From the NCBI GenBank assembly GCA_947445115.1, contig CANFCG010000004.1, positions 1 through 64,000 of the forward strand: a stretch of DNA of 64,000 nucleotides, written 5' to 3'. This stretch comes from Comamonadaceae bacterium. GTDB lineage: Bacteria; Pseudomonadota; Gammaproteobacteria; Burkholderiales; Burkholderiaceae_C. The notes under the pieces were generated by a model. That model was given only the letters and a program-made list of their open reading frames with translations, searched no databases and was not told the DNA's origin. Positions 1 through 64,000 of the stretch are shown piece after piece (positions within the stretch are counted from its first letter, which is position 1; each line of letters begins with the position of its first letter). Made by a program: the position numbers and the translations under genes.

Positions 1-135
1 ACCTTTTGAGCGGCCCGAATCACGTTCCATCATGACTTTGGCGCTGCTGACATTGCCGTAGGCGCTGAACTGCTGTTGAAGATCGCCATCGCGAACGGTG
101 TAAGGCAGGTTGCCTACATACAATTTATTACCCAT
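1..135 (-). CDS. RRM RNA-binding protein, N-terminal part (cut by window start)
   Basis: The first 45 residues of a protein that runs off the left edge of the window. It starts at an ATG (135-133) and shows the RNP2-type strand LYVGNLPY at residues 5-12, then a helix ending in SRSKG-like residues (SGRSKG) that normally lead into RNP1. This is the N-terminal half of an RNA recognition motif, as in the small single-RRM, cold-shock-associated proteins common in proteobacteria (family knowledge). The G-rich stretch GGGGAAC lies 8-14 bases upstream of the ATG. Only the family can be assigned; RNA targets are unknown. Confidence 0.85.
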   Translation of the reverse strand, partial: MGNKLYVGNLPYTVRDGDLQQQFSAYGNVSSAKVMMERDSGRSKG

Positions 136-277
136 AAACTCAAGTTCCCCTAAGGGACTCCTATAAAACAAAAAAAATAAAAATACCAGCGCTCATTATG
201 CGCCCTATTCCGCTTACAACCGGTTTTCTAGCACGTCTTTCGACTTAAATACGGGTAAATCCTAGGATATTTTTGAT

Positions 278-490
278 TTATTTTGTGATTTCGTTGCGCC
301 AATCCGACAAAGCATGCCGCATCACGTGTAGTTGATGCTCAAAGCGAGGGCAGTTTTTGCACATCCATAAGTGGATTCTAAGTGCAACTTTGTCGCGCCA
401 ATTGAGGGGTTTGTCTTCGGCAGACAGCATGAGGTGTGCAGCTTGCTGACAAGTTCGATGAAGCGGAATCGCGGATTTAAATGAGGACAT
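278..490 (-). CDS. zf-HC2 anti-sigma factor, 70 aa
   Basis: A 70-residue soluble protein with C14 and the zinc-binding anti-sigma signature H40-X3-C44-X2-C47. Family members hold an ECF sigma factor inactive and release it when a stress changes the zinc/cysteine site. The ATG (490-488) lies one base after the stop of the sigma gene, so translation is probably coupled. An in-frame start further upstream exists but would lie inside the sigma gene, so the short form is preferred. There is no transmembrane segment, which suggests a cytoplasmic sensor. The partner is inferred from the arrangement, not from any direct evidence. Confidence 0.8.
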   Translation of the reverse strand: MSSFKSAIPLHRTCQQAAHLMLSAEDKPLNWRDKVALRIHLWMCKNCPRFEHQLHVMRHALSDWRNEITK

Positions 491-491
491 A

Positions 492-1061
492 TTATTTATT
501 TCCAAACCAATTGAGATCGAGACATTCACGCAGTTTGAGTCTGGCGCGATGCAGTTGGACATAAAAATTCGTCGACGTCAGCTTTAATTCCTTACAGATT
601 TCCTCGCTGGACAACTCCAGCCACTCGCGCATGAGAAAAAGTCGCCCTAGCTGCGCGGGCAATTTCTCCATGCAGGCTTCCATCACGACAAAAAATTCTT
701 TTTGATTTAAGCCTGCCTCAGGATTACCCCAATCAGTAGGCGGCGTCGCAAAATGCCCGTCAGCCTTAAAAATCAAGCCTTCCAGCATATCGCTGTCGCT
801 GCTATCATCCGATTCAGGTAATGCAACTTCGCGCGCATTTTGCCGAAACTTGTCCAAAATTTTGAATTTCAAAATTCCAATGAGCCAAGTTTTGATTTGT
901 GAGCGGCCTTCAAATGCTTCTGGCTTTTCGAGTGCCACGATGAGCACCTCTGAGACCACGTCTTCTGCCCATGCATCGTTACGCAGTTGTAGCTTGGCGT
1001 AGCGCAAAAGATCTGTTCGCAATGGCGCGAGTTGCTCAGCAAATGAAGTGTTGGATGACAT
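492..1061 (-). CDS. ECF sigma-70 factor, TIGR02943-like
   Basis: A 189-residue ECF sigma factor. Region 2 is visible around residues 15-75 (LLRYAKLQLRNDAWAEDVV, then WLIGILKFKILDKFR). Region 4 is near the C terminus, with MREWLELSSEEICKEL followed by a recognition helix ending in QLHRARLKLRECL. The WGNPEAGLNQKEF linker and the MREWLEL segment fit the Sig70_famx1/TIGR02943 group (recalled, not searched). It forms a two-gene unit with the zf-HC2 anti-sigma downstream and is divergent from the bufferin operon, whose expression it very likely controls. In Caulobacter a different ECF factor (SigF) drives bufferin genes. No -35/-10 pair could be fixed with confidence. Confidence 0.88.
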   Translation of the reverse strand: MSSNTSFAEQLAPLRTDLLRYAKLQLRNDAWAEDVVSEVLIVALEKPEAFEGRSQIKTWLIGILKFKILDKFRQNAREVALPESDDSSDSDMLEGLIFKADGHFATPPTDWGNPEAGLNQKEFFVVMEACMEKLPAQLGRLFLMREWLELSSEEICKELKLTSTNFYVQLHRARLKLRECLDLNWFGNK

Positions 1062-1130
1062 GCACGCAAGTGTAGAAGAATATTTTTACGGCACTGTGTA
1101 AGATTTTTTTTGCTGGCGCTACTGATACTT

Positions 1131-1168
1131 AATCGCTGCATTTAGATGAGTTTTTTTAGGCAGCGATT
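1131..1168. promoter_or_regulatory. Inverted repeat in the bufA 5' region
   Basis: AATCGCTGC (1131-1139) and GCAGCGATT (1160-1168) form a perfect 9-bp inverted repeat with a 20-base loop that is T-rich on the plus strand. It lies 49 bases before the bufA ATG, in the gap between the divergent sigma factor and bufA. It could be a protein-binding site or a 5' UTR hairpin. The sequence alone does not separate these options. Confidence 0.5.
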
Positions 1169-1217
1169 ATTTTCTTATCCCGTTACTTTTTATTTTTCAA
1201 TTCAGGAGTTTTTAATC

Positions 1218-1511
1218 ATGAAACAACGCACTTTTATCGCTACTACGGCTGTCGCTTTGCTCACAGGTCTCTTGGCCACTCAGTCTATGACTGCAAACGC
1301 GCAAGCTAAAGAAAAATGCTACGGTATTGCTGCAGCGGGACAAAACGACTGCGCCAACTTGTCGGGCACGCATTCATGCCAAGGTCAATCCAAAGTCAGC
1401 ATGGGCGCTGACGAGTGGAAGTACGTTGCCAAAGGCGAATGCAAAAACATGAAGGGTATGACCGCCGAAGACAAAATGATGATGAAAAAAGACGACATGA
1501 TGAAGAAGTAA
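1218..1511 (+). CDS. bufA: Bufferin-type RiPP precursor BufA (DUF2282), 97 aa
   Basis: A 97-residue exported precursor of the DUF2282/BufA type. Residues 1-30 are a Sec signal peptide ending AQA. The mature part carries four cysteines at 34, 45, 54 and 75 in the settings EKCYG, NDCAN, HSCQG and GECKN, the typical spacing of this family. In characterised bufferins an MNIO enzyme with its partner converts some of these cysteines to thiooxazole rings that chelate copper in the periplasm (family knowledge). The C-terminal 20 residues are unusually rich in Met (78, 81, 87-89, 94, 95), Lys and Asp, which could add Cu(I) ligands. The ATG at 1218 is chosen because AGGAG (1204-1208) precedes it by 9 bases; a longer in-frame start has no such site. 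Confidence 0.9.
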   Translation: MKQRTFIATTAVALLTGLLATQSMTANAQAKEKCYGIAAAGQNDCANLSGTHSCQGQSKVSMGADEWKYVAKGECKNMKGMTAEDKMMMKKDDMMKK

Positions 1512-1535
1512 TTGTTCATTTAAGGTTGTTGGAAG

Positions 1536-2438
1536 ATGTTCGGCATAGGTTTTAAGCACGCGCACTATGCCGAGCTTCTAGAAAATCCATTCACCTACTC
1601 GGGTTCGTCGGGTGCGGCAGTGGATTTTCTAGAAGTGCATTCTGAAAACTTTTTTGCAAGCGAGGTTGGTGGTGGCGGTGCAGCTCGCGCAACCCTCGCT
1701 AGGGCTCGACGGCATTGGCCTATCAGCTTGCACGGCGTCGGACTTGCGCTCGGATCGGCTATCGGACTCGATCCTTGGCATCTCGATCAGTTAGCCGATT
1801 TGGTTTTGCGCACTGATCCACTTTTAGTATCAGATCACGCTTGCTTTGCGCGTGGATTTTTATCCAAACAAGCTACCACTGAACGCGAAACTCACGTCAT
1901 TCACGCATCCGATTTACTCCCCATCCCTTTTTCTAAAGCCTCGCTGGATGTGCTGTGCAGCAATGTGAGTCAAGTACAAGATCGACTCAAACGATCCATC
2001 GCTGTTGAGAATCTATCCGCTTACTTTGCATGGCATGCGGCGGACTATTCGGAGACGCAATATTTGAACGAGCTCACCCAGCGCACTGGCTGCAAGCTCT
2101 TGGTCGATGTGAACAACATCTACGTGAACGCTTTAAACGCCATCAAAGCAGGCGCAGAGATTGACCCACTATACAACTGCAAAACTTGGCTAGATCAAAT
2201 TTCAAGCGATGTGGTTGCCGAGATTCATGTGGCGGGTCACAACGCTATGGAGGACATCGTGATTGACGATCACTCCTGCGCGGTGAACGAGCCCGTGTGG
2301 AAGCTTTATCGTCATGCGGTCAAGCGATTCGGGAAAATTCAAACACTGGTGGAGTGGGATACTGATGTGCCTGCGCTTAACGTGCTAATTGCGCAAACGC
2401 AACTCGCCAAACATCACGCAGCGGAAGTGTTGATATGA
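1536..2438 (+). CDS. bufB: MNIO-family iron oxygenase BufB (DUF692)
   Basis: A 300-residue DUF692 protein, the multinuclear non-haem iron oxygenase (MNIO) family with a TIM-barrel fold. Candidate metal-ligand segments are spread as expected: H66 (SLHGVG), D100/H101 (VSDHACF), E148 (VENLS), D181/N183/N184 ([10 protein letters not shown]), E219/H221/H225 (EIHVAGHN), D235/H236 and E263 (VEWDTD). With BufC it should oxidise precursor cysteines to copper-binding heterocycles (family knowledge). It starts 25 bases after bufA and its last four bases overlap the bufC start (ATGA), so translational coupling is likely. The length is normal for the family, and no key segment appears to be missing. Confidence 0.93.
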
Positions 2439-3034
2439 GTAATCACACGCAAGCAACGCAGCAACTAATCGAGCAGCAACAAATGCTGCTTGGTGGATTA
2501 TTCGATTCATGGCCTAGTGTGCAGGCCAATCTTGCATTGGCTTCCCAGCAAGCATGGCCTGGAGGGCAATATCAACGTGGCTTACAGGCGTATCGCTCAA
2601 ACGCATCCATCCTCGCGCAGCAGGTGCTGGCGGCAGTCTATCCAACAGCGCGGCGGTTGATGGGCGAAGAACAGTTCGATGGTTTAGCGGTGCATTTTTG
2701 GCGCACACACCCACCAACCAAGGGCGACCTCGCGCAGTGGGGCGACGAGCTTGAGGATTATTTGCGCAGCATCCCAGAGCTGATGCAGTATGAGGCTTAT
2801 CTGCCCGATGTGGTGGCTCTGGAGTGGGCACTGCACGCGGGACTGACCGCGCCTAATTCCGAAGGCGATGATCCCGCTCCGCTGGCGCTTATTGAGAGCG
2901 ATTTCCCAATTGTCGATTTGGCGAGCGGTAAGGAATGGGCGGACATCTCCGACATACAAGGGCAGCATGCCTTGGTCTATCGCCAAGGCTTTAAAACACA
3001 ATGCATATCAATTCCGAAGGACGTACAAATATGA
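2435..3034 (+). CDS. bufC: BufC, DUF2063 partner/precursor-recognition protein
   Basis: A 199-residue DUF2063 protein, the usual partner of DUF692 enzymes. It is thought to bind the precursor and present it to the MNIO enzyme. Family-typical segments are GLQAYRSN (49-56), YPTARRLMG (69-77) and [12 protein letters not shown] (125-136). The second domain is short, since homologues I recall are about 240-260 residues, but the gene ends cleanly in an ATGA overlap with the DoxX gene, so it is not obviously truncated. It overlaps bufB by four bases. Both overlaps argue for a fixed enzyme:partner ratio from one transcript. Confidence 0.9.
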
Positions 3035-3495
3035 ATCCCATTCAATCCATCTATCAAGCTACATTCCCGCTTTGGAACAAGCTAGTTGTGACTTTAGAGG
3101 CTTTAAAAAATCCTGCACAGCTTGCAGCACGACTTTATGTGGGATGGATATTTTTTGCGTCAGGTTTGCTTAAAATTCAAAACTGGGACACGACAATTGA
3201 ACTCTTTACCAGCGAGTTTCATATTCCGATTTTGACTAGCCTCTCGCCCACGCTTGCGGCGATTATGGGCACGGGTGGCGAGCTTGTGCTCCCTGTGCTA
3301 CTCGTGTTCGGTCTCTTTGGTCGCTTTGCGGCACTCGGCCTATTTGTCATGAACATCGTCGCCGTGATTTCGCTATCCGAGATCGCACCCGCGGCACTGC
3401 AACAGCACCAGTTTTGGGGCTCGCTATTGGCGGGACTTGCGATTTGGGGCGTAGGACAGTGGAGCGCCGATCACTTTCGTTCCAAGCTGACTTAA
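3031..3495 (+). CDS. DoxX-family membrane protein of the bufferin operon
   Basis: A 154-residue integral membrane protein of the DoxX family with about four hydrophobic segments (roughly residues 30-50, 70-92, 96-115, 125-145) and the family-typical WIFFASGLLKI after the first Arg-Leu-Tyr. DoxX proteins accompany many bufferin clusters, where a redox or thiol-related role is suspected but unproven. The ATG at 3031 overlaps the bufC stop (ATGA) and has GAAGGA 9 bases upstream. An in-frame ATG at 3001, inside bufC, is less likely. Confidence 0.88.
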   Translation: MNPIQSIYQATFPLWNKLVVTLEALKNPAQLAARLYVGWIFFASGLLKIQNWDTTIELFTSEFHIPILTSLSPTLAAIMGTGGELVLPVLLVFGLFGRFAALGLFVMNIVAVISLSEIAPAALQQHQFWGSLLAGLAIWGVGQWSADHFRSKLT

Positions 3496-3518
3496 TCGGA
3501 AAATACAATGCAAGGTGA

Positions 3519-4034
3519 ATGTCAAACTCACTCACCATTGCTTGCATCGCCTTCGCTTCGTTTTTTTCAAATTTATCTTACGCACAAGATGATGAAAGAG
3601 ACGATTCTGCCGTTGCCTTCACCGTAGCGGCGGCAACCGAACGCGAAATGGCTACTGGCAATGCGAGAGTTGGTGCCACGCTGGGATTTGAAGTCGCGCT
3701 CATTGAGCACTGGTTGGAATTGGAAGTTCAAGTCTCTGCTCTAGGTCGAAATACCAATCGCGAATACACCAACGAATTCATATTGAAAAAGCCATTTCGA
3801 CTATCGAAAGACTCAGAGCTTGAAGTGGGTCTGGGTGCATTCATTTCTCGTCCTCAAATGGATTTGACGCAAGCGGCAGCCAGCGCATCACGTCGCGGCA
3901 ACTTGGTGATGGCTGAGTTCAAAAAATGGACGAGTAAAAATCGAGGATGGTTTATTGAGACGAGCCTAGGGCGCACGGCTGGAACGGGCGAAAAAGCGAT
4001 TGGCGTATCCGCGGGGCTTATTTTTGGATTGTAA
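3519..4034 (+). CDS. Exported protein of unknown function, possible small outer-membrane barrel
   Basis: 171 residues with a Sec signal peptide (about 1-22, ending SYAQ). The mature chain alternates polar and hydrophobic residues (LGFEVALIEHWLELEVQV, LEVGLGAFISRP, GWFIETSLGR) and ends ...GVSAGLIFGL, a pattern like a small beta-barrel with a hydrophobic C-terminal strand. It contains no cysteine in the mature part. It lies 23 bases after the DoxX gene on the same strand, preceded by AAGGTGA, so it is probably the last gene of the bufferin transcript. I do not recognise the family. Confidence 0.65.
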   Translation: MSNSLTIACIAFASFFSNLSYAQDDERDDSAVAFTVAAATEREMATGNARVGATLGFEVALIEHWLELEVQVSALGRNTNREYTNEFILKKPFRLSKDSELEVGLGAFISRPQMDLTQAAASASRRGNLVMAEFKKWTSKNRGWFIETSLGRTAGTGEKAIGVSAGLIFGL

Positions 4035-4079
4035 TTTTTAGCTTGGCCTAAGAAGCAGTGCGCCCCGTAAAATCGGGGG

Positions 4080-6833
4080 ATGCAAGAAACTCAAGCCTCT
4101 ACCGATCCCCAAGCATTCAACCCTTCGGCCATTGAAGCCGCAGCCCAAGCCAACTGGAATGCTCGCGATGCCTACCGCGTAAACGAAACGTCCAACAAAC
4201 CACTCGGCAAGTTCTACGCCTGCTCCATGCTGCCTTATCCATCGGGCAAGCTGCACATGGGGCACGTGCGCAACTACACCATTAACGACATGCTCACGCG
4301 CCAATTGCGCATGAAGGGCTACAACGTCCTCATGCCGATGGGCTGGGATGCCTTTGGCTTGCCCGCTGAAAACGCCGCTATGAAAAACGGCGTACCGCCT
4401 GCCGAGTGGACGCACTCCAACATTGCGTACATGAAAAAGCAAATGCAGGCGATGGGCTTAGCAATTGACTGGTCGCGTGAAGTGGCGACCTGCGACCCGA
4501 GTTACTACAAATGGAATCAGTGGTTATTTTTGAAGATGTTGGATGCGGGCATTGCGTACCGCAAAACGCAAACCGTGAACTGGGACCCTGTCGATATGAC
4601 CGTGCTCGCCAACGAGCAAGTGATTGATGGCAAAGGCTGGCGCACGGGCGCGGTGGTCGAAAAGCGCGAGATTCCTGGCTACTACCTCAATATCACCAAA
4701 TATGCCCCCGAGCTGCTAGAGCACGTCCAGACTGGGCTTGCGGGCTGGCCTGAGCGTGTGAGGCTCATGCAAGAAAACTGGATTGGTAAATCAGAAGGCG
4801 TTCGTTTTGCGTTTCCGCACGAGATTAAAGATGCAAGTGGTGAGTTGATTCAAGGCGGCAAGATGTACGTCTTCACTACCCGCGCTGACACCATCATGGG
4901 CGTGACCTTCTGCGCGGTTGCGCCTGAGCATCCAATAGCCATGCGGGCTGCGGAGCTAAACCCTTCGATTGCCGCGCGGATAGAGGGCTTCAAAGAAGGC
5001 GGCACTACAGAAGCCGAACTTGCGACCAAAGAAAAAGAAGGCGTCGCGACTGGCTTGTTTGTCACGCATCCTTTGACTGGCGAGCAGATTGAAGTGTGGG
5101 TGGGTAACTATGTGCTGATGAGCTACGGCGACGGTGCGGTCATGGGCGTACCCGCGCATGATGAGCGCGATTTTTCGTTTGCTTTGAAATACGCATTGCC
5201 AATTAAACAAGTCGTTGCAAAGGCAGGTAACTTTAGCGATCAAGATTGGCAAGATTGGTATGCAGACAAAGACGGTACAACCAGCATTAACTCAGGGAAA
5301 TACGATGGACTCTCTCGCATTGATTGCGTGAGTGCCGTTGCCGCAGACCTTGCCAGCAAAGGCCTAGGCGAGAAGAAGACCACATGGCGCCTCCGCGATT
5401 GGGGCATTAGTCGTCAGCGTTATTGGGGCACACCGATTCCCATTATTCATTGCGACGGAGCGGGAGATGCGGCAAGCGCATGCGGCGCAGTGCCTGTGCC
5501 TGAAAAAGATTTACCTGTAGTTTTACCAACCGACCTTGTCCCCGATGGCTCAGGCAATCCGCTACACAAGAGCGCGAAGTTTTTAAACGTGGCTTGCCCC
5601 ACCTGCGGAAAACCCGCCAAGCGCGAAACCGACACGATGGACACGTTTGTCGACTCAAGCTGGTACTACTCGCGCTATTGCGACCCGACCAACATGGATG
5701 CGATGGTGGCTGGCGGCGCGGCGTATTGGATGGGCGCAAACGCAGACCCAGCCAAGCGCGGCGGTATGGATCAATACATTGGTGGCATCGAGCACGCGAT
5801 TTTGCATTTGCTCTACGCGCGCTTTTGGACCAAGGTGATGCGTGACTTGTGGCTCTTGCAAGTCGATGAGCCGTTCACCAAATTGCTCTGCCAAGGCATG
5901 GTGCTCAACCATGTGTACAGCCGCAAAAATGCCAAAGGCGGCATTGATTATTTCTGGCCAACCGATGTTGAAAATACGTTCGGCGCGGACGGCAAAGTAA
6001 CGGGCGCGAAGCTCAAGTCAGACGGCAGCGTAGTGGACTATGGCGGCGTGACGACGATGTCCAAATCCAAGAACAACGGCGTCGATCCGCAAGACATCAT
6101 CGATCGCTACGGCGCAGATACGGCGCGGCTGTACATGATGTTTACTGCGCCACCCGAAGCAACACTGGAGTGGAACGATGCGGCAGTGGAGGGCTCGTAT
6201 CGCTTCTTGCGTCGTGTGTGGAACTTTGCGCAAAAGAACAAAGACGTTATTGCGCTTGGCATGACGGTCGATCGAAGCAAGCCTGTTGAGTTTGGTGCTG
6301 AATCCAAAACCTTGCGCCGCGAGATGCACACCATCTTGAAGCAAGCGAATTACGACTACGAGCGCATGCAATACAACACGGTGGTGTCGGCCGTGATGAA
6401 GATGCTCAACACGTTAGAAGATGCTCCGCAGACCATACTGGATGTGGCTTCTAGCAGTGACAATTTGACACCAAATACGAATGCGGCGGCGCTTGCTGAA
6501 GTCGTGTCTATCTTGCTGCGTGTGCTCTATCCCGCGTGCCCACACATTGCTTTCCAGCTTTGGACGGAGCTGGGTTATGCCGCTTGCTGCGGTGATTTGC
6601 TAGACGTGGCTTGGGCGGACGTCGATGAGTCAGCTTTGGTGCGTGAAGAGTTAGAGCTGATGTTGCAAATCAACGGCAAGCTGCGTGGTTCGATTAGGGT
6701 GTCTGCATCGGCGGACAAAGCTGCAATTGAAGCGGCCGCCTTGGCATCAGATGCCTTCATCAAACAAGCCGCTGGCGCAGCCCCTAAAAAGGTGATCGTG
6801 GTGCCCGGGCGTTTGGTTAATATTGTGATCTAG
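4080..6833 (+). CDS. leuS: Leucyl-tRNA synthetase
   Basis: 917-residue class Ia synthetase that charges tRNA-Leu. The HIGH motif is HMGH (59-62) within [15 protein letters not shown]. The editing domain follows, with a T-rich motif (TTRADTIMG), then the catalytic half with WYYSRYCDP and [13 protein letters not shown]. The KMSKS loop reads TMSKSKNNG with Met at residue 660, so the first lysine is Thr while the second, catalytically more important lysine is kept. It is somewhat longer than the E. coli enzyme (860). The ATG at 4080 follows a GGGG stretch. It heads the leuS-lptE-holA group, a standard order in betaproteobacteria. Confidence 0.97.
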
Positions 6834-6840
6834 CCTCACG

Positions 6841-7347
6841 ATGAATACACAACGTCGCACACTCCTTATTGCCATACCTGCTGCAAGCCTTGTTGGCTGT
6901 GGTTTTCAGCTACGTGGGTCGGCTTCGTTTACTTACGCTTTTCAATCTTTATTTAGCGGCTTTTTGCCAACCTCGACGCTTGGGCAAGAGTTCAAACGGC
7001 AAGCGACGGCGCAAGGCCTGCAAGTGCTGGACGCGGCAGCGGACGCGAATAAGGCTCAGGTGGTTTTACGGGTGCACCAAGAGCAGCGTGAGCGCGTCGT
7101 GGTGGGTACGGGCGTGGCGGGACAAGTCAATGCTTTGCAGCTGCGTCTGCGGTTTAGGTTCTCGCTGTTTACTGTGCAAGGCAAAACGATTTTGGACGAG
7201 GTTGAAATTTTGCAGCAACGCGAACTCAGTTATTCGGAATCAACTGCTCTGGCAAAAGAATACGAAGAACAACTGCTGTACAACGATATGCAGATCGATA
7301 TCGTGCAGCAATTGATACGTCGTTTGGCGGCAGTAAAAGTTCTCTAA
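6841..7347 (+). CDS. lptE: LPS-assembly lipoprotein LptE
   Basis: 168-residue outer-membrane lipoprotein that plugs and assembles the LptD barrel for lipopolysaccharide export. The N terminus has a twin-Arg/hydrophobic stretch and a lipobox LVGC with the lipidated Cys at residue 20, followed by the family-typical GFQLRGSASF. It begins 7 bases after the leuS stop and is followed 5 bases later by holA, the conserved leuS-lptE-holA arrangement. The body is a short alpha/beta fold as usual for LptE. Confidence 0.92.
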   Translation: MNTQRRTLLIAIPAASLVGCGFQLRGSASFTYAFQSLFSGFLPTSTLGQEFKRQATAQGLQVLDAAADANKAQVVLRVHQEQRERVVVGTGVAGQVNALQLRLRFRFSLFTVQGKTILDEVEILQQRELSYSESTALAKEYEEQLLYNDMQIDIVQQLIRRLAAVKVL

Positions 7348-7352
7348 GCCTT

Positions 7353-8408
7353 ATGCAGATTGGCCTCTCTTCTCTTGCAGCGCATTTAAAAAATAGTCAA
7401 TCGGGACCAAGGTCGCTCTACACCTTGCATGGTGATGAGGCGTTGTTGCAATTAGAGGGCGCGGACAGTATCCGTGCAGCGGCGCGCGCGGCAGGCTATA
7501 CCGAGCGTTCTAGCTTTACTGTGCAAGGCGCTCATTTTGATTGGGCTGAGGTCCTCAACGCAGGGCAGTCGATGGGGCTGTTTGGCGACAAGCAAATTAT
7601 CGAAATTCGTATTCCTACGGGCAAGCCTGGCAAAGAAGGCAGCGTGGCCTTGCAGCGCATTGCCGAACTCTCGCGAGATAACGATGCGGTGCTAACGCTC
7701 GTTTCACTACCGCGCTTAGACAAAGCCACGCAAAGTAGCGCGTGGTTTGCGGCGCTCGATAGCTTTGGCGTGACGATCAAGATTGATCCTGTGGAGCGCG
7801 GCGCGCTTCCGCAGTGGATTGCACAAAAATTGAACCTGCAAAACCAGCGCATGCAAGCAGGAGCAGAAGGTCAGCACGCGCTGCAATTTTTTGCGGATCG
7901 CGTGGAGGGCAATTTGCTGGCGGCGCATCAAGAGGTGCAAAAGCTGGCGTTGCTGTACCCAGAAGGCGAGCTGAGCCTTACACAAATTGAATCTGCTGTG
8001 ATGAATGTGGCCCGTTACGACGTGTTCAAACTGAGCGATGCCGTGTTAGCAGGCAAGGCCGATCGTACACAGCGCATGCTGGACGGCTTGCAAGCCGAAG
8101 GGGAAGCTGCCGTGCTGGTTCATTGGGCGCTAGCAGAAGATATTCGTGCCATGAAGCGTGTCGTGGATAGCATGTCGGCTGGCAGGCCTTTAGCCATGGC
8201 GCTTCGCGAGAATCGCGTGTGGGGCGCGAAAGAAAAGCAGTTCGAGCGTATCATGCCCAACGTTCAAAGCAGCACCATCAATAAGTTGCTCCAAGCCGCA
8301 CATCAGGTCGATGGCGTTGTGAAAGGACTCAAACACGCAGATTGGCCAAGCGAGCCTTGGCAGGCGCTGCATCGGCTAGCTCAAATGGTGGTGCGCGTCG
8401 CTTCCTGA
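7353..8408 (+). CDS. holA: DNA polymerase III delta subunit
   Basis: 351-residue clamp-loader delta subunit, which opens the beta clamp. The N terminus has YTLHGDEALLQLEGADSIR, the AAA+-like start of HolA, and the middle contains the domain II/III pattern KLNLQ...ALQFFADRVEGNLLAAHQEVQKLALLYPEG. The gene lies 5 bases after lptE. Its last 28 bases overlap the 3' end of eda on the other strand, so the two genes end inside each other. Confidence 0.95.
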   Translation: MQIGLSSLAAHLKNSQSGPRSLYTLHGDEALLQLEGADSIRAAARAAGYTERSSFTVQGAHFDWAEVLNAGQSMGLFGDKQIIEIRIPTGKPGKEGSVALQRIAELSRDNDAVLTLVSLPRLDKATQSSAWFAALDSFGVTIKIDPVERGALPQWIAQKLNLQNQRMQAGAEGQHALQFFADRVEGNLLAAHQEVQKLALLYPEGELSLTQIESAVMNVARYDVFKLSDAVLAGKADRTQRMLDGLQAEGEAAVLVHWALAEDIRAMKRVVDSMSAGRPLAMALRENRVWGAKEKQFERIMPNVQSSTINKLLQAAHQVDGVVKGLKHADWPSEPWQALHRLAQMVVRVAS

Positions 8409-9033
8409 ATCGCCACTTTGGCAAGCCGTGTGATCTCATCCCACTTGCCAGCCAACACCAAGTCTAGCGGTGTGAGCCACGAGCCTCCAACCATTGCCAC
8501 ATTGGGCTGATCTAAAAATTCGCGCATATTGACAAGTGACACGCCGCCTGTGGGGCAAAACTGCATATCGCCCAGCGGTCCTGCCATCGCTTTGAGCATG
8601 GCTAGTCCTCCTGCTTGTGCGGCAGGAAAAAGTTTGACGAGCGAAAAGCCGTAATCTCGTGCTTGTATCACTTCGCCAGGCGTCATCACACCAGGCATAA
8701 AGGGCATACGGCAATCGATGGCAGCTTGCACCAGTGCATCCGTCATACCTGGGGAAAGCGCAAAGCGCGCACCTGCGGCTTGCACGCTTGCCATCTCTGA
8801 TGCGCGGGTGACCGTGCCTGCGCCTACGATCATTTCGGGCACGTGCTTAGCAACTTGTTCAATGGCGGGCAAGCCAGCAGCGTGGCGTAGCGTGATTTCC
8901 ATTACGTCGATGCCGCCTGCTAGTAGTGCTCTCGCCATGGGTACGGCCTGCGCAGGGTCGGTAATGACGATGACGGGAACAACGCGCGATTTGAAGGCGG
9001 GGCGTTGAAACGTGGGGTGGAGAGTAGAGTTCA

Positions 9034-9034
<1 letters not shown>
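8381..9034 (-). CDS. eda: KDPG/KHG aldolase
   Basis: 217 residues. Cleaves 2-keto-3-deoxy-6-phosphogluconate to pyruvate and glyceraldehyde-3-phosphate, the last step of the Entner-Doudoroff route. Catalytic features visible: E46 in DVMEITLRH, GAGTV (71-75), SPG (94-96) and the Schiff-base lysine K134 in SLVKLFPA. Its ATG shares one base with the edd stop codon (TAATG), so translation is coupled. It is the promoter-distal gene of zwf-edd-eda, and its 3' end overlaps holA by 28 bases. Confidence 0.96.
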
Positions 9035-10899
<1,865 letters not shown>

Positions 10900-10902
10900 G
10901 AG

Positions 10903-12387
10903 TTAGGCCTCTTCGTGCCACGTCAGATTTTCGCGCGCCATCAATGCAGACGAAGCCGATGGACCCCAGCTACCTGCTGAATATTCACGCGGCTTGTCAC
11001 CTAGCACTTGCCAGCCCTTCAAAATGGGCTCGACCCAGATCCATGCAGCTTCTAACTCGTCGCGGCGCATGAAGTGCGTGAGGCGACCTTTGATGACGTC
11101 AATCAAGAGGCGCTCATACGCTTCAGCGCGGCGTTTGTCGGATGCCGTGTGCAAATCTAAACCCAGCTTGACGGGCGTGAGATTCATGCCCGAGCCAGGC
11201 TCTTTCACCATCATCTCTAGCTGAATCGATTCTTCGGGTTGCAATTGAATGATGAGGCGATTGGGTTGTTTCTGTGCGTTGACGCTCGTGCTGGCGGCGG
11301 CGTTAAAAATAGAAAACGGCGAGTCGGCAAATTCAATCACGATCTCCGATTGCCGCTTAGCCAGTCGCTTGCCCGTGCGTAAAAAAATGGGCACACCTGC
11401 CCAGCGCGCGTTATTGATTTCGGCTTTGAGCGCCACGAAGGTCTCCGTTTTGCTGCCCGCTGGTACATTGGCCTCTTCGCTGTAGCCCTTAACTGCCGTG
11501 CCTTCCGAGGCACCTGCCGTATATTGACCGCGCACCGTGTTATGGCGAATGTCGTTCAAATTCATCTTGCGCAGCGAGCGAAGTACTTTGAGCTTTTCGT
11601 CGCGCACATCGTCAGGGTCAAACGAAATCGGCTGCTCCATTGCCACAATGCACAGCAGTTGCAAGAGGTGGTTTTGGATCATGTCGCGCATCGCGCCTGC
11701 GCCATCGTAAAAGCCTGCGCGTGAACCCACGCCCACGGATTCCGCCACCGTAATTTGTACGCTCTTGATGTAGGGCGCGCGCCACAGGGGCTCAAAAATA
11801 GCATTGCCAAAACGCAGCACCATCAGGTTTTGTACGGTCTCTTTGCCAAGGTAGTGGTCGATGCGGTAAATCTGCGATTCGGCAAAATGCTCGGCCACAG
11901 CGGTGTTGATTTTTCGTGCTGAGGCGAGGTCGGTGCCCAGTGGTTTTTCTAACACCACGCGTGATTGGCTATCGACCAAACCTGCGGTATCTAGGTTGGC
12001 GCAAATTTGTGCGAAGAGGCTTGGCGCAGTCGCGAGGTAGAACACGCGCAGTGCGGGTTCTGGGCATATGTTTGTTAGTTTGATGTAGCTGTCAGCGTCG
12101 GTGACGTCGAGACTCACGTAGTGCAGGCGCTCCAAAAAGCGTTGCCAGTCTTCTTGGGTGAAGGCGTGATGCTCAATAAATTCAGGCGAATGCGAATCGA
12201 CAAAAGCGTGGTACTCAGCCACAGACCACGGCTGGCGGCCTATGCCGATGATGCGCGTGCTAGCGTCAAGTCTGTCATGCAAATGCGCCATGTACAGCGC
12301 GGGCAGCAGTTTGCGAAACGACAGATCGCCTGCCCCACCAAAAATAACGATATCTTGTTGCGTCTTGGGTTGCTCAGTATTGCTCAT
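10903..12387 (-). CDS. zwf: Glucose-6-phosphate 1-dehydrogenase
   Basis: 494 residues. Oxidises glucose-6-phosphate to 6-phosphogluconolactone with NAD(P)+. The dinucleotide-binding loop is GGAGDLSFRK (17-26) and the active site is RIDHYLGKE (175-183). It lies 44 bases downstream of the MFS transporter gene in an AT-rich gap and just before edd. A separate 6-phosphogluconolactonase gene (pgl) is not seen in this cluster. The linkage to the sucrose genes suggests induction by sugar rather than purely housekeeping expression. Confidence 0.97.
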   Translation of the reverse strand: MSNTEQPKTQQDIVIFGGAGDLSFRKLLPALYMAHLHDRLDASTRIIGIGRQPWSVAEYHAFVDSHSPEFIEHHAFTQEDWQRFLERLHYVSLDVTDADSYIKLTNICPEPALRVFYLATAPSLFAQICANLDTAGLVDSQSRVVLEKPLGTDLASARKINTAVAEHFAESQIYRIDHYLGKETVQNLMVLRFGNAIFEPLWRAPYIKSVQITVAESVGVGSRAGFYDGAGAMRDMIQNHLLQLLCIVAMEQPISFDPDDVRDEKLKVLRSLRKMNLNDIRHNTVRGQYTAGASEGTAVKGYSEEANVPAGSKTETFVALKAEINNARWAGVPIFLRTGKRLAKRQSEIVIEFADSPFSIFNAAASTSVNAQKQPNRLIIQLQPEESIQLEMMVKEPGSGMNLTPVKLGLDLHTASDKRRAEAYERLLIDVIKGRLTHFMRRDELEAAWIWVEPILKGWQVLGDKPREYSAGSWGPSASSALMARENLTWHEEA

Positions 12388-12413
12388 AGCAGGATCATAC
12401 CGCTCTCATATTT

Positions 12414-12432
12414 AAATAAATCATATTTATTT
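12414..12432. repeat. AT-rich inverted repeat between MFS gene and zwf
   Basis: AAATAAAT and ATTTATTT form a perfect 8-bp inverted repeat around CAT in the 44-base gap between the transporter stop and the zwf start; the last base touches the stop codon. It is too AT-rich to be a strong terminator. It could be an AT-rich promoter element or a binding site for zwf, but nothing more can be read from it. Confidence 0.3.
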
Positions 12433-13724
12433 TAATTTTCTACTTTAACACGCAAAGCTAAAAGCGCCGCCATGCCAAGGCATACGCCCGCTAGCTGGAT
12501 CACGTGGCGTGGGTCACTGCCTAAAAAGTGGCTGTAAATGAAAGGTAGCGTCAGCATTTGCACAATCATGGGCAGCACGATAAACATATTGAAGATGCCC
12601 ATGTAGACACCCGCGCGCTCTGGCGGAATACTCTTGGCTAGCATGATGTAGGGGTTGCCCATGATGCTGGCCCAGGCGAGGCCAATCCCAATCATTGGCA
12701 CAAACAACCACGTTTTGTCTTGAATGCTGGGTAAGCACCACATGCCTAGCGCAGCCAAACTGAGACACAGGGCGTGCGCCCACTTGGGGCCGATACGACG
12801 AACCACGGGGATGAGGGCAAACGCCGCGATAAACGCCACGAAGTTGTAAAAACCGCCTAGTTGACCATTGAGTAAATCGGCTTGACGAAGGCTGCTGGTG
12901 GCATCTGGGCTCGCAAACATCGAGCGTGCAAGGGCGGGCACGATGTAGATCCAGTAACACATCATGCCGTACCACTGAAACAGTTTCATCCACCAGAGTT
13001 GCCGCATGGTTTGTGGCATCTCGCGCACGGCAGCGGTAATTTCGGCAAACGTGGCTTTGACTCCCTTGGGTTTGGCTCGCATGGTGGCCAGTTCTGCGGC
13101 AGTGAGAGGCAGCTCAGGTGTGCTTTTGACGGACCAGAGCACCGTCGCAGTAGACAGCACGGCGCCAATCAAAAAGGCGATGACCGTGAGCTGCGGAATG
13201 TTGCTGGCGTTGACGGCTGTGCTGTTTAAGCCTAGCCATAAAAAAATAGATGGCGTGAGATAGGCCAAGGTTTGCGCCAATCCGGTAAACGCGCTTTGCG
13301 ATAAAAAGCCCAGTGTCTTTTGCGACTCGTCCAAACGGTCGGAAATGTAAGCGCGGTACGGCTCCATCGTCACATTGTTGGCAGCATCCAGCACCCACAG
13401 CAAACTGGCGGCGAACCACAGCGTGGGGCTAAAGGGCATAAGGAGGAGGCAAAGGCTGCACAGCACAGCACCGACTAAAAAATACGGCGTGCGCCTTCCA
13501 AAACGGCTCTCAGTGCGGTCACTCATGGCTCCGATGATGGGTTGCACAAGCAAACCCGTCATCGGGCCCGCCAACCACAAATACGGCAAGTTGCCAGCGT
13601 CCGCGCCAAGGTATTGGTAGATTGGGCTCATATTGGCTTGCTGCAAACCAAAGCTGTATTGGATACCAAAGAACCCAAGGTTCATTTGCAGAATTTGCCA
13701 AAACGTCAAGATCGGTTTTGTCAT
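12432..13724 (-). CDS. MFS sugar transporter, SLC45/SUT-like (probable sucrose importer)
   Basis: 430-residue transporter with 12 predicted membrane spans. The N-terminal [22 protein letters not shown] and the loop [18 protein letters not shown] are typical of the SLC45/plant sucrose transporter/GPH-like branch of the major facilitator superfamily. Position decides the likely substrate: it starts 12 bases after the sucrose phosphorylase stop and is followed by the Entner-Doudoroff genes. Proton-coupled import of sucrose across the inner membrane is the inference; maltose or another disaccharide is the main alternative. Confidence 0.85.
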
Positions 13725-13736
13725 TGCGGACTCCTT

Positions 13737-15215
13737 TTAGATGAAACCCTGAAATGACTGCAAACCTTGAGGCGTGGTGTAGACCAAGCCCGCTCGGCAG
13801 GCGGCAAAATCGACCTCAAGAAGCGCGTGCTCGTCGCCCAGCAGCCATTGCATGACTAGCGATGTCTCGCTGCTGGCCTGCACGCTAAATTGCCCTGCAA
13901 AAGCAGGATGCGAATTACGCAGTTTGATTAAGCGCAGTAACGCTTGCACGACGGGTTTTTGCAGATCACGCGCCAGCTCGTCCGCAGTGAAGTAATGCCG
14001 ATTGATGTCACGGCCAACCTTGGTTTTTGCTAGCAAGTCTATATCGTTTTCACCCGCTAGTAAGCCCACATAGTAAACCTGCGGTACGCCGGGCGCAAAA
14101 AACTGTACAGCACGAGCGATGAGGTACTTTTGCGCGTCGCGTCCTAGCGCATCAAAGTAGGTGCAATTGACTTGATACAAATCTAAATTGGACGCCGCCG
14201 CGCCCGTTGCCAAACGGCTTTGGCCCTGGCTCTCCAAATGGATGCGTTCCACCAGCGCGTCTAACTCAGCATCACTCACCAGACCTGGGCGTTTCGATTT
14301 TTTATCCGCACCAATGTCGATGATGCCAATGCCGTCGTGGGTATCCAGTACGGTGACCGCATTGGTCGGGCGAATAGCTAGCCATGCTTTTAAGGCAGTA
14401 GCATTGCCAGTAAACAGTGCGTGCAATAGTAGGGGCGGCAAAGCAAAGTCGTACACCCAATCCACACGGCGGGCAATGTCAATTTGCGTTTGGTAATGCG
14501 AATGCACTTCAACCAGTACTTCAATGTTGCGCGCTCTGGCTTGAGCCGAGAGATCGTCAATAAACGCAAACGTCTCGGGCAACATAAAGCAGCTCGTGCC
14601 CGCCTTCTTAACCGCATAGCCGACGGCATCAAGGCGTACCAAGTGAACGCCGTTTTGTGCGAGCCGGTCCAAAATACCTAGTAAATATGCACGGCCTTGT
14701 GGGTGCGCGACATCGATGTCAATTTGCGAAGAGGTAAACGTCGTCCACAACGCATGTTGCTCACCACATGCCAGCGCCACCTCGGTAAAAGCCGAGGTCG
14801 GGCGAGGGCGATAAATCAGCGCCTTGTCCGCATCCGATAAGCCGTTTGGAAAAACGGTGTTGCGCGTTAAAAACAAACCCGCATAGCGAGACTGTTGGCC
14901 ATGTTTGGAAAAATCTAAAAATTCGGGGGAGACATTCGAGACGTGATTCACAATCACATCCGCCATCACATCGAGCTTGGCTGATAAAGCCGCCACATCA
15001 GACCATGTACCCAATGTTTGATCGACTTGCATATGGTTGGCAGGGTCAAAACCTGCATCAATACCGTGGATGGACTCATAAAAAGGCAGGATATGCACAG
15101 CACCAAAAATGCTAGAGAGAGCACCACCCTCGCCAGCTAACACATGGTTCAACGTCTGAAAACTAACGCCACCCAAGCGCTCAGCATAGACGATGAGTTG
15201 AACCTTATTTTTCAT
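13737..15215 (-). CDS. Sucrose phosphorylase, GH13 subfamily 18
   Basis: 492 residues. Converts sucrose and phosphate to glucose-1-phosphate and fructose in the cytoplasm. Catalytic residues align with the Bifidobacterium enzyme with an offset of about four: nucleophile D196 (VRLDAVGYA), acid/base E236 (LVEVHSHY) and D294 (LDTHDGIG). The N-terminal MKNKVQLIVYAERLGG and the FYESIHGIDAGFDP segment are also characteristic. The ATG at 15215 is preferred over a GTG nine bases upstream because a GAGTGG site sits before it. A GH13_18 relative acting on sucrose-6-phosphate or glucosylglycerate is possible but less likely here. Confidence 0.93.
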   Translation of the reverse strand: MKNKVQLIVYAERLGGVSFQTLNHVLAGEGGALSSIFGAVHILPFYESIHGIDAGFDPANHMQVDQTLGTWSDVAALSAKLDVMADVIVNHVSNVSPEFLDFSKHGQQSRYAGLFLTRNTVFPNGLSDADKALIYRPRPTSAFTEVALACGEQHALWTTFTSSQIDIDVAHPQGRAYLLGILDRLAQNGVHLVRLDAVGYAVKKAGTSCFMLPETFAFIDDLSAQARARNIEVLVEVHSHYQTQIDIARRVDWVYDFALPPLLLHALFTGNATALKAWLAIRPTNAVTVLDTHDGIGIIDIGADKKSKRPGLVSDAELDALVERIHLESQGQSRLATGAAASNLDLYQVNCTYFDALGRDAQKYLIARAVQFFAPGVPQVYYVGLLAGENDIDLLAKTKVGRDINRHYFTADELARDLQKPVVQALLRLIKLRNSHPAFAGQFSVQASSETSLVMQWLLGDEHALLEVDFAACRAGLVYTTPQGLQSFQGFI

Positions 15216-15261
15216 AAAAACCACTCACACAACATTAAAAATTCGCAACAAAGATAAAGAT

Positions 15262-15292
15262 ACGCCCAGTCACCTTGTGAGTCACTGGGCGT
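15262..15292. terminator. Hairpin between the TonB receptor gene and sucrose phosphorylase
   Basis: ACGCCCAGT (15262-15270) and ACTGGGCGT (15284-15292) form a perfect 9-bp stem with a 13-base loop. Read on the minus strand it is followed by a T-rich run (TATCTTTATCTTTG). It sits between the receptor stop and the phosphorylase start. It may end part of the transcripts or protect the receptor mRNA, so that the receptor is made in larger amounts than the downstream enzymes. Confidence 0.6.
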
Positions 15293-15324
15293 GTTCCTAA
15301 GCTAACTTTAATTCAATGGATGAA

Positions 15325-17532
15325 TTAAAAGTTGACCTTGACCGAGGCACGGATCGTACGGCCTGGGTAGGCGCGCGTCGAGTTATTCCACGCACCAATG
15401 CCGCCTTCGGTATTAGCTAGCGTATTGAATAAATTATTAACAGCCAAGCTGGCGGTTGTTTCTTTGTTAACTTGATAACTGGTGAAGGCATTGAACATGG
15501 TGTAACCCGCAAGCGTGATGGTGTTGGCGTCGTCACCGTACGATTTGGTTGTTCCGATGATGGATCCGCCCAATGTGACGTCACCCATGCTGTAGCTTGG
15601 CATGATTGAATAAACAAACTTGGCTTGTCGCTGTGGCATGGTGCTCGTGGCATCAATTTTGGCGTTGGTGTAAGTCAAAGCCGAGTTGATACGGAAGCCG
15701 CCCGAGCGGTAGCCGAGTTCAGTCTCCAAACCGCTGGCGCTATAAGAGTTAGTTACAAAACCAAGTGCTGGATTCGTGACGTCAAAATTACTTTCAGTTG
15801 TTTTGGCGATAAACACGGTGCCTGCCGCATTGACTGGACCCGACTTCATGCGAACACCGAGGTCATACTGCCGTACTTGGTTAAAGCTTGGCGATGGATT
15901 ATTGGCGATTGTGCCAAGACGATCCGTCGGCATGAAGTTATAGCCTTGGCTTAAGGAGCCATAAACACTTAGCTCTTTTGACAATGCATAGTTGCCCCCA
16001 AACGAATAAGCATTTTTGTTGAGGCTGTAGCTAATGGCGCCTGGCGTTGCCCAAGTCCCTGCTCCCACACCGGTAGCAGCTGAGAGGCCGCCGGTTGTAC
16101 CGGTCACGCGCTGATTCATGCTCCGAATGCCACCATCTAGTGTCAGTGCACCGCTCTCGTAATGCAGGCTTGCATACGGGTCGATTTCATAGAATTTGGC
16201 ATCTGTTCTTAAAGCGCCCCATGTTCCACCTCCAATCGTGTTGGGTGTAGCGAACAATGTACCCACGGCGCTAGAGCCAATGCCACGGATGGCATATTGA
16301 TTGAAATACTGACTATATTTTTGGTTTTGCTGACCATAAAAGACACCAAATGTAGGTGTTATTTTTGCGCCATTGGCTAAGCCCATGGCTTTGCTAAATT
16401 TCAGATCATCAAAGATGTTGCCCATGTTGTCCAGCGTCGCGTCCATGATCGAGAACGGAATGGTGCCTGCGGCTGTTGTAGCGCCCGCTCCTACATTGGT
16501 GTTACCCAATGGGAAGGCAGCCAAAAATGACCCGCTGTTCATGCTGTAGCGGAAGTTGTTGTTGACATTCCAGCCGCTAGCCAAGTTGAACTTGGCATTG
16601 ACACCAAATGAGTCGCTCTTGGCAGTCAAGCCATTCCTCAAATCATGACTAACGGTATTGCCGCTAGAGTCAAGCACCACATTGCGAGGGGTTTGATTGT
16701 TGATAAAGAAATTGGTTCGAGCATCGCCCACGCCGTTCGGTGAAGGCATCAGCATCGGCACAGTGTCGTCCAAATGTTTAAAGTTAAATTGAATGGAGCC
16801 GCCGCGGTCTAGCTCGTGCAAGTAGTTGGCGCGAACTTGGCCGCCTTTTTCGGAGTTAAAGCCCGTGTTAATCGCACCGCCTGCGCCCGAACGGTAAAAA
16901 CCGCCGATATTGATAAAGCTGCCATTGCCCAGCGCCGTACCATAGTTGAAGTCGGTGCGAGTCAAGCGCGAGCCAATCCCAACCGTCACGCCCACAGCGT
17001 TCACAGCCTCTTTGCCTGTTTTGGTGATGTAGTTCACCACGCCACCTGGCGCATTTGAGCTTTGTGTGGAGGATTGACCACCTCGGACAAACTCGACTCG
17101 GTCTGTCATGTAGTCGGTACGCATAAATTCATCGGGCGTGGCGAACGAGGCATCCCCCCACATCAAAACAGGCAGTCCATCTTCTTGGTATTGCATGTAG
17201 CGCGACCCACCGGCAGACACGGGCAAACCACGAACGGCGACGTTGGCGTTGCCGCTACCACCGGATGCCTCAACACGAACGCCTGGTAAAGAGCGCAAAA
17301 TATCTGCGGTATTGGTTGCACCAGTCGCTTCAATTTGCTCTGCACCAATGGAGCTGACCGAATCGGTAGATTTCATTTTGGAGCGGCCTGTAGGCGACGC
17401 CGTGACAATGACTTCATCTAAGCCAGATGCACTGTTGGTCGCAGCAGTTTGCGCCAATACGCTGGCTGGCAGCATGCTGAGCGCGACCGCAGCACCGATG
17501 GCGCTACAAGTAAAGAAACGTAACTTCTTCAT
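15325..17532 (-). CDS. TonB-dependent outer-membrane receptor, probable sucrose porter
   Basis: 735 residues. A signal peptide (about 1-27, ending VLAQ) is followed by a TonB box-like DEVIVTASP, a plug domain (about 45-165, with ADILRSLPGVRVEASGG and NAPGGVVNYITKTG) and a C-terminal barrel ending ...GRTIRASVKVNF, with the terminal Phe usual for outer-membrane barrels. It is not a classical siderophore receptor by context: it is upstream of sucrose phosphorylase and a sugar transporter and divergent from its own TonB system. This resembles the Xanthomonas sux locus, with phosphorylase in place of amylosucrase. The substrate is inferred from neighbours only. Confidence 0.9.
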   Translation of the reverse strand: MKKLRFFTCSAIGAAVALSMLPASVLAQTAATNSASGLDEVIVTASPTGRSKMKSTDSVSSIGAEQIEATGATNTADILRSLPGVRVEASGGSGNANVAVRGLPVSAGGSRYMQYQEDGLPVLMWGDASFATPDEFMRTDYMTDRVEFVRGGQSSTQSSNAPGGVVNYITKTGKEAVNAVGVTVGIGSRLTRTDFNYGTALGNGSFINIGGFYRSGAGGAINTGFNSEKGGQVRANYLHELDRGGSIQFNFKHLDDTVPMLMPSPNGVGDARTNFFINNQTPRNVVLDSSGNTVSHDLRNGLTAKSDSFGVNAKFNLASGWNVNNNFRYSMNSGSFLAAFPLGNTNVGAGATTAAGTIPFSIMDATLDNMGNIFDDLKFSKAMGLANGAKITPTFGVFYGQQNQKYSQYFNQYAIRGIGSSAVGTLFATPNTIGGGTWGALRTDAKFYEIDPYASLHYESGALTLDGGIRSMNQRVTGTTGGLSAATGVGAGTWATPGAISYSLNKNAYSFGGNYALSKELSVYGSLSQGYNFMPTDRLGTIANNPSPSFNQVRQYDLGVRMKSGPVNAAGTVFIAKTTESNFDVTNPALGFVTNSYSASGLETELGYRSGGFRINSALTYTNAKIDATSTMPQRQAKFVYSIMPSYSMGDVTLGGSIIGTTKSYGDDANTITLAGYTMFNAFTSYQVNKETTASLAVNNLFNTLANTEGGIGAWNNSTRAYPGRTIRASVKVNF

Positions 17533-17640
17533 TTAAAAATCCCCTTTATAAAAATGAGCTAAACAGAGTGAATGATTCAAATAACCTTATCCGCGATCTC
17601 ACGAACCTATCGGATGCGAATAGGTAAATTATGTCATTTA

Positions 17641-17654
17641 TGCAAACGATTGCA
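17641..17654. promoter_or_regulatory. LacI-type operator O1
   Basis: TGCAAACGATTGCA is a near-perfect 14-bp palindrome with the central CG typical of LacI/GalR-family operators; one base pair breaks the symmetry. On the minus strand, TTGCAA in this site is followed after 16 bases by CATAAT, a plausible -35/-10 pair for the TonB receptor gene, so a bound repressor would cover the promoter. Confidence 0.8.
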
Positions 17655-17720
17655 ATCAGGGTTTTAAATTATTTTATAGGTGTTTACACTAGGTAAATAA
17701 ATTAATTTCTTTTAATACAA

Positions 17721-17734
17721 TGCAAACGTTTGCA
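17721..17734. promoter_or_regulatory. LacI-type operator O2
   Basis: TGCAAACGTTTGCA is a perfect 14-bp palindrome, almost identical to O1 and centred 80 bases from it. It lies 78 bases before the tonB ATG, just upstream of TAATAT (17742-17747), which could be the -10 of the plus-strand promoter. The lacI gene at the end of the plus-strand operon is the likely source of the repressor. Confidence 0.85.
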
Positions 17735-17811
17735 ATTTCTGTAATATTGTTTTGATAGATAAAAATAATCAATAATGAGTCATAAACTTCAACCAATGGC
17801 GGTGCTTTTAA

Positions 17812-18450
17812 ATGAATGATTTTGCTTCGCGTCAACGATCATCTAGGCGGTGGATGGGTGTCGCTGCGGTGATTGTTTTTCACTTGGCTTTAGTGCTGGC
17901 CATTCAATCGGGGTTGGCACGAAAATTTGTCAAAGTGGTGCAAGGCCCTGTTGAGGCGCGTTTGCTGGAGGAGACCAAGCCGGATATTCCGCCCCCACCA
18001 CCCCCACCACCAAAGAACTTGCCGCCACCTCCTGCCTATGTGCCGCCTGTGGATGCGCCAGTGACGAATGCGCCTGTTGCAGCCAATGCGATTGCGGCTG
18101 TCGTGCGTGAAGCGCCGCTTGCGCCTGCGCCGCCGCCCGTCGCCATGCCCGCGTCGCCTGCCAATGTCCGCGTGGCACCGACAGTGAATGCCGCTACAAA
18201 TTGTCAAAAAGTAGATTACCCCTCGGCCTCACGCCGTGAGGAGGAGGAGGGGACTGTACATCTCAAGATCTTAATAGGCGTCGATGGCCGGGTCACCGAT
18301 ACACAGTTGGAAAAGTCGTCTGGTTTTAAGCGGCTGGATGAGGCGACGCGTCTTGCAGCGATGACGAAGTGCCAATTTCGGCCCGGTACGCTGGACGGCA
18401 AGCCTGAGGCGGCTTGGGGTACGCTGCGCTATACGTGGCGATTGGAATAA
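17812..18450 (+). CDS. tonB: TonB energy-transducer protein
   Basis: 212 residues. One N-terminal membrane anchor (about 16-34, WMGVAAVIVFHLALVLAIQ), then a periplasmic proline-rich spacer (runs of Pro at about 60-90) and a C-terminal TonB domain (CQKVDYPSASRREEEEGTVHLKILIGVDGRV...). It carries energy from ExbBD to outer-membrane receptors. It is the first gene of the plus-strand operon and divergent from the receptor, which suggests a dedicated system for that receptor rather than the general iron-uptake TonB. Confidence 0.95.
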   Translation: MNDFASRQRSSRRWMGVAAVIVFHLALVLAIQSGLARKFVKVVQGPVEARLLEETKPDIPPPPPPPPKNLPPPPAYVPPVDAPVTNAPVAANAIAAVVREAPLAPAPPPVAMPASPANVRVAPTVNAATNCQKVDYPSASRREEEEGTVHLKILIGVDGRVTDTQLEKSSGFKRLDEATRLAAMTKCQFRPGTLDGKPEAAWGTLRYTWRLE

Positions 18451-18492
18451 GTCAGTTTTTAGAATTTTTTCATTTTTATATTGGGAGTTTTT

Positions 18493-19251
18493 ATGAAGTT
18501 CAATCAAATTAAACGTGCGGCCTTGATTGGCGCGGCAGTTCTAGCTACTTTGGGTGCGTGCACCTTTGCTTTTGCCAATGGCGACGTGCCCGCAGGCGAC
18601 AACCCATATGGCCTCTCAGCCCTTTGGAATCAAGGCGACATGGTGGCCAAGGCGACGTTGTTTATACTGGTGGTCATGAGCATGGGCAGTTGGTATGTGA
18701 TCGTGACCAAGTTTTTAGAACAAGCCAAAATGATGAAGCAAGCCAAGGCGGCTGAGAGTAGTTTTTGGACGGCTGGCAGTGTGCGCCAAGGCGCCGATGG
18801 ACTGACCGAAGACAGCCCATTTCGCTACATTGCTGAAAAGGGTTTGGAAGGCGCCGATAAGCATGTGGGGATGCTGGCGTCGATTGACTTTAATACATGG
18901 GTCACCATGAGCTTGCAGCGCGCTACTGCCGAAGTGCAAAGCCGCTTGCAAGATGGTTTAGCGGTACTGGCAACGGTGGGTTCGACAGCGCCATTTGTGG
19001 GATTGTTTGGCACGGTGTGGGGTATCTACAACGCACTAGTCAAAATTGGTATGTCGGGCCAAGCCAGTATTGATAAGGTCGCAGGACCCGTGGGTGAGTC
19101 GCTCATCATGACGGCCATTGGTTTGGCGGTTGCCGTGCCTGCGGTATTAGGCTACAACTGGCTGGTGCGCCGTAACAAGGCGGCGCTAGAGCGCGTACAT
19201 GGTTTTGGTAACGATCTCCATGCGGTGCTGTTGGCATCGAATAAAAAGTAA
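18493..19251 (+). CDS. exbB: ExbB, MotA/TolQ/ExbB proton channel protein
   Basis: 252 residues, inner membrane. It has a first hydrophobic segment at the N terminus (signal or extra membrane span), then three ExbB spans; the conserved motif around the second and third spans reads STAPFVGLFGTVWGIYNALV and AIGLAVAVPAVLGYNWLVRRN. With ExbD it uses the proton gradient to drive TonB. The ATG at 18493 is chosen because GGGAG precedes it by 5 bases; a TTG 12 bases upstream is the alternative. Confidence 0.95.
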   Translation: MKFNQIKRAALIGAAVLATLGACTFAFANGDVPAGDNPYGLSALWNQGDMVAKATLFILVVMSMGSWYVIVTKFLEQAKMMKQAKAAESSFWTAGSVRQGADGLTEDSPFRYIAEKGLEGADKHVGMLASIDFNTWVTMSLQRATAEVQSRLQDGLAVLATVGSTAPFVGLFGTVWGIYNALVKIGMSGQASIDKVAGPVGESLIMTAIGLAVAVPAVLGYNWLVRRNKAALERVHGFGNDLHAVLLASNKK

Positions 19252-19269
19252 TTTTTAAAGGACACCGTC

Positions 19270-19695
19270 ATGGGAATGAATGTAGGCTCGGATTCGGGCG
19301 ATGATGATGCCGTTTTGAGTGAAATTAACACCACGCCCTTGGTGGACGTGATGCTGGTATTGCTCATCATCTTTTTAATCACGATTCCTGTGGTAACCAC
19401 GTCGATCAAGGTGAACTTGCCTAAAGAAAACAATGTGATCCGCGAGACCAAGCCCGAGAACGTGATTATCTCTGTCAATGCAGCAGGCGGCATTTATTTG
19501 TACGACACGCCGGTTAAAGACTCGAATGCTTTGATTGGGCGCATGAAAGTGTTTGCTGTCAAAACGCCCCAGCCTGAAGTGCAAATCCGAGGTGATGGGA
19601 AAAGCGATTTTGAATCCGTCGGGCGCGTGATGTACGCGGTGCAGCGCGCAGGCATTGTCAAGGTGAGCTTTATCACCGAGCCACAAGGCAACTAG
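19270..19695 (+). CDS. exbD: ExbD, first copy
   Basis: 141 residues. Single N-terminal membrane span with the family-defining aspartate in INTTPLVDVMLVLLIIFLIT, then a periplasmic domain. Asp in LVDVML is the proton-conducting residue. It follows exbB by 18 bases with AAAGGA upstream. A second, different exbD follows directly, an arrangement common in TonB systems of Xanthomonas-like and some betaproteobacterial loci. Confidence 0.95.
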   Translation: MGMNVGSDSGDDDAVLSEINTTPLVDVMLVLLIIFLITIPVVTTSIKVNLPKENNVIRETKPENVIISVNAAGGIYLYDTPVKDSNALIGRMKVFAVKTPQPEVQIRGDGKSDFESVGRVMYAVQRAGIVKVSFITEPQGN

Positions 19696-19708
19696 GAAAG
19701 GACAGATC

Positions 19709-20137
19709 ATGGGAATGTCAATGGGCAGCAATCCAAATGCCGAACCAGAAGTCATGATGGACATCAACACCACGCCGCTGATTGACGTGATGCTGGTGTT
19801 ACTCATCATGCTCATCATCACGATTCCGATGCAATTGCATGCGGTGAATTTAGATATGCCCGCCGCCGCGCCACCGACTAAAAAAGTTGACCCGGTGGTG
19901 ATGAAGGTGGATATTGATGCCGCAGGTGTGATTTTTTGGAATGGCGCCGCCGTCGAAAATCGTGCTGCTTTAGATCTGTTATTGACACAGTCCAAGGCCA
20001 TGGAGCCTCAGCCAGAATTGCATATCAAATCGAACGCAAAAGCTAAATACGAAGTGGTCGCGGGTGTGCTGGCTTCGGCGCAACGTATTGGTTTAACCAA
20101 ATTAGGCATCGTTGGCTCGGAGCAGTTTGCCAATTGA
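19709..20137 (+). CDS. exbD: ExbD, second copy
   Basis: 142 residues, related to but clearly distinct from the upstream ExbD. The channel motif is kept (INTTPLIDVMLVLLIMLIIT). The periplasmic part differs strongly, with a PAAAPPTKKVDPVV linker and WNGAAVENRAALDLLL. GGAAAGGA precedes the ATG. The stop overlaps the TTG start of the next gene (TTGA). Two different ExbD subunits may form a mixed dimer in the ExbB pore. Confidence 0.94.
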   Translation: MGMSMGSNPNAEPEVMMDINTTPLIDVMLVLLIMLIITIPMQLHAVNLDMPAAAPPTKKVDPVVMKVDIDAAGVIFWNGAAVENRAALDLLLTQSKAMEPQPELHIKSNAKAKYEVVAGVLASAQRIGLTKLGIVGSEQFAN

Positions 20138-20958
20138 AGCGCGGTTTCGTTCTTCTCGCATTTTTAACAAATGCCGTACTGGCGCAAATGCCTACAGCGC
20201 CTGTTGTCACGGAAGCTGCTTTGGAGCTAGCGCTGGGCAACCCAGCGCTGACACAGACGCAAAAATTACAAGTTTATACGGGGCTCATCGAGCTGCATTT
20301 GCAGGCCAAGGCTTACGATAAGTTGGTACAGACAGCAGATCGTTATTTAGAGCTTGACCCGACTCGATCCCTCGTTCGTTTGCAACAAGCGCAGGCTTTG
20401 GCACTGTTGGGCAAAGATGTTGAAGCGATTGCTGCTGTGCAAGAAAAAATGCGACGCGATACACTCACGCAAACCAAACCGACTGAGGCGGAGCTACGCA
20501 TTTTGGCGCGCAGCGAGGCGCGTCTTAAAAATAAAATCGACGTGCAAACAGCGCTTGTTTTGCTGCTGACACACTATCCGCAAAGCCCAAATGCTAAACT
20601 TTATTGGCAAGACTTACTCACGCAAAGATTAGACGCCTTGCAAGGGATGGATAAACCCGACAAGCGTGTGATTTATGGCTTTTATCGCTTACTGCAAGCG
20701 ACGGGCAATTTAACGGAGGCGGAGGATATTGCTGAAGCGGCCGTATTGGCGATCGATGCAGGGCAGCCCCGCCAAGCCTTACAGATCTTAGCGTTGAACG
20801 AAAAACCCGATCTCGCACAGTTAAAAATCAAAGACCGCGCTGAAAAATTAGCCAAAGCAGATGTGCAAAGCGGCACCAGTCCAGCGCCATGGGAGGTTGT
20901 GCCAGCGCCTGAGCGCTGGCAAGAGTTGTCAAGCCTTTGGCGACTGCTGGCAAAATAG
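20134..20958 (+). CDS. Exported tetratricopeptide-like protein of the TonB operon
   Basis: 274 residues. Starting at a TTG that overlaps the exbD stop gives a clean signal peptide (MKRGFVLLAFLTNAVLAQ); the next ATG, at 20188, would remove it. The mature part is helical with TPR-like repeats (for example YTGLIELHLQAKAYDKLVQTADRYLEL, residues about 48-75). Proteins of this kind follow exbD genes in several sugar- or TonB-linked loci. A scaffold role in the TonB complex is possible, but no specific function is known to me. Confidence 0.75.
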   Translation: MKRGFVLLAFLTNAVLAQMPTAPVVTEAALELALGNPALTQTQKLQVYTGLIELHLQAKAYDKLVQTADRYLELDPTRSLVRLQQAQALALLGKDVEAIAAVQEKMRRDTLTQTKPTEAELRILARSEARLKNKIDVQTALVLLLTHYPQSPNAKLYWQDLLTQRLDALQGMDKPDKRVIYGFYRLLQATGNLTEAEDIAEAAVLAIDAGQPRQALQILALNEKPDLAQLKIKDRAEKLAKADVQSGTSPAPWEVVPAPERWQELSSLWRLLAK

Positions 20959-20962
20959 AAGA

Positions 20963-22012
20963 ATGACTGGTACCACTACATCCAAAATCGATACTAAACG
21001 AACGCAAATGGCGGACATTGCGAGACTGGCGGGGGTTTCAACCGCCACGGTTTCCCGTGCATTGAATGGGAGCGTTTTGATTAAGCAAGAAACGCGAGAA
21101 CGTATTCAAGAGCTGGCTAGATCGCTTAATTACGCGATCAATTTCAGCGCCAAAAATCTGCGCTCAGGCGATAACCGAACCATTGGCGTGGTGATTCCGT
21201 ATGACATCAACACGCGCCAACATATTTCTGATCCGTTTTTTTTGGGCATGCTTGGTAGTTTGGCCGATGCACTCACGGATCAAGGGTACGATTTACTACT
21301 CTCTCGGGTGGATGCGCAGCACTTGGACGAGGTCGCCAAGTTGTACGAGACCGGGCGCGTTAAAGGGATTATTTTGATTGGTCAGTGGCGGCATCACGAT
21401 CAGCTCAACGAGTTGGCCATGCGGCGTATTCCCTTGGTGGTATGGGGGGCGCAATTGCCAGGGCAAATGTATTGCAGTGTGGGCTCAGATAACCGCATGG
21501 GTGGGCAAATGGCGACCGAGCACTTGATACAAAAGGGCTGTAAGCGCATTGCCTTTTTTGGCGATGTCAACTTGCCAGAAGTGGCGCAGCGCTATGAAGG
21601 GTATGTCTTGGCGCATCATCATGCCAAGTTGCCGCTTGAAGAAGCACTGCGTGTCGCGACTCCTTTCGCTTCCGATTTGGCACAAAAAATGATGATCGAA
21701 TTTTTAGATCAAACTATCCTTTTTGATGCGGTTTTTGCGGCTAGCGACTTGCTTGCCATCTCAATCATGGGCTTGCTTGCCGCACGTGGGCTGGATGTGC
21801 CCCGAGACTATTGCGTCGTGGGTTACGATGATGTGGATGCCGCATCGCACTGCCACCCACCGCTGACGACGATACGGCAATCAGTCGATGTGGCGGGCAC
21901 GCAAATGGTGGATTGTTTGGAGCAACTGATTGCGGGCGGACGACCCGAGTCGCGCGTGCTAAAAATTGCACTCACCGAGCGACAGTCGACACGGCAAAGG
22001 AAATTTCGTTAG
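20963..22012 (+). CDS. LacI-family repressor of the sucrose regulon
   Basis: 349 residues. An N-terminal helix-turn-helix (MADIARLAGVSTATVSRALNG, about 16-36) with hinge helix is followed by a periplasmic-binding-like sugar domain (TIGVVIPYDINTRQ onwards). It starts 4 bases after the TPR gene, so it is co-transcribed with tonB-exbBD and probably represses its own operon through O1/O2. The recognition helix with TATVSR fits the TGCAAACG-type half-sites found 3.2 kb upstream. The effector would be sucrose or a product; this is inference. Confidence 0.9.
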   Translation: MTGTTTSKIDTKRTQMADIARLAGVSTATVSRALNGSVLIKQETRERIQELARSLNYAINFSAKNLRSGDNRTIGVVIPYDINTRQHISDPFFLGMLGSLADALTDQGYDLLLSRVDAQHLDEVAKLYETGRVKGIILIGQWRHHDQLNELAMRRIPLVVWGAQLPGQMYCSVGSDNRMGGQMATEHLIQKGCKRIAFFGDVNLPEVAQRYEGYVLAHHHAKLPLEEALRVATPFASDLAQKMMIEFLDQTILFDAVFAASDLLAISIMGLLAARGLDVPRDYCVVGYDDVDAASHCHPPLTTIRQSVDVAGTQMVDCLEQLIAGGRPESRVLKIALTERQSTRQRKFR

Positions 22013-22024
22013 TGCTCTGGCCAA

Positions 22025-22050
22025 GTCATTCCCGCCTTCGCGGGGATGAC
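22025..22050. repeat. Palindromic repeat, family A (GTCATTCCCGCCTTCGCGGG type)
   Basis: A near-perfect hairpin with a GTCATTCCCGC arm, CTTC turn and GCGGGGATGAC arm. It fills the gap between the convergent lacI and enoyl-CoA hydratase stop codons, where it could act as a two-way transcription stop or mRNA end protector. Related copies lie at 23296, 40920, 42463 and 61123. Confidence 0.8.
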
Positions 22051-22815
22051 TTAAAGCCTAGAAAAATTTGGACGTCGTTTTTCCATAAATGCACCGAAGG
22101 CCTCTTTGGCTGCAGGTTCACCCAGCATGCGTCCAAAGACGGCGGCTTCCTCATCCATTCGGCTATGCACAGCATCCAACTGTCCCATCTTCATTAGACG
22201 TTTAGTTTCCATGACCGAGGACAGCGGTTTAGTCGCTAACTTCTTAGCGATTGTTTGAGCATAGTCGTTTACTTCTAGCGGTGGCAGCACTTTGTTGACC
22301 AATCCGACTTCCAGCGCGGCTTCTGCCATAAAGGGCTCGCCTAAGAGTAATGCTTCAGCGGCTCTGTGATACCCAAACATTTTTGGCACTAAGAGGCTAG
22401 AGGCCGCTTCTGGGACGATTCCTAAATTAACAAATGGCATCGCAAACGCGGCGTTGTCGCCGGCATAGACTAAATCGCAGTGGAACAGCATCGTGGTGCC
22501 AATACCAACAGCAGGCCCGCAAACCGCGGCCACAATAGGCTTTGGGAAGGCCGCAATGCCATGCAAAAATCGAAATACGGGCGCCTCGCCCGTGGTCGGC
22601 GGACGATGCAAGAAGTCGGCGATGTCGTTGCCTGCACTAAAAATAGTGACGTGACCTTGAATGACAACCACGCGTACGCTGGCATCGTCTTTAGCTTTGA
22701 CCAGCGAATCGGCAAGCAAGCCGTACATAGCGCTGGTGATGGAGTTCTTTTTATCCATACGATTCAGCGTTAGCGTCATGATGCCAGACTCAACGTGCTC
22801 AAGGATGTCAGTCAT
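22051..22815 (-). CDS. Enoyl-CoA hydratase/isomerase family protein
   Basis: 254 residues of the crotonase family. Oxyanion-hole segments are FSAGNDIADFLH (about 58-69) and GPAVGIGTTMLFHCDLVYAG (about 100-119), and the glutamate in NLGIVPEAASS is in the position of a catalytic Glu. It probably hydrates enoyl-CoA in fatty-acid or acyl-CoA breakdown. A delta-isomerase role is also possible, as the second catalytic Glu is not obvious. It lies downstream of DUF2147 and acyl-CoA dehydrogenase genes on the same strand. Confidence 0.88.
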   Translation of the reverse strand: MTDILEHVESGIMTLTLNRMDKKNSITSAMYGLLADSLVKAKDDASVRVVVIQGHVTIFSAGNDIADFLHRPPTTGEAPVFRFLHGIAAFPKPIVAAVCGPAVGIGTTMLFHCDLVYAGDNAAFAMPFVNLGIVPEAASSLLVPKMFGYHRAAEALLLGEPFMAEAALEVGLVNKVLPPLEVNDYAQTIAKKLATKPLSSVMETKRLMKMGQLDAVHSRMDEEAAVFGRMLGEPAAKEAFGAFMEKRRPNFSRL

Positions 22816-22832
22816 AGTGCTCTTTCAAATGA

Positions 22833-23270
22833 TTAATTAACACGCGTCCAAACTTGCGTGCGATAAAACGGACCGATGTAGCCACGGACTTGCAGCTTGG
22901 TGCCGCCGTCTTGTGGCATCATGCGCAGTTTGTAGAGCTTGCCATTATTTGGATCAAGAATATTGCCACCTTCCCACAAATCTGTGCCCGTGGTTTGTAT
23001 GGCGCCGCGAATAATTTCCATCCCTATTTTTGATTTATCCTTACGGTCATCCGTGCATTTGGAGCAGTTCGCTTCGTCCTGCTCTTTTGCTGGCATGAGG
23101 CCTTTGACGACAATGCCCGCCAGTTCGCCATTACCTTTATCCACAATGCGTATTTCTGCTGATGGTTTGCCTGTTTCATCATCGATCGTGTGCCAAGTGC
23201 CCACAGGCGTCATTTGCGCTTGCGCTGCAAAAGTGACTAGCAAACTACACACGGTTAATATTTTTTTCAT
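22833..23270 (-). CDS. DUF2147 exported protein
   Basis: 145 residues with a signal peptide (MKKILTVCSLLVTFAAQA). The mature part begins MTPVGTWHTIDDETGKPSAEIRI, the lipocalin-like start of DUF2147, and contains the C-X2-C pair CSKCTDDRKD and the WEGGNILDPNNGKLYKLRM segment typical of the family. The molecular function is unknown. It sits between the enoyl-CoA hydratase and acyl-CoA dehydrogenase genes without obvious metabolic link. Confidence 0.88.
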   Translation of the reverse strand: MKKILTVCSLLVTFAAQAQMTPVGTWHTIDDETGKPSAEIRIVDKGNGELAGIVVKGLMPAKEQDEANCSKCTDDRKDKSKIGMEIIRGAIQTTGTDLWEGGNILDPNNGKLYKLRMMPQDGGTKLQVRGYIGPFYRTQVWTRVN

Positions 23271-23295
23271 GTTGTTGTCCTCAAATCATCGAAGT

Positions 23296-23322
23296 GGACC
23301 CCCGCCTTCGCGAGGATGACGG
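23296..23322. repeat. Palindromic repeat, family A, single degenerate copy
   Basis: Contains CCCGCCTTCGCGAGGATGAC, one arm of the family A element with a base change that weakens the stem. It lies between the acyl-CoA dehydrogenase stop and the DUF2147 start, 26 bases before the latter's ATG on the minus strand. Confidence 0.7.
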
Positions 23323-23327
23323 TGATA

Positions 23328-25136
23328 TTAAGCAAATACAGCGTCCGTATCCATCAAAACCGCAGCACCCGAGCGGGCCGTCGCCATCAGCGATAGTGTC
23401 TCTGGCATGAGCTTGGCAAAGTAAAAACGCGCCGTTTGTAGTTTACCTTGATAGAACTTATCGCCTCGCCCCTCAGCAATGGCTTTGAGAGAAATTTGCG
23501 CCATTTGCGCAAAGAAATAGCCAAACACCAAATGACCCGCTACGCGCAAATAATCGACCGACGCAGCACCCACTTCATTCGCGTTGGAGAAAGCCTTGAA
23601 GCCAAGCTCCGTGGTGAACGCGGTCATTTTTGTGCCAAGATCAGTGAGCGGTGCGATGAACTCTTGCATGTCGTCACTAATCGCTTCGTCATCGTTGACT
23701 TCGCTGACCAGTAGCGCAATTTTTTTACCAAATTTTTTCAAACTCTCGCCGTTATTGCCCAATATTTTTCGACCTAATAAATCGAGCGATTGCACGGTGT
23801 TGGTGCCCTCGTAAATCATACTGATGCGGTTGTCGCGCACATATTGTTCCATGCCCCATTCCTTGATGAAGCCGTGCCCGCCAAAGACTTGCATACAAGC
23901 ATTGGTCGCCGTGTGCGCGTTGTCCGTTAAGAAGGCTTTGACAATCGGTGTCAACAAGGCCACCAGTTCAGCACTCTCGGCGCGAACGACTGCGTCAGGA
24001 TGATGGTGTTCTTTGTCAATCAAGAGCGAACAGAAGAGTGCCAGTGCGCGGCCACCTTCAGCATAGGCCTTGGCGGTCAGCAGCATCTTGCGCACATCAG
24101 GGTGAACCATGATGGAGTCGGCAGGCTTGCTTAAATCTTTAGGACCTGTGAGTGAGCGCGATTGCGTGCGGTCTTTGGCATAAGCCAGTGCGTTTTGATA
24201 GGCGACTTCAGTGAGTCCAAGGCCTTGCATGCCCACGCCAATACGAGCGGCATTCATCATCACAAACATCGCTGCCAAGCCGCGATTGGGTTGCCCTACC
24301 ATCCAGCCGCGTGCGCCGTCGATAGAAATCTGGCAAGTCGCGCTGCCGTTGATGCCCATTTTGTGCTCGATACCCGTCACAAAAATAGGATTGCGTGCAC
24401 CCAAGCTACCGTCTGCGTTGACCAAAAATTTAGGCACTAAAAACAGGCTAATACCTTTACTGCCAAGAGGTGCATCGGGCAGGCGAGCAAGCACCAAATG
24501 CACGATGTTGGACGCAAAGTCCGAGTCGCCGCCGCTGATAAAAATCTTCGATCCTGTGATGAGATAACTGCCGTCCGCTTGCGGTTCGGCTTTGCTACGA
24601 AGTAGCCCTAAATCGGTACCTGCGTGTGATTCGGTCAGACACATAGTGCCTAGCCACTCGCCGCTGGTGATCTTGGGCAAGTACATCGCTTTTTGCTCTT
24701 CTGTGCCGTGCGCCTCGATAGCGGCGTGTGCGCCGTGTGCAAGCCCAGGATACATCGTCCATGCTTGATTGGATGAGTTCAGCATTTCATAAAAACATTG
24801 ATTCACCACAATCGGCAAGCCTTGGCCACCTAACTCAGGGTCGCTAGACAGGCTAGGCCATCCGCCCTCAACGTATTTGGCGTACGCTTCTTTCCAGCCT
24901 GTAGGGGTCTTGATGCTATGCGTCGCAAGGTCTAACGTACAGCCTTCGCGGTCGCCGCTGGCGTTGATGGGAAATAGCTCGGCTGCAGCGAACTTGCCAC
25001 CCTCTTCCAGTACGGCATTAATAGTGTCCGCGTCCAAATCAGCATGTCTAGGCATGCGTTTGAACTCATCGGTGACCTTGAGTAGCTCATGCAAAATAAA
25101 TTGCATATCGCGCAGGGGTGGGGTATAGGTGGACAT
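23328..25136 (-). CDS. Acyl-CoA dehydrogenase (long, C-terminally extended form)
   Basis: 602 residues, cytoplasmic flavoenzyme making the 2,3-double bond of acyl-CoA. Signatures: GEWLGTMCLTESHAGTDLG (about 157-175), IFISGGDSDFASNIVHLVLAR, and the C-terminal domain QVFGGHGFIKEWGMEQYVRDNRISMIYEGTN. The length and extra C-terminal domain match the AcdB/DmdC-like group rather than 380-residue short-chain enzymes. It lies 11 bases downstream of the TetR gene, so expression should respond to acyl-CoA or fatty acid through that regulator. Confidence 0.94.
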   Translation of the reverse strand: MSTYTPPLRDMQFILHELLKVTDEFKRMPRHADLDADTINAVLEEGGKFAAAELFPINASGDREGCTLDLATHSIKTPTGWKEAYAKYVEGGWPSLSSDPELGGQGLPIVVNQCFYEMLNSSNQAWTMYPGLAHGAHAAIEAHGTEEQKAMYLPKITSGEWLGTMCLTESHAGTDLGLLRSKAEPQADGSYLITGSKIFISGGDSDFASNIVHLVLARLPDAPLGSKGISLFLVPKFLVNADGSLGARNPIFVTGIEHKMGINGSATCQISIDGARGWMVGQPNRGLAAMFVMMNAARIGVGMQGLGLTEVAYQNALAYAKDRTQSRSLTGPKDLSKPADSIMVHPDVRKMLLTAKAYAEGGRALALFCSLLIDKEHHHPDAVVRAESAELVALLTPIVKAFLTDNAHTATNACMQVFGGHGFIKEWGMEQYVRDNRISMIYEGTNTVQSLDLLGRKILGNNGESLKKFGKKIALLVSEVNDDEAISDDMQEFIAPLTDLGTKMTAFTTELGFKAFSNANEVGAASVDYLRVAGHLVFGYFFAQMAQISLKAIAEGRGDKFYQGKLQTARFYFAKLMPETLSLMATARSGAAVLMDTDAVFA

Positions 25137-25147
25137 CGTATTTTCCT

Positions 25148-25771
25148 TTAAATGATGTATTGCTTTAGTAAATTTTCAAAACCAGTGGACGCCCGCTCCA
25201 TCGAACGTCCAGACTTCATAAATCGAGCCTCGTAGTGCAGAACCAAAATCAAGCCATGCATTTCAAACATGACTTGCTTGGGATCGGTATCTGCTCTCAG
25301 GTGCTTTTCTTCAACCGCAAGGGCGATCGCACGTCTGACGGCCGCCAGCCATGTCTTCATGGATTGCTCAAGCGCATCGCGCACAGGGCCTGTGCGGTCA
25401 TCAAACTCGACGGCACCACTAATAAAAATGCAGCCCGATTGAATTTCTTGCGCAACCTGCGCCATCCAATTTACAAACATGGCGCGAAGGCGTGGTAGGC
25501 CGCGTGAGGCGTCGAGAGCGGGGAAGAAAATATCCCGTTCAAAGCGCGAAAAGTACTCGCGAACGACAGAAATTTGCAGCTCTTCGCGTGAACCAAAATG
25601 TGCAAAGACCCCCGATTTGCTCATCTGCGTGACTTCGGCAATGGCTCCAATGGACAAACCCTCTAGTCCGATTTGCGATGCTAAGCGCAGAGCCGCATCC
25701 GTAATGATGGCTTTGGTTTGAGTACCTTTATCGGGGCGAAACTCTTTTGTGGCGGTTTGAATCGTGCTCAT
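25148..25771 (-). CDS. TetR-family repressor
   Basis: 207 residues. N-terminal DNA-binding domain with SIGAIAEVTQMSKSGVFAHFGSREELQ (about 43-67). The C-terminal ligand domain is of the type seen in regulators of fatty-acid or acyl-CoA genes. It is followed within 11 bases by acyl-CoA dehydrogenase, and a 20-bp palindrome lies 19 bases before its ATG. Autorepression together with the downstream gene is the natural reading. The ligand is unknown. Confidence 0.92.
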   Translation of the reverse strand: MSTIQTATKEFRPDKGTQTKAIITDAALRLASQIGLEGLSIGAIAEVTQMSKSGVFAHFGSREELQISVVREYFSRFERDIFFPALDASRGLPRLRAMFVNWMAQVAQEIQSGCIFISGAVEFDDRTGPVRDALEQSMKTWLAAVRRAIALAVEEKHLRADTDPKQVMFEMHGLILVLHYEARFMKSGRSMERASTGFENLLKQYII

Positions 25772-25789
25772 GCGCAGAGTGTAACGTAA

Positions 25790-25809
25790 AAAAGAACGAT
25801 CGTTCTTTT
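25790..25809. promoter_or_regulatory. Perfect 20-bp palindrome, probable TetR operator
   Basis: AAAAGAACGATCGTTCTTTT is a perfect palindrome 19 bases upstream of the TetR start. The GAACG-CGTTC core is of the kind bound by TetR-family repressors of lipid genes. It probably overlaps the promoter of tetR-acyl-CoA dehydrogenase. Confidence 0.85.
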
Positions 25810-25831
25810 ATTAATAGCTCCCATAATTTGT

Positions 25832-25849
25832 CCCCCTTAAACAAGGGGG
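25832..25849. repeat. Short perfect hairpin upstream of the TetR operator
   Basis: CCCCCTT and AAGGGGG pair around AAAC. It lies in the 208-base gap between the divergent TetR and small exported protein genes, 131 bases before the latter. No T run follows on either strand, so a classical terminator is unlikely. Its role is unknown. Confidence 0.5.
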
Positions 25850-25869
25850 TTAGAGGGTTATTTTTGGAA

Positions 25870-25889
25870 CATAGTCCGTTTGTATGATG
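25870..25889. promoter_or_regulatory. CCGTTTG-ATGATG motif, copy 1
   Basis: CATAGTCCGTTTGTATGATG matches copy 2 (27289-27308) at 17 of 20 positions; only the right half-site ATGATG is intact here. It lies 91 bases upstream of the small exported protein. Both copies flank the LuxR-type regulator gene region, so that regulator is the candidate binder. Confidence 0.5.
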
Positions 25890-25979
25890 ACGACAGTCAT
25901 TTTTTTGTTTACATTCGCCTTGCGCTAACGAAATCCTTCTAAGCGTGAACTTTAAATTAACTTTAGAAAAGAGAGTCAC

Positions 25980-26156
25980 ATGAAATTAGCACTATCACTC
26001 CTCATCGCCACGCCTGTTTTGCTCGCTAGCCTCAGCTCCTTTGCGGGTGACAAAGATTTTTATAAGCAACAACAACGTGCCAACGAATCAAATCGTCAAA
26101 GCAACAACGCGATTGTGAACAACAACAGCCAACGCAATTACAACAACAAGCGTTAA
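25980..26156 (+). CDS. Small Asn/Gln-rich exported protein, 58 aa
   Basis: A short gene. The N terminus is a signal peptide (MKLALSLLIATPVLLASLSSFA, cleavage before GDKDF). The remaining 36 residues are highly hydrophilic, with 11 Asn, 6 Gln and repeated NNN/QQQ patches and no cysteine. GAGAG lies a few bases before the ATG. The stop is one base away from the stop of the convergent LuxR-type gene. I do not recognise the family. The upstream motif copy 1 suggests regulated expression. Confidence 0.65.
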   Translation: MKLALSLLIATPVLLASLSSFAGDKDFYKQQQRANESNRQSNNAIVNNNSQRNYNNKR

Positions 26157-26157
26157 T

Positions 26158-27261
26158 TTAGGCTATCGCGATGTTTGACAGCAGCGCGGTGACCTCAGCC
26201 TGACGCGTACAGCCGGTCTTCTCTAAGACCTGCTGCAGCTGGGTTCGTACCGTATTACGTGCGACACCGCCGCTAGCCGCAATATCGTCCAGCGACGCGC
26301 CGCCTGCAAGGCCTCGCGCCACACGGGCTTCGGACACAGTCAAATCAAACAAAGATCTTAAAAGCTCCACGGGCGGCGCTTTGCGTGCGGTTAGTGGGGT
26401 CACGACCAACAGCGCATATGAGCGTGCAAAGATGTCGTGTGCCGAGCGGCGAACGGGAATGATGTGCGCCACCATAGCCGCTAGCCCATCCTTGCCGCGT
26501 AGCACAAAAGAGTGCACGGCGGCCTCGGGTGATTGCCCAAGCGCTGGCAACGATGCCCACAATAAATCATTAGCTGTTTTATCGGTGAGCGCAATGCGAT
26601 TTTGGGAGCGCCAGTGCAAGTGCTCCTGCAGACTGCTAGTGAGTTCATTCGCATCAAGTACCGTACCATCTGCATCTAAAAGCAAAGCAGGTAATCCCAT
26701 CGTCGCAAGCGTACTACTGGCACCTTGCGCACTTCGCAGGCCAAGGCGAGCTGCGATGAGTGCGGCACGTGCCAAGTGTGGACGCAGCTCGTTTAGCACT
26801 TCAATCTTTTCCCGTTCAACGGGGCCGCGTGCAAAGTCGCGCTCCACGGTAAACACGATGTTGTCTTGCGTGGGCATCGCCAATCCCGTGCAAGCCGACC
26901 AACCAAGGCCGCGTGGCCTAAAAAACTCGCGGTAAATATCGTTGGCCTCCAATTGCTCGGGGGTCCAATAATCCAGCTCGCCTAAAAATGTGGGTTTATT
27001 TTCCATAAACAAGCAAATCTTCCGACCACAGCGGTGGAAATAACCTTCGCTTACGTAGGCCTCAAAAACCTCAGTCAAACTGGACGACGTAATCCAATTC
27101 AGCACTTTATCGCGCACAGCAAACAACTGACCGCCCCTTGCATCCACAAGGTGAGCCAGCTCGTCCAAAACGTCTGGCCAAAGCTCAGGCACAAATGAAC
27201 ACTCGTAAATGCGATCAATCAGATCGGTTTTCATCATGTCAGTTTTCATGAGATAGAGCAT
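26158..27261 (-). CDS. LuxR-type (FixJ/NarL HTH) transcriptional regulator
   Basis: 367 residues. The C-terminal HTH (about 300-365) reads LFDLTVSEARVARGLAGGASLDDIAASGGVARNTVRTQLQQVLEKTGC, a LuxR-type helix-turn-helix. The long N-terminal part looks like a PAS-like or other sensory domain, with no receiver-domain Asp. The start is uncertain, since three in-frame Met codons cluster at the N terminus. It shares an upstream region with the large lipoprotein gene, where motif copy 2 lies. The signal sensed is unknown. Confidence 0.82.
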   Translation of the reverse strand: MLYLMKTDMMKTDLIDRIYECSFVPELWPDVLDELAHLVDARGGQLFAVRDKVLNWITSSSLTEVFEAYVSEGYFHRCGRKICLFMENKPTFLGELDYWTPEQLEANDIYREFFRPRGLGWSACTGLAMPTQDNIVFTVERDFARGPVEREKIEVLNELRPHLARAALIAARLGLRSAQGASSTLATMGLPALLLDADGTVLDANELTSSLQEHLHWRSQNRIALTDKTANDLLWASLPALGQSPEAAVHSFVLRGKDGLAAMVAHIIPVRRSAHDIFARSYALLVVTPLTARKAPPVELLRSLFDLTVSEARVARGLAGGASLDDIAASGGVARNTVRTQLQQVLEKTGCTRQAEVTALLSNIAIA

Positions 27262-27288
27262 AAGTGAAATTGATGCACTTTTGCGTTA

Positions 27289-27308
27289 CATCATCCGTTT
27301 GCATGATG
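27289..27308. promoter_or_regulatory. CCGTTTG-ATGATG motif, copy 2 (inverted repeat)
   Basis: CATCATCCGTTTGCATGATG contains the inverted repeat CATCAT-N8-ATGATG. It lies 27 bases upstream of the LuxR-type gene (minus) and 134 bases before the lipoprotein gene (plus). The resemblance to copy 1 at 25870 and the position make it a candidate site for autoregulation and control of the secreted proteins on either side. Confidence 0.6.
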
Positions 27309-27442
27309 ACAGCCCGTTTCGCCTCGTGCACCATCTAAGCACTCCTAAAGACCAGGCCCCATAAATAGGGGGGTGCGCCCAATAGAGTAAATATTTAGAC
27401 TGCAAATGAGCCATTGATGAACGTAACTGGAGGACTTATCGT

Positions 27443-29623
27443 ATGAACGCCTTGAAAAAACTATCCCTCGTCGCTGCCTTGCTGGCAAGCGTTTTGGCGG
27501 GCTGCGGAGGTGGTAGCAGTGCGATCAGCACCCCATTCCTTGGCGGAACGGCCGCCGTGGGCTTCGCCATTGTGGGGGGCGCGGTTGATGTCAAATGTGC
27601 CAGCAGTGCGGCAGTGCCTAGCACCACGACGTCTAGTGCAGGCGCTTTGCAAGTGGACTTAACAGGCAAAACATTGCCGTGTGCGATAGAAGTGACGGGC
27701 GGCACCATTAACGGCATTGCCAACAGCATTGCCTACCATTCGATAGCGATGGCAGCAGGTAACGTGAATGTGACGCCGTTGACCGATTTGCTGATTGCCA
27801 ATTTAGCCGCATCGACCACACCGAGCGCTTGGTATGCGGCTTTAACACCCGCCACGCTGGCTGCCATCACGGCGACTCAAGTGAGCGCCGCAACGACGAA
27901 TGTCAAAACCGCACTGGGATTGACAACCCAGCTATCAGGCCTTGATCCCATCACCACACCATTTACGCCAACGCGCAATAACGTGATGGATAACACGCTA
28001 GAGGCGCTGCAAGCCGCCATCGTCAACAACGGCAACTCACATGCGACCTTGCTTGGCTTAGCAGGTGCATCGGCTGGTGCGGCGTTTACACCACCTAGCG
28101 GCTTTAATACGGCACTTAACACAGCGTATAGCAGCACGTCTAGCGGCAGCACCAGCGGCGGCGGCTCATCAGGCACACCCGCCATTGCTAGCTTTACACC
28201 GACATCAGCGGCCACTGCGGCGACGGTGACGATCACTGGAACGAATCTGACTGGGGTGACACAAGTGCTATTTACAGGCCCGTCTCCTAGCACCGCCTAC
28301 ACAGCAGGCGTGATTGCTGCGCAAACGGCAACCAGCATCACTACAACCGTGCCCGCTAGCTTGGCTGCTGGCAACTACACGGTGTCAGTGGTTTATACGG
28401 GCGGCGAGGCCGCCGCTACAAATACGCTAGCAGTGACAGCTAGCACGGGCGGCGGCTCAACCAGTACAGCAAACGTACCCACAGGCTTTATAGCGCGTAC
28501 CAACCCAAGCGGCGCGCTGACGATGGCGCCAAGCGCTGTGGTGTGGACGGGCTCATTATTTGTGGCGCTAGAGCCAAATCAAAACTATCACAGCACGACA
28601 GCGACGCTCTTCAGCTGGACATCGACAGACGGTATTAGCTGGATACGTAACACCACCAATTTGCCAAACAATTTGGGTGCGTTAACGGCAGCTAACGGCA
28701 AAGCTTTTATGATGAATTCGCTTTCGAGCACAACGCCAACGGTGGCTATTTACAGCAGCACGGATGGCGTGACTTGGTCTGCGGCTACAGGCAGTACGGC
28801 GAATAACGGAACTAGCGCTGTTAGCATTCCCTTAGGTGTTAAATATCTAAACAACAAATACTTTGCTGCTATGGATGTTGATGCTTGCGACGCAATTGTG
28901 TCGTCAGACGGAAGCGCGTGGACGACGACGCAGCTCAATAATCTTGCTTTGCCAACGGGATACCAAAAGGCCGTCAACAATAAATACTGCAGCGAGGCTT
29001 TTTATGTGGGCGGCAGATACGTCATCGATGGAGGAATCATTGTTGCTTACTCGGGGACAACCTCAACTTATAAAGGCTTGAGCTATACCTCGATAGATGG
29101 CGCTACTTGGACGGTGAACGCCTACAGTTTGCCGAGCACGATCAATAGTGTTCTGCAAGGTGGCCGAGGCAACACAGCCCTGCAAGTAGGGTCTAATCTT
29201 GTGCTACCAGCGGTTCGGACTGAAGCATCCGTCAGACTTCAACCAACCGACCCTTATCCAACGCAAGTTATATCCAATTACCAAGCTGGCGTTAGCAGCG
29301 ACGGATTAACCTATACGTTCACAAGCCGTGCAACCCCTAATTTTGGTTCGACATTTCCAAACTTGAATTTGCCTAATGGAATAGTTGTTTATACAAATGC
29401 ATACTCCACGATTGTGAATAGCGCTACGGTTGCAGTGCCAGCACTGTATCAATACACAACTGATGGCTACACCTTTACAACGGCACAAGACTTGATGTTT
29501 AAGAATCCTTTGCTGGCAGCTTATTCGCCAACACTCAAGCGCTTGGTGGTGATTCGTCAAGATAGTAACGCTACAACGTATGTAAATACGGGTGTCGTCA
29601 TTGGCACGCTAGATTTTCCGTAA
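27443..29623 (+). CDS. Large lipoprotein with IPT/TIG domain and Asp-box-like repeats
   Basis: 726 residues. Lipobox VLAGC with Cys21, so probably membrane-anchored and surface or periplasmic. A Ser/Gly linker (about 230-245) precedes an IPT/TIG immunoglobulin-like domain (about 247-335, PAIASFTPTSAATAATVTI...). The C-terminal half carries at least five S-x-DG-x-x-[WY] motifs (STDGISW, SSTDGVTW, SSDGSAW, SIDGATW, SSDGLTY), the look of a sialidase-type beta-propeller. Composition is rich in Thr, Ala, Ser and Asn. It probably binds or processes an extracellular polymer; no catalytic residues could be assigned. Confidence 0.8.
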   Translation: MNALKKLSLVAALLASVLAGCGGGSSAISTPFLGGTAAVGFAIVGGAVDVKCASSAAVPSTTTSSAGALQVDLTGKTLPCAIEVTGGTINGIANSIAYHSIAMAAGNVNVTPLTDLLIANLAASTTPSAWYAALTPATLAAITATQVSAATTNVKTALGLTTQLSGLDPITTPFTPTRNNVMDNTLEALQAAIVNNGNSHATLLGLAGASAGAAFTPPSGFNTALNTAYSSTSSGSTSGGGSSGTPAIASFTPTSAATAATVTITGTNLTGVTQVLFTGPSPSTAYTAGVIAAQTATSITTTVPASLAAGNYTVSVVYTGGEAAATNTLAVTASTGGGSTSTANVPTGFIARTNPSGALTMAPSAVVWTGSLFVALEPNQNYHSTTATLFSWTSTDGISWIRNTTNLPNNLGALTAANGKAFMMNSLSSTTPTVAIYSSTDGVTWSAATGSTANNGTSAVSIPLGVKYLNNKYFAAMDVDACDAIVSSDGSAWTTTQLNNLALPTGYQKAVNNKYCSEAFYVGGRYVIDGGIIVAYSGTTSTYKGLSYTSIDGATWTVNAYSLPSTINSVLQGGRGNTALQVGSNLVLPAVRTEASVRLQPTDPYPTQVISNYQAGVSSDGLTYTFTSRATPNFGSTFPNLNLPNGIVVYTNAYSTIVNSATVAVPALYQYTTDGYTFTTAQDLMFKNPLLAAYSPTLKRLVVIRQDSNATTYVNTGVVIGTLDFP

Positions 29624-29666
29624 GTCCCTAATAAACCTATACAAATAAACCTGCAAGACTCCTCAC

Positions 29667-30545
29667 ATGAACACATTCAAAAAACTATCCCTAGCCGCAG
29701 CCCTGCTGGCAAGCTTTTCAGCTCAACTACAAGCTCAAACTCCCGATTGGCAAAACATCAGTTCTTCGTTTAAATATGTCGAGAAAGGCACGGGTAAAAA
29801 GATTGTTATTGCGGCGGCAAATATTAAAACAGGAGTGAGCTTAGAGCGCCTCAGTTTGCTCTCTGGCGAGGGCAATACCGAGAAAAAAATCTTTTCAGGG
29901 CTATTGGCTGGTGCGGCATCGCTTGCTGGCATTAAAGGTGACTTTGCATCGCGCGAGCCGATTGAAGAGCATCTGAAACAAGAGGATGCAGAAAAGATGG
30001 CGGCTGAAGCTTTGGAGATGTTGAGTGCCAAACTGAAAGCTGCAGGACTCGATGTGCAAGGGCCAAAAATAGTGGCGGAAGCACCGTTTTATCCGTCGGT
30101 TAAAGGCGAAGCAAAAACACGCAAAACTACCGACAGCCAAGACGGCGGACTCTTCAAAAAAGGTTATTTTTACGGCATCTACGAGACCCCCGTCGCTGGC
30201 CTTAAGTTTCGGGATGTCAGCGGCTTTGAGCTGATGAACACCGACCTTTACAGCAGCGCGAATCAAGTGGCTGGAAGCAGTGGGGCCATCGACATGAGCC
30301 TAGGTATGGTCAACGATAAATCAACGCTGAGCTTGACGAGCTTCACGGTGAAGGTCTACGCGCTAGGAAAGGGATCCACAAAGACAAGTGCGTATTTCAC
30401 TTTAGTGCTTAAAAATGGGAGTGCGTTCTCAGTTCCCTCGGGCGGGAAAGACACGCTGGCTTATTGGGAAGTGTTAAAACCAAAGATGGATATTTTGTTT
30501 GAGGACGTGAGTAAGCGCATCGCAACGGCTTATGCAGAAGAGTGA
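29667..30545 (+). CDS. Exported protein of unknown function
   Basis: 292 residues with a signal peptide MNTFKKLSLAAALLASFSAQLQAQ whose first 16 residues closely resemble the leader of the upstream lipoprotein (MNALKKLSLVAALLAS). The mature part shows AANIKTGVSLERLSLLSG, a helical segment (about 110-135) and a C-terminal beta-rich region (about 200-290) without cysteines. It follows the lipoprotein gene by 43 bases and the response-regulator gene starts 12 bases later, so the three may form one transcript. I do not recognise a known domain. Confidence 0.72.
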   Translation: MNTFKKLSLAAALLASFSAQLQAQTPDWQNISSSFKYVEKGTGKKIVIAAANIKTGVSLERLSLLSGEGNTEKKIFSGLLAGAASLAGIKGDFASREPIEEHLKQEDAEKMAAEALEMLSAKLKAAGLDVQGPKIVAEAPFYPSVKGEAKTRKTTDSQDGGLFKKGYFYGIYETPVAGLKFRDVSGFELMNTDLYSSANQVAGSSGAIDMSLGMVNDKSTLSLTSFTVKVYALGKGSTKTSAYFTLVLKNGSAFSVPSGGKDTLAYWEVLKPKMDILFEDVSKRIATAYAEE

Positions 30546-30557
30546 TACTCACACGGC

Positions 30558-31199
30558 ATGCCCTTCCTCCAAGCCTTAATCGTTGAAGACCTAGAAGAGC
30601 CACGCGAGTGGCTGGCGGAGCTTTTGCCTACTGCTTTGCCTTCTATCCAGAAAATCGATACTGCCGAGAGCCTGCGGGAAGCCTTTGCCTGCTTGGCTTC
30701 CCAGCGGTATGACCTCGCAATTGTGGACTGGCATTTGCCCGATGGCACGAGCGAGGCATTGATTCAACAGATCACCGCGGAGCACCCCGAGACGATGGTC
30801 GTGGTCGCGACGATTCATGATGACGACTCGCATGTTTTTCCAGCACTGAGGGCAGGGGCGACGGGCTACATCTTGAAATCGCAGCCGCGCTCAGTCGTGA
30901 TTTCTCAATTGCGTGGTATTGAAGTGGGCGACCCTGCACTCTCGCCTTCGATTGCGATGCGTGTGCTGAAACACTTTAACCAAGGCTTACCCAAAAAAGA
31001 TGTGGTTCATTTGGCGGCGCGTGAGCTAGATGTGCTGCGCTTAATTGGCAAAGGCTACAAAGCACCCGAGGTCGGTAAGCTGCTGGACATCACCACGCAT
31101 ACGGTTAGCGGCTACATCCGAGATATTTATCGCAAGTTAGAAATCAGTTCGCGCGCCGAAGCCACGATGGAAGCGGCGCGGCGTGGTTTAGTGGCTTAG
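30558..31199 (+). CDS. NarL/FixJ-family response regulator
   Basis: 213 residues. Receiver domain with acidic pocket E10/D11, phospho-acceptor D57 (IVDWHLPDG), T85 and K107 (YILKSQ), then a LuxR-type HTH at the C terminus (HLAARELDVLRLIGKGYKAPEVGKLLDITTHTVSGYIRDIYRKL). It is convergent with, and overlaps by 12 bases, the histidine kinase gene that is its likely partner. No strong ribosome-binding site precedes the ATG, which fits coupling to the upstream gene. Confidence 0.92.
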   Translation: MPFLQALIVEDLEEPREWLAELLPTALPSIQKIDTAESLREAFACLASQRYDLAIVDWHLPDGTSEALIQQITAEHPETMVVVATIHDDDSHVFPALRAGATGYILKSQPRSVVISQLRGIEVGDPALSPSIAMRVLKHFNQGLPKKDVVHLAARELDVLRLIGKGYKAPEVGKLLDITTHTVSGYIRDIYRKLEISSRAEATMEAARRGLVA

Positions 31200-32987
31200 C
31201 GCTAGTTTGAGTTCTACGCGCGTCCCGTGCGCGGGAGTTGCTAATTTTTGAATACTGTAACTCGCACCAATTAGCGTGGCGCGTTGCTGCATGTGTTTGA
31301 GTCCTCGGTTCGATGCACCAACGGCTTCGGTTGAGATACCCACACCATCGTCTTGAACGATTAAAACGAGCGTTTGCACCTCGGTTTTGACAATCACCTC
31401 AATCGCAGTAGCTTTGGCGTGCTTCACAACGTTAGCGACAGACTCTTGCAAGATACGGATGATTTGCAGCACTACAGCTTGCGTGATTTCGACCTGCTCA
31501 ACGTCGCCCATCACATGCCAATGCAGTGAGAGCTGCAAAGCGTTTAGGCGCGGCTCCCAGCGATTACGCCACGCAAATAAGGCACCGTGCAAATCGCTGC
31601 CAATGTCAGCGCTATCCATGAGCAGCCTTAGCTCATCTAGGCCATCTTGCAGTGACTGTGAAATCTGATCCTGCGACAAAGCCCCGCGCTCCACGCCGCG
31701 CAGTGCGGTCATCAGCTGCGCGCCAATGCCATCATGGATTTCACGCGTAATGCGTGAGCGTTCAGTGGCCTGAGCTTGCTCGCGGGCAGCGCGGCTTTGC
31801 TTGGCGTCGTCAATGGCGTTGATGAGCTGATCTGCCACGAGTAGCACAAATGAAAAAGAGAGTAAAACAGCCGCTAACGAGCGCCAGTAGGTCGAATCAA
31901 AACCAACTAAGTTACCAAAGGCGGCCGTGACGATAAGCCTGTCGTGAATATCGCTGACAACAAAAAATGCAAGCGCAATGGCCAGCACTACGGGCGCGAC
32001 CCGTGTTGCGCCACGAAGTAGTTTCCACAAGATGTAGAGCAAGTACGCGTCCGTTGCCAAGTTGAACGGCAGCCAAACAGTCGCCATCATGTCTTTGCTG
32101 ATTCCACCGTTTAAGTAAACACCGATGAGCAAGGTGCAAATGAACGTGTAGCCGATCATGAAATGCTCTAGCTTGGGGCGTTTAATTTGAAGGTAACGAT
32201 GGCAATACATCAAGATAAATAAAGGTACCCAACCACCAAGTGAATGCGTGATCCAGCCCCAAGGTACAAAGCCCATTGGAATGATTTGGATGTAATCGTT
32301 GACTAAGCGGATCGACCATGTCACGCATGAGAGCCCTAAAAATAAGGGCGAACCATCGCCCTTATCAAAACGCAGCCCAATGGTCACGGCCAGCAACGCC
32401 ATCAAGCCAAGCAGCAAGATAGCGGCCGCCGAAAACGTGGAGTGCATGAATAAGGTTCTGGTATAGACCTTATAAATTTCAGCATCAGGGCCCATCTCCA
32501 CCACGCCTAAGCCGCCGTTGTAGTCGCGATAAGCAAATAAGCGCACGGTGATTTCGTTGCGACCTGTTTGCAGCCAATCACGCGGCAAGGCACGGTACTG
32601 GGGCGTATTCCACATGCGCTGCATGGGTTCGACCATATTCATTGAAGGCGCAAGCAAGTGGCCATTGAGATAAAACTCACCAGCCATACTGAGCCTTTTG
32701 ACGTGCAGCCCTAATGCGCCAATGTTTGTGGGGGCGTCAAAATGGAGTGAATACCACCCCAGACCTTCAGCTTCTTTGCGCTGCTTGCTCCAGTTGTCAG
32801 GCAAGCTTACGTCAGTCCAAGCGTCTTGTTTGGGCGACAAATCCGTGCTGGCGGCTAATTGGAACCGCGCCTTTTCCAGCTTAAAAATACCTGTTTTCGG
32901 GTTGACCGTACTGTCTAAAAACAACAGTAGGCTAGAGATGCCTAGCACGCAGATGAGCAATAAAGCCAAACTGCGTGCGGTACGCAT
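31188..32987 (-). CDS. Sensor histidine kinase, 7TM (7TMR-DISM-like) type
   Basis: 599 residues. An N-terminal membrane span (about 5-24) and an extracytoplasmic beta-sandwich (about 50-165, with WTDVSLPDNWSKQ and GEFYLNGHLL, like a galactose-binding fold) are followed by about seven membrane spans (about 180-390). Then comes a HisKA_3 dimerisation helix with the phosphorylated H418 (TREIHDGIGAQL) and an HATPase domain (ESVANVVKHAKA, DDGVGIS). The order matches 7TMR-DISM kinases that sense carbohydrates or other ligands. It is likely paired with the convergent response regulator. Confidence 0.92.
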   Translation of the reverse strand: MRTARSLALLLICVLGISSLLLFLDSTVNPKTGIFKLEKARFQLAASTDLSPKQDAWTDVSLPDNWSKQRKEAEGLGWYSLHFDAPTNIGALGLHVKRLSMAGEFYLNGHLLAPSMNMVEPMQRMWNTPQYRALPRDWLQTGRNEITVRLFAYRDYNGGLGVVEMGPDAEIYKVYTRTLFMHSTFSAAAILLLGLMALLAVTIGLRFDKGDGSPLFLGLSCVTWSIRLVNDYIQIIPMGFVPWGWITHSLGGWVPLFILMYCHRYLQIKRPKLEHFMIGYTFICTLLIGVYLNGGISKDMMATVWLPFNLATDAYLLYILWKLLRGATRVAPVVLAIALAFFVVSDIHDRLIVTAAFGNLVGFDSTYWRSLAAVLLSFSFVLLVADQLINAIDDAKQSRAAREQAQATERSRITREIHDGIGAQLMTALRGVERGALSQDQISQSLQDGLDELRLLMDSADIGSDLHGALFAWRNRWEPRLNALQLSLHWHVMGDVEQVEITQAVVLQIIRILQESVANVVKHAKATAIEVIVKTEVQTLVLIVQDDGVGISTEAVGASNRGLKHMQQRATLIGASYSIQKLATPAHGTRVELKLALSH

Positions 32988-32999
32988 GGCGTGCGTGCC

Positions 33000-33848
33000 T
33001 TACAACTTAAACGGCACTACCACTTGGCGCTGCTCGCCCAGGCCTTCAATGCCAAGGGTCATCACATCGCCAGCCTTTAAGAACTTCGGTGGCTTCATCC
33101 CCAGGCCAACGCCAGGCGGCGTGCCCGTGGTGATGATGTCGCCTGGTTCAAGCGTCATAAATTGGCTTAAATAGCTCACGATTTTTGGCACATTAAAAAT
33201 CATCTTTTTGGTCGTGCCCGTTTGCATACGCACGCCGTTCACGTCTAGCCACATCGCGCATTTATGAATATCGGCAAGATCGTCTTTCGTTGCCAGCCAT
33301 GGGCCAATTGGACCGAACGTGTCGCAACCCTTGCCCTTATCCCACTGCGGGCCACGCTCCAATTGGTACTCACGCTCGGACACGTCGTTAATCAAGCAAT
33401 AACCCGCCACGTAATCCGTCGCTGCTTTTTGCGTCACGTAGCGTGCACGCGTACCAATGACGATACCGAGTTCGACTTCCCAGTCGGTTTTTTTAGAGCC
33501 TTTAGGCAGCATGACGTTATCGTTAGGCCCAACGATGCAACTGGTGGCCTTCATAAAAACAACGGGTTCTTTGGGGACGGCCATGCCAGACTCTTCCGCA
33601 TGGTCATAAAAGTTGAGGCCAATCGCAATGAATTTGCCAACCTTCGCTACAGGGCAGCCCATACGGGGCTTGCCTTTGACGAGTGGGAGCGTGTCGGTTT
33701 TGAGCTTGGCAAGTTTTGCCAAAGCTGCGGGAGCGATAGCCGCGCCGTCAAAATCTTTGACATGTTTGGATAGATCGCGCAGCTTACCTGTTTCATCAAT
33801 TAAGCCCGGCTTTTCTTTGCCAACTGCGCCGTAGCGAACGAGTTTCAT
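33000..33848 (-). CDS. Fumarylacetoacetate hydrolase-family protein
   Basis: 282 residues. Family core: a metal-binding Glu triad expected in the DWEVELGIVIG (about 158-168) segment and the C-terminal SQFMTLEPGDIITTGTPPGVG. Typical substrates are acylpyruvates, ureidoglycolate or 2,4-diketo-3-deoxy sugar acids. The KMIFNVPKIVSYLSQFM segment is typical of the group annotated ureidoglycolate lyase or 2,4-diketo-3-deoxy-L-fuconate hydrolase. No pathway neighbours reveal the substrate. It lies 12 bases upstream of the histidine kinase on the same strand. Confidence 0.9.
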   Translation of the reverse strand: MKLVRYGAVGKEKPGLIDETGKLRDLSKHVKDFDGAAIAPAALAKLAKLKTDTLPLVKGKPRMGCPVAKVGKFIAIGLNFYDHAEESGMAVPKEPVVFMKATSCIVGPNDNVMLPKGSKKTDWEVELGIVIGTRARYVTQKAATDYVAGYCLINDVSEREYQLERGPQWDKGKGCDTFGPIGPWLATKDDLADIHKCAMWLDVNGVRMQTGTTKKMIFNVPKIVSYLSQFMTLEPGDIITTGTPPGVGLGMKPPKFLKAGDVMTLGIEGLGEQRQVVVPFKL

Positions 33849-33901
33849 GGATGTCCTTAAATAAAAAAAGAAGATGGGTTGATCTTATTGGAGTTTGTCG
33901 T

Positions 33902-36562
33902 TTAAGCCAGCGCCCGTGTCACCACTTCGCGAACATCACGACTGAGGCTGCCTTTGGCTGCGACACGCTCAATCGCCATGCGAGCAGCGCCCTTGTAGGG
34001 TTCTGCCAGTTTCTTCCAGCGCTCAAGCGCGCGCGCCAAACGCGCCGCCACTTGTGGGTTGGATGCGTCAAGCGCAAGTACTTGCTCGCCCCAAAACACG
34101 TAACCTGCGGCATCCAAGCGATGGAACGCTGCAGGGTTGGCCGAGCAATAGCTAAACACGAGCGAGCGAAAACGATTGGGGTTACTGGCTTTGAAGTCGG
34201 GGTGCTTCATCAGTTGTTTGACGAGCGGCAAAATGTCGCCGTCCGTGTCGGTATTGCCCGCTTGCAGCGAAAACCACTTGTCGATGACTAAATCGTCACC
34301 TGCAAACAGGGCATGAAAGCGAGCCAGCGCGTCGCTTGCCAGCGGATGCTTTGTTGATACCAGTGCGACAAGTGCACCCATGCGATCAGTCATATTGCTG
34401 GCATCTTTAAACCGTTGGTAAGCCTTGCCAGCTGTGGCTTGTAGCAGTGCGAAATCACTTGATAGCTTGGCTGCAAGGCACAAATAGCCCAGCGCCATAT
34501 TGGCAAGTCCGCGCTTGCTGCTGGACGCAAAATCGGGTGAGTACTTGCCCGATGTTTGGTTGGTATCGAATGCGATTTGCCACTCGGCTTGCAAGGCGGA
34601 TGCCAACTGCGCCCGCACGGCTTCGCGCACGGCGTGGATGCGCTGCGGGTCAACCTCTAGCATCTGCTCGGCAATGACGCCTTCGCTTGGAATTGATAGC
34701 ACCAATGTCTTGAAGGCCGCATCCAGATTGGCCTCTGAGAGGGTATTTCTCAAAGCCTCTACCGTACTGGCTTGCAGGGCAGGGCTGCTGGATGCATCGA
34801 ACACTGAAACAATGATCTGGCGCAACATCAAACGTTGCCCAGCTTCCCAGCGATTAAAAGCGTCTGTGTCGTGTGCCATCAAGGTTAACAACTCTGCGTC
34901 CGTATACTCGTAATCCACGATGATTGGGGCAGTAAATCCACGAAGCAGTGACGGCACAGGCATTGACGCAACGCCATCCACGCGAATCGACTCACACATT
35001 TGCGTCATCACGTGCAGATGTGTGCCCGAGATCGCGTGGCCTTCTGCGTTCAATAAACCCAGTCCAAACGGAATCACAAATGGTGCTTGCCCATCACGTA
35101 GTTTTTGTGTGAGTGTGAGCACATAAATCTGCGTGGTTGCGTCGTAAGCGGCAGTCACTGCCACACGTGGCGTACCCGCTTGGCGGTACCAATTCTTGAA
35201 CTGCAAGAGATGCTGTGCCAGTGCTGATGTGGGGTTGGCATCCGCGATGCTTTGAGCAAAATCATCGCAGGTCACTGCCTGTCCGTCGTGACGCTTGAAG
35301 TAGAGCGCCATGCCTGCTTTAAAACCATCTTTGCCAACTAAGGTTTGCATCATGCGCACGACTTCCGCACCTTTTTCGTAAACGGTGGGCGTGTAGAAGT
35401 TGTTAATTTCCGAATACTCGGCAGGGCGAACAGCGTGGCTCATCGGCCCTGCGTCTTCGCCAAACTGTACGGCGCGCAGATTGCGCACGTCTTCAATGCG
35501 CTGTACGGCGGCTGCTGTGTCTGAGCCACTCATGTCCATGCTGAACTCTTGATCGCGAAAGACCGTGAGACCTTCTTTGAGTGAGAGCTGAAACCAATCG
35601 CGGCAGGTGATGCGGTTGCCTGTCCAGTTGTGGAAATACTCGTGCGCGACGACGCTCTCAATCCCTGCAAAGTCGCCGTCTGTTGCCGTGCTTTGCGTTG
35701 CCAGCACGTACTTGGTGTTGAAGATGTTGAGACCTTTGTTCTCCATCGCGCCCATGTTGAAGTCGCCCACCGCGACGATCATGAAGCGCTCCAAATCCAG
35801 CGAGAGACCAAAGCGCGATTCGTCCCAGGCGATGGATGCCATCAACGACTTCATCGCGTGCTCGGTCTTGTCCAAATCGCCAGGGCGTACATAGACTTGC
35901 AGCAGGTGCTCTGAGCCCGATTTGGCTTTGATTTTTTGCTCATGGCAAACGAGTAGTCCCGCCACCAGTGCAAACAAATAGCAAGGCTTTTTATGTGGAT
36001 CAACCCACTTGGCGAAATGCTTGCCCTCAAAGCCAGAACCTTCCAGCAACCCTTGTTCCACAAGGTTTCCGTTGGACAGCAATACAGGATAGTCGGCCTT
36101 GCTCGCACGAAGCGTGACGGTGTAACTCGCCATCACATCAGGACGATCTAAAAAGTAAGTAATGCGCCGAAAGCCCTCGGCTTCGCACTGCGTAAAGAAC
36201 GAATCGTTGCTCACATACAAACCCGACATCGACGTGTTTTTGGTCGGATTGCAAGTGGTAAAAATCTCAAGATCAAACGGTTCAAAACCTTCAGGGAGTT
36301 TTTCTAAAACCAGCTTTTCGTCGCCGTTAGGCATGGTCTCCATTTTGAAGCTGGTGCCTTGCCCAGCCACCAACACGCGGGCGAGATTGAGTTCTTTTCC
36401 ATCCAGTTTGAGTGCCTGCGCCGGCACATCAGGATTGCGGCGCACGCGCATCTTGTTGAGCACGCGGGTTTTTGTGGGATCAAGATCAATGGTCAGGTCA
36501 ACGCTATCAATCCAAAAAGCGGGTGCGGTGTAGTCGGCGAGTAGGGTAGGGGTGGCGGTCAT
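33902..36562 (-). CDS. pepN: Aminopeptidase N (M1 zinc metallopeptidase)
   Basis: 886 residues from the ATG at 36562. Exopeptidase motif GAMEN (271-275), zinc motif HEYFH (307-311, HEXXH) within VVAHEYFHNWTG, and a downstream Glu expected in the SLKEGLTVFRDQE segment. Removes N-terminal amino acids from peptides in the cytoplasm. The length matches E. coli PepN (870). A TTG five codons upstream is an alternative start; neither has a clear ribosome-binding site. Confidence 0.95.
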   Translation of the reverse strand: MTATPTLLADYTAPAFWIDSVDLTIDLDPTKTRVLNKMRVRRNPDVPAQALKLDGKELNLARVLVAGQGTSFKMETMPNGDEKLVLEKLPEGFEPFDLEIFTTCNPTKNTSMSGLYVSNDSFFTQCEAEGFRRITYFLDRPDVMASYTVTLRASKADYPVLLSNGNLVEQGLLEGSGFEGKHFAKWVDPHKKPCYLFALVAGLLVCHEQKIKAKSGSEHLLQVYVRPGDLDKTEHAMKSLMASIAWDESRFGLSLDLERFMIVAVGDFNMGAMENKGLNIFNTKYVLATQSTATDGDFAGIESVVAHEYFHNWTGNRITCRDWFQLSLKEGLTVFRDQEFSMDMSGSDTAAAVQRIEDVRNLRAVQFGEDAGPMSHAVRPAEYSEINNFYTPTVYEKGAEVVRMMQTLVGKDGFKAGMALYFKRHDGQAVTCDDFAQSIADANPTSALAQHLLQFKNWYRQAGTPRVAVTAAYDATTQIYVLTLTQKLRDGQAPFVIPFGLGLLNAEGHAISGTHLHVMTQMCESIRVDGVASMPVPSLLRGFTAPIIVDYEYTDAELLTLMAHDTDAFNRWEAGQRLMLRQIIVSVFDASSSPALQASTVEALRNTLSEANLDAAFKTLVLSIPSEGVIAEQMLEVDPQRIHAVREAVRAQLASALQAEWQIAFDTNQTSGKYSPDFASSSKRGLANMALGYLCLAAKLSSDFALLQATAGKAYQRFKDASNMTDRMGALVALVSTKHPLASDALARFHALFAGDDLVIDKWFSLQAGNTDTDGDILPLVKQLMKHPDFKASNPNRFRSLVFSYCSANPAAFHRLDAAGYVFWGEQVLALDASNPQVAARLARALERWKKLAEPYKGAARMAIERVAAKGSLSRDVREVVTRALA

Positions 36563-36633
36563 TGGAAAGTTGATCAAAAAAGAAAAACTCGCGAGGCATG
36601 ATGGGGCAAGCCTTGGGCGAGGGATGAGGCATT

Positions 36634-37617
36634 TTAAAGGGCGCTTGCCAGCAACTCATACGACCGCGCTTGAGCCGCAGGGTCATGCGTCCACGTGATG
36701 ACAGCCATCTCGTCGACACCGTGTTTGCTTGCTAGAGCTTGGAGCTTGCCCGTGACCTGCTCGCCCGTTCCCACGAGCGCGCCTGCCCGCAAGGCTTCTA
36801 AAGCTCGCTCTTCGCTTGGTGTCCATTCGCGAATCGACTCTTCTGGCGACAACAGCGCCGCGTTTTGCCCAAGATTCCTATCCATGCGCGCACGGGCGCG
36901 GCTTTGGAAGAGCCGCCATGCCTCCGCTTCGGTATCAGCGGCTAACGCCCACACGCACAGCAGCGCTTTTGGCTTTGGATGTGCAGCGCTTGGTTTGTAG
37001 TTCTGCCTGTACAGATCGAGCGCTGCTTCCACCCCTTGCCCATCGGTGATGAAGTACGCAAAGGCGTAAGGCAGACCTAGCTCGGCGGCGAGCTGTGCGC
37101 CGTAGTCAGAGCTGCCGAGCATCCAAACAGTGGGCGCAGTGGGGCTGGAAGGAAAGGCTTGTACGCCATAAGCAGTTTCCCCGCCAGTCCAAAGCATCAA
37201 CTCCTGCACTTGACGTGGAAAGTTATCGGACGATCTTGGATCAGGGTTGAGCAAGCGCGAGGTGCGTTGGTCGCTGCCTGGGGCGCGTCCAACACCAAGG
37301 TCGATGCGGCCTAGCGCGAGGGCATCGAGTACGCGGAACTGCTCGGCGACTTTGAGCGAGGCGTAGTGCGGCAGCATCACGCCTGCGCTGCCAATGCGGA
37401 TGCGCGTGGTGCGCGCGGCGATGGCGGCCATCAGCACTTCGGGTGCAGAGCCAACAATGGTCGGGTGGCTGTGATGCTCACTGACCCAAAAACGGTGGTA
37501 GCCCCACGCTTCGGCCTGCTGTGCCAATGCCAGCGTGGCTTGGATAGCGTCGGCGTGGCTACGACCTTCAACGGCGACCGATTGATCGAGGATGGAGAGT
37601 TTGAGTTGATTTGGCAT
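36634..37617 (-). CDS. LLM-class flavin-dependent oxidoreductase
   Basis: 327 residues of the luciferase-like monooxygenase family (YhbW/alkanal monooxygenase alpha-like). The start KLSILDQSVAVEGRS and the motif YHRFWVSEHHSHPTIVGSAPEVLMAAIAARTTRIRIGSAGVMLPHY are typical. The substrate is unknown. The ATG at 37617 is chosen over a more upstream ATG because AAGGGG lies 8 bases before it; that site is the end of the family B palindromic repeat, which fills the whole gap to the AEC transporter gene. Confidence 0.9.
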   Translation of the reverse strand: MPNQLKLSILDQSVAVEGRSHADAIQATLALAQQAEAWGYHRFWVSEHHSHPTIVGSAPEVLMAAIAARTTRIRIGSAGVMLPHYASLKVAEQFRVLDALALGRIDLGVGRAPGSDQRTSRLLNPDPRSSDNFPRQVQELMLWTGGETAYGVQAFPSSPTAPTVWMLGSSDYGAQLAAELGLPYAFAYFITDGQGVEAALDLYRQNYKPSAAHPKPKALLCVWALAADTEAEAWRLFQSRARARMDRNLGQNAALLSPEESIREWTPSEERALEALRAGALVGTGEQVTGKLQALASKHGVDEMAVITWTHDPAAQARSYELLASAL

Positions 37618-37625
37618 ATGAATAA

Positions 37626-37730
37626 CCCCTTTGTCGCTTTGCGACATTTCCCCTACTTCGCAGGGGCAATCAAATACCGTTCTCTTGATCTCCCCTGCGA
37701 AGTAGGGGGGATGTCACGAAGTGACAGGGG
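37626..37730. repeat. Palindromic repeat, family B (about 105 bases)
   Basis: A large imperfect palindrome. The core is a perfect 17-bp inverted repeat, CCCCTACTTCGCAGGGG (37650-37666) and its complement at 37692-37708, spaced by 25 bases. Outer arms (CCCCTTTGTCGC... and ...GTGACAGGGG) pair imperfectly and each contains its own small hairpin (GTCGC-TTT-GCGAC; GTCAC-GAA-GTGAC). It starts one base after the AEC transporter stop and ends at the ribosome-binding site of the flavin oxidoreductase gene. Confidence 0.8.
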
Positions 37731-37731
37731 G

Positions 37732-38703
37732 TCAAAGCCTATTAATAAGCGGAGTGAGTGACATGGTCAGCGCCACACTAAAAAGCGCCATCACGGTCGA
37801 GACCGAGACGCTGGTGGTGACCAAATCTTCCGACTCTTGGTAACGCTGCGAAAACATAAAAACGTTTGCCCCCATAGGTAGCGATGCGGCCACCACCATC
37901 ACGGTCAGCGGCATGCCGTGCAGACCTAGCAGCAGGCCCAAACCCAAGACTAGCATGGGCTGCACGAAGTTTTTGAGAAAAGACAATCCCAGCGCTGGTT
38001 TGATGTGATCGCCAAATTGCGTGACGGATAAAGTCAATCCCACCAGCACCAAAGCTAGGGGGCTAAACGCTTGGCCCAGCAGTTGTAGTGGCCTATCTAT
38101 CACGACAGGCAGCGCGAGTCCCGTTTGGCTAAACGCGAGCCCGAGCAAAATTGGCCAAGTAGTTGGCTGCAAGAGCGCGCCACGCAAGGCTTGCAGAGCC
38201 ACTGCTGCTGGATGCGCCTGCTCATGAGGCTTGCCAGAGGTGGCATGGTTTGATTTTTTGGCTTTGAGCTTGAGCCACTCCAACAACAGCGTCGCCGTGG
38301 TCAGCATGATGATGGCGTGAACCGACAGCAAACTAAATAAAACTGCTTGCCCCGCTTCGCCATAAGCAAAACCGATGAGCGCAATGCCAATCATCACGGT
38401 GTTGCCATAGGTTGCGGCCAAGCCCAGTATGGCGCCGCGCTGATTCACGCCGGTCCATGCTAGCACCATGGCAAACAAAATCACCATGCTGCCAAGGTAG
38501 GCTAAAACAGGCAGCCACTGCAAATGCTCAGGATGCGTTTGCGCCATCGTGCGAAACAAAAGCGGCGGCAACAGTAAAAAGAAAATAATGTTCGAGTAGT
38601 CGTTCTTGGCGCTAGCCCTTATCCAGCTTTGCTTACCAGCCACATAGCCTGTGGCGATGAGCAAGATGACGGGAAGTAGCGATGTGATGACGGGGTGATT
38701 CAT
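37732..38703 (-). CDS. AEC-family (auxin efflux carrier-like) transporter
   Basis: 323 residues with about ten hydrophobic spans arranged as two five-span halves, and the central hydrophilic loop about residues 145-165 (KLKAKKSNHATSGKPHEQA). The first span LLPVILLIATGYVAGKQSWI and SNIIFFLLLPPLLFRTMA are typical of AEC permeases, which move organic anions in bacteria. The substrate is not clear. It lies 10 bases downstream of the helicase gene. Confidence 0.88.
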   Translation of the reverse strand: MNHPVITSLLPVILLIATGYVAGKQSWIRASAKNDYSNIIFFLLLPPLLFRTMAQTHPEHLQWLPVLAYLGSMVILFAMVLAWTGVNQRGAILGLAATYGNTVMIGIALIGFAYGEAGQAVLFSLLSVHAIIMLTTATLLLEWLKLKAKKSNHATSGKPHEQAHPAAVALQALRGALLQPTTWPILLGLAFSQTGLALPVVIDRPLQLLGQAFSPLALVLVGLTLSVTQFGDHIKPALGLSFLKNFVQPMLVLGLGLLLGLHGMPLTVMVVAASLPMGANVFMFSQRYQESEDLVTTSVSVSTVMALFSVALTMSLTPLINRL

Positions 38704-38713
38704 TCTTCAAAGT

Positions 38714-40879
38714 TTAAGGCGTCAGCGCTGTATTTTTCGCCGCATTGTCCGCTGCGGTTTGTGCCGCCCGCGCCGCAAATTCGGCTCGCAGCGCCTTGAG
38801 TTTTGCCATTGGATCCTCTTTGATGGTTTGCACATCCAGCGCCATTTCAGCAATAAAGCGACTGGGAAATGCGCTAACCATATCGCGACCTGCTTTTTTC
38901 TTTTTGGTCCAGCTCACCATGAGGGTGTCTCTAGCGCGGGTGATACCCACGTACATCAGGCGGCGCTCTTCTTGCAGGCGAGTGACTTCGTCTTCGGAGC
39001 TGGATTCCACCACGACTTCATCTACTTCTTCCTCTGCATCTTTTTTCTTATTGCTTGCTTTTGGTTTTTTGGCATTGCGGCTAAATGGCAGCGAGCCCTC
39101 GGTCACACCGACCAGCATCACGTGCGGCCACTCTAGTCCTTTTGCGGCGTGGAGCGTGGAGAGGGTGACGACGTTTTGATCTTTTTCGCGTTCGGACAGT
39201 GTCGAGAGCAGCGAGACGTTTTGAATGACCTCAAGCAGCGTCTTCGATTCGCTCACCAAAGTCACGCCTGCCGTGTCGTCAATTTCGCCGCCGCAGCGCT
39301 TGGCCATCCAGTCGCAAAAATCGAGCACATTCGCCCATCTGGCGGCGGAGAGTTTTTCGGTTTCTGCACCTTCCATGAGATGTTTTTCATAGCCAATGTC
39401 TTTGAGCCATTCACTTAAAAAAACCTTCGCGTCTTCTGCGCCTGATGTTTGCCGAGCGCGGAACTCCAAGTCGTTTAGGTAACGCCCAAATTCTTGCAGA
39501 CCGCCCAAAGCCCTTGCTGGCAGGGCGCTGGCGAGGGATGAGCTAAACAGTGCTTCAAATAAGCTGACTTTGTAGCTGGACGCATACGTACCGAGCGTGG
39601 CGAGGGTCGTGTGCCCTATGCCGCGCTTGGGCGTGGACACGGCGCGGATGAACGCGGGGTCGTCGTCGTTGTTAGACAAGAGCCTGAGCCACGAACACAA
39701 ATCTTTGATTTCGGCACGATCAAAAAAGCTTTGACCGCCCGACACTTTGTAGGGGATGGCCGCCTTACGCATTGCTTTTTCAAACGCTTTGGCAAGGTGA
39801 TTGGCGCGGTAGAGCACGGCAAAGTCTTTGTAGTCTTTGGGCAATGCAGTGGTGGCGCCCTCGCTGGCACGGATGGATTGAATGCGCGACACCACGCGCT
39901 CGGCCTCGTGCTCTTCGCTATCGGCATCGACCACGCGCACGGGCTCGCCCGCCTTGATGTCGCTCCACAGCTTTTTAGGGAATAGCTTGGGGTTGTTGCC
40001 AATCACATTGTTGGCGGCTTGCAAAATTTGCGGCGTCGAGCGGTAGTTTTGCTCCAGCGGAATCACCTTCAGGTTCGGATAATCTGCGGGCAGGCGGCGC
40101 AGGTTATCCAGCGTTGCGCCGCGCCAGCCATAAATGGATTGGTCGTCGTCGCCCACGGCGGTAAAGCGGGCACGTTCGCCCACCAACAGCTTGAGCATTT
40201 CGTACTGCGTGGCATTCGTGTCTTGGTATTCGTCCACCAGCACATGTCCAAATGCGGCTTGCCATTTGGCGCAGACTTCTGGGTGGTTTTGCAAGAGCTT
40301 GAGCGGTAGACCAATCAGGTCATCAAAGTCCACGCTTTGATACGCCGAGAGTCGCTCTTCGTACTTTTGCATGATGATGGCGCAGACGCGTTCGTCCTCG
40401 TTCTTGGCAGCGAGCAGCGCTGTCTCACTGGTGAGTCCGGCACTTTTCCAGCCGCTAATCGTCCACTGCCAACCGCGAGCGGTGGCGGCATCCACCGTGC
40501 CGCCTGCGTCTTTGAGCATGGACTCCACATCGCTAGAGTCCAAGATGCTGAAGTTAGGTTTGAGGCCAAGCACCGCACCGTCTTGGCGCAGCATCCGCAC
40601 GCCTAGCGCATGAAAAGTGCAGATGGTGAGTTCTTTAGCGGCTTTGCCTATCGATTTGGCTTGCAAAATCGACTTGGCGCGCTCGCGCATTTCGGCAGCG
40701 GCTTTGTTGGTAAATGTAATGGCGGCAATGCGTTTGGGCTCAAGCCCCGCTTCGATAAGGCGTGCAATTTTGTGCGTGATGACGCGGGTTTTGCCCGAGC
40801 CAGCACCAGCTAAAACGAGGGAGGGGCCGGTGAGGAAATTAACGGCGTCGCGCTGGGCGACATTCAAACCATCTGACAT
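38714..40879 (-). CDS. UvrD/Rep-family ATP-dependent DNA helicase
   Basis: 721 residues, superfamily 1A. Walker A at 24-31 (AGAGSGKT), DEYQD (216-220), QSIYGWRGA (motif III), QNYRS (motif IV region), TLHAAKGLEWP (motif V) and RRLMYVGITRARD (motif VI). Unwinds DNA 3'-5' in repair or replication restart. An acidic, low-complexity insert (KKDAEEEVDEVVVESSSEDEV, about 600-620) precedes motif VI. It is close to Rep/PcrA by size, but the subfamily cannot be fixed without an alignment. Confidence 0.94.
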   Translation of the reverse strand: MSDGLNVAQRDAVNFLTGPSLVLAGAGSGKTRVITHKIARLIEAGLEPKRIAAITFTNKAAAEMRERAKSILQAKSIGKAAKELTICTFHALGVRMLRQDGAVLGLKPNFSILDSSDVESMLKDAGGTVDAATARGWQWTISGWKSAGLTSETALLAAKNEDERVCAIIMQKYEERLSAYQSVDFDDLIGLPLKLLQNHPEVCAKWQAAFGHVLVDEYQDTNATQYEMLKLLVGERARFTAVGDDDQSIYGWRGATLDNLRRLPADYPNLKVIPLEQNYRSTPQILQAANNVIGNNPKLFPKKLWSDIKAGEPVRVVDADSEEHEAERVVSRIQSIRASEGATTALPKDYKDFAVLYRANHLAKAFEKAMRKAAIPYKVSGGQSFFDRAEIKDLCSWLRLLSNNDDDPAFIRAVSTPKRGIGHTTLATLGTYASSYKVSLFEALFSSSLASALPARALGGLQEFGRYLNDLEFRARQTSGAEDAKVFLSEWLKDIGYEKHLMEGAETEKLSAARWANVLDFCDWMAKRCGGEIDDTAGVTLVSESKTLLEVIQNVSLLSTLSEREKDQNVVTLSTLHAAKGLEWPHVMLVGVTEGSLPFSRNAKKPKASNKKKDAEEEVDEVVVESSSEDEVTRLQEERRLMYVGITRARDTLMVSWTKKKKAGRDMVSAFPSRFIAEMALDVQTIKEDPMAKLKALRAEFAARAAQTAADNAAKNTALTP

Positions 40880-40919
40880 GCGTACTGTTCAATTCTTGTT
40901 TTTATGGAGGGACTCTACA

Positions 40920-40989
40920 CCCGTCATTCCCGCGCAGGCTGGAATCCATGATGGCGTTGGTGGATCCCCGCCTTCGCGGGGATGACGGG
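40920..40989. repeat. Palindromic repeat, family A, long two-arm copy
   Basis: Seventy bases from CCCGTCAT to ATGACGGG, two family A units facing each other: one arm has CATTCCCGCGCAGGCTGGAA, the other GGATCCCCGCCTTCGCGGGG. It lies in the 184-base gap between the divergent helicase and glmU genes, about 75 bases before glmU. This is the complete form of the element, of which the other copies are halves. Confidence 0.85.
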
Positions 40990-41063
40990 TGGCGAGGATA
41001 ACGGATGATTGTCCCATCTCTGGCTTGCCTTGATAATCGAAAAAAATAAATGGGAGCACCTCA

Positions 41064-42461
41064 ATGGGAAATTTGACAGTCGCCTTAAATGTCGTCGTGA
41101 TGGCTGCGGGCAAAGGGACGCGTATGAAATCTGCGACGCCTAAAGTTTTGCAGCGCCTTGGCGGCAAGCCGCTGGTGCAGCATGTGCTGGATACCGCCGC
41201 TGTGCTGGAAGCCAAACAAGTCGTGGTCGTAACGGGGCATCAGGCCGATCAGGTGGAGGCAACACTAGCTTTGAGCTATCAAACGGTGCGCCAAATGCCG
41301 CAGCTAGGCACAGGGCACTGCGTGCAGCAGGCTGCGCCGCTTTTGCCTGATGATGATTCGATCACACTGATCTTGTCGGGCGATGTCCCGCTGACAAAAC
41401 CAGAGACATTGCAAGCGCTGATCGCGCAATGCGCTGGCAAACACCTTGCGCTATTGACGATCCGCTTTGATGACCCAACCGGCTATGGGCGCATTGTGCG
41501 GGATGCGGCGGGCGAAACAGTCGCGGCTATCGTCGAGCACAAAGACGCTAGCGCCGAGCAACGAACGATTCATGAGTGCTACAGCGGCATCATGGCCGCG
41601 CCGACTAAGCTGCTCAAAGCTTGGCTTGCCAAGCTGGATAACCAAAACGCGGCTGGCGAGTTTTATTTGACCGATGTGGTTAAACATGCGGCTGCAAGTG
41701 GCACGCAAGTTGTGGCAACGTGTATTGCGGATCACGTGGAAGTGGACGGCGTGAATAGCCCCGTCCAACTAGCCCAATTAGAGCGGGCTTTGCAGGCTCG
41801 CATTGCGCTAAGCCTTATGGAGAAAGGCGTGCGGCTGGCCGACCCTGCAAGGCTGGATGTGCGCGGCTCGCTGGTTTGCGGGATGGATGTAGAGATTGAT
41901 GTGAACTGTGTATTTGCTGGCGATGTGCAACTGGGCGATCACGTCAGCATTGGCGCGAACTGCGTGATCACGGATGCAACGATTGAAAGCGGCGCAGTGA
42001 TTCAAGCGTTTACACATATGGAAGGCACTGCTGGTAAACCTGTGCTGGTAGGCGTAGGCGCGCGGGTGGGGCCGTTTGCGCGGTTACGCCCAGGTGCCAA
42101 GTTGGGCGAGGATGTGCATATTGGTAACTTTGTGGAAGTGAAGAATTCGACGCTTGCCAAGGGTGCAAAGGCGAATCATTTGGCGTATTTGGGTGACTCG
42201 TCCGTGGGCGAGCGCGTCAACTACGGCGCAGGCTCCATTACGGCGAACTATGACGGCGCCAATAAGCATAAAACGGTCATTGAAGACGACGTACATGTGG
42301 GCAGTAATTGCGTCATTGTGGCGCCTGTCACCATTGGCGCTGGCGGCTTGATTGGTGCGGGTTCTATCGTGACCAAGAGCACAGCTGTAGGTGCGTTAAC
42401 TATTGCACGCGGTAGGCAAGTCTCGATTGCTAATTGGCAGCGTCCAACCAAGAAATCATAG
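41064..42461 (+). CDS. glmU: Bifunctional GlmU (UDP-GlcNAc synthesis)
   Basis: 465 residues. N-terminal uridyltransferase with VVMAAGKGTRMKS (11-23) and a C-terminal left-handed beta-helix acetyltransferase (about 270-465) with hexapeptide repeats (IGNFVEVKNS, LGDSSVGERVNYGAGSITANYDGANK). It acetylates GlcN-1-P and attaches UMP to give UDP-GlcNAc for peptidoglycan and LPS. The start ATG at 41064 follows GGGAG with a suitable spacing. Confidence 0.97.
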   Translation: MGNLTVALNVVVMAAGKGTRMKSATPKVLQRLGGKPLVQHVLDTAAVLEAKQVVVVTGHQADQVEATLALSYQTVRQMPQLGTGHCVQQAAPLLPDDDSITLILSGDVPLTKPETLQALIAQCAGKHLALLTIRFDDPTGYGRIVRDAAGETVAAIVEHKDASAEQRTIHECYSGIMAAPTKLLKAWLAKLDNQNAAGEFYLTDVVKHAAASGTQVVATCIADHVEVDGVNSPVQLAQLERALQARIALSLMEKGVRLADPARLDVRGSLVCGMDVEIDVNCVFAGDVQLGDHVSIGANCVITDATIESGAVIQAFTHMEGTAGKPVLVGVGARVGPFARLRPGAKLGEDVHIGNFVEVKNSTLAKGAKANHLAYLGDSSVGERVNYGAGSITANYDGANKHKTVIEDDVHVGSNCVIVAPVTIGAGGLIGAGSIVTKSTAVGALTIARGRQVSIANWQRPTKKS

Positions 42462-42462
42462 A

Positions 42463-42485
42463 TTCCCGCCTTCGCGGGAATGACG
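42463..42485. repeat. Palindromic repeat, family A, hairpin before mtnN
   Basis: ATTCCCGC-CTTC-GCGGGAAT is a perfect 8-bp hairpin with a four-base loop, followed by GAC. It lies one base after the glmU stop and ends 6 bases before the mtnN ATG. The GCGGGA in its right arm is also the only ribosome-binding-site-like sequence for mtnN. Confidence 0.85.
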
Positions 42486-42490
42486 AGCCG

Positions 42491-43219
42491 ATGAAGTTCA
42501 ATAAATACCCACCATTCGCTATCGTTAGCGCCATGCAAGAAGAGCTGGCCGCTGTGCTGGCGCTGATGCAAGGCCAGCAAAAACAAACGATTGCAGGGCG
42601 CGATTTTTGGCTTGGACAACTACATGGACGCGCTGTCATCGTGGTGTTGTCGCGTATTGGTAAGGTGGCCGCGGCAACTACGGCGACGATTTTGATTGAG
42701 CGTTTTGGCGTACATAGCCTTGTATTTACAGGGGTTGCGGGTGGTTTGCATCCTAGTGCGCAAGTGGGTGACGTGGTGGTGGCCACTGAATTTTTACATC
42801 ACGACATGGATGCGTCGCCGCTATTTCCCAAGTTTGAAGTGCCCTTGACGGGCGTGAGTCGCTTTGCTGCTGATACGGCGCTGAGCCGTGAGTTAGCCCG
42901 CGCTGTCGGCTGTGCACTGCCGCAGGTACGTCTGCACCGCGGTTTGATGGTGAGCGGGGATCGTTTTGTTTCAACTACCGCAGAGAGTCGCGCCATACAA
43001 GCTGTATTGCCTGATGCCTTGGCAGTCGAGATGGAGGGCGCGGCGATTGCGCAAGTGTGCTTGGATTACGGTGTGGCATTTGCTGCTGTGCGAACAATTT
43101 CAGATCGTGCCGATGACGAGGCGCACGGCGACTTTGTGCAGTTCATCAAAACCACCGCCAGCCCTTATTCGACGGCGATTGTGGCGGCGCTACTGGGTAG
43201 CGATCAAACGCTTATTTGA
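42491..43219 (+). CDS. mtnN: 5'-methylthioadenosine/S-adenosylhomocysteine nucleosidase
   Basis: 242 residues. The start FAIVSAMQEELAAVL and the C-terminal VEMEGAAIAQVCLDYGVAFAAVRTISDRADDEA (catalytic Glu and Asp) are those of MTA/SAH nucleosidases, which split adenine from MTA and SAH in methionine salvage and AI-2 supply. The ATG at 42491 is taken as the start; an upstream in-frame start would run through the repeat hairpin and glmU. Its stop overlaps the corA 3' end by 8 bases. Confidence 0.92.
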   Translation: MKFNKYPPFAIVSAMQEELAAVLALMQGQQKQTIAGRDFWLGQLHGRAVIVVLSRIGKVAAATTATILIERFGVHSLVFTGVAGGLHPSAQVGDVVVATEFLHHDMDASPLFPKFEVPLTGVSRFAADTALSRELARAVGCALPQVRLHRGLMVSGDRFVSTTAESRAIQAVLPDALAVEMEGAAIAQVCLDYGVAFAAVRTISDRADDEAHGDFVQFIKTTASPYSTAIVAALLGSDQTLI

Positions 43220-44201
43220 GCCAGCCGCGTTTGCGGAAGTACCACATCGGTACCAAGGCACTGGCAATCATGAGCGCCATCACGTAAGGGTAGGCCGCGC
43301 TGCCTAGAGCTTGCACTTCGGGAATTTGCACATTCATGCCGTAGATGCTGGCAATCAAGGTGGGTGGTAGCAGCGCCACGCTGGCCACCGAGAAGATCTT
43401 GATGATTTTGTTTTGATTGATGTTGATGAAACCGACGGTGGCATCCATCAAGAAATTGATCTTATCGAACAAGAAAGCGGTGTGCGAATCCAGTGAATCG
43501 ATGTCGCGCAAAATTTGCCGCGCCTCCTCGTATTGTTCCGCGCCCAGCATCTTGCTGCGCATCATGAAGCTAAGTGCGCGGCGTGTATCCATTACGTTAC
43601 GCCGAATGCGGCCGTTCATGTCTTCTTGCCGCGCGATATTGCCCAGCACCACCCCTGCGACCTCGTCGGTCACGTCGCCTGCCAGCACTTGCTTACTGGT
43701 TTCTTCTAGCGCATCGTGAATGCCCTCTAAGGTATCCGCCGAATACTCTGCGTCGGCATCAAAGAGCTTGAGTAATACATCTTTTGCATCCTCAATCAGG
43801 CCTGGCATACGCCGCGCACGCATTCTGAGTAAGCGAAAGACGGGAACATCTTCTTCGTGAATGGAGAACAGCACGCCTCGGCTTTTGAGCTGGTCGTTGT
43901 GCTGGTTCAAAATAAACGCGACACGAACGGTATGCGAGACCTCATCGTCGGTCAGTAAAAAGTCGGAGCGAATGTGCAAGTCGCCGTTGTCTTCTTCGTA
44001 AAAACGGGCGGACTCTTCAATATCTTCGTCCATCGCGTCTTCTGGGATGGAGAGACCAAAGTACTGGGCAACCCAGCGTTTTTCTTCTACCGTGGGTGAC
44101 TCAAGATCGACCCAGATCGGCTGAAACTGTGAGAGTTCTTCTAGCGATTCAATCTCTTCCTGAAAGAGACGGCCGTTGGCGAGTGTGAAGATATTTAGCA
44201 T
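43212..44201 (-). CDS. corA: CorA-family Mg2+/divalent cation transporter
   Basis: 329 residues. A long cytoplasmic N-terminal domain is followed by two C-terminal membrane spans; the signature GMN is in SIYGMNVQIPEVQ (about 281-293), in the loop after the first span, and the protein ends in a basic tail RKRGWLK. It forms a pentameric channel for Mg2+, Co2+ or Ni2+. The ATG at 44201 (MLNIFTLANGRL) is the family-like start; an upstream in-frame start adds non-homologous sequence. Confidence 0.92.
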   Translation of the reverse strand: MLNIFTLANGRLFQEEIESLEELSQFQPIWVDLESPTVEEKRWVAQYFGLSIPEDAMDEDIEESARFYEEDNGDLHIRSDFLLTDDEVSHTVRVAFILNQHNDQLKSRGVLFSIHEEDVPVFRLLRMRARRMPGLIEDAKDVLLKLFDADAEYSADTLEGIHDALEETSKQVLAGDVTDEVAGVVLGNIARQEDMNGRIRRNVMDTRRALSFMMRSKMLGAEQYEEARQILRDIDSLDSHTAFLFDKINFLMDATVGFININQNKIIKIFSVASVALLPPTLIASIYGMNVQIPEVQALGSAAYPYVMALMIASALVPMWYFRKRGWLK

Positions 44202-44343
44202 GTGACTCGCCTCCTCGAAAACTAGGATTCTATGCCAAAGATTTTGCTTGCAAAAAAATGAAAATCTGAGCAAAGTGTGGTCGTGGTTGCAAGTGGTTTG
44301 CAATCACAGTGCCAGTCTCTCTACATTATTAGGAGTGTGTTTT

Positions 44344-44679
44344 ATGAATCTCAGAATCAGTGGCCATCATCTTGAAGTGACTCCCGCGATCCAAGCTTAT
44401 GTGAGCGATAAATTTACACGTATTAGTCGGCATTTTGACCAAGTGGTTGATATCAAGGTGTTACTGAGTCTTGAGAACGAAAAAGAAAAAGAGCGGCGAC
44501 AGAAAGCGGAGTGCAGTATCCACGTCAAAGGACATGATTTTTTTGCTGAAACCTTGCATGCCGATTTATACGCAGCTGTTGACTTGTTGGTTGACAAAAT
44601 GGATCAACAGGTGGCAAAACACAAAACAAAAGTGCAAAACCATCATCATGTAGCAGCTAAACGATTGGTCGAAGCATAG
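44344..44679 (+). CDS. hpf: Ribosome hibernation-promoting factor
   Basis: 111 residues, short HPF/YfiA type. MNLRISGHHLEVTPAIQAYVSDKFTRISRHFD is the typical start, with a helix rich in Lys/Arg and the C-terminal HHHVAAKR. It binds the small subunit to form inactive ribosomes in stationary phase. AGGAG (44331-44335) precedes the ATG at 44344. It is divergent from corA across a 142-base gap. In many proteobacteria it lies near rpoN; here no rpoN is seen. Confidence 0.93.
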   Translation: MNLRISGHHLEVTPAIQAYVSDKFTRISRHFDQVVDIKVLLSLENEKEKERRQKAECSIHVKGHDFFAETLHADLYAAVDLLVDKMDQQVAKHKTKVQNHHHVAAKRLVEA

Positions 44680-44703
44680 GCTGAATCGAATATCATCTAT
44701 GGT

Positions 44704-45264
44704 GTGAATAATTCTCGCCCACTCGTCGACAAAATCGCCCCTTTATTGTTAACCCCTGACGCCTTGGTCACCCTCTCATTGGAGGATGCCAAGACCGTTG
44801 CGGGTTATATGACAGTTACGCAACTGGAGCCACAAGCGATTGTTTTTCAAGCCGATCAAATAGAGGCAGCAAACGATTACATGCTCTTGGTGTTGGATGG
44901 TGAAATCTTAATTGAGACTTTGAGTTCGGGTGATAGCACCGTTGTTGTTAACGTTTTAGGCCAAGGGCATTTGATTGGCGAGATGAGTTTGTTGGATAGT
45001 GCACCAAGATCCGCCACCTGTACAGCCCAAACGATGGTTGAGGTCGCGCTTTTGACTCGCAGTCATCTAGAGCAAATCATGGATGAACATCCTAGCATTG
45101 CAGCCAGATTTTTGATGGCTATCGCTAAACGGTTGGCGGATCGTGTTCGACTTGGTAACCATAAGCTATTGCTGCTCAGCCAGGTCAATGAGGCAATGCG
45201 CGAAGAAATGAATGTCAAAACGCGAAAGCGTCCGCACCGATTTATTGTCTCCGCAGCCGTGTGA
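44704..45264 (+). CDS. Cyclic-nucleotide-binding domain protein without HTH
   Basis: 186 residues, GTG start. A single cNMP-binding/CRP-like beta-barrel (about 30-140) with the phosphate-binding-type segment GEMSLLDSAPRSATCTAQT, followed only by a helix and a basic tail (TRKRPHRF). No DNA-binding helix-turn-helix is present, so it is not a normal transcription factor. It lies 24 bases after hpf, suggesting a link to ribosome hibernation or stress. The cAMP-contacting Arg/Ser of classic CRP are partly matched (APRSA), so cyclic-nucleotide binding is plausible but unproven. Confidence 0.8.
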   Translation: MNNSRPLVDKIAPLLLTPDALVTLSLEDAKTVAGYMTVTQLEPQAIVFQADQIEAANDYMLLVLDGEILIETLSSGDSTVVVNVLGQGHLIGEMSLLDSAPRSATCTAQTMVEVALLTRSHLEQIMDEHPSIAARFLMAIAKRLADRVRLGNHKLLLLSQVNEAMREEMNVKTRKRPHRFIVSAAV

Positions 45265-45277
45265 GGATGGGTTGTCC

Positions 45278-46261
45278 ATGGGGTTTTTACTAGCACCGCA
45301 CATAGAGACCATTTGGGCGGCAAAAATGGCTAAGCCGCATCGCCATAAAAAATCAATCATTTATACGCGTGAGCGCTGGACGACACCGGATGACGATTTT
45401 ATTGATGTGGATTTTCTCCATCGTGAGCTTGAGTCCAATCGTAAAAAACCACTCTGGGTGATGTTTCACGGACTGGAAGGCTCGTCGCAAAGCCACTACG
45501 CACGTGCCTTTGCAAGATATGCGCAAGAAAATAATTTGGATTTTTGCGTGCCACATTTTCGAGGCTGCAGCGGCGAATTGAATCTTGCTCCGCGTGCGTA
45601 TCACAGCGGCGATTGGCAAGAGATTGACTGGATACTGAGCCGTCTCAAGTTGCAACACGCGGGGGATATCTATGCTGTCGGCGTTTCGCTTGGCGGCAAT
45701 GCACTCATGCGCTGGGCGGGCGAGGTGGGCAGCAGCGCCAGTCAAGCCGCCAAAGGTCTGGTGTCAATTTGCTCTCCGCTAGACTTGTACGCGAGCGGCA
45801 TCCACATCGGACAGGGGCTCAATCGGCACCTTTATACCCCTATGTTTTTACGCTCCATGAAGCCCCGCGCCCTACAAAAACTGGCGCAATTCCCCAGCTT
45901 GTTTAATAAAGAAAAAATGTTGTCAAGCCGTGATTTATATGAGTTTGACAATGTATTTACAGCGCCGCTTCATGGGTTTAAAAGTACGGAAGACTATTGG
46001 ACACGCGCTAGTGCTAAACCTCATTTAGCAAACATTCAAATTCCTGCGCTGGCCATCAATGCGGTGAATGACCCATTCATTCCAGCAAGCTCACTTCCCA
46101 AGCAGAGCGAAGTAGGTCGCGACGTCAAGCTTTGGCAGCCACAGCGTGGTGGCCACGTGGGCTTTGCCGCGGATTGCTTGAAGGGCTTTCCTGGGCATCT
46201 GCAAACCTTGCCGCAAGTGGTTGGGGAGTTTTTTAATTCAGGAGCGGTACCTCGTGGATGA
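45278..46261 (+). CDS. Alpha/beta hydrolase, YheT family
   Basis: 327 residues. The N-terminal APHIETIWAAKMAKP corresponds to the GHLQTIWP motif of YheT-like hydrolases; nucleophile elbow GVSLGG (Ser in AVGVSLGGNALMRWAG), Asp and His of the triad near NDPFIP and GGHVGF. The substrate is unknown. The ATG at 45278 is favoured because the GAGGATGG site precedes it and the upstream in-frame ATG would lie deep in the previous gene. The stop overlaps the GTG start of the next gene by 8 bases. Confidence 0.88.
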   Translation: MGFLLAPHIETIWAAKMAKPHRHKKSIIYTRERWTTPDDDFIDVDFLHRELESNRKKPLWVMFHGLEGSSQSHYARAFARYAQENNLDFCVPHFRGCSGELNLAPRAYHSGDWQEIDWILSRLKLQHAGDIYAVGVSLGGNALMRWAGEVGSSASQAAKGLVSICSPLDLYASGIHIGQGLNRHLYTPMFLRSMKPRALQKLAQFPSLFNKEKMLSSRDLYEFDNVFTAPLHGFKSTEDYWTRASAKPHLANIQIPALAINAVNDPFIPASSLPKQSEVGRDVKLWQPQRGGHVGFAADCLKGFPGHLQTLPQVVGEFFNSGAVPRG

Positions 46262-46751
46262 CATCGTTAAGCAGGCGATGGCGAAGTGGCCTAACGTGCC
46301 GCATTGCTATGGCTGGCTGGGTCTTGATGAACGCGGCGACTGGTATATGCGCGACGACCGTGTGCAAGCTTTAGGAGGCTTTAAGGAGGCCTGCAAGCGT
46401 GGTGACAAAGCCGCCAAGGGCTCGCGCTTGCAACACGAAAAACTCATCGCCTTTATCTGTCGAAACTATATGTGCGAGACAGACGCACAAGGCGAGGAGC
46501 AATGGTTTTTTCAAAACGGCCCACAACGCGTGTATGTGGAGTTAGCCGCAACGCCATATATTTTTCGGCTTAGCGCTGATTTTTTAATTGAGTCGCACAC
46601 AGGCCTAGCGGCGCAGTACGTGTTGTGTGAGCTAGACGAGGCGGGGCGTGTCTACCTCAAAACTGATTTGGGATTTGGTTTGGTGCACACGCAAGATGTG
46701 CACATTGCCGCTGACGCGATTGACCAAGGTGTTTGGTCAATCCGCGAATAG
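46254..46751 (+). CDS. Conserved hypothetical protein (DUF2946-like), 165 aa
   Basis: 165 residues from a GTG at 46254, chosen because AGGAG (46240-46244) sits 9 bases upstream. Recurrent segments are WPNVPHCYGWLGLDERGDWYMRDD, SRLQHEKLIAFICRNYMCE and WFFQNGPQRVYVEL; I recall very similar proteins next to YheT hydrolases in Burkholderiales, annotated DUF2946, but the family number is not certain. It overlaps the hydrolase gene by 8 bases. The function is unknown. Confidence 0.75.
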   Translation: MDDIVKQAMAKWPNVPHCYGWLGLDERGDWYMRDDRVQALGGFKEACKRGDKAAKGSRLQHEKLIAFICRNYMCETDAQGEEQWFFQNGPQRVYVELAATPYIFRLSADFLIESHTGLAAQYVLCELDEAGRVYLKTDLGFGLVHTQDVHIAADAIDQGVWSIRE

Positions 46752-46761
46752 CGATTCGAAC

Positions 46762-47292
46762 TTACTTGGCAGCAGGGGGGGCCGCTGGACGATCAGGCAC
46801 TGGCAATTTAGCGCCGCCGGCATTAGCCATAAACACGACAGCACGGCCAATCTCGATGTCGTCGAAATCACCACCACCTTGCGCGCCCATATTACCTTTG
46901 CCTTTGAGTGCAGATGTCAGCAGCGCTTCGTAGCCCTTGCCAATACGAGCGCCCCAGGCGGCTTTATCTTGGTATTTAGGCGCACCTGCTGCGCCCGTAC
47001 CATGACAAGCAACACATTGAGCCTTAAAGACATCTTCGCCCGATTTCAAAGGCGCGTTAGCATCTTTAATTTCAACCATACCCACTTTGGCAATACGCTG
47101 TTCGATAGATTTACCTGGATCAACGGCGCCAGCAATGGGCTTAAAGGCCGTGCCAACCACATAGGTCAAACCAATGATGCCAAACACAGGCACGACAAAG
47201 GAATAAATGATTGCCAGCAAGAACTGCTTAGGCGTTTTAACGGGGCCTGTGTGGTCTTCGGCGTGGTCGGTTGTGTTGTGGTTATCGCTCAT
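46762..47292 (-). CDS. Membrane-anchored cytochrome c5-family protein
   Basis: 176 residues. N-terminal membrane span (about 24-47) anchoring a periplasmic haem domain with CVACH (C93, C96, H97) and the DVFKAQCVACHGTGAAGAPKYQDKAAWGARIGKGYEAL pattern of cytochrome c5. The later KGKGNMGAQGG is in the region of the axial Met. It probably shuttles electrons to a terminal oxidase. It is convergent with the DUF2946-like gene and divergent from tRNA-Arg. The ATG at 47292 is preferred; a start 42 bases upstream would add little. Confidence 0.9.
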   Translation of the reverse strand: MSDNHNTTDHAEDHTGPVKTPKQFLLAIIYSFVVPVFGIIGLTYVVGTAFKPIAGAVDPGKSIEQRIAKVGMVEIKDANAPLKSGEDVFKAQCVACHGTGAAGAPKYQDKAAWGARIGKGYEALLTSALKGKGNMGAQGGGDFDDIEIGRAVVFMANAGGAKLPVPDRPAAPPAAK

Positions 47293-47339
47293 GACGGTCA
47301 ATTCTCGAGATAAATAGGAAAAACTAACCTTCAATTATA

Positions 47340-47353
47340 AGGGGCATGCCCCT
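47340..47353. promoter_or_regulatory. GC-rich palindrome in the tRNA-Arg promoter region
   Basis: AGGGGCATGCCCCT is a perfect 14-bp palindrome directly upstream of TACAAT (47353-47358), which lies 17 bases before the tRNA and could be the -10. It is in the right place for a regulatory site in the promoter, but this is unproven. Confidence 0.4.
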
Positions 47354-47374
47354 ACAATCGACAGCTTACCGTGT

Positions 47375-47450
47375 GCGGCTGTAGCTCAGTGGATAGAGTA
47401 TTGGCCTCCGAAGCCAAGGGTCGTGGGTTCGATCCCCGCCAGCCGCACCA
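47375..47450 (+). tRNA. tRNA-Arg, anticodon CCG
   Basis: 76-base cloverleaf. Acceptor stem GCGGCTG pairs with CAGCCGC, the D arm is GCTCAGTGGATAGAGT, the anticodon arm TTGGC-CTCCGAA-GCCAA gives anticodon CCG, and the T arm is GTGGGTTCGATCCCCGC, with the CCA encoded. Reads the rare-type CGG codon. No other tRNA is adjacent. The sequence after it (ggtttttttg) has a T run that could end the transcript. Confidence 0.97.
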
Positions 47451-47462
47451 GGTTTTTTTGGC

Positions 47463-48203
47463 TTACGCCATAAACATGCCGCCATTCACGTGCAACTCTT
47501 GCCCCGTGACGTAAGCCGCGCCGTTGCCTGCCAAGTAGGACACTGCCGCAGCAATATCCTCTGGCTTGCCCAATGCACCTAGAGGAATTTGATTCAACAG
47601 CGCTTTTTTTTGTTCTTCGCCAAGGTCTGAAGTCATATCCGTTGCAATAAACCCTGGCGCCACGCAGTTCACCGTAATATTGCGTGAGCCCAGCTCCCGT
47701 GCCAGTGCGCGCGTCATGCCAGCCACGCCCGCTTTGGCGGCTGCGTAGTTGGCTTGCCCCGGGTTGCCCGATGCGCCGACAACGCTGGTGATATTGATGA
47801 TGCGTCCCATGCGCTGCTTCATCATGGGGCGAATGGCGGCGCGTGAAAGCCTAAAGACCGAGCGCAAATTGGTATTGACTACAGCATCCCAGTCGTCGTC
47901 TTTTAGACGCATCGTCAGCATGTCGCGGGTGATGCCAGCGTTGTTGACTAGCACGTGCAGACCGCCATAGGTTTTGACGATTTCGTCGATGAGTGCGTCT
48001 GAGGCGACATCGTCCGTGACGTTCAGCACTTTGCCAACCGTGCCGGTTGCCGTGATTTTGGCTGCGCCATCAGCGCTGGTCGCCGTGCCGATGACAGTAA
48101 AGCCATCCTTGAGAAGCTGCGCCGCAATCGCTGCGCCAATGCCGCGCGTGGCGCCCGTGACCAGTGCAATTTTGGCGGATGGGGTGGTTGTGTCTGTCGT
48201 CAT
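47463..48203 (-). CDS. SDR-family 3-oxoacyl/acetoacetyl-CoA reductase
   Basis: 246 residues. Cofactor motif GATRGIGAAIAAQ (about 15-27), NNAG (LVNNAGITRDML), catalytic Tyr-Lys in YAAAKAG and the Ser in INITSVVGASGNPGQ. The MTRALARELGSRNITVNCVAPGFIATDMT stretch is typical of FabG/PhaB. It could reduce 3-oxoacyl-ACP or acetoacetyl-CoA. No fabD/acpP or phaC neighbours are present, so it is not the core fabG locus. The ATG at 48203 avoids overlapping the upstream GTPase gene more than needed. Confidence 0.88.
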   Translation of the reverse strand: MTTDTTTPSAKIALVTGATRGIGAAIAAQLLKDGFTVIGTATSADGAAKITATGTVGKVLNVTDDVASDALIDEIVKTYGGLHVLVNNAGITRDMLTMRLKDDDWDAVVNTNLRSVFRLSRAAIRPMMKQRMGRIINITSVVGASGNPGQANYAAAKAGVAGMTRALARELGSRNITVNCVAPGFIATDMTSDLGEEQKKALLNQIPLGALGKPEDIAAAVSYLAGNGAAYVTGQELHVNGGMFMA

Positions 48204-48223
48204 GTTTTTCTTTTCATTCAAAT

Positions 48224-49330
48224 TTACGCGTAGCAATTCTCTAAGCCTTGCAGCAAGATATCTTTTGGCAAATCAATACCAATAAAAACCATCTTGCTAT
48301 TGCGCACTTCGTCTTTGCCCCAAGCGGGTCCAAGGTCGCTGCCCATGAGCTGGTGTACGCCTTGGAAGATCACTTTTCGCTCAGTGCCCTTCATGTTCAG
48401 TACGCCTTTGTAGCGCAGCATTTTTGGGCCGTAAATGTTGACAATGGCGCCTAAAAAATCTTCTAGTTTGGCAGGGTCGAGTGCCTTGTTGGCACGGAAG
48501 ACAAAGCTCTTCACATCGTCATCCGTGTGGTGATGATGCAGATGCTGCTCGCTATGGTCATGTCCACAATGTTCGTCATGCACATGACCCGCTTCGCCGT
48601 GCTTGGGTGCGTGATTGTGCGATGGGTGATCGCAATCCTCTCCGTGCGCATGGTCGTGGTGGTGGTGCTCTTCGACCTTTAGAAAGTCAGGATCAAGATC
48701 TAATTTGGCATTCAAATTAAAGCCGTGCAAGTCAAATACTTCGCTAATTTTGATGTCACCAAAATGCACGGTGCGCTGTGGGGCGCGTGGGTTCATGTGC
48801 TTGAGACGATGCTGGAGTGCGTCTAAATTTGCGGCACTCACCAGCTCCGATTTGCTGATGAAGAGTTGATCTGCAAAGCCCACTTGGCGGCGTGCTTCTT
48901 GGCGTGTGTTCAGTTGATCGGCAGCGTGAACCGCATCCACCAGCGTGAGAATGGAGTCGAGCAAATAGCTCTCAGCAATCACATCGTCCATAAAGAAGGT
49001 TTGCGCCACAGGACCAGGATCGGCAAGGCCTGTAGTTTCAATCACGATACGGTCAAAGTCCAGCTCGCCCTTGCGTTTTTTCTCGGCCAACTCAGTCAAA
49101 GTAGTCCGCAAATCTTCGCGAATGGTGCAGCAAACGCAGCCATTACTCATTTGGATAATTTGTTCTTTGGTGTCGCTGACCAAAATGTCGCTATCAATGT
49201 TTTCTTCGCCAAATTCGTTTTCAATGATGGCGATTTTTTGACCATGTGCCTCGGACAAGATGCGTTTGAGCAAGGTGGTTTTGCCAGAGCCTAAAAAGCC
49301 AGTGAGGATGGTTGCGGGGATGAGTGCCAT
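48224..49330 (-). CDS. COG0523-family GTPase (YjiA/CobW), His-rich metallochaperone
   Basis: 368 residues. Walker A GFLGSGKTT (11-19), the family's CxCC metal motif in NGCVCCTIREDL (about 69-80) and NKALDPAKLEDFLG at the start of the C-terminal domain. A histidine-rich stretch of about 55 residues (about 225-280) has HHHHDH, DHPSHNH, HCGHDH and LHHHH clusters, enough to bind several zinc, nickel or cobalt ions. COG0523 proteins insert or store metals, often zinc, using GTP. No Zur-type operator was seen upstream. Confidence 0.92.
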   Translation of the reverse strand: MALIPATILTGFLGSGKTTLLKRILSEAHGQKIAIIENEFGEENIDSDILVSDTKEQIIQMSNGCVCCTIREDLRTTLTELAEKKRKGELDFDRIVIETTGLADPGPVAQTFFMDDVIAESYLLDSILTLVDAVHAADQLNTRQEARRQVGFADQLFISKSELVSAANLDALQHRLKHMNPRAPQRTVHFGDIKISEVFDLHGFNLNAKLDLDPDFLKVEEHHHHDHAHGEDCDHPSHNHAPKHGEAGHVHDEHCGHDHSEQHLHHHHTDDDVKSFVFRANKALDPAKLEDFLGAIVNIYGPKMLRYKGVLNMKGTERKVIFQGVHQLMGSDLGPAWGKDEVRNSKMVFIGIDLPKDILLQGLENCYA

Positions 49331-49476
49331 GATTTGTTTTTATAAGAAGAGAGAAGTTGATTTTATCGAGCTGTTTTCCAGCCTGTCACAAGAGAGAAGC
49401 GGATCGCCCTTAGCTGGGATCGATTCGTTAGACTTTCAAGTGAGCTTATATTTTTATTTTTCTACAGGAGTCCATT

Positions 49477-50271
49477 GTGCGAACATTACTGATTGCCCTC
49501 GTCTTAGGTATTTCTAGCCTCTTAGCAATTGCCCAGACTAAGCCAATGGTCAAAGATATGGGGGCAGAGTTGCCGACATCGGCCGCCTATATTGGCAACA
49601 GTTTCTTTTATTACAACAACGGCATGCCGGGTCATGTCGGGCTGCTCGTGAACGCTGATAAGTCGGGGCAAAAGTCTCGCAACGTGATGATTACCATGGG
49701 CGGCTCAGGGTTCGATTGGCACGACGTGGAGTCGTACTTCCGCCCGAATGCCATTAGCCGTTATTCATTTGCAGCGGGCAATGTCGTTGTGTTTAACAAG
49801 CTAGATAAATTGTTTGATGCCGCTGTGCTAATGGATTGCAGCCAGTGCCCACTTCACCCGCAGTTGAAGGGCATCTTTACCGAGTACGCCAAAAAGCACA
49901 GCGATACGGTTCGTAAATTTGGCGCTAAGCCCGTCTTCTTTATGTCGTGGGCGTACCAAGACAAGCCAGAAATGACGGCCGATTTGGCCGAGGCGTACAC
50001 CAAGGCAGGCAACGATAACAACGCACTAGTAATTCCCGCTGGTCTTGCATTTGCACGCTCGATTGCTCAAAAACCAGAGCTTAATTTGTATGTGACTGAT
50101 AAGCGTCACCCAACGTTGGCGGGTACCTATTTAGCGGCTTGTACCAGCTACGCGACTTTGTACAAGCGCTCGCCCGTAGACAATACCTATACAGCAGGGC
50201 TCGATGCAGCAACCGCTGCGCATCTGCAAAACGTGGCTTGGGAGACGGTGCAGGATTACTTTAAGCCGTAG
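49477..50271 (+). CDS. Exported SGNH/GDSL-hydrolase-like protein
   Basis: 264 residues, GTG start with AGGAG 6 bases before it. A signal peptide (about 1-19, ending AIAQ) is followed by YIGNSFFYYNNG, where GNSFF is in the place of the GDS nucleophile block, a G/N-rich middle and a C-terminal catalytic dyad-like DKRHPTLAGTYLAA (D-x-x-H). This is the layout of exported SGNH esterases. The substrate is unknown. Its 3' end overlaps engB by 11 bases. Confidence 0.8.
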   Translation: MRTLLIALVLGISSLLAIAQTKPMVKDMGAELPTSAAYIGNSFFYYNNGMPGHVGLLVNADKSGQKSRNVMITMGGSGFDWHDVESYFRPNAISRYSFAAGNVVVFNKLDKLFDAAVLMDCSQCPLHPQLKGIFTEYAKKHSDTVRKFGAKPVFFMSWAYQDKPEMTADLAEAYTKAGNDNNALVIPAGLAFARSIAQKPELNLYVTDKRHPTLAGTYLAACTSYATLYKRSPVDNTYTAGLDAATAAHLQNVAWETVQDYFKP

Positions 50272-50932
50272 GCCGTGTCCAGTCCCAAAGCAAGCGCCCA
50301 ACCGACTCCAGCCCTTGCTTTTTAAGCGCAGAGAATAAACGCACTTCGCCGCCGCCCGCATTCAGCTTAGCAATCTGCACTGCCTTTGCGCCTTCGGTTT
50401 TATTAAGCTTGTCGGATTTAGTGAGTACCACCAAAAACTTCAGTCCTGCCTCCACACGCGGACGCAGCATCTCTAACAGCGCTTCGTCATAGTCGGTCAA
50501 GCCGTGGCGCGGGTCACACATCAAAACGACGGCTTTCAAGTTTTCGCGGGTGATGAGATAGTTCGCCATCACCGCTTGCCAGCGTGCTTTGTCCACCTTG
50601 GACACTGCTGCGTAGCCATACCCTGGCAAATCAGCAAACACAGCGTCGTTGACCTTTTGCTTGCCCAGCGCAAAAAGATTAATACTTTGCGTGCGCCCTG
50701 GTGTTTTGGAAGCGTAGGCGAGCCGATGTTGCTGCGTCAGCGTATTGATGCAGGTGGATTTCCCTGCGTTAGATCGGCCGACAAAAGCGATTTCTGGCAG
50801 GTCGTGCGCGGGGAGAAATTCCAGTTTTGGCGCTGTGGTGAGGAACTTGGCAGTATGTAACCAACCCATAATTTGTTTGTCAGTCAATGGCAAACTGGCG
50901 GGTGGCGTGGTGGCGGGTGAGGTATCGAGCAT
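50261..50932 (-). CDS. engB: EngB/YihA ribosome-biogenesis GTPase
   Basis: 223 residues. Walker A GRSNAGKS (52-59), switch/G3 region DLPGYGYA and G4 motif TKSD (VVLTKSDKLN). Essential GTPase of 50S assembly in many bacteria. The TPGRTQSINLF segment is typical. It is divergent from the cytochrome c4 gene, as in many betaproteobacteria. The ATG at 50932 gives a normal N terminus; an upstream in-frame start would add an unusual leader. Confidence 0.95.
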   Translation of the reverse strand: MLDTSPATTPPASLPLTDKQIMGWLHTAKFLTTAPKLEFLPAHDLPEIAFVGRSNAGKSTCINTLTQQHRLAYASKTPGRTQSINLFALGKQKVNDAVFADLPGYGYAAVSKVDKARWQAVMANYLITRENLKAVVLMCDPRHGLTDYDEALLEMLRPRVEAGLKFLVVLTKSDKLNKTEGAKAVQIAKLNAGGGEVRLFSALKKQGLESVGRLLWDWTRPTA

Positions 50933-50992
50933 GAGGCATTGTAAAATGCAAGGTTGTACTTTCCCCATTTGCCTAACTATTCTTTTTGCGCC

Positions 50993-51640
50993 ATGAAGTT
51001 ACTTGCTGCCCTCATCCTATCTAGCTCCCTTATTTCTACCTTGGCTTTGGCAAACGAAGAGCCCGCTAAAGAGGCTGCGCCCGCCGCTGCCAAAGTTGCT
51101 AAGCCCGACTTGAACGCAGGTGCTGCCAAGTTCGGTGCTACCTGCGCCGCTTGCCACAATGCGGATGGCAACTCCGCCATTCCAGCCAACCCTAAGCTGG
51201 CTGGACAGCATCCTGAGTACCTCTTGGCGCAATTGCACGCCTTCAAATCTGGCAAGCGCGCCAACCCGATCATGAGTGGCATGGTGGCAGGTTTAACAGA
51301 CGACGACATGCGCAACATTGCTTATTGGGCGGCTGCGCAAAAGCCAAAAGCAGGCTTTGCTAAAAACAAAGAACTCGTCGCCATGGGCGAAAAAATCTAC
51401 AAAGGTGGCATTGCAGATCGCCAAGTTCCTGCTTGCGCAGGCTGCCACAGCCCAAGCGGCGTGGGCATTCCAAGCCAATACCCACGTTTGTCGGGCCAAC
51501 ACGCTGACTACGTGGCAGCACAGCTCACCGGCTTTCGCGATGGCACACGCAAAAACAATGCATCGATGACGACCGTCGCCGCTAAGCTGAACGATAAAGA
51601 GATCAAGGCGTTGGCTGACTACGTTGCGGGCTTGCGTTAA
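50993..51640 (+). CDS. Di-haem cytochrome c4
   Basis: 215 residues. Signal peptide (about 1-20, LALA) and two cytochrome c domains with CAACH (C51, C54, H55) and CAGCH (C148, C151, H152). The AGQHPEYLLAQLHAFKSGKR...MSGMV segment and its repeat in the second half are the c4 pattern. It carries electrons to oxidases in the periplasm. It is divergent from engB and followed at 51669 by resB, the cytochrome c maturation gene, as is usual. Confidence 0.94.
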   Translation: MKLLAALILSSSLISTLALANEEPAKEAAPAAAKVAKPDLNAGAAKFGATCAACHNADGNSAIPANPKLAGQHPEYLLAQLHAFKSGKRANPIMSGMVAGLTDDDMRNIAYWAAAQKPKAGFAKNKELVAMGEKIYKGGIADRQVPACAGCHSPSGVGIPSQYPRLSGQHADYVAAQLTGFRDGTRKNNASMTTVAAKLNDKEIKALADYVAGLR

Positions 51641-51668
51641 TCACGTACTTCAGCGCTAGCCGTTCCCC

Positions 51669-53627
51669 GTGTCAGTCTCTACCCACGGGCTTCGCCTAAA
51701 AAATACCGCCGGCTGGGTTCGCAACGCAGTCGAGCTCCTCTCGGCGATGCGTTTTGCCATTGCCTTGCTCACGGTTCTTTGCATTGCCAGCATCATTGGC
51801 ACGGTCTTAAAGCAGCAAGAGCCGTTTGGCAATTACGTCAATCAATTTGGGCCGTTTTGGGCCGAGGCATTCGCCAAACTCTCACTGTTCACGGTGTACA
51901 GCGCTTGGTGGTTTTTGCTGATTTTGCTGTTTCTTGTCATCAGCACCAGCCTGTGCGTCGCGCGCAATACGCCGCAAATTTTGCGTGACTTGCAAAACTT
52001 CAAAGAGCATCTACGTGAATCCAGTTTTAAAGCCTTTGCTCACAACGCCACATGGGGCGTAGCTTCTCAGCCTGCCATTGCTGCAGGCCATATCCAGCAA
52101 GTCTTTGCAGGTATGGGCTGGAAAACTAAGGTGCAAGAGCGAGCGGATGGCAGCTTAATCGCTGCCAAGGCAGGCGGCGGTCACAAAATCGGCTACATCG
52201 CTGCGCATAGCGCTATCGTGTTAGTGTGCTTGGGTGGTTTGCTGGATGGTGATTTGCTCACCCGTGCACAAATGTGGTGGGGCGACAAGGTCGTGTTCAC
52301 AGGCGGCGGCATGATTGCCGATGTGCCCGCAAGCTCGCGCCTATCCGTGACCAATCCTGCTTTCCGCGCCAATCTTTTGGTGGCTGAAGGGCAAACCGCT
52401 GGTACGGCCATCTTGCAGCAACCCACAGGCGTGCTGCTGCAAGACTTGCCGTTTTCGATTGAACTTAAAAAATTCATCGTGGATTTTTACTCTACGGGCA
52501 TGCCCAAATTGTTTGCCAGCGACATCATCATTCACGACAAAGCAACGGGTGAAAAAACAGTCGCTCGCGTGGAAGTCAATCATCCCGTAAGCTACAAAGG
52601 CGTGAACATTTTTCAATCCAGCTTTGACGATGGCGGATCACGCGTCAAGTTGCAATCTATACCGATTACGCTGGGTGGAAAATCTATTGAATTGCAAGGC
52701 ACCATTGGTGCCAGTAGCGCCCTTACCAATGGCGCAGACAAAATGACACTCGAGTACACCGCGCTACGCGTGCTCAATGTAGAGACCTTTGGCAAAAAAG
52801 ATTTGCGCAATGTGGGCCCATCCATCACCTACAAACTGCGCGACGCGGCAGGGCAAGCACGCGAGTATCACAACTACATGCTGCCCATCAAATTTACGGA
52901 TAGCGAGACCGCCGTGCATTTGGTTGGCGTGCGCGACGATCCCAGCACGCCCTTTCGCTATTGGCGCATTCCATCAGACGACAAAGGTGGGTTAGAAGGT
53001 TTCTTGCGTCTGAGTCAAGCAGTGCAAAGCGCCTCTGCTACGCAAGCCGCGATTGGACGTTATCTGACCAAAGCCAGCGATCCTGCTAAGCCAGATATGC
53101 GTGCAGCATTGCAAACATCGAGCGAACGCGTGATGTCATTATTTGCCACTGATGGCTTGCAAGGGATCGCAGACTTTTTAGAAAAAAACGTTCCCGAAGA
53201 TCAACGCGTTAAAACCAGTGAAGTGCTCATTCGTATTTTGAATGGCGTGCTCTACGAACTCGCAGAGCCGCAACTTCGCGACAAACCCGATTGGCTCAAT
53301 CAATCCGTGCTGGCGCTATCGGACGCCAAGGCCTATCCGGCCCCCATGATTTTTCAGCTCAAAGACTTTACGCAAGTGCAAGCCAGCGTTTTTCAAGTGA
53401 CCAAAGCACCAGGTCAAACCATCGTGTACACAGGCGCGGTGCTACTCATCATCGGCGTGTTCTTCATGCTCTTCGTGCGCGAGCGGCGCGTGTGGGTGTG
53501 GATCAAGCCTGCGGGCGAATCTACCGACATCAGCATGGCGTACGCGACGAATCGCAAAACCATGCAAAGCGATCAGGAGTTTGAGCGGTTGCATTTACGA
53601 TTAAGTCAGCAGCTCGAGGGAACGTAA
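51669..53627 (+). CDS. resB: ResB, cytochrome c biogenesis (system II) protein
   Basis: 652 residues, GTG start. Four membrane spans (near residues 28-48, 74-94, 175-195 and 600-620) flank a large periplasmic domain (about 200-590), with LLIGVFFMLFVRERRVW in the last span region. With ResC/CcsA it exports haem and attaches it to cytochromes. ResC normally follows directly; here the next gene is a radical SAM protein, so the ResC partner is not adjacent. Confidence 0.92.
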   Translation: MSVSTHGLRLKNTAGWVRNAVELLSAMRFAIALLTVLCIASIIGTVLKQQEPFGNYVNQFGPFWAEAFAKLSLFTVYSAWWFLLILLFLVISTSLCVARNTPQILRDLQNFKEHLRESSFKAFAHNATWGVASQPAIAAGHIQQVFAGMGWKTKVQERADGSLIAAKAGGGHKIGYIAAHSAIVLVCLGGLLDGDLLTRAQMWWGDKVVFTGGGMIADVPASSRLSVTNPAFRANLLVAEGQTAGTAILQQPTGVLLQDLPFSIELKKFIVDFYSTGMPKLFASDIIIHDKATGEKTVARVEVNHPVSYKGVNIFQSSFDDGGSRVKLQSIPITLGGKSIELQGTIGASSALTNGADKMTLEYTALRVLNVETFGKKDLRNVGPSITYKLRDAAGQAREYHNYMLPIKFTDSETAVHLVGVRDDPSTPFRYWRIPSDDKGGLEGFLRLSQAVQSASATQAAIGRYLTKASDPAKPDMRAALQTSSERVMSLFATDGLQGIADFLEKNVPEDQRVKTSEVLIRILNGVLYELAEPQLRDKPDWLNQSVLALSDAKAYPAPMIFQLKDFTQVQASVFQVTKAPGQTIVYTGAVLLIIGVFFMLFVRERRVWVWIKPAGESTDISMAYATNRKTMQSDQEFERLHLRLSQQLEGT

Positions 53628-53630
53628 ATC

Positions 53631-55574
53631 ATGAAAATTCTGTTATTGATTCCCCCGATGACGCAGCTCAATACGCCGTATCCATCGACGGCGTATCTCA
53701 CAGGGTTTTTGCGCTCGCGCGGTTTTGACGCTGTGCAAGAAGACTTGGCGCTGGCGCTGGTTTTAAAGCTTTTATCGAATGAAGGTTTAGTCAATATTCA
53801 TAAGGCTTGCGAGGCATTATTGGCTGATAAGTCACAGCAGGATTGGCCTAGCACTTTGCACTCGTTCATGGATCAGTACACTAGTTACGCATCCACCATT
53901 AACGCGGTGATTCGATTTTTGCAAGGCGGCGACTCGACGCTGGCGCACCGCATCGGCGCACGCGGCTTTCTACCCGAAGGGCCGCGCTTCGATTCGCTTG
54001 AAGCGTTTGCGGACGACGAGGGCGGCGACTCGCTCGCTTGGGCGTTTGGTGCGCTGGGCGCACAAGATCGCGCACGGCACATTGCGACGCTGTATTTAAA
54101 CGACCTCGCGGACGTGATCAAACATGCCGTTGACTCGCGCTTTGAGTTTGTGCGTTACGCCGAAAAATTGGCGGCTTCGCAAGCGACATTTGATGCTCTG
54201 GCTGATGCTCTGGCTATGCCGCACAACTTGGTGGACAACACTTTAGAAGCGCTCACGCTGGATGCCATCATTCGCCATCAGCCCACCATGGTCTTGGTTT
54301 CTGTCCCCTTTCCTGGTGCGGTGTACGCAGCGTTTCGCATCGCGCAGACCATCAAACGCCATCATCCCAACATCGTGTTGGAACTAGGCGGTGGCTTCGT
54401 CAATACCGAACTGCGCGAGCTCTCCGATCCGCGCGTGTTTGATTACTTCGACTACATCACCTTGGATGCAGGCGAGCGCCCACTGCTGTCACTCATCGAG
54501 CATTTGCAAGGCAAACGCTCCTTGCAAAGATTGGTACGGACATTCCACCGCATAGATGCTGGCGGTGGCGATGGCATCGTCAAGTACACCAACTTCGCCG
54601 AACCCGATATTGCATTTGATGACGTAGGCACACCGACGTGGGACGGCCTGCCGATTGGCAAATATCTCTCGCTGCTCGACATGCTCAATCCCATGCATCG
54701 CCTGTGGAGCGATGGGCGTTGGAACAAGCTCACCGTCGCGCACGGCTGCTATTGGAAGAAGTGCAGCTTTTGCGATGTGAGCTTGGACTACATCTCGCGC
54801 TATGACGCGGCAAGTGCCGAAACGCTGGTCAATCGCGTCGAAGAAATCGTAGCCGAGACGGGGCAAACGGGGTTTCATTTAGTCGATGAAGCTGCACCGC
54901 CAAAATCGCTCAAAGCCTTTAGCCATGAACTTTTGCAAAGGAATACGAGCATCTCGTGGTGGGGCAATGTGCGCTTTGAAAAATCGTTCACCCCCGACCT
55001 TTGCAACTTGATGGCCGACAGCGGTTGCATTGCCATTTCGGGTGGATTAGAAGTCGCATCGGATCGCCTGCTGAAGCTGATGAAGAAAGGCGTGTCGGTT
55101 GCGCAAGTGGCGCGCGTCACCAAAGCGTTTAGCGATGCAGGCATCTTAGTTCACGCGTATTTGATGTACGGCTTCCCCACGCAAACCGTGCAAGACACGG
55201 TGGATGCGCTGGAGTTGGTTCGCCAGTTATTTGCAGCAGGCTGCATCCAATCGGGCTATTTCCATCGCTTCACCTGCACCGTGCATTCGCCTGTGGGGGT
55301 GAATCCTGCTGACTACGGCATTACGCTGCAGCCCTTGCCAGTCGTGGCTTCCAACCGTGTGTTTGCTAAAAATGATGTGCAGTTTGATGACCCGACAGAT
55401 AGCGGCAAAGGCGGCGTGGATCACGATGCGCTAGGTGTAGCGCTTAACAAGGCGCTCTACAACTACATGCACGGCATTGGGCTAGAGACCAATGTGCGCC
55501 AGTGGTTTGAGCAGCGTGTGCCCAAGACCACGGTGGCGAAAGACTTTATTGGGCAGGCATTAGCTCAGATCTAG
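53631..55574 (+). CDS. B12-binding-type radical SAM protein of unknown function
   Basis: 647 residues. The N terminus (MKILLLIPPMTQLNTPYPSTAYLTGFLRSRGFDA) looks like the start of a cobalamin-binding-type domain, and a further Rossmann-like segment at about 220-280 (VLVSVPFPGAVYAAFRIAQTIKRHHPNIVLELGG) supports it. The iron-sulfur cysteines are C373, C378 and C381, spacing CX4CX2C in HGCYWKKCSFCD, instead of the common CX3CX2C. A TIM-barrel follows, with YLMYGFPTQTVQDTVDAL (about 500). It starts 3 bases after resB, where resC would be expected. The substrate is unknown. Confidence 0.87.
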   Translation: MKILLLIPPMTQLNTPYPSTAYLTGFLRSRGFDAVQEDLALALVLKLLSNEGLVNIHKACEALLADKSQQDWPSTLHSFMDQYTSYASTINAVIRFLQGGDSTLAHRIGARGFLPEGPRFDSLEAFADDEGGDSLAWAFGALGAQDRARHIATLYLNDLADVIKHAVDSRFEFVRYAEKLAASQATFDALADALAMPHNLVDNTLEALTLDAIIRHQPTMVLVSVPFPGAVYAAFRIAQTIKRHHPNIVLELGGGFVNTELRELSDPRVFDYFDYITLDAGERPLLSLIEHLQGKRSLQRLVRTFHRIDAGGGDGIVKYTNFAEPDIAFDDVGTPTWDGLPIGKYLSLLDMLNPMHRLWSDGRWNKLTVAHGCYWKKCSFCDVSLDYISRYDAASAETLVNRVEEIVAETGQTGFHLVDEAAPPKSLKAFSHELLQRNTSISWWGNVRFEKSFTPDLCNLMADSGCIAISGGLEVASDRLLKLMKKGVSVAQVARVTKAFSDAGILVHAYLMYGFPTQTVQDTVDALELVRQLFAAGCIQSGYFHRFTCTVHSPVGVNPADYGITLQPLPVVASNRVFAKNDVQFDDPTDSGKGGVDHDALGVALNKALYNYMHGIGLETNVRQWFEQRVPKTTVAKDFIGQALAQI

Positions 55575-55941
55575 CCCACCGCACCCGCTGATCCACAAAA
55601 TACCCACCGTATTCGGTGTACTTGAGCAGCACGCGATCACACACTTCGCAGTGATGCACATCGCAGCGGTTATAGGGAAAGTGCTGGCTGGAGATCGGTG
55701 CATCGGGTGAGTCGTAGTGCGTTAGCTTGCCATCCACACGCACATGATGCTCTTCAAATGTTGGCTCGGCGATAGCAGGATCACGCAGCGTACCGATGTG
55801 CGTCATTTGTGTTTTAGTGATGCGCTCTTCTGGTACGCTTTCCCACGCAGCGCACAGCCCAACGGCACACGTGCAAGCCTTGCTGGGTGTGGCTTGCAGA
55901 GCAGTTTTGAGCGTCGCGTTAGTTAGTAACTCGGCGTCCAT
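55546..55941 (-). CDS. Cysteine-containing conserved hypothetical protein, 131 aa
   Basis: 131 residues. The C-terminal segment NRCDVHHCEVCDRVLLKYTEYGGYFVDQRVRW contains a C-x4-C-x2-C cluster with two histidines that could bind a metal; a second Cys pair is at residues 23-30 (ACTCAVGLC). Its 3' end overlaps the radical SAM gene by 29 bases, and it starts 3 bases after the stop of the upstream RraA-family gene. I do not know the family. The adjacency to the radical SAM gene may be functional. Confidence 0.68.
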   Translation of the reverse strand: MDAELLTNATLKTALQATPSKACTCAVGLCAAWESVPEERITKTQMTHIGTLRDPAIAEPTFEEHHVRVDGKLTHYDSPDAPISSQHFPYNRCDVHHCEVCDRVLLKYTEYGGYFVDQRVRWARSELMPAQ

Positions 55942-55944
55942 TTG

Positions 55945-56667
55945 CTACCGATTGTTTGCCTTGCGCCACACCTCAAAATCAATTTTGCTTTGCGGGTCGG
56001 TCGGTGGATAAAGCCCCAAAATTGAGCGACCATCCAGTACCTTGGCAGTCACAAAATCTTCAAACGCAGTCATCTCGGTGGCTTCAATTGCAAGCTCGTC
56101 GGCGATGTTGGCAGGGAGGATGACCACGCCTTCGGCGTCACCGACCACAATGTCGCCAGGCCAGACGGGTGCGTCGCCGCAACCAATCGGCACGTTGATA
56201 TCTAAGGCTTGATGAATCGTGAGATTTGTCGGTGCGCTGGGGCGGCTGTGATACGACGGCATCTCCAAAGCACCAATTTCGGGTGAGTCGCGAAAGCCGC
56301 CATCGGTCACGATGCCCGCCACGCCGCGCATCATCAGGCGCGTCACAAGGATGGAGCCAGCCGATGCAGCGCGTGCATCTTTGCGCGAATCAATCACCAT
56401 CACGCTACCGGCTGGGCACTCTTCCACGGCCTTACGCTGGGGGTGTTCGCGGTTTAAGAAAACGTCAATCTTGTTTAAATCTTCGCGCGCGGGGATGTAG
56501 CGCAGCGTGAATGCGGGGCCCACCATATTGCCGTGCAGGGCATGATGGCTGTGGCTTACGGGCAACACGTTTTGAATAAATTGATGCGAAAATCCACGCT
56601 TAAACAGCGCGGTGCACAACGTGGCTGTCGAGACTTTTTGGAGGAGGGTTCTAGTTTCTGTTTTCAT
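55945..56667 (-). CDS. RraA-family protein (possible HMG/CHA aldolase-like)
   Basis: 240 residues of the RraA/HMG aldolase fold. Typical segments are GPAFTLRYIPAREDL (about 50-65), GVAGIVTDGGFRDSPEI (about 130-145) and GDAPVWPGDIVVGDAEGVVILP (about 187-208). The Asp in TDGGFRD corresponds to metal-binding residues of HMG/CHA aldolases. In a sugar-acid operon this group more likely acts on a keto-acid than on RNase E. It is the last gene of the glucarate operon in this window. Confidence 0.85.
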   Translation of the reverse strand: MKTETRTLLQKVSTATLCTALFKRGFSHQFIQNVLPVSHSHHALHGNMVGPAFTLRYIPAREDLNKIDVFLNREHPQRKAVEECPAGSVMVIDSRKDARAASAGSILVTRLMMRGVAGIVTDGGFRDSPEIGALEMPSYHSRPSAPTNLTIHQALDINVPIGCGDAPVWPGDIVVGDAEGVVILPANIADELAIEATEMTAFEDFVTAKVLDGRSILGLYPPTDPQSKIDFEVWRKANNR

Positions 56668-56668
56668 G

Positions 56669-57637
56669 TTAAGTGGTGCCTTCTATATTTTTACCAGCTC
56701 GCTCAATCACGCCGCTCCAGCGCTTGCGCTCGGCAAGCAAAAATTGATTGACCTCTTGCGGTGTCGATGTGGTGACTTCTGCACCTGCTTGCAAGAGTCT
56801 AGCTCTCACCTCGGGCGAGCGAATCACAGCAATCAACGCCGCCCCCAGTTTCTCTACTGCTGCTCGCGGCATCGTGCTGGCAACCGCCACACCTTGGTAC
56901 GTACCCGACTCAAACGTGGGCAGACCTTGCTCGGCAATGGTCGGCATATGACCTACTAGCGCCATGCGGGTGCGCTTAGAAATGCCTATCACTTTAAGCC
57001 TGCCCGCATTCACCATCGGTAGTGTTGCCAGCATCCCGTTCATCACCACATCGGTCACACCTGCTGCCGTGTCAGCAATCGACTGCGCGCCGCCGCGATA
57101 AGGCACGTGCGTCCACTGCATACCCGTTGCCATGGCAATCTCTGCCATCGCCAAATGCGTCGGTGCACCCGTACCGCTAGACGCAACATTGATCTTTCGA
57201 CGTTTGGATAGCGCCACCAATTCTTGCAAATTATTGGCAGGCAAAGAGGGCTTCGCCACCAGCATATGTGGCGAATACGCCAGCATGGTCACGCCTTGCA
57301 AATCGCTGGCCTTGTACGGTAAATCTTTGGACAGCACGTGCGCCAGTGCTACTGCGCCCATGTCCGAGAGCAGCATCGTGTGTGCGTCTGTGGAGGCTGC
57401 CACTACACCCGCGCCCACACTACCGTTCGCGCCCGTGCGGTTCTCCACGATGACCGTCACTTTGAGCTGCTCACCTAGTGCGTTGGCGATGATGCGAGCA
57501 ATCATGTCCGATGTACCACCAGGCGGAAACGGAACGATAATTTTTAAGGGATGTGATGGCCAAGTGGCAGCCCGCAAGCCAAGCGGAATAAGGCTTGCAG
57601 TTGAGGCGATGTGAAGAATGCGGCGGCGGGTAGTCAT
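56669..57637 (-). CDS. Bug/TctC-family periplasmic binding protein 1
   Basis: 322 residues. Signal peptide then the mature start WPSHPLKIIVPFPPGGTSDMIARIIANALGEQL, the clear signature of tripartite tricarboxylate transporter binding (Bug) proteins. FGTGAPTHLA-like region and GVTDVVMNGMLATLP are also typical. Binds a carboxylate in the periplasm. Its ATG follows the next upstream gene by about 15 bases, but no TctA/TctB membrane genes are in this window. Confidence 0.92.
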   Translation of the reverse strand: MTTRRRILHIASTASLIPLGLRAATWPSHPLKIIVPFPPGGTSDMIARIIANALGEQLKVTVIVENRTGANGSVGAGVVAASTDAHTMLLSDMGAVALAHVLSKDLPYKASDLQGVTMLAYSPHMLVAKPSLPANNLQELVALSKRRKINVASSGTGAPTHLAMAEIAMATGMQWTHVPYRGGAQSIADTAAGVTDVVMNGMLATLPMVNAGRLKVIGISKRTRMALVGHMPTIAEQGLPTFESGTYQGVAVASTMPRAAVEKLGAALIAVIRSPEVRARLLQAGAEVTTSTPQEVNQFLLAERKRWSGVIERAGKNIEGTT

Positions 57638-57652
57638 AAAACTTGCTCTCAG

Positions 57653-58645
57653 TTATTCAGGCTGAATGCCCGCAGCTTTGATAATGCGTCCCCAACGCTC
57701 TAGCTCTTGCGCTTGAAATGCGCCAAGCTCTTGCGGCGTGGTGTAGAAAGGTTCGATGCCGTTTTGCATGGCGAATCGTTTAACAGACTCTTTGGCAAGC
57801 GCCATTTTCATCAAATCATTTAAGCGATTGATGATGGTGGCTGGCGTGGCAGCGGGTGCGTAGAGCGCATTCCAGTGGCTCATGTCATAGCCCGCTAGGC
57901 CAAGACTGGTCGGGCTCTCCGCTAGGGCGGGAATATCAGGAACGAGGGCAGAGCGCTTGGGGCTGGTCACGCCCAGCGCCCGCAGTTTGCCGGCTTTGAC
58001 TTGCGGCAAGGTCGTCGTGAAGTCGGCAATCATCATGTCGGTTTGACCGCCGACCAAATCAATCACAGCTTGCGGATTGGTTTTATAGGGCACATGCGTG
58101 AGTTGCACGTTCGCAAGTTGTTTAAAGAGTTCAGAGCCCACGCGGGCAGACGACGAGCCTTCACCAAAACTGAGCTTGCTGGGGTTTTGTTTGGCAAGCG
58201 CCACGAACTCAGCGACCGTGTTGGCCTTCACGCTGGGATGTACCACCATCAACATATGGCCGCGCACCAAACCCGAAACGGGTGCGAAATCTTTAACAGG
58301 ATCGTAGGCCAATTTTTTAAACAAATGCGGATTAGCCGCTTGCGTGGAATTGGTTGTGATGAAGAGGGTGTATCCGTCAGGAGCCGCTCTGGCTGCGGCC
58401 TGCGCGGCAATGCCGCCGCCCGCGCCCGCGCGGCTCTCCACGATGACGGGTTGTCCCGTTGCCAGCGTGATTTCTTGCCCAATGACCCGAGCGAGGCCAT
58501 CGGTGGTGCTGCCGGCGGACGAGCCAATGAGTAAGGTGATGGGCTTGTTTGGAAAACTAGTGGCCACGCTGGTCTGCGCAAACGATGAACTCATCACGCA
58601 TCCCAAAGCAACGATGAATGAGAGGTACGTGATTCGTTTTTTCAT
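57653..58645 (-). CDS. Bug/TctC-family periplasmic binding protein 2
   Basis: 330 residues. Signal peptide (ending SSSFAQ), mature start FPNKPITLLIGSSAGSTTDGLARVIGQEI with the Bug phosphate-like loop modified to GSSAGSTTDGL. Later RAGAGGGIAAQAAARAAPDGYTLF and LVGGQTDMMIADF match the family. The ATG at 58645 is chosen because the longer in-frame start adds a non-signal-like leader. It is the second of three Bug genes in the operon. Confidence 0.9.
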   Translation of the reverse strand: MKKRITYLSFIVALGCVMSSSFAQTSVATSFPNKPITLLIGSSAGSTTDGLARVIGQEITLATGQPVIVESRAGAGGGIAAQAAARAAPDGYTLFITTNSTQAANPHLFKKLAYDPVKDFAPVSGLVRGHMLMVVHPSVKANTVAEFVALAKQNPSKLSFGEGSSSARVGSELFKQLANVQLTHVPYKTNPQAVIDLVGGQTDMMIADFTTTLPQVKAGKLRALGVTSPKRSALVPDIPALAESPTSLGLAGYDMSHWNALYAPAATPATIINRLNDLMKMALAKESVKRFAMQNGIEPFYTTPQELGAFQAQELERWGRIIKAAGIQPE

Positions 58646-58652
58646 ACTAGTT

Positions 58653-60125
58653 TTAGCAAGGTTGACCACTTCGAGCCAACAACCAACTCGGCGCGTCTTG
58701 GACACATACAGGACGCAAGAAGCGATTGATGGCGGTATCGCCCACCGAGGTCGTCATGGGCTGCGTGGATGATGGCCAAGGGCCGCCGTGTTGCTGTGCT
58801 GCGCAGACCGCAACGCCTGTGGGCACGCCCGCAAATAGCACACGCCCAGCGATGTTCATCGCGCCGCGCACCAAGGCGCGGGCATCGTCCGACTCTTGCT
58901 CTGCGCCCCACAGTGTGACGGTTAGGCTACCACCTATTGCCGCCAACACTTGCAAGGTTTCTGCGACTGAGTCAACCCGAACGATGAGCGCGGCGGGACC
59001 AAATACTTCTTCGCTTAGCTCGGAGTTCACGATGAAATTAATAGCATCGGTTTGTGCCAAGAAAGGACGTGGGGCTTCAGGCGAGCCGTTTTCTTGCAGC
59101 AAAATTTTGACGCCTGATTCGGCGATGTGCGCAACACCATTATCAAATGCTTGGCGAATCCCGGGAGTCAACATAGCGTGCGGTTGCAGGGCTTTGAGCG
59201 CCACTGTGAGCTGCGCCACAAAGGCATCGCTGGCAGGATCATTCAAAAGCACGATTACGCCGGGGCTGGTACAGAATTGTCCGCAACCTTGGTTGATCGA
59301 GCCTGCCAGCAAGGTCGCTAGTTCCGCGCCCTTGGCTTGCAAAATGCCAGGCAGTGCAACGACTGGATTGATTGAGCCGAGTTCGCCATAAAACGGAATC
59401 GGACGAGGACGTGCGTTTGCCACGGCTTGTAGAGCCGCGCCGCCGCGTGTAGAGCCCGTGAACGCGCCAGCGGCTATGAGTGGATGCGCGACCAAGCGAA
59501 CGCCCACATCGGAGCCTCCGCCTTGCACCATGCCAATTAAACCTTTAGGCAGATGCTTGACTTCTAAAACTTTTTGAATCAAGCCCAGCATGCGATTCGA
59601 TAAAACCAAGTGCGCCGTGTGCGCTTTGATGACCACACTGCAACCTGCTGCTAGCGCGGATGCGGTATCGCCGCCCAGCACCGAAAACGCAAACGGAAAG
59701 TTGCTGGCAGAGAACATCGCCACGGGTCCGAGCGGGACGCGCTGCAGCACCATGGCTGGATGCCCGACGGGCGGTGCACCGGCCACGGCTGGATCATCAA
59801 CAGACTCAAACGCCACACCGCGCTCGGCCATATCGGCAAATCGGCGCAGTTGAAACGCTGTGCGATCTAGTTCGCCGTTTAAGCGCACAGGGCCAAGTGC
59901 TGTTTCGTTGTCAGCAATCGACACCAACTCATCACGGTCACTTTCAATGGCTTCTGCTAAAGCACGTAATAAAGAGCTGCGAGCCGTGCCGCTGCTGGCT
60001 TGCCACGATGCAAAGGCAGTCGATGCTGCTTCAACGATGCTATCGACTTGCTCGGGTGTATGGGCTAAAAGCGGTGCGCCAAAAGGTTCACCCGTGCGGG
60101 CTTTGAAGGATTGAAGTGTTTTCAT
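58653..60125 (-). CDS. 2,5-dioxovalerate (alpha-ketoglutarate semialdehyde) dehydrogenase
   Basis: 490 residues of the aldehyde dehydrogenase family. N142 (SASNFPFAF), K167 (VVIKAHT), E248 (GELGSINP) and the nucleophile C285 (GCGQFCTSPGVIV) are all in place. The FCTSPG and GGDTASALAAGCSVVIKAH patterns are those of the NADP-dependent 2,5-dioxovalerate dehydrogenase group, and the operon context (kdgD, gudD) makes that the last step of glucarate breakdown: 2,5-dioxovalerate to 2-oxoglutarate. The gene starts 12 bases after the third Bug gene. Confidence 0.92.
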   Translation of the reverse strand: MKTLQSFKARTGEPFGAPLLAHTPEQVDSIVEAASTAFASWQASSGTARSSLLRALAEAIESDRDELVSIADNETALGPVRLNGELDRTAFQLRRFADMAERGVAFESVDDPAVAGAPPVGHPAMVLQRVPLGPVAMFSASNFPFAFSVLGGDTASALAAGCSVVIKAHTAHLVLSNRMLGLIQKVLEVKHLPKGLIGMVQGGGSDVGVRLVAHPLIAAGAFTGSTRGGAALQAVANARPRPIPFYGELGSINPVVALPGILQAKGAELATLLAGSINQGCGQFCTSPGVIVLLNDPASDAFVAQLTVALKALQPHAMLTPGIRQAFDNGVAHIAESGVKILLQENGSPEAPRPFLAQTDAINFIVNSELSEEVFGPAALIVRVDSVAETLQVLAAIGGSLTVTLWGAEQESDDARALVRGAMNIAGRVLFAGVPTGVAVCAAQQHGGPWPSSTQPMTTSVGDTAINRFLRPVCVQDAPSWLLARSGQPC

Positions 60126-60137
60126 TTTTTAATTTAT

Positions 60138-61097
60138 TTATTCGGCTTTAATGCCTGCGGTTTTAATTACTTTGGTCCAGCGCTCTAATTCGCTTTTGAC
60201 AAAGACGGTGTAAGCCTTGCTACCTGCGGGTGGCACGACGAAGCCAATAGATTCAAGGCGTGCGCGGAAGGTGGGTGATTTCAAAACTTCTTGCATGGCG
60301 GCATCCAACTTGTCGGTCACGGCTTTGGGCGTGCCCTTGGGTGCGGAAATGCCCGACCATGAAATCGCTTCAAAACCTTTGTATCCTGACTCTGCCACCG
60401 TGGGTACATCAGGGTAGAGAGGATTGCGCTGTGCGCTCGTTACCGCCAGCGGACGCAGCTTACCAGCCTTGACGTGTTGAAGCGCCGTGTCTTGGTTGAT
60501 GAACATGATCTTGATCGTGCCGCCCAGCATGTCAGTCATCATGGGGCCGCCGCCGCGATAAGGGATGCCCGTCATAAAGATGCCGGTCGTTTGTTTAAAC
60601 AGCTCCATCGCCATATGGCCTGAGGCAGCGGGCGTGTAGCCGTAGTCCAGTTTGCCAGGGTTAGCCTTGGCGTATGCGACTAACTCTTTGACAGTTTTGA
60701 AGGGCAATGATGGATGCACGACCAGCAAATTCGGACCTGAGTTGACCTGCGAGATGTGGACGAAGTCGGTGATTGAGTTGTACTTGACGTTCGAATCTAA
60801 ACCATGTGCCACGGCGCTTTGCCCCACGCCCGTTTGAATCAGCGTGTAGCCATCGGACACGGACTTCGCGCCTTTTTCTGTGCCAATGACGCCGCCTGCG
60901 CCGCCCACGTTATCGACGATGAAGGGTTGCTTGAGGATCTTGCCAAGCTCTTCGGCAACCAAGCGCCCCATCACGTCGGACGTGCCACCTGCTGGGAATG
61001 GCACAATGATTTTGACCGCCTTGCTGGGGTAATCAGATTGCGCAAAGGCAGATGCAGCTAGAAGCACCGATGCAAATAAGAGTGAGAGTTTTTTCAT
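60138..61097 (-). CDS. Bug/TctC-family periplasmic binding protein 3
   Basis: 319 residues. Signal peptide MKKLSLLFASVLLAASAFAQ, mature start DYPSKAVKIIVPFPAGGTSDVMGRLVAEELGKIL, the standard Bug pattern, with GGAGGVIGTEKGAKS and the AASGHMAMELFKQ segment later. It is directly after gudD and the repeat at 61123. With two other Bug genes in the same operon, these may capture glucarate or related aldarates. Confidence 0.92.
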   Translation of the reverse strand: MKKLSLLFASVLLAASAFAQSDYPSKAVKIIVPFPAGGTSDVMGRLVAEELGKILKQPFIVDNVGGAGGVIGTEKGAKSVSDGYTLIQTGVGQSAVAHGLDSNVKYNSITDFVHISQVNSGPNLLVVHPSLPFKTVKELVAYAKANPGKLDYGYTPAASGHMAMELFKQTTGIFMTGIPYRGGGPMMTDMLGGTIKIMFINQDTALQHVKAGKLRPLAVTSAQRNPLYPDVPTVAESGYKGFEAISWSGISAPKGTPKAVTDKLDAAMQEVLKSPTFRARLESIGFVVPPAGSKAYTVFVKSELERWTKVIKTAGIKAE

Positions 61098-61122
61098 AAA
61101 TTGCTTTCTAAATCATTCGTGA

Positions 61123-61146
61123 ATTCCCGCCTTCGCCGGAATGACA
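61123..61146. repeat. Palindromic repeat, family A, between gudD and Bug 3
   Basis: ATTCCCGC-CTTC-GCCGGAAT, a one-mismatch copy of the family A hairpin, followed by GACAGG. It lies in the short gap between the gudD stop (61151) and the Bug 3 start (61097), 26 bases upstream of the latter. Confidence 0.75.
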
Positions 61147-61150
61147 GGGG

Positions 61151-62485
61151 TTAGCGAACCATGCACGGACGTTTGTTATCAAACTTCCAATTTGGGATGA
61201 GGTACTGCATCGCTGTGGCATCGTCTCGGCTGCCAAGTCCATGCTGCAAATACAGTTGATGTGCAGCTTCCAAGCGTTCCATGTCGAGTTCAATGCCTAG
61301 GCCGCCTGTTTGGGGCACGGTGATGTGGCCGTTTTTAATTTGCAGCGGCTCTTTGGTGAGACCTTGACCATCTTGCCAAATCCAATGCGTATCAATCGCG
61401 GTCACTTTGCCAGGGGCGGCGGCGGCCACATGCGTGAACATGGCAAGCGACACATCGAAGTGGTTATTGGAATGCGAACCCCATGTCAGTCCCCAATCGC
61501 GGCAGGTTTGCGCCACGCGCACCGAGCCCGCCATCGTCCAGAAATGCGGATCAGCCAGCGGTATGTCCACACTCTGTAGAGATAACGAATGCTGGAGTTG
61601 TCGCCAATCGGTCGCCACCATATTGGTTGCTGTAGGTAAGCCCGTTTCGCGTCGAAATTCCGCCATCACTTCACGTCCACTAAAGCCTTCTTCCGCGCCG
61701 CAGGGGTCTTCGGCATATGCCACAACACCCTGCATGTCTCGCATCAAACGGATCGCGTCTTTGAGTGACCAACCGCCGTTTGGGTCTAGCGTCACGCGAG
61801 CTTCTGGGAAGCGCTTGTGTAGTGCTGAGACGGCTTCAATTTCAGCTTCGCCAGCCAGCACGCCGCCCTTGAGTTTGAAGTCGTTGAAGCCATACTTGGC
61901 ACGTGCGGCTTCGGCTTGCGCAACAATGGCTTCGGGTGTGAGGGCGACTTGGTTGCGATTGGCAAACCATGCGTCGCTGCTACTTGTCTCGTCTCGGTAC
62001 GCTAAATCTGTTTTCGCTTTGTCACCGACATAAAAGAGATAGCCTAGCATTTCAACCGACGTGCGTTGCTGACCTTCGCCAAGCAAAGCGGCAACAGGTA
62101 CGCCAAGGTGTTGGCCTAGCAAATCGAGCATGCAAGACTCAACAGCTGTGACAGCATGAATCGTGGTGCGCAAATCAAAAGTTTGCAGGCCGCGACCGCC
62201 CGCATCACGATCAGCAAACTGTGTGCGCATCTTAGTTAGCACGGCTTGTACGTTGCCAATGTTTTGTCCAACAACCAGTTCGGTGGCGTCTTCTAATGTT
62301 TTGCGAATTTTTTCGCCGCCCGGCACTTCGCCCACGCCTGTGCGCCCTGCGGAGTCAGTCAGGATCAAAATATTACGCGTAAAAAACGGGCCATGTGCAC
62401 CCGAAAGATTCATCAACATGGAGTCGTGTCCTGCAACAGGGATGACCCGTAGAGTAATGACGATGGGTGTTGTAGAGGGTGCCAT
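61151..62485 (-). CDS. gudD: Glucarate dehydratase
   Basis: 444 residues, enolase superfamily. Catalytic residues align with the E. coli enzyme with an offset of one: K204 and K206 (FKLKGG), D234 and N236 (LDPNGGW), E259 (YAEDPCG), N288 (ATNM) and H338 (GSHSNNH). Dehydrates D-glucarate (and often L-idarate) to 5-dehydro-4-deoxyglucarate. It starts 15 bases after the kdgD stop, with which it forms the pathway core. Galactarate dehydratase is not seen in the window. Confidence 0.96.
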
Positions 62486-62500
62486 GTGGGAAGCCTTTAT

Positions 62501-63418
62501 TTATATGGCCTGCGAGCCAAGCTTCTTAATCAGCGCATCCAACTGCTCCATTTCGGCTGGCTTCAAATCAGAGAGCGGTGCGCGTACAGGTCCAGCGCTA
62601 TGTCCCACCAACGTCGCGCCCGCCTTGACGATGCTGACCGCGTAGCCCTGCGTTTTGTTACGGATGTCAAGGTAAGGCATAAAGAATTCGCGAAGAAACT
62701 TGTGCTGCGTCGCCATGTCGTCGTTTGCCACAGCGTGATAAAAATCCATTGCTGTTTTCGGGATGAAGTTGAACACGGCGCTAGAGTACACGGGCGTGCC
62801 CAGCGCTTTGTAAGCGGCTGCGTAGACCTCGGCTGTTGGCAATCCGCCAAGGTAAGCAAAGCGGTCGCCCATCGCCATATAGATAGAGGACATGGTTTCG
62901 ATGTCGCCCACGCCGTCTTTAAAACCAATCAAATTGGGGCAACGATCTGCCAAGATTTGCAGTGATTTTGGTGTGAGTTTGCAGACGTTGCGGTTGTAGA
63001 CGATCACGCCAAATTTCACGCTTTCGCAGACTTGTGCGACGTGCTCAATCAAACCTTCTTGCCCTGCTTCGGTCAGGTAATGTGGCAGTAACAAAATGCC
63101 GTGCGCGCCCAAGCGTTCGGCTTCTTGCGCACATTGAATCGCAAAGCGTGTCGAGCCGCCCGCGCCCGCAATGATGGGCACTTTGCCGCGGCAAGTGTCC
63201 ACCGCGACTTTGATGATTTGCGAGTACTCGTCGCCCATCAACGAGAAAAACTCACCCGTACCGCCAGCAGCAAACAGCGCAGATGCGCCGTAAGGTGCCA
63301 GCCAATCTAAACGATCGGCATAACCCTTGGCGTTGAAGTCACCATTGGCGTGAAAGTCGGTTAGCGGGAATGACAGCAAGCCGCTGGACATGATGGTCTT
63401 AAGTTCTTGTGGGTTCAT
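62501..63418 (-). CDS. kdgD: 5-dehydro-4-deoxyglucarate dehydratase
   Basis: 305 residues, DapA/NAL superfamily. Schiff-base lysine K167 ([10 protein letters not shown]), the tyrosine Y141 (VIVYNRN) and the GGTGEFFSL pyruvate-binding segment (52-60) are present. Removes water and CO2 from 5-dehydro-4-deoxyglucarate to give 2,5-dioxovalerate. First gene of the operon, with the LacI-type palindrome 34 bases before its ATG. Confidence 0.95.
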
Positions 63419-63451
63419 GGTGGTCTTTCTAAAGTGATGTACTGATTGACT

Positions 63452-63467
63452 ATGGTAGCGCTACCAT
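63452..63467. promoter_or_regulatory. Palindromic LacI-type operator of the glucarate operon
   Basis: ATGGTAGCGCTACCAT is a perfect 16-bp palindrome with a central GC, typical of LacI-family operators. It lies 34 bases before the kdgD start and 70 bases after the stop of the upstream LacI gene. It is different from the TGCAAACG operators of the sucrose regulon, so the two LacI regulators have separate targets. Confidence 0.85.
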
Positions 63468-63536
63468 TTTTTAAGATTGTAACAAGAAAATTTAGACAAA
63501 TGAAAATTTTGATCTAGGGACTTACGCGGATGCGGG

Positions 63537-64000
63537 CTAGGTGCTCGCTCGTTCGATGATCGAAAAGCCCACGTCCACAATCGGCTTGTCGATCGGACGA
63601 CCTTCAGCTTTGTCCATTAGATATTGCGCTGCTAAGCGGCCAATATCACTGCCGTTGATGCGCACGGTGGAAAGCGCTGGTTCAACATCTGCACCAAAGG
63701 GCACATCGCCAAAACCCATGACAGATAAGGTTTTAGGGACGTTGATGCCTTTTGCGATGGCTTCGGTCACGACGCCCATGGCGAGCAAATCGGAGCTGCA
63801 AAAAATTGCGTCAATAGCATTGGAACTAGGACAGGATGCCAAAATTTTGACAAAAGCATCGCGGCCGCTTTTTAAGGTGCGCGAGTCCCCCACGTTGACC
63901 ACATAGACCTCACCCAGTCCCGCAGCGTGCACGGCTTGCTTGAAGGCCGTGGCGCGCCTATCGGCACGTTCGTCTCCTGCCATCACCAGCGCAAAGCGCT
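63537..64000 (-). CDS. LacI-family regulator, C-terminal part (cut by window end)
   Basis: About 154 residues of the C-terminal half of a LacI/GalR-type regulator; the reading frame remains open to base 64000, so the DNA-binding domain lies beyond the window. Visible: RFALVMAGDERADRRATAF at the start of the visible frame, then the effector-domain IDAIFCSSDLLAMGVVTEA and LSVMGFGDVPFGADVEPALSTVRINGSDIG, the family's C-terminal pattern. It is on the same strand as kdgD, 118 bases upstream, and probably binds the 63452 palindrome. The effector should be a sugar acid, by context. Confidence 0.9.
   Translation of the reverse strand, partial: RFALVMAGDERADRRATAFKQAVHAAGLGEVYVVNVGDSRTLKSGRDAFVKILASCPSSNAIDAIFCSSDLLAMGVVTEAIAKGINVPKTLSVMGFGDVPFGADVEPALSTVRINGSDIGRLAAQYLMDKAEGRPIDKPIVDVGFSIIERAST

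Follow-up and report, generated by a model that had tools for sequence, protein, structure and literature searches.

A bufferin-type operon divergent from an ECF sigma/ZAS anti-sigma pair in a Comamonadaceae bacterium, with a likely link to MsrPQ

Several described systems resemble the locus reported here. The sigF regulon of Caulobacter takes in two bufferin operons and YedY, with the promoter GTAACC-N16-CGAA, and a DUF2282-DUF692-DUF2063-DoxX operon adjoins the ECF sigma gene (PMC3511200). The same operon type adjoins an ECF sigma gene in our Comamonadaceae bacterium, and the likely regulon includes MsrP, as which we take YedY here. By contrast, the anti-sigma factor is a six-helix membrane NrsF in Caulobacter (PMC3511200) and a 70-aa ZAS protein at our locus, so the sensor differs, as an earlier note on this DNA had anticipated, and msrQ and a DUF1223 gene also carry the promoter site here.

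The Neisseria sigmaE-MseR system (NMB2140-2145) shares with our locus a ZAS protein whose Cys and His-X3-Cys-X2-Cys motif are spaced alike (C4/H30/C34/C37 in Neisseria, C14/H40/C44/C47 at our locus), a DoxX gene in the operon, a methionine-sulfoxide (MetO) reductase in the regulon and the -35 element GTAAGGTT (PMC2893595). Unlike here, sigma and anti-sigma lie within the same autoregulated operon and the repair enzyme is MsrAB (PMC2893595), and gonophorin, the precursor in the gonococcus, belongs to the EGKCG type (PMC12668002). The H. influenzae sigma factor RpoE2, whose anti-sigma factor (HrsE) is a cytoplasmic protein of 67 aa, controls msrAB, mtsZ and a DoxX operon upon exposure to HOCl (PMC7907618). 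The small cytoplasmic anti-sigma factor and a DoxX operon with genes for a periplasmic protein, UPF0276 and DUF2063 recall our locus, whereas that operon forms a separate gene cluster there and MsrAB and MtsZ stand in place of MsrPQ (PMC7907618).

Two further systems are related. In gigPABT-rpoQ-rsqA of Cupriavidus metallidurans, RsqA is predicted to be membrane-bound, unlike our anti-sigma factor, and the accessible text draws no link to Msr (PMC10304878). Brucella bcrS-abcS/bcrXQP likewise places MsrPQ homologues and a Met-rich peptide under an ECF sigma factor and is induced by HOCl, but its anti-sigma factor is of the NrsF type, its peptide has MXKDX repeats, and the accessible text names neither DUF692 nor DUF2282 (PMC8315932).

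Among the matches listed, no title or abstract combined a ZAS anti-sigma factor with DUF2282 or placed DUF1223 in such a regulon, subscription papers being mostly outside the coverage. None of those listed joined bufferins to MsrP by name either; the nearest were Caulobacter YedY and a few oxazolin clusters with Oxidored_molyb and ferric-reductase genes, as far as the sources are accessible. A study of Caulobacter under copper contains the words DUF2282, anti-sigma and zinc in its accessible part (PMC8224329). The system is a hybrid of the published Caulobacter sigF and Neisseria/Haemophilus types, and the earlier note overstated its novelty, given the published gigPABT-rpoQ-rsqA, Caulobacter sigF and Neisseria sigmaE/MseR systems.

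The operon and its neighbouring sigma/anti-sigma pair

The window, the whole stretch of 64,000 nucleotides, contains near its start what is, judged by gene families, a bufferin-type operon (bufABC-doxX) divergent from an ECF sigma/ZAS pair. BufA (1218..1511, + strand) matched PF10048 (DUF2282) with 77.9 bits against a cut-off of 22.4. Its four Cys, read from the sequence as the earlier note had done, aligned in 36 sequences, and its N-terminus resembles a signal peptide by eye; BufA thus has the DUF2282 domain, four conserved Cys and signal-peptide-like N-terminus of a Bufferin-1 (Buf1) precursor. We infer that its Cys are modified to thiooxazoles and that it is exported and binds copper. The C-terminal tail holds 7 Met within 22 residues and one MKKDD, which fits MXKDX. 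Across the 36 sequences, however, tail Met ranged from 0 to 7, with 7 in four, a spread that rules out a Met-rich tail as a general BufA trait, and BufA gave no NCBIfam match to the MXKDX family at E up to 1.

The MNIO enzyme BufB (300 aa; 1536..2438, + strand) scored 280.9 bits with PF05114 (cut-off 25), so that both DUF692 and DUF2282 were confirmed by profile search. It matched the solved DUF692 proteins 3bww and 8hci. The columns expected of an apparently complete enzyme were indeed nearly invariant in 36 sequences (H66, D100/H101, E158/N159, D191, N193/N194, H231, D244, H246, E273 and D275); most align with 3bww or 8hci, D275 only within a weak 3.4-bit segment. We take these columns to be the metal ligands and base of the MNIO superfamily. 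The partner protein BufC (2435..3034, + strand) matched PF09836 (DUF2063) with 62.4 bits (cut-off 27.2), and the DoxX-family membrane protein (3031..3495, + strand) matched PF07681 with 63.4 bits (cut-off 23.6). The adjacent MNIO enzyme and DUF2063 partner of Buf1 systems are therefore present at the Pfam level, but the NCBIfam scores fell under their cut-offs (MNIO_BufB, 275.3 against 310; HvfC on BufC, 18.3 against 142). ATGA overlaps, proposed for the whole operon, join only two of its three junctions, bufB/bufC (2435) and bufC/doxX (3031); bufA and bufB are separated by a 24-nt gap. A terminator scan found 4 candidates against 5.7 expected in shuffles and did not fix the end of transcription.

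The earlier note had added an exported fifth protein to this unit, which our results do not support. ORF5 (3519..4034, + strand) begins after a 23-nt gap from doxX, has coding-like codon usage and looks exported. It matched no family in Pfam or NCBIfam profile searches, and relatives were found in none of the 39 or 249 other genomes, only in its own genome, which was included in both searched sets of 40 and 250 genomes. In two genus relatives (G001 and G003), leuS, named by eye, follows doxX after about 10 nt, which places ORF5 in a lineage-specific insert between the two genes. A single-sequence structure model gave 8 strands at a pLDDT of 49. Given its absence from the other genomes searched and the insert position, we rejected ORF5 as a fifth component; it probably does not belong to the bufferin system.

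On the opposite strand, the ECF sigma factor (189 aa; 492..1061, - strand) exceeded the NCBIfam cut-offs of NF009173 (286.7 against 255) and TIGR02943 (225.1 against 162.2) and the Pfam cut-offs of PF04542 and PF08281. The 70-aa anti-sigma factor (278..490, - strand) most likely starts at 490 rather than 562, 1 base past the sigma stop. It had been called a zf-HC2 protein; the H-X3-C-X2-C motif (H40, C44, C47) is there, invariant across 34 aligned sequences, but Pfam zf-HC2 reached only 18.8, below its cut-off of 22.2, and NF052368 was the family that matched (63.2 bits, cut-off 50). An extra Cys, C14, lies 26 residues ahead of H40, and the C14/H40/C44/C47 spacing, equal to that of NMB2145 and RsrA, identifies it as a small zinc-type (ZAS) protein. 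By eye it has no membrane helix, and in length and family it departs from NrsF (about 210 aa, six membrane helices). A sequence search for a solved structure of the ZAS protein gave none at E up to 1. In genomes it is paired with the sigma factor, of which it is a putative binding partner and inhibitor.

All four operon genes and the sigma gene thus pass Pfam cut-offs, and the anti-sigma gene passes NF052368, which supports a bufferin-type operon with its own ECF sigma/ZAS pair. The divergent layout is kept across Comamonadaceae, with a sigma match at 33 out of 37 loci and a ZAS match at 34 out of 37. Sigma relatives above 160 bits were confined to genomes also carrying the ZAS family; 6 of the 23 genomes with DUF2282 had no ZAS family, and a DUF2282 gene was not found in 6 of the 23 ZAS-positive genomes.

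Predicted promoter sites at bufA, msrP, msrQ and a DUF1223 gene

The predicted ECF promoter of bufA (1098..1128, + strand) consists of GTAAG (1098-1102), 16 nt and CTACTGATAC (1119-1128). A GTAAG-N16-nGAC site occurred in the roughly 270 nt ahead of bufA at 32 out of 37 loci, compared with 37 out of 2910 background windows, and both boxes were identical in all four genus sequences. This conserved ECF-type promoter strengthens the reading that the operon has its own switch. By the same sequence measure, no site lay upstream of the sigma gene (0 of 33 loci), and we rejected sigma autoregulation of the Neisseria type; the other Neisseria-type feature, a MetO reductase under the same promoter, is matched at the sequence level by the msrP and msrQ sites. 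The bufA leader contains an inverted repeat (1131..1168, + strand; arms AATCGCTGC and GCAGCGATT, loop 20), a possible 5' mRNA hairpin. The repeat was found in 4 of 4 genus sequences (loop 15-21; z -1.3 to -2.5), with one double-sided change (G003), one G-U pair (G002) and one mismatch (G001) in its arms; positions 1-5000 had no Rfam match.

The common site points to a likely regulon, new here, of bufABC-doxX, msrP, msrQ and a DUF1223 gene. Among five genus genomes, it preceded msrP in all five, bufA in all four that have bufA, the DUF1223 gene in all five, and msrQ, whose locus in this genus is separate from that of msrP, in three of four, the fourth being doubtful. With a spacer of 16-18 allowed, 11 of the 12 anchored ZAS-positive genomes had the DUF1223 site; the protein looks exported and is presumably thioredoxin-like. 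Across 30 genomes, the msrP site occurred in 14 out of 17 ZAS-positive and 2 out of 13 ZAS-negative genomes (p 0.0004; strict form, 12 out of 17 and 2 out of 13, p 0.0035), and inside the family but outside the genus in 8 out of 9 and 2 out of 9, respectively (p 0.008), although these p-values are too small because the genomes share kinship. The exceptions were G009 and G021 (site, ZAS-negative) and G013, G027 and G034 (ZAS-positive, no site). In G024, bufABC-doxX-msrP-msrQ stand in a single row on the same strand.

The pattern was not in excess over its reversed form, either in the genome under study (5 matches against 7) or in the five genomes (18 against 27), so we used only positional conservation as promoter evidence. 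We set aside a DsbD-like gene upstream of msrP, which had a site in 2 of 5 genus genomes, with GTAAG overlapping the end of the gene ahead of it and a -10 resembling TATACT. Three matches that fell in sequence resembling tmRNA, as judged by eye, and two intragenic ones were also dropped as not being promoters.

A proposed envelope-oxidation regulon and its rivals

What we observed are the genes, their families, the conserved promoter sites and the joint occurrence of these sites with the sigma/ZAS pair. We consider it fairly probable that the bufferin operon belongs, together with MsrPQ, to a small envelope-oxidation regulon under the ECF sigma factor. The ZAS protein would retain the sigma factor in the cytoplasm until its Cys/zinc site was oxidised, be it by HOCl, by disulfide stress or by a reaction of copper with thiols. 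The freed sigma factor would read GTAAG-N16-nGAC promoters and induce bufABC-doxX, the DUF1223 protein and the MsrPQ pair, in which MsrP is the methionine-sulfoxide reductase of the periplasm and MsrQ its partner in the membrane. BufB and BufC would convert the BufA Cys, and exported BufA would bind periplasmic copper and so lessen copper-driven oxidation, while MsrPQ would repair oxidised Met. Since the putative regulon includes MsrP, MsrQ and DUF1223, envelope or thiol oxidation appears a better-founded inducer than copper alone. For this reading speak the divergent layout, the positional conservation of the sites, their co-occurrence with the pair and the parallels in Caulobacter, H. influenzae and Neisseria; against it stand the missing excess over the reversed pattern, the exceptional genomes, the DUF2282 genomes lacking ZAS, the absence of a site at the sigma gene and the BufB and BufC scores under the NCBIfam cut-offs. 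Neisseria sigmaE expression, unaltered by oxidative stimuli, counts against an oxidation signal (PMC2893595). The Caulobacter sigF response to Cr and Cd was judged independent of oxidative stress by its authors, and YedY was only partly sigF-dependent (PMC3511200); H. influenzae lacking rpoE2 resisted oxidants in vitro as well as the wild type did (PMC7907618), and in C. metallidurans gig expression rose on rpoQ deletion (PMC10304878).

Possible but unlikely is a dedicated copper or gold response, in which metal would displace the ZAS zinc, the operon would serve copper buffering only, and MsrP would share the promoter either through common descent or to deal with damage done by copper. Copper and gold induce gigPABT beside rpoQ-rsqA (PMC10304878), bufferins aid growth in copper stress (PMC12452194), sigF responds to Cr and Cd (PMC3511200), and E. 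coli MsrP is itself copper-induced. Set against this are the HOCl-raised RpoE2 targets of H. influenzae (PMC7907618) and the six ZAS-positive genomes without DUF2282, one of them (G004) only 78% complete: the msrP site was kept in three of the four whose msrP region was read, which argues for a switch independent of the bufferin.

A more specific form of the oxidation reading, which we regard as distinctly doubtful, sees in the bufferin a client of MsrPQ, with which it would be co-regulated: the Met-rich tail of the bufferin would be both copper ligand and renewable oxidant sink, and the ZAS protein would sense oxidation, not metal. If true, one exported peptide would unite a thiooxazole copper trap with a repairable methionine scavenger, merging bufferins with the MrpX/BcrX hypochlorite-scavenger systems.

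It is very improbable that another sigma factor or regulator reads the GTAAG element beside a merely neighbouring sigma/ZAS pair: G009 has bufA and msrP sites where neither the ZAS family nor a close sigma relative was found, and the C. metallidurans data are no proof that RpoQ reads gig (PMC10304878), but the msrP site co-occurs with the pair and resembles the published -35 elements of Neisseria sigmaE (PMC2893595) and Caulobacter sigF (PMC3511200).

In the favoured envelope-oxidation reading, bufferins, hitherto framed as copper buffers, are tied family-wide to periplasmic methionine repair via promoter sites. From the comparison it seems that NrsF and ZAS can replace each other as sensor while the pairing of bufferin with MetO repair persists. 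The purpose of bufferins, whether copper, oxidant or both, becomes testable in cultured Comamonadaceae.

The bufferin locus and its insert

The window belongs to a 2.34-Mb draft genome of 59 contigs. Its minus strand carries an ECF sigma gene (492-1061; both Pfam sigma domains and NCBIfam over cut-off) and, beginning one base past it, a gene for a 70-aa anti-sigma protein (278-490) over the cut-off of NF052368, the NCBIfam small zinc-type anti-sigma (ZAS) family. The earlier note had named a sigma/zf-HC2 pair; the pair stood, as both members passed NCBIfam cut-offs, but the anti-sigma score for Pfam zf-HC2 was under cut-off. On the plus strand, bufA (1218-1511; DUF2282), bufB (1536-2438; MNIO), bufC (2435-3034; DUF2063) and doxX (3031-3495; DoxX) all passed Pfam curated cut-offs, bearing out their description as bufferin-type genes, with NCBIfam matches to BufA2, MNIO_BufB, HvfC and HvfX all under their respective cut-offs. 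Because BufB retains the conserved MNIO columns, cysteine modification of BufA is likely, judging from sequence. The BufA tail is Met-rich in the window (7 of 22 residues); such a tail is not general.

The earlier note had also counted an exported fifth protein, ORF5, as part of the system. This orphan frame (3519-4034, plus strand) lies within an insert (3496-4079) between doxX and leuS, the latter identified by eye. Its codon usage is coding-like and its N-terminus signal-like; it matched no family in Pfam or NCBIfam, and among 40 relatives and 250 family genomes (own included) no relative was found beyond its own genome. The doxX-leuS gap is about 10 nt in two related genomes (G001 and G003); the contig of a third (G002) stops too early to show what follows doxX. 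ORF5 is thus not a conserved component and, on these comparisons, is a lineage-specific insert that may be co-transcribed with the operon. Structure prediction gave eight beta strands at low confidence.

Among 40 genomes (own included), 23 contained DUF2282 and 23 the ZAS family (22 over cut-off); 17 contained both, and six each had one without the other being detected. Of the 23 ZAS genomes, 22 gave a sigma match above 160 bits, versus 0 of the 17 others; the remaining one (G004) gave a 54-aa fragment. A set of 37 loci comprised the window, 29 titled loci that contain bufA and seven further loci; 33 had a sigma match and 34 a ZAS match. L107 and L032 break off too close to bufA to be judged, and L111 had neither despite more than 2 kb of upstream sequence. 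The pair lies on the operon's own strand in G027 and G031. In 8 of the 37 loci, and at L128 (1555-2058), a thioredoxin-fold (Redoxin) gene separates the sigma gene from bufA; neither the window nor G003 has one at that position. G010 (L039, ~8882-10539) and G016 (L043, ~11314-11997) each have a second MNIO match downstream of their Buf1 cluster; in L039, a small Cys-containing frame precedes it and a DUF2063-like match follows.

A putative promoter shared with msrP, msrQ and DUF1223 genes

In 32 of the 37 loci a putative ECF promoter, GTAAG-N16/17-(G/T)AC, lay no more than ~270 nt before bufA; the background figure was 37 of 2,910 equal-length windows, taken on both strands from elsewhere in these loci. 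The predicted bufA promoter in the window has GTAAG at 1098 and CTACTGATAC at 1119-1128 (plus strand). Five loci lacked the standard form (L100, L116, L039, L037 and L051); in L037 and L051 a longer spacer follows GTAAG, and L039 has the variant GTAAT. No site preceded the sigma gene (0/33 loci). Directly 3' of the predicted -10, an inverted repeat (AATCGCTGC/GCAGCGATT, 1131-1168) is conserved across four members of the genus. Its loop spans 15-21 nt and its arms show a single double-sided change; it is a candidate 5' mRNA hairpin or operator.

The strict pattern GTAAG-N17-KACTRA had 5 matches in the own genome, versus 7 for the reversed pattern: at bufA, 24 nt before msrP (periplasmic MetO reductase; NF003767, 468 bits, cut-off 207) and 31 nt before msrQ (its membrane partner; NF003831, 173, cut-off 130); the other two lay ahead of a DsbD-like gene and within a gene. 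Five genus genomes gave 18 matches (27 reversed): msrP 5, bufA 4, tmRNA-like 3, DsbD-like 2, intragenic 2, msrQ 1 and DUF1223 1. A looser msrQ site occurred in G000, G001 and G002 and, doubtfully and with a shorter spacer, in G003. In this genus msrP and msrQ lie on separate contigs; in G000, msrP follows a DsbD-like gene (C11, ~48600-52000) and msrQ is at C13, 3379-4028, both with a site. Outside the genus, the two adjoin in relatives having both, except in G035 (different contigs).

The DUF1223 gene, assigned by a PF06764 match in G004, had a site (spacers 16 to 18) in all five genus genomes. Of the anchored ZAS-positive genomes, 11 of 12 had it, versus 1 of 3 ZAS-negative ones. The sites in G023 and ZAS-negative G009 sit ~150 nt further upstream than elsewhere; excluding them left 10/12 versus 0/3. 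Among 30 genomes whose msrP region was read, the msrP site was present in 14 of 17 with a ZAS gene versus 2 of 13 without (strict form, 12/17 versus 2/13). Within the family but outside the genus the figures were 8/9 versus 2/9 (p 0.008, a significance inflated by kinship among genomes). The exceptions were G013, G027 and G034 (ZAS-positive, no site) and G009 and G021 (ZAS-negative, with site). G009 (L036, L149, L232) has bufA and msrP sites besides its far DUF1223 site, and neither ZAS nor a close sigma relative was found there; a different sigma/anti-sigma pair may have taken over. In G024, bufA-bufB-bufC-doxX-msrP-msrQ stand in one row (C6, ~16449-20602, minus strand) and no sigma/ZAS pair was found; as a gene arrangement, this cluster is an independent link between bufferin and MetO repair. 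Six ZAS-positive genomes showed no DUF2282; since three of the four msrP regions read among them keep the site, site distribution suggests that MetO repair is the regulon's core and the bufferin an addition.

Signal and relation to known systems

ZAS proteins hold their sigma factor via a zinc site. Residues C14, H40, C44 and C47 of the anti-sigma protein are spaced as published for NMB2145 and RsrA, and RsrA is reported to answer disulfide stress. On this basis thiol oxidation of the ZAS protein, direct or via copper, would release sigma. The bufferin operon is probably, in our assessment, one arm of a small ECF-sigma envelope-oxidation regulon with MsrPQ. That copper or gold acts on the ZAS protein in a metal response is rather unlikely. 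Three published results do not fit well with an oxidation signal: oxidants had no effect on Neisseria sigmaE (PMC2893595), the Caulobacter Cr/Cd response was termed independent of oxidative stress (PMC3511200), and a Haemophilus influenzae mutant had no oxidant phenotype in vitro, although HOCl induces the targets (PMC7907618). They take a little weight from the envelope-oxidation reading and add a little to the metal-response one. For the envelope-oxidation regulon, a combined copper and oxidation role would be sensible by analogy, since E. coli MsrPQ is reported to be copper-induced and to maintain the copper chaperone CusF in reduced form.

Related systems have been published. Caulobacter sigF, whose anti-sigma is NrsF, governs YedY together with two DUF2282 operons (PMC3511200), so the sensor here differs in type, as the earlier note had supposed. 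In Neisseria (PMC2893595) and Haemophilus (PMC7907618), a small cytoplasmic anti-sigma controls a DoxX/MNIO operon and MsrAB. The gigPABT-rpoQ-rsqA locus has the same gene kinds and neighbourhood as ours (PMC10304878), and the excerpt of an MNIO cluster survey lists Buf1 clusters with sigma and NrsF genes, naming no ZAS protein. The present locus combines a Caulobacter-type cargo with a Neisseria-type sensor, with MsrPQ and DUF1223 as probable co-members, and is on that ground a variant, not a new kind of system.
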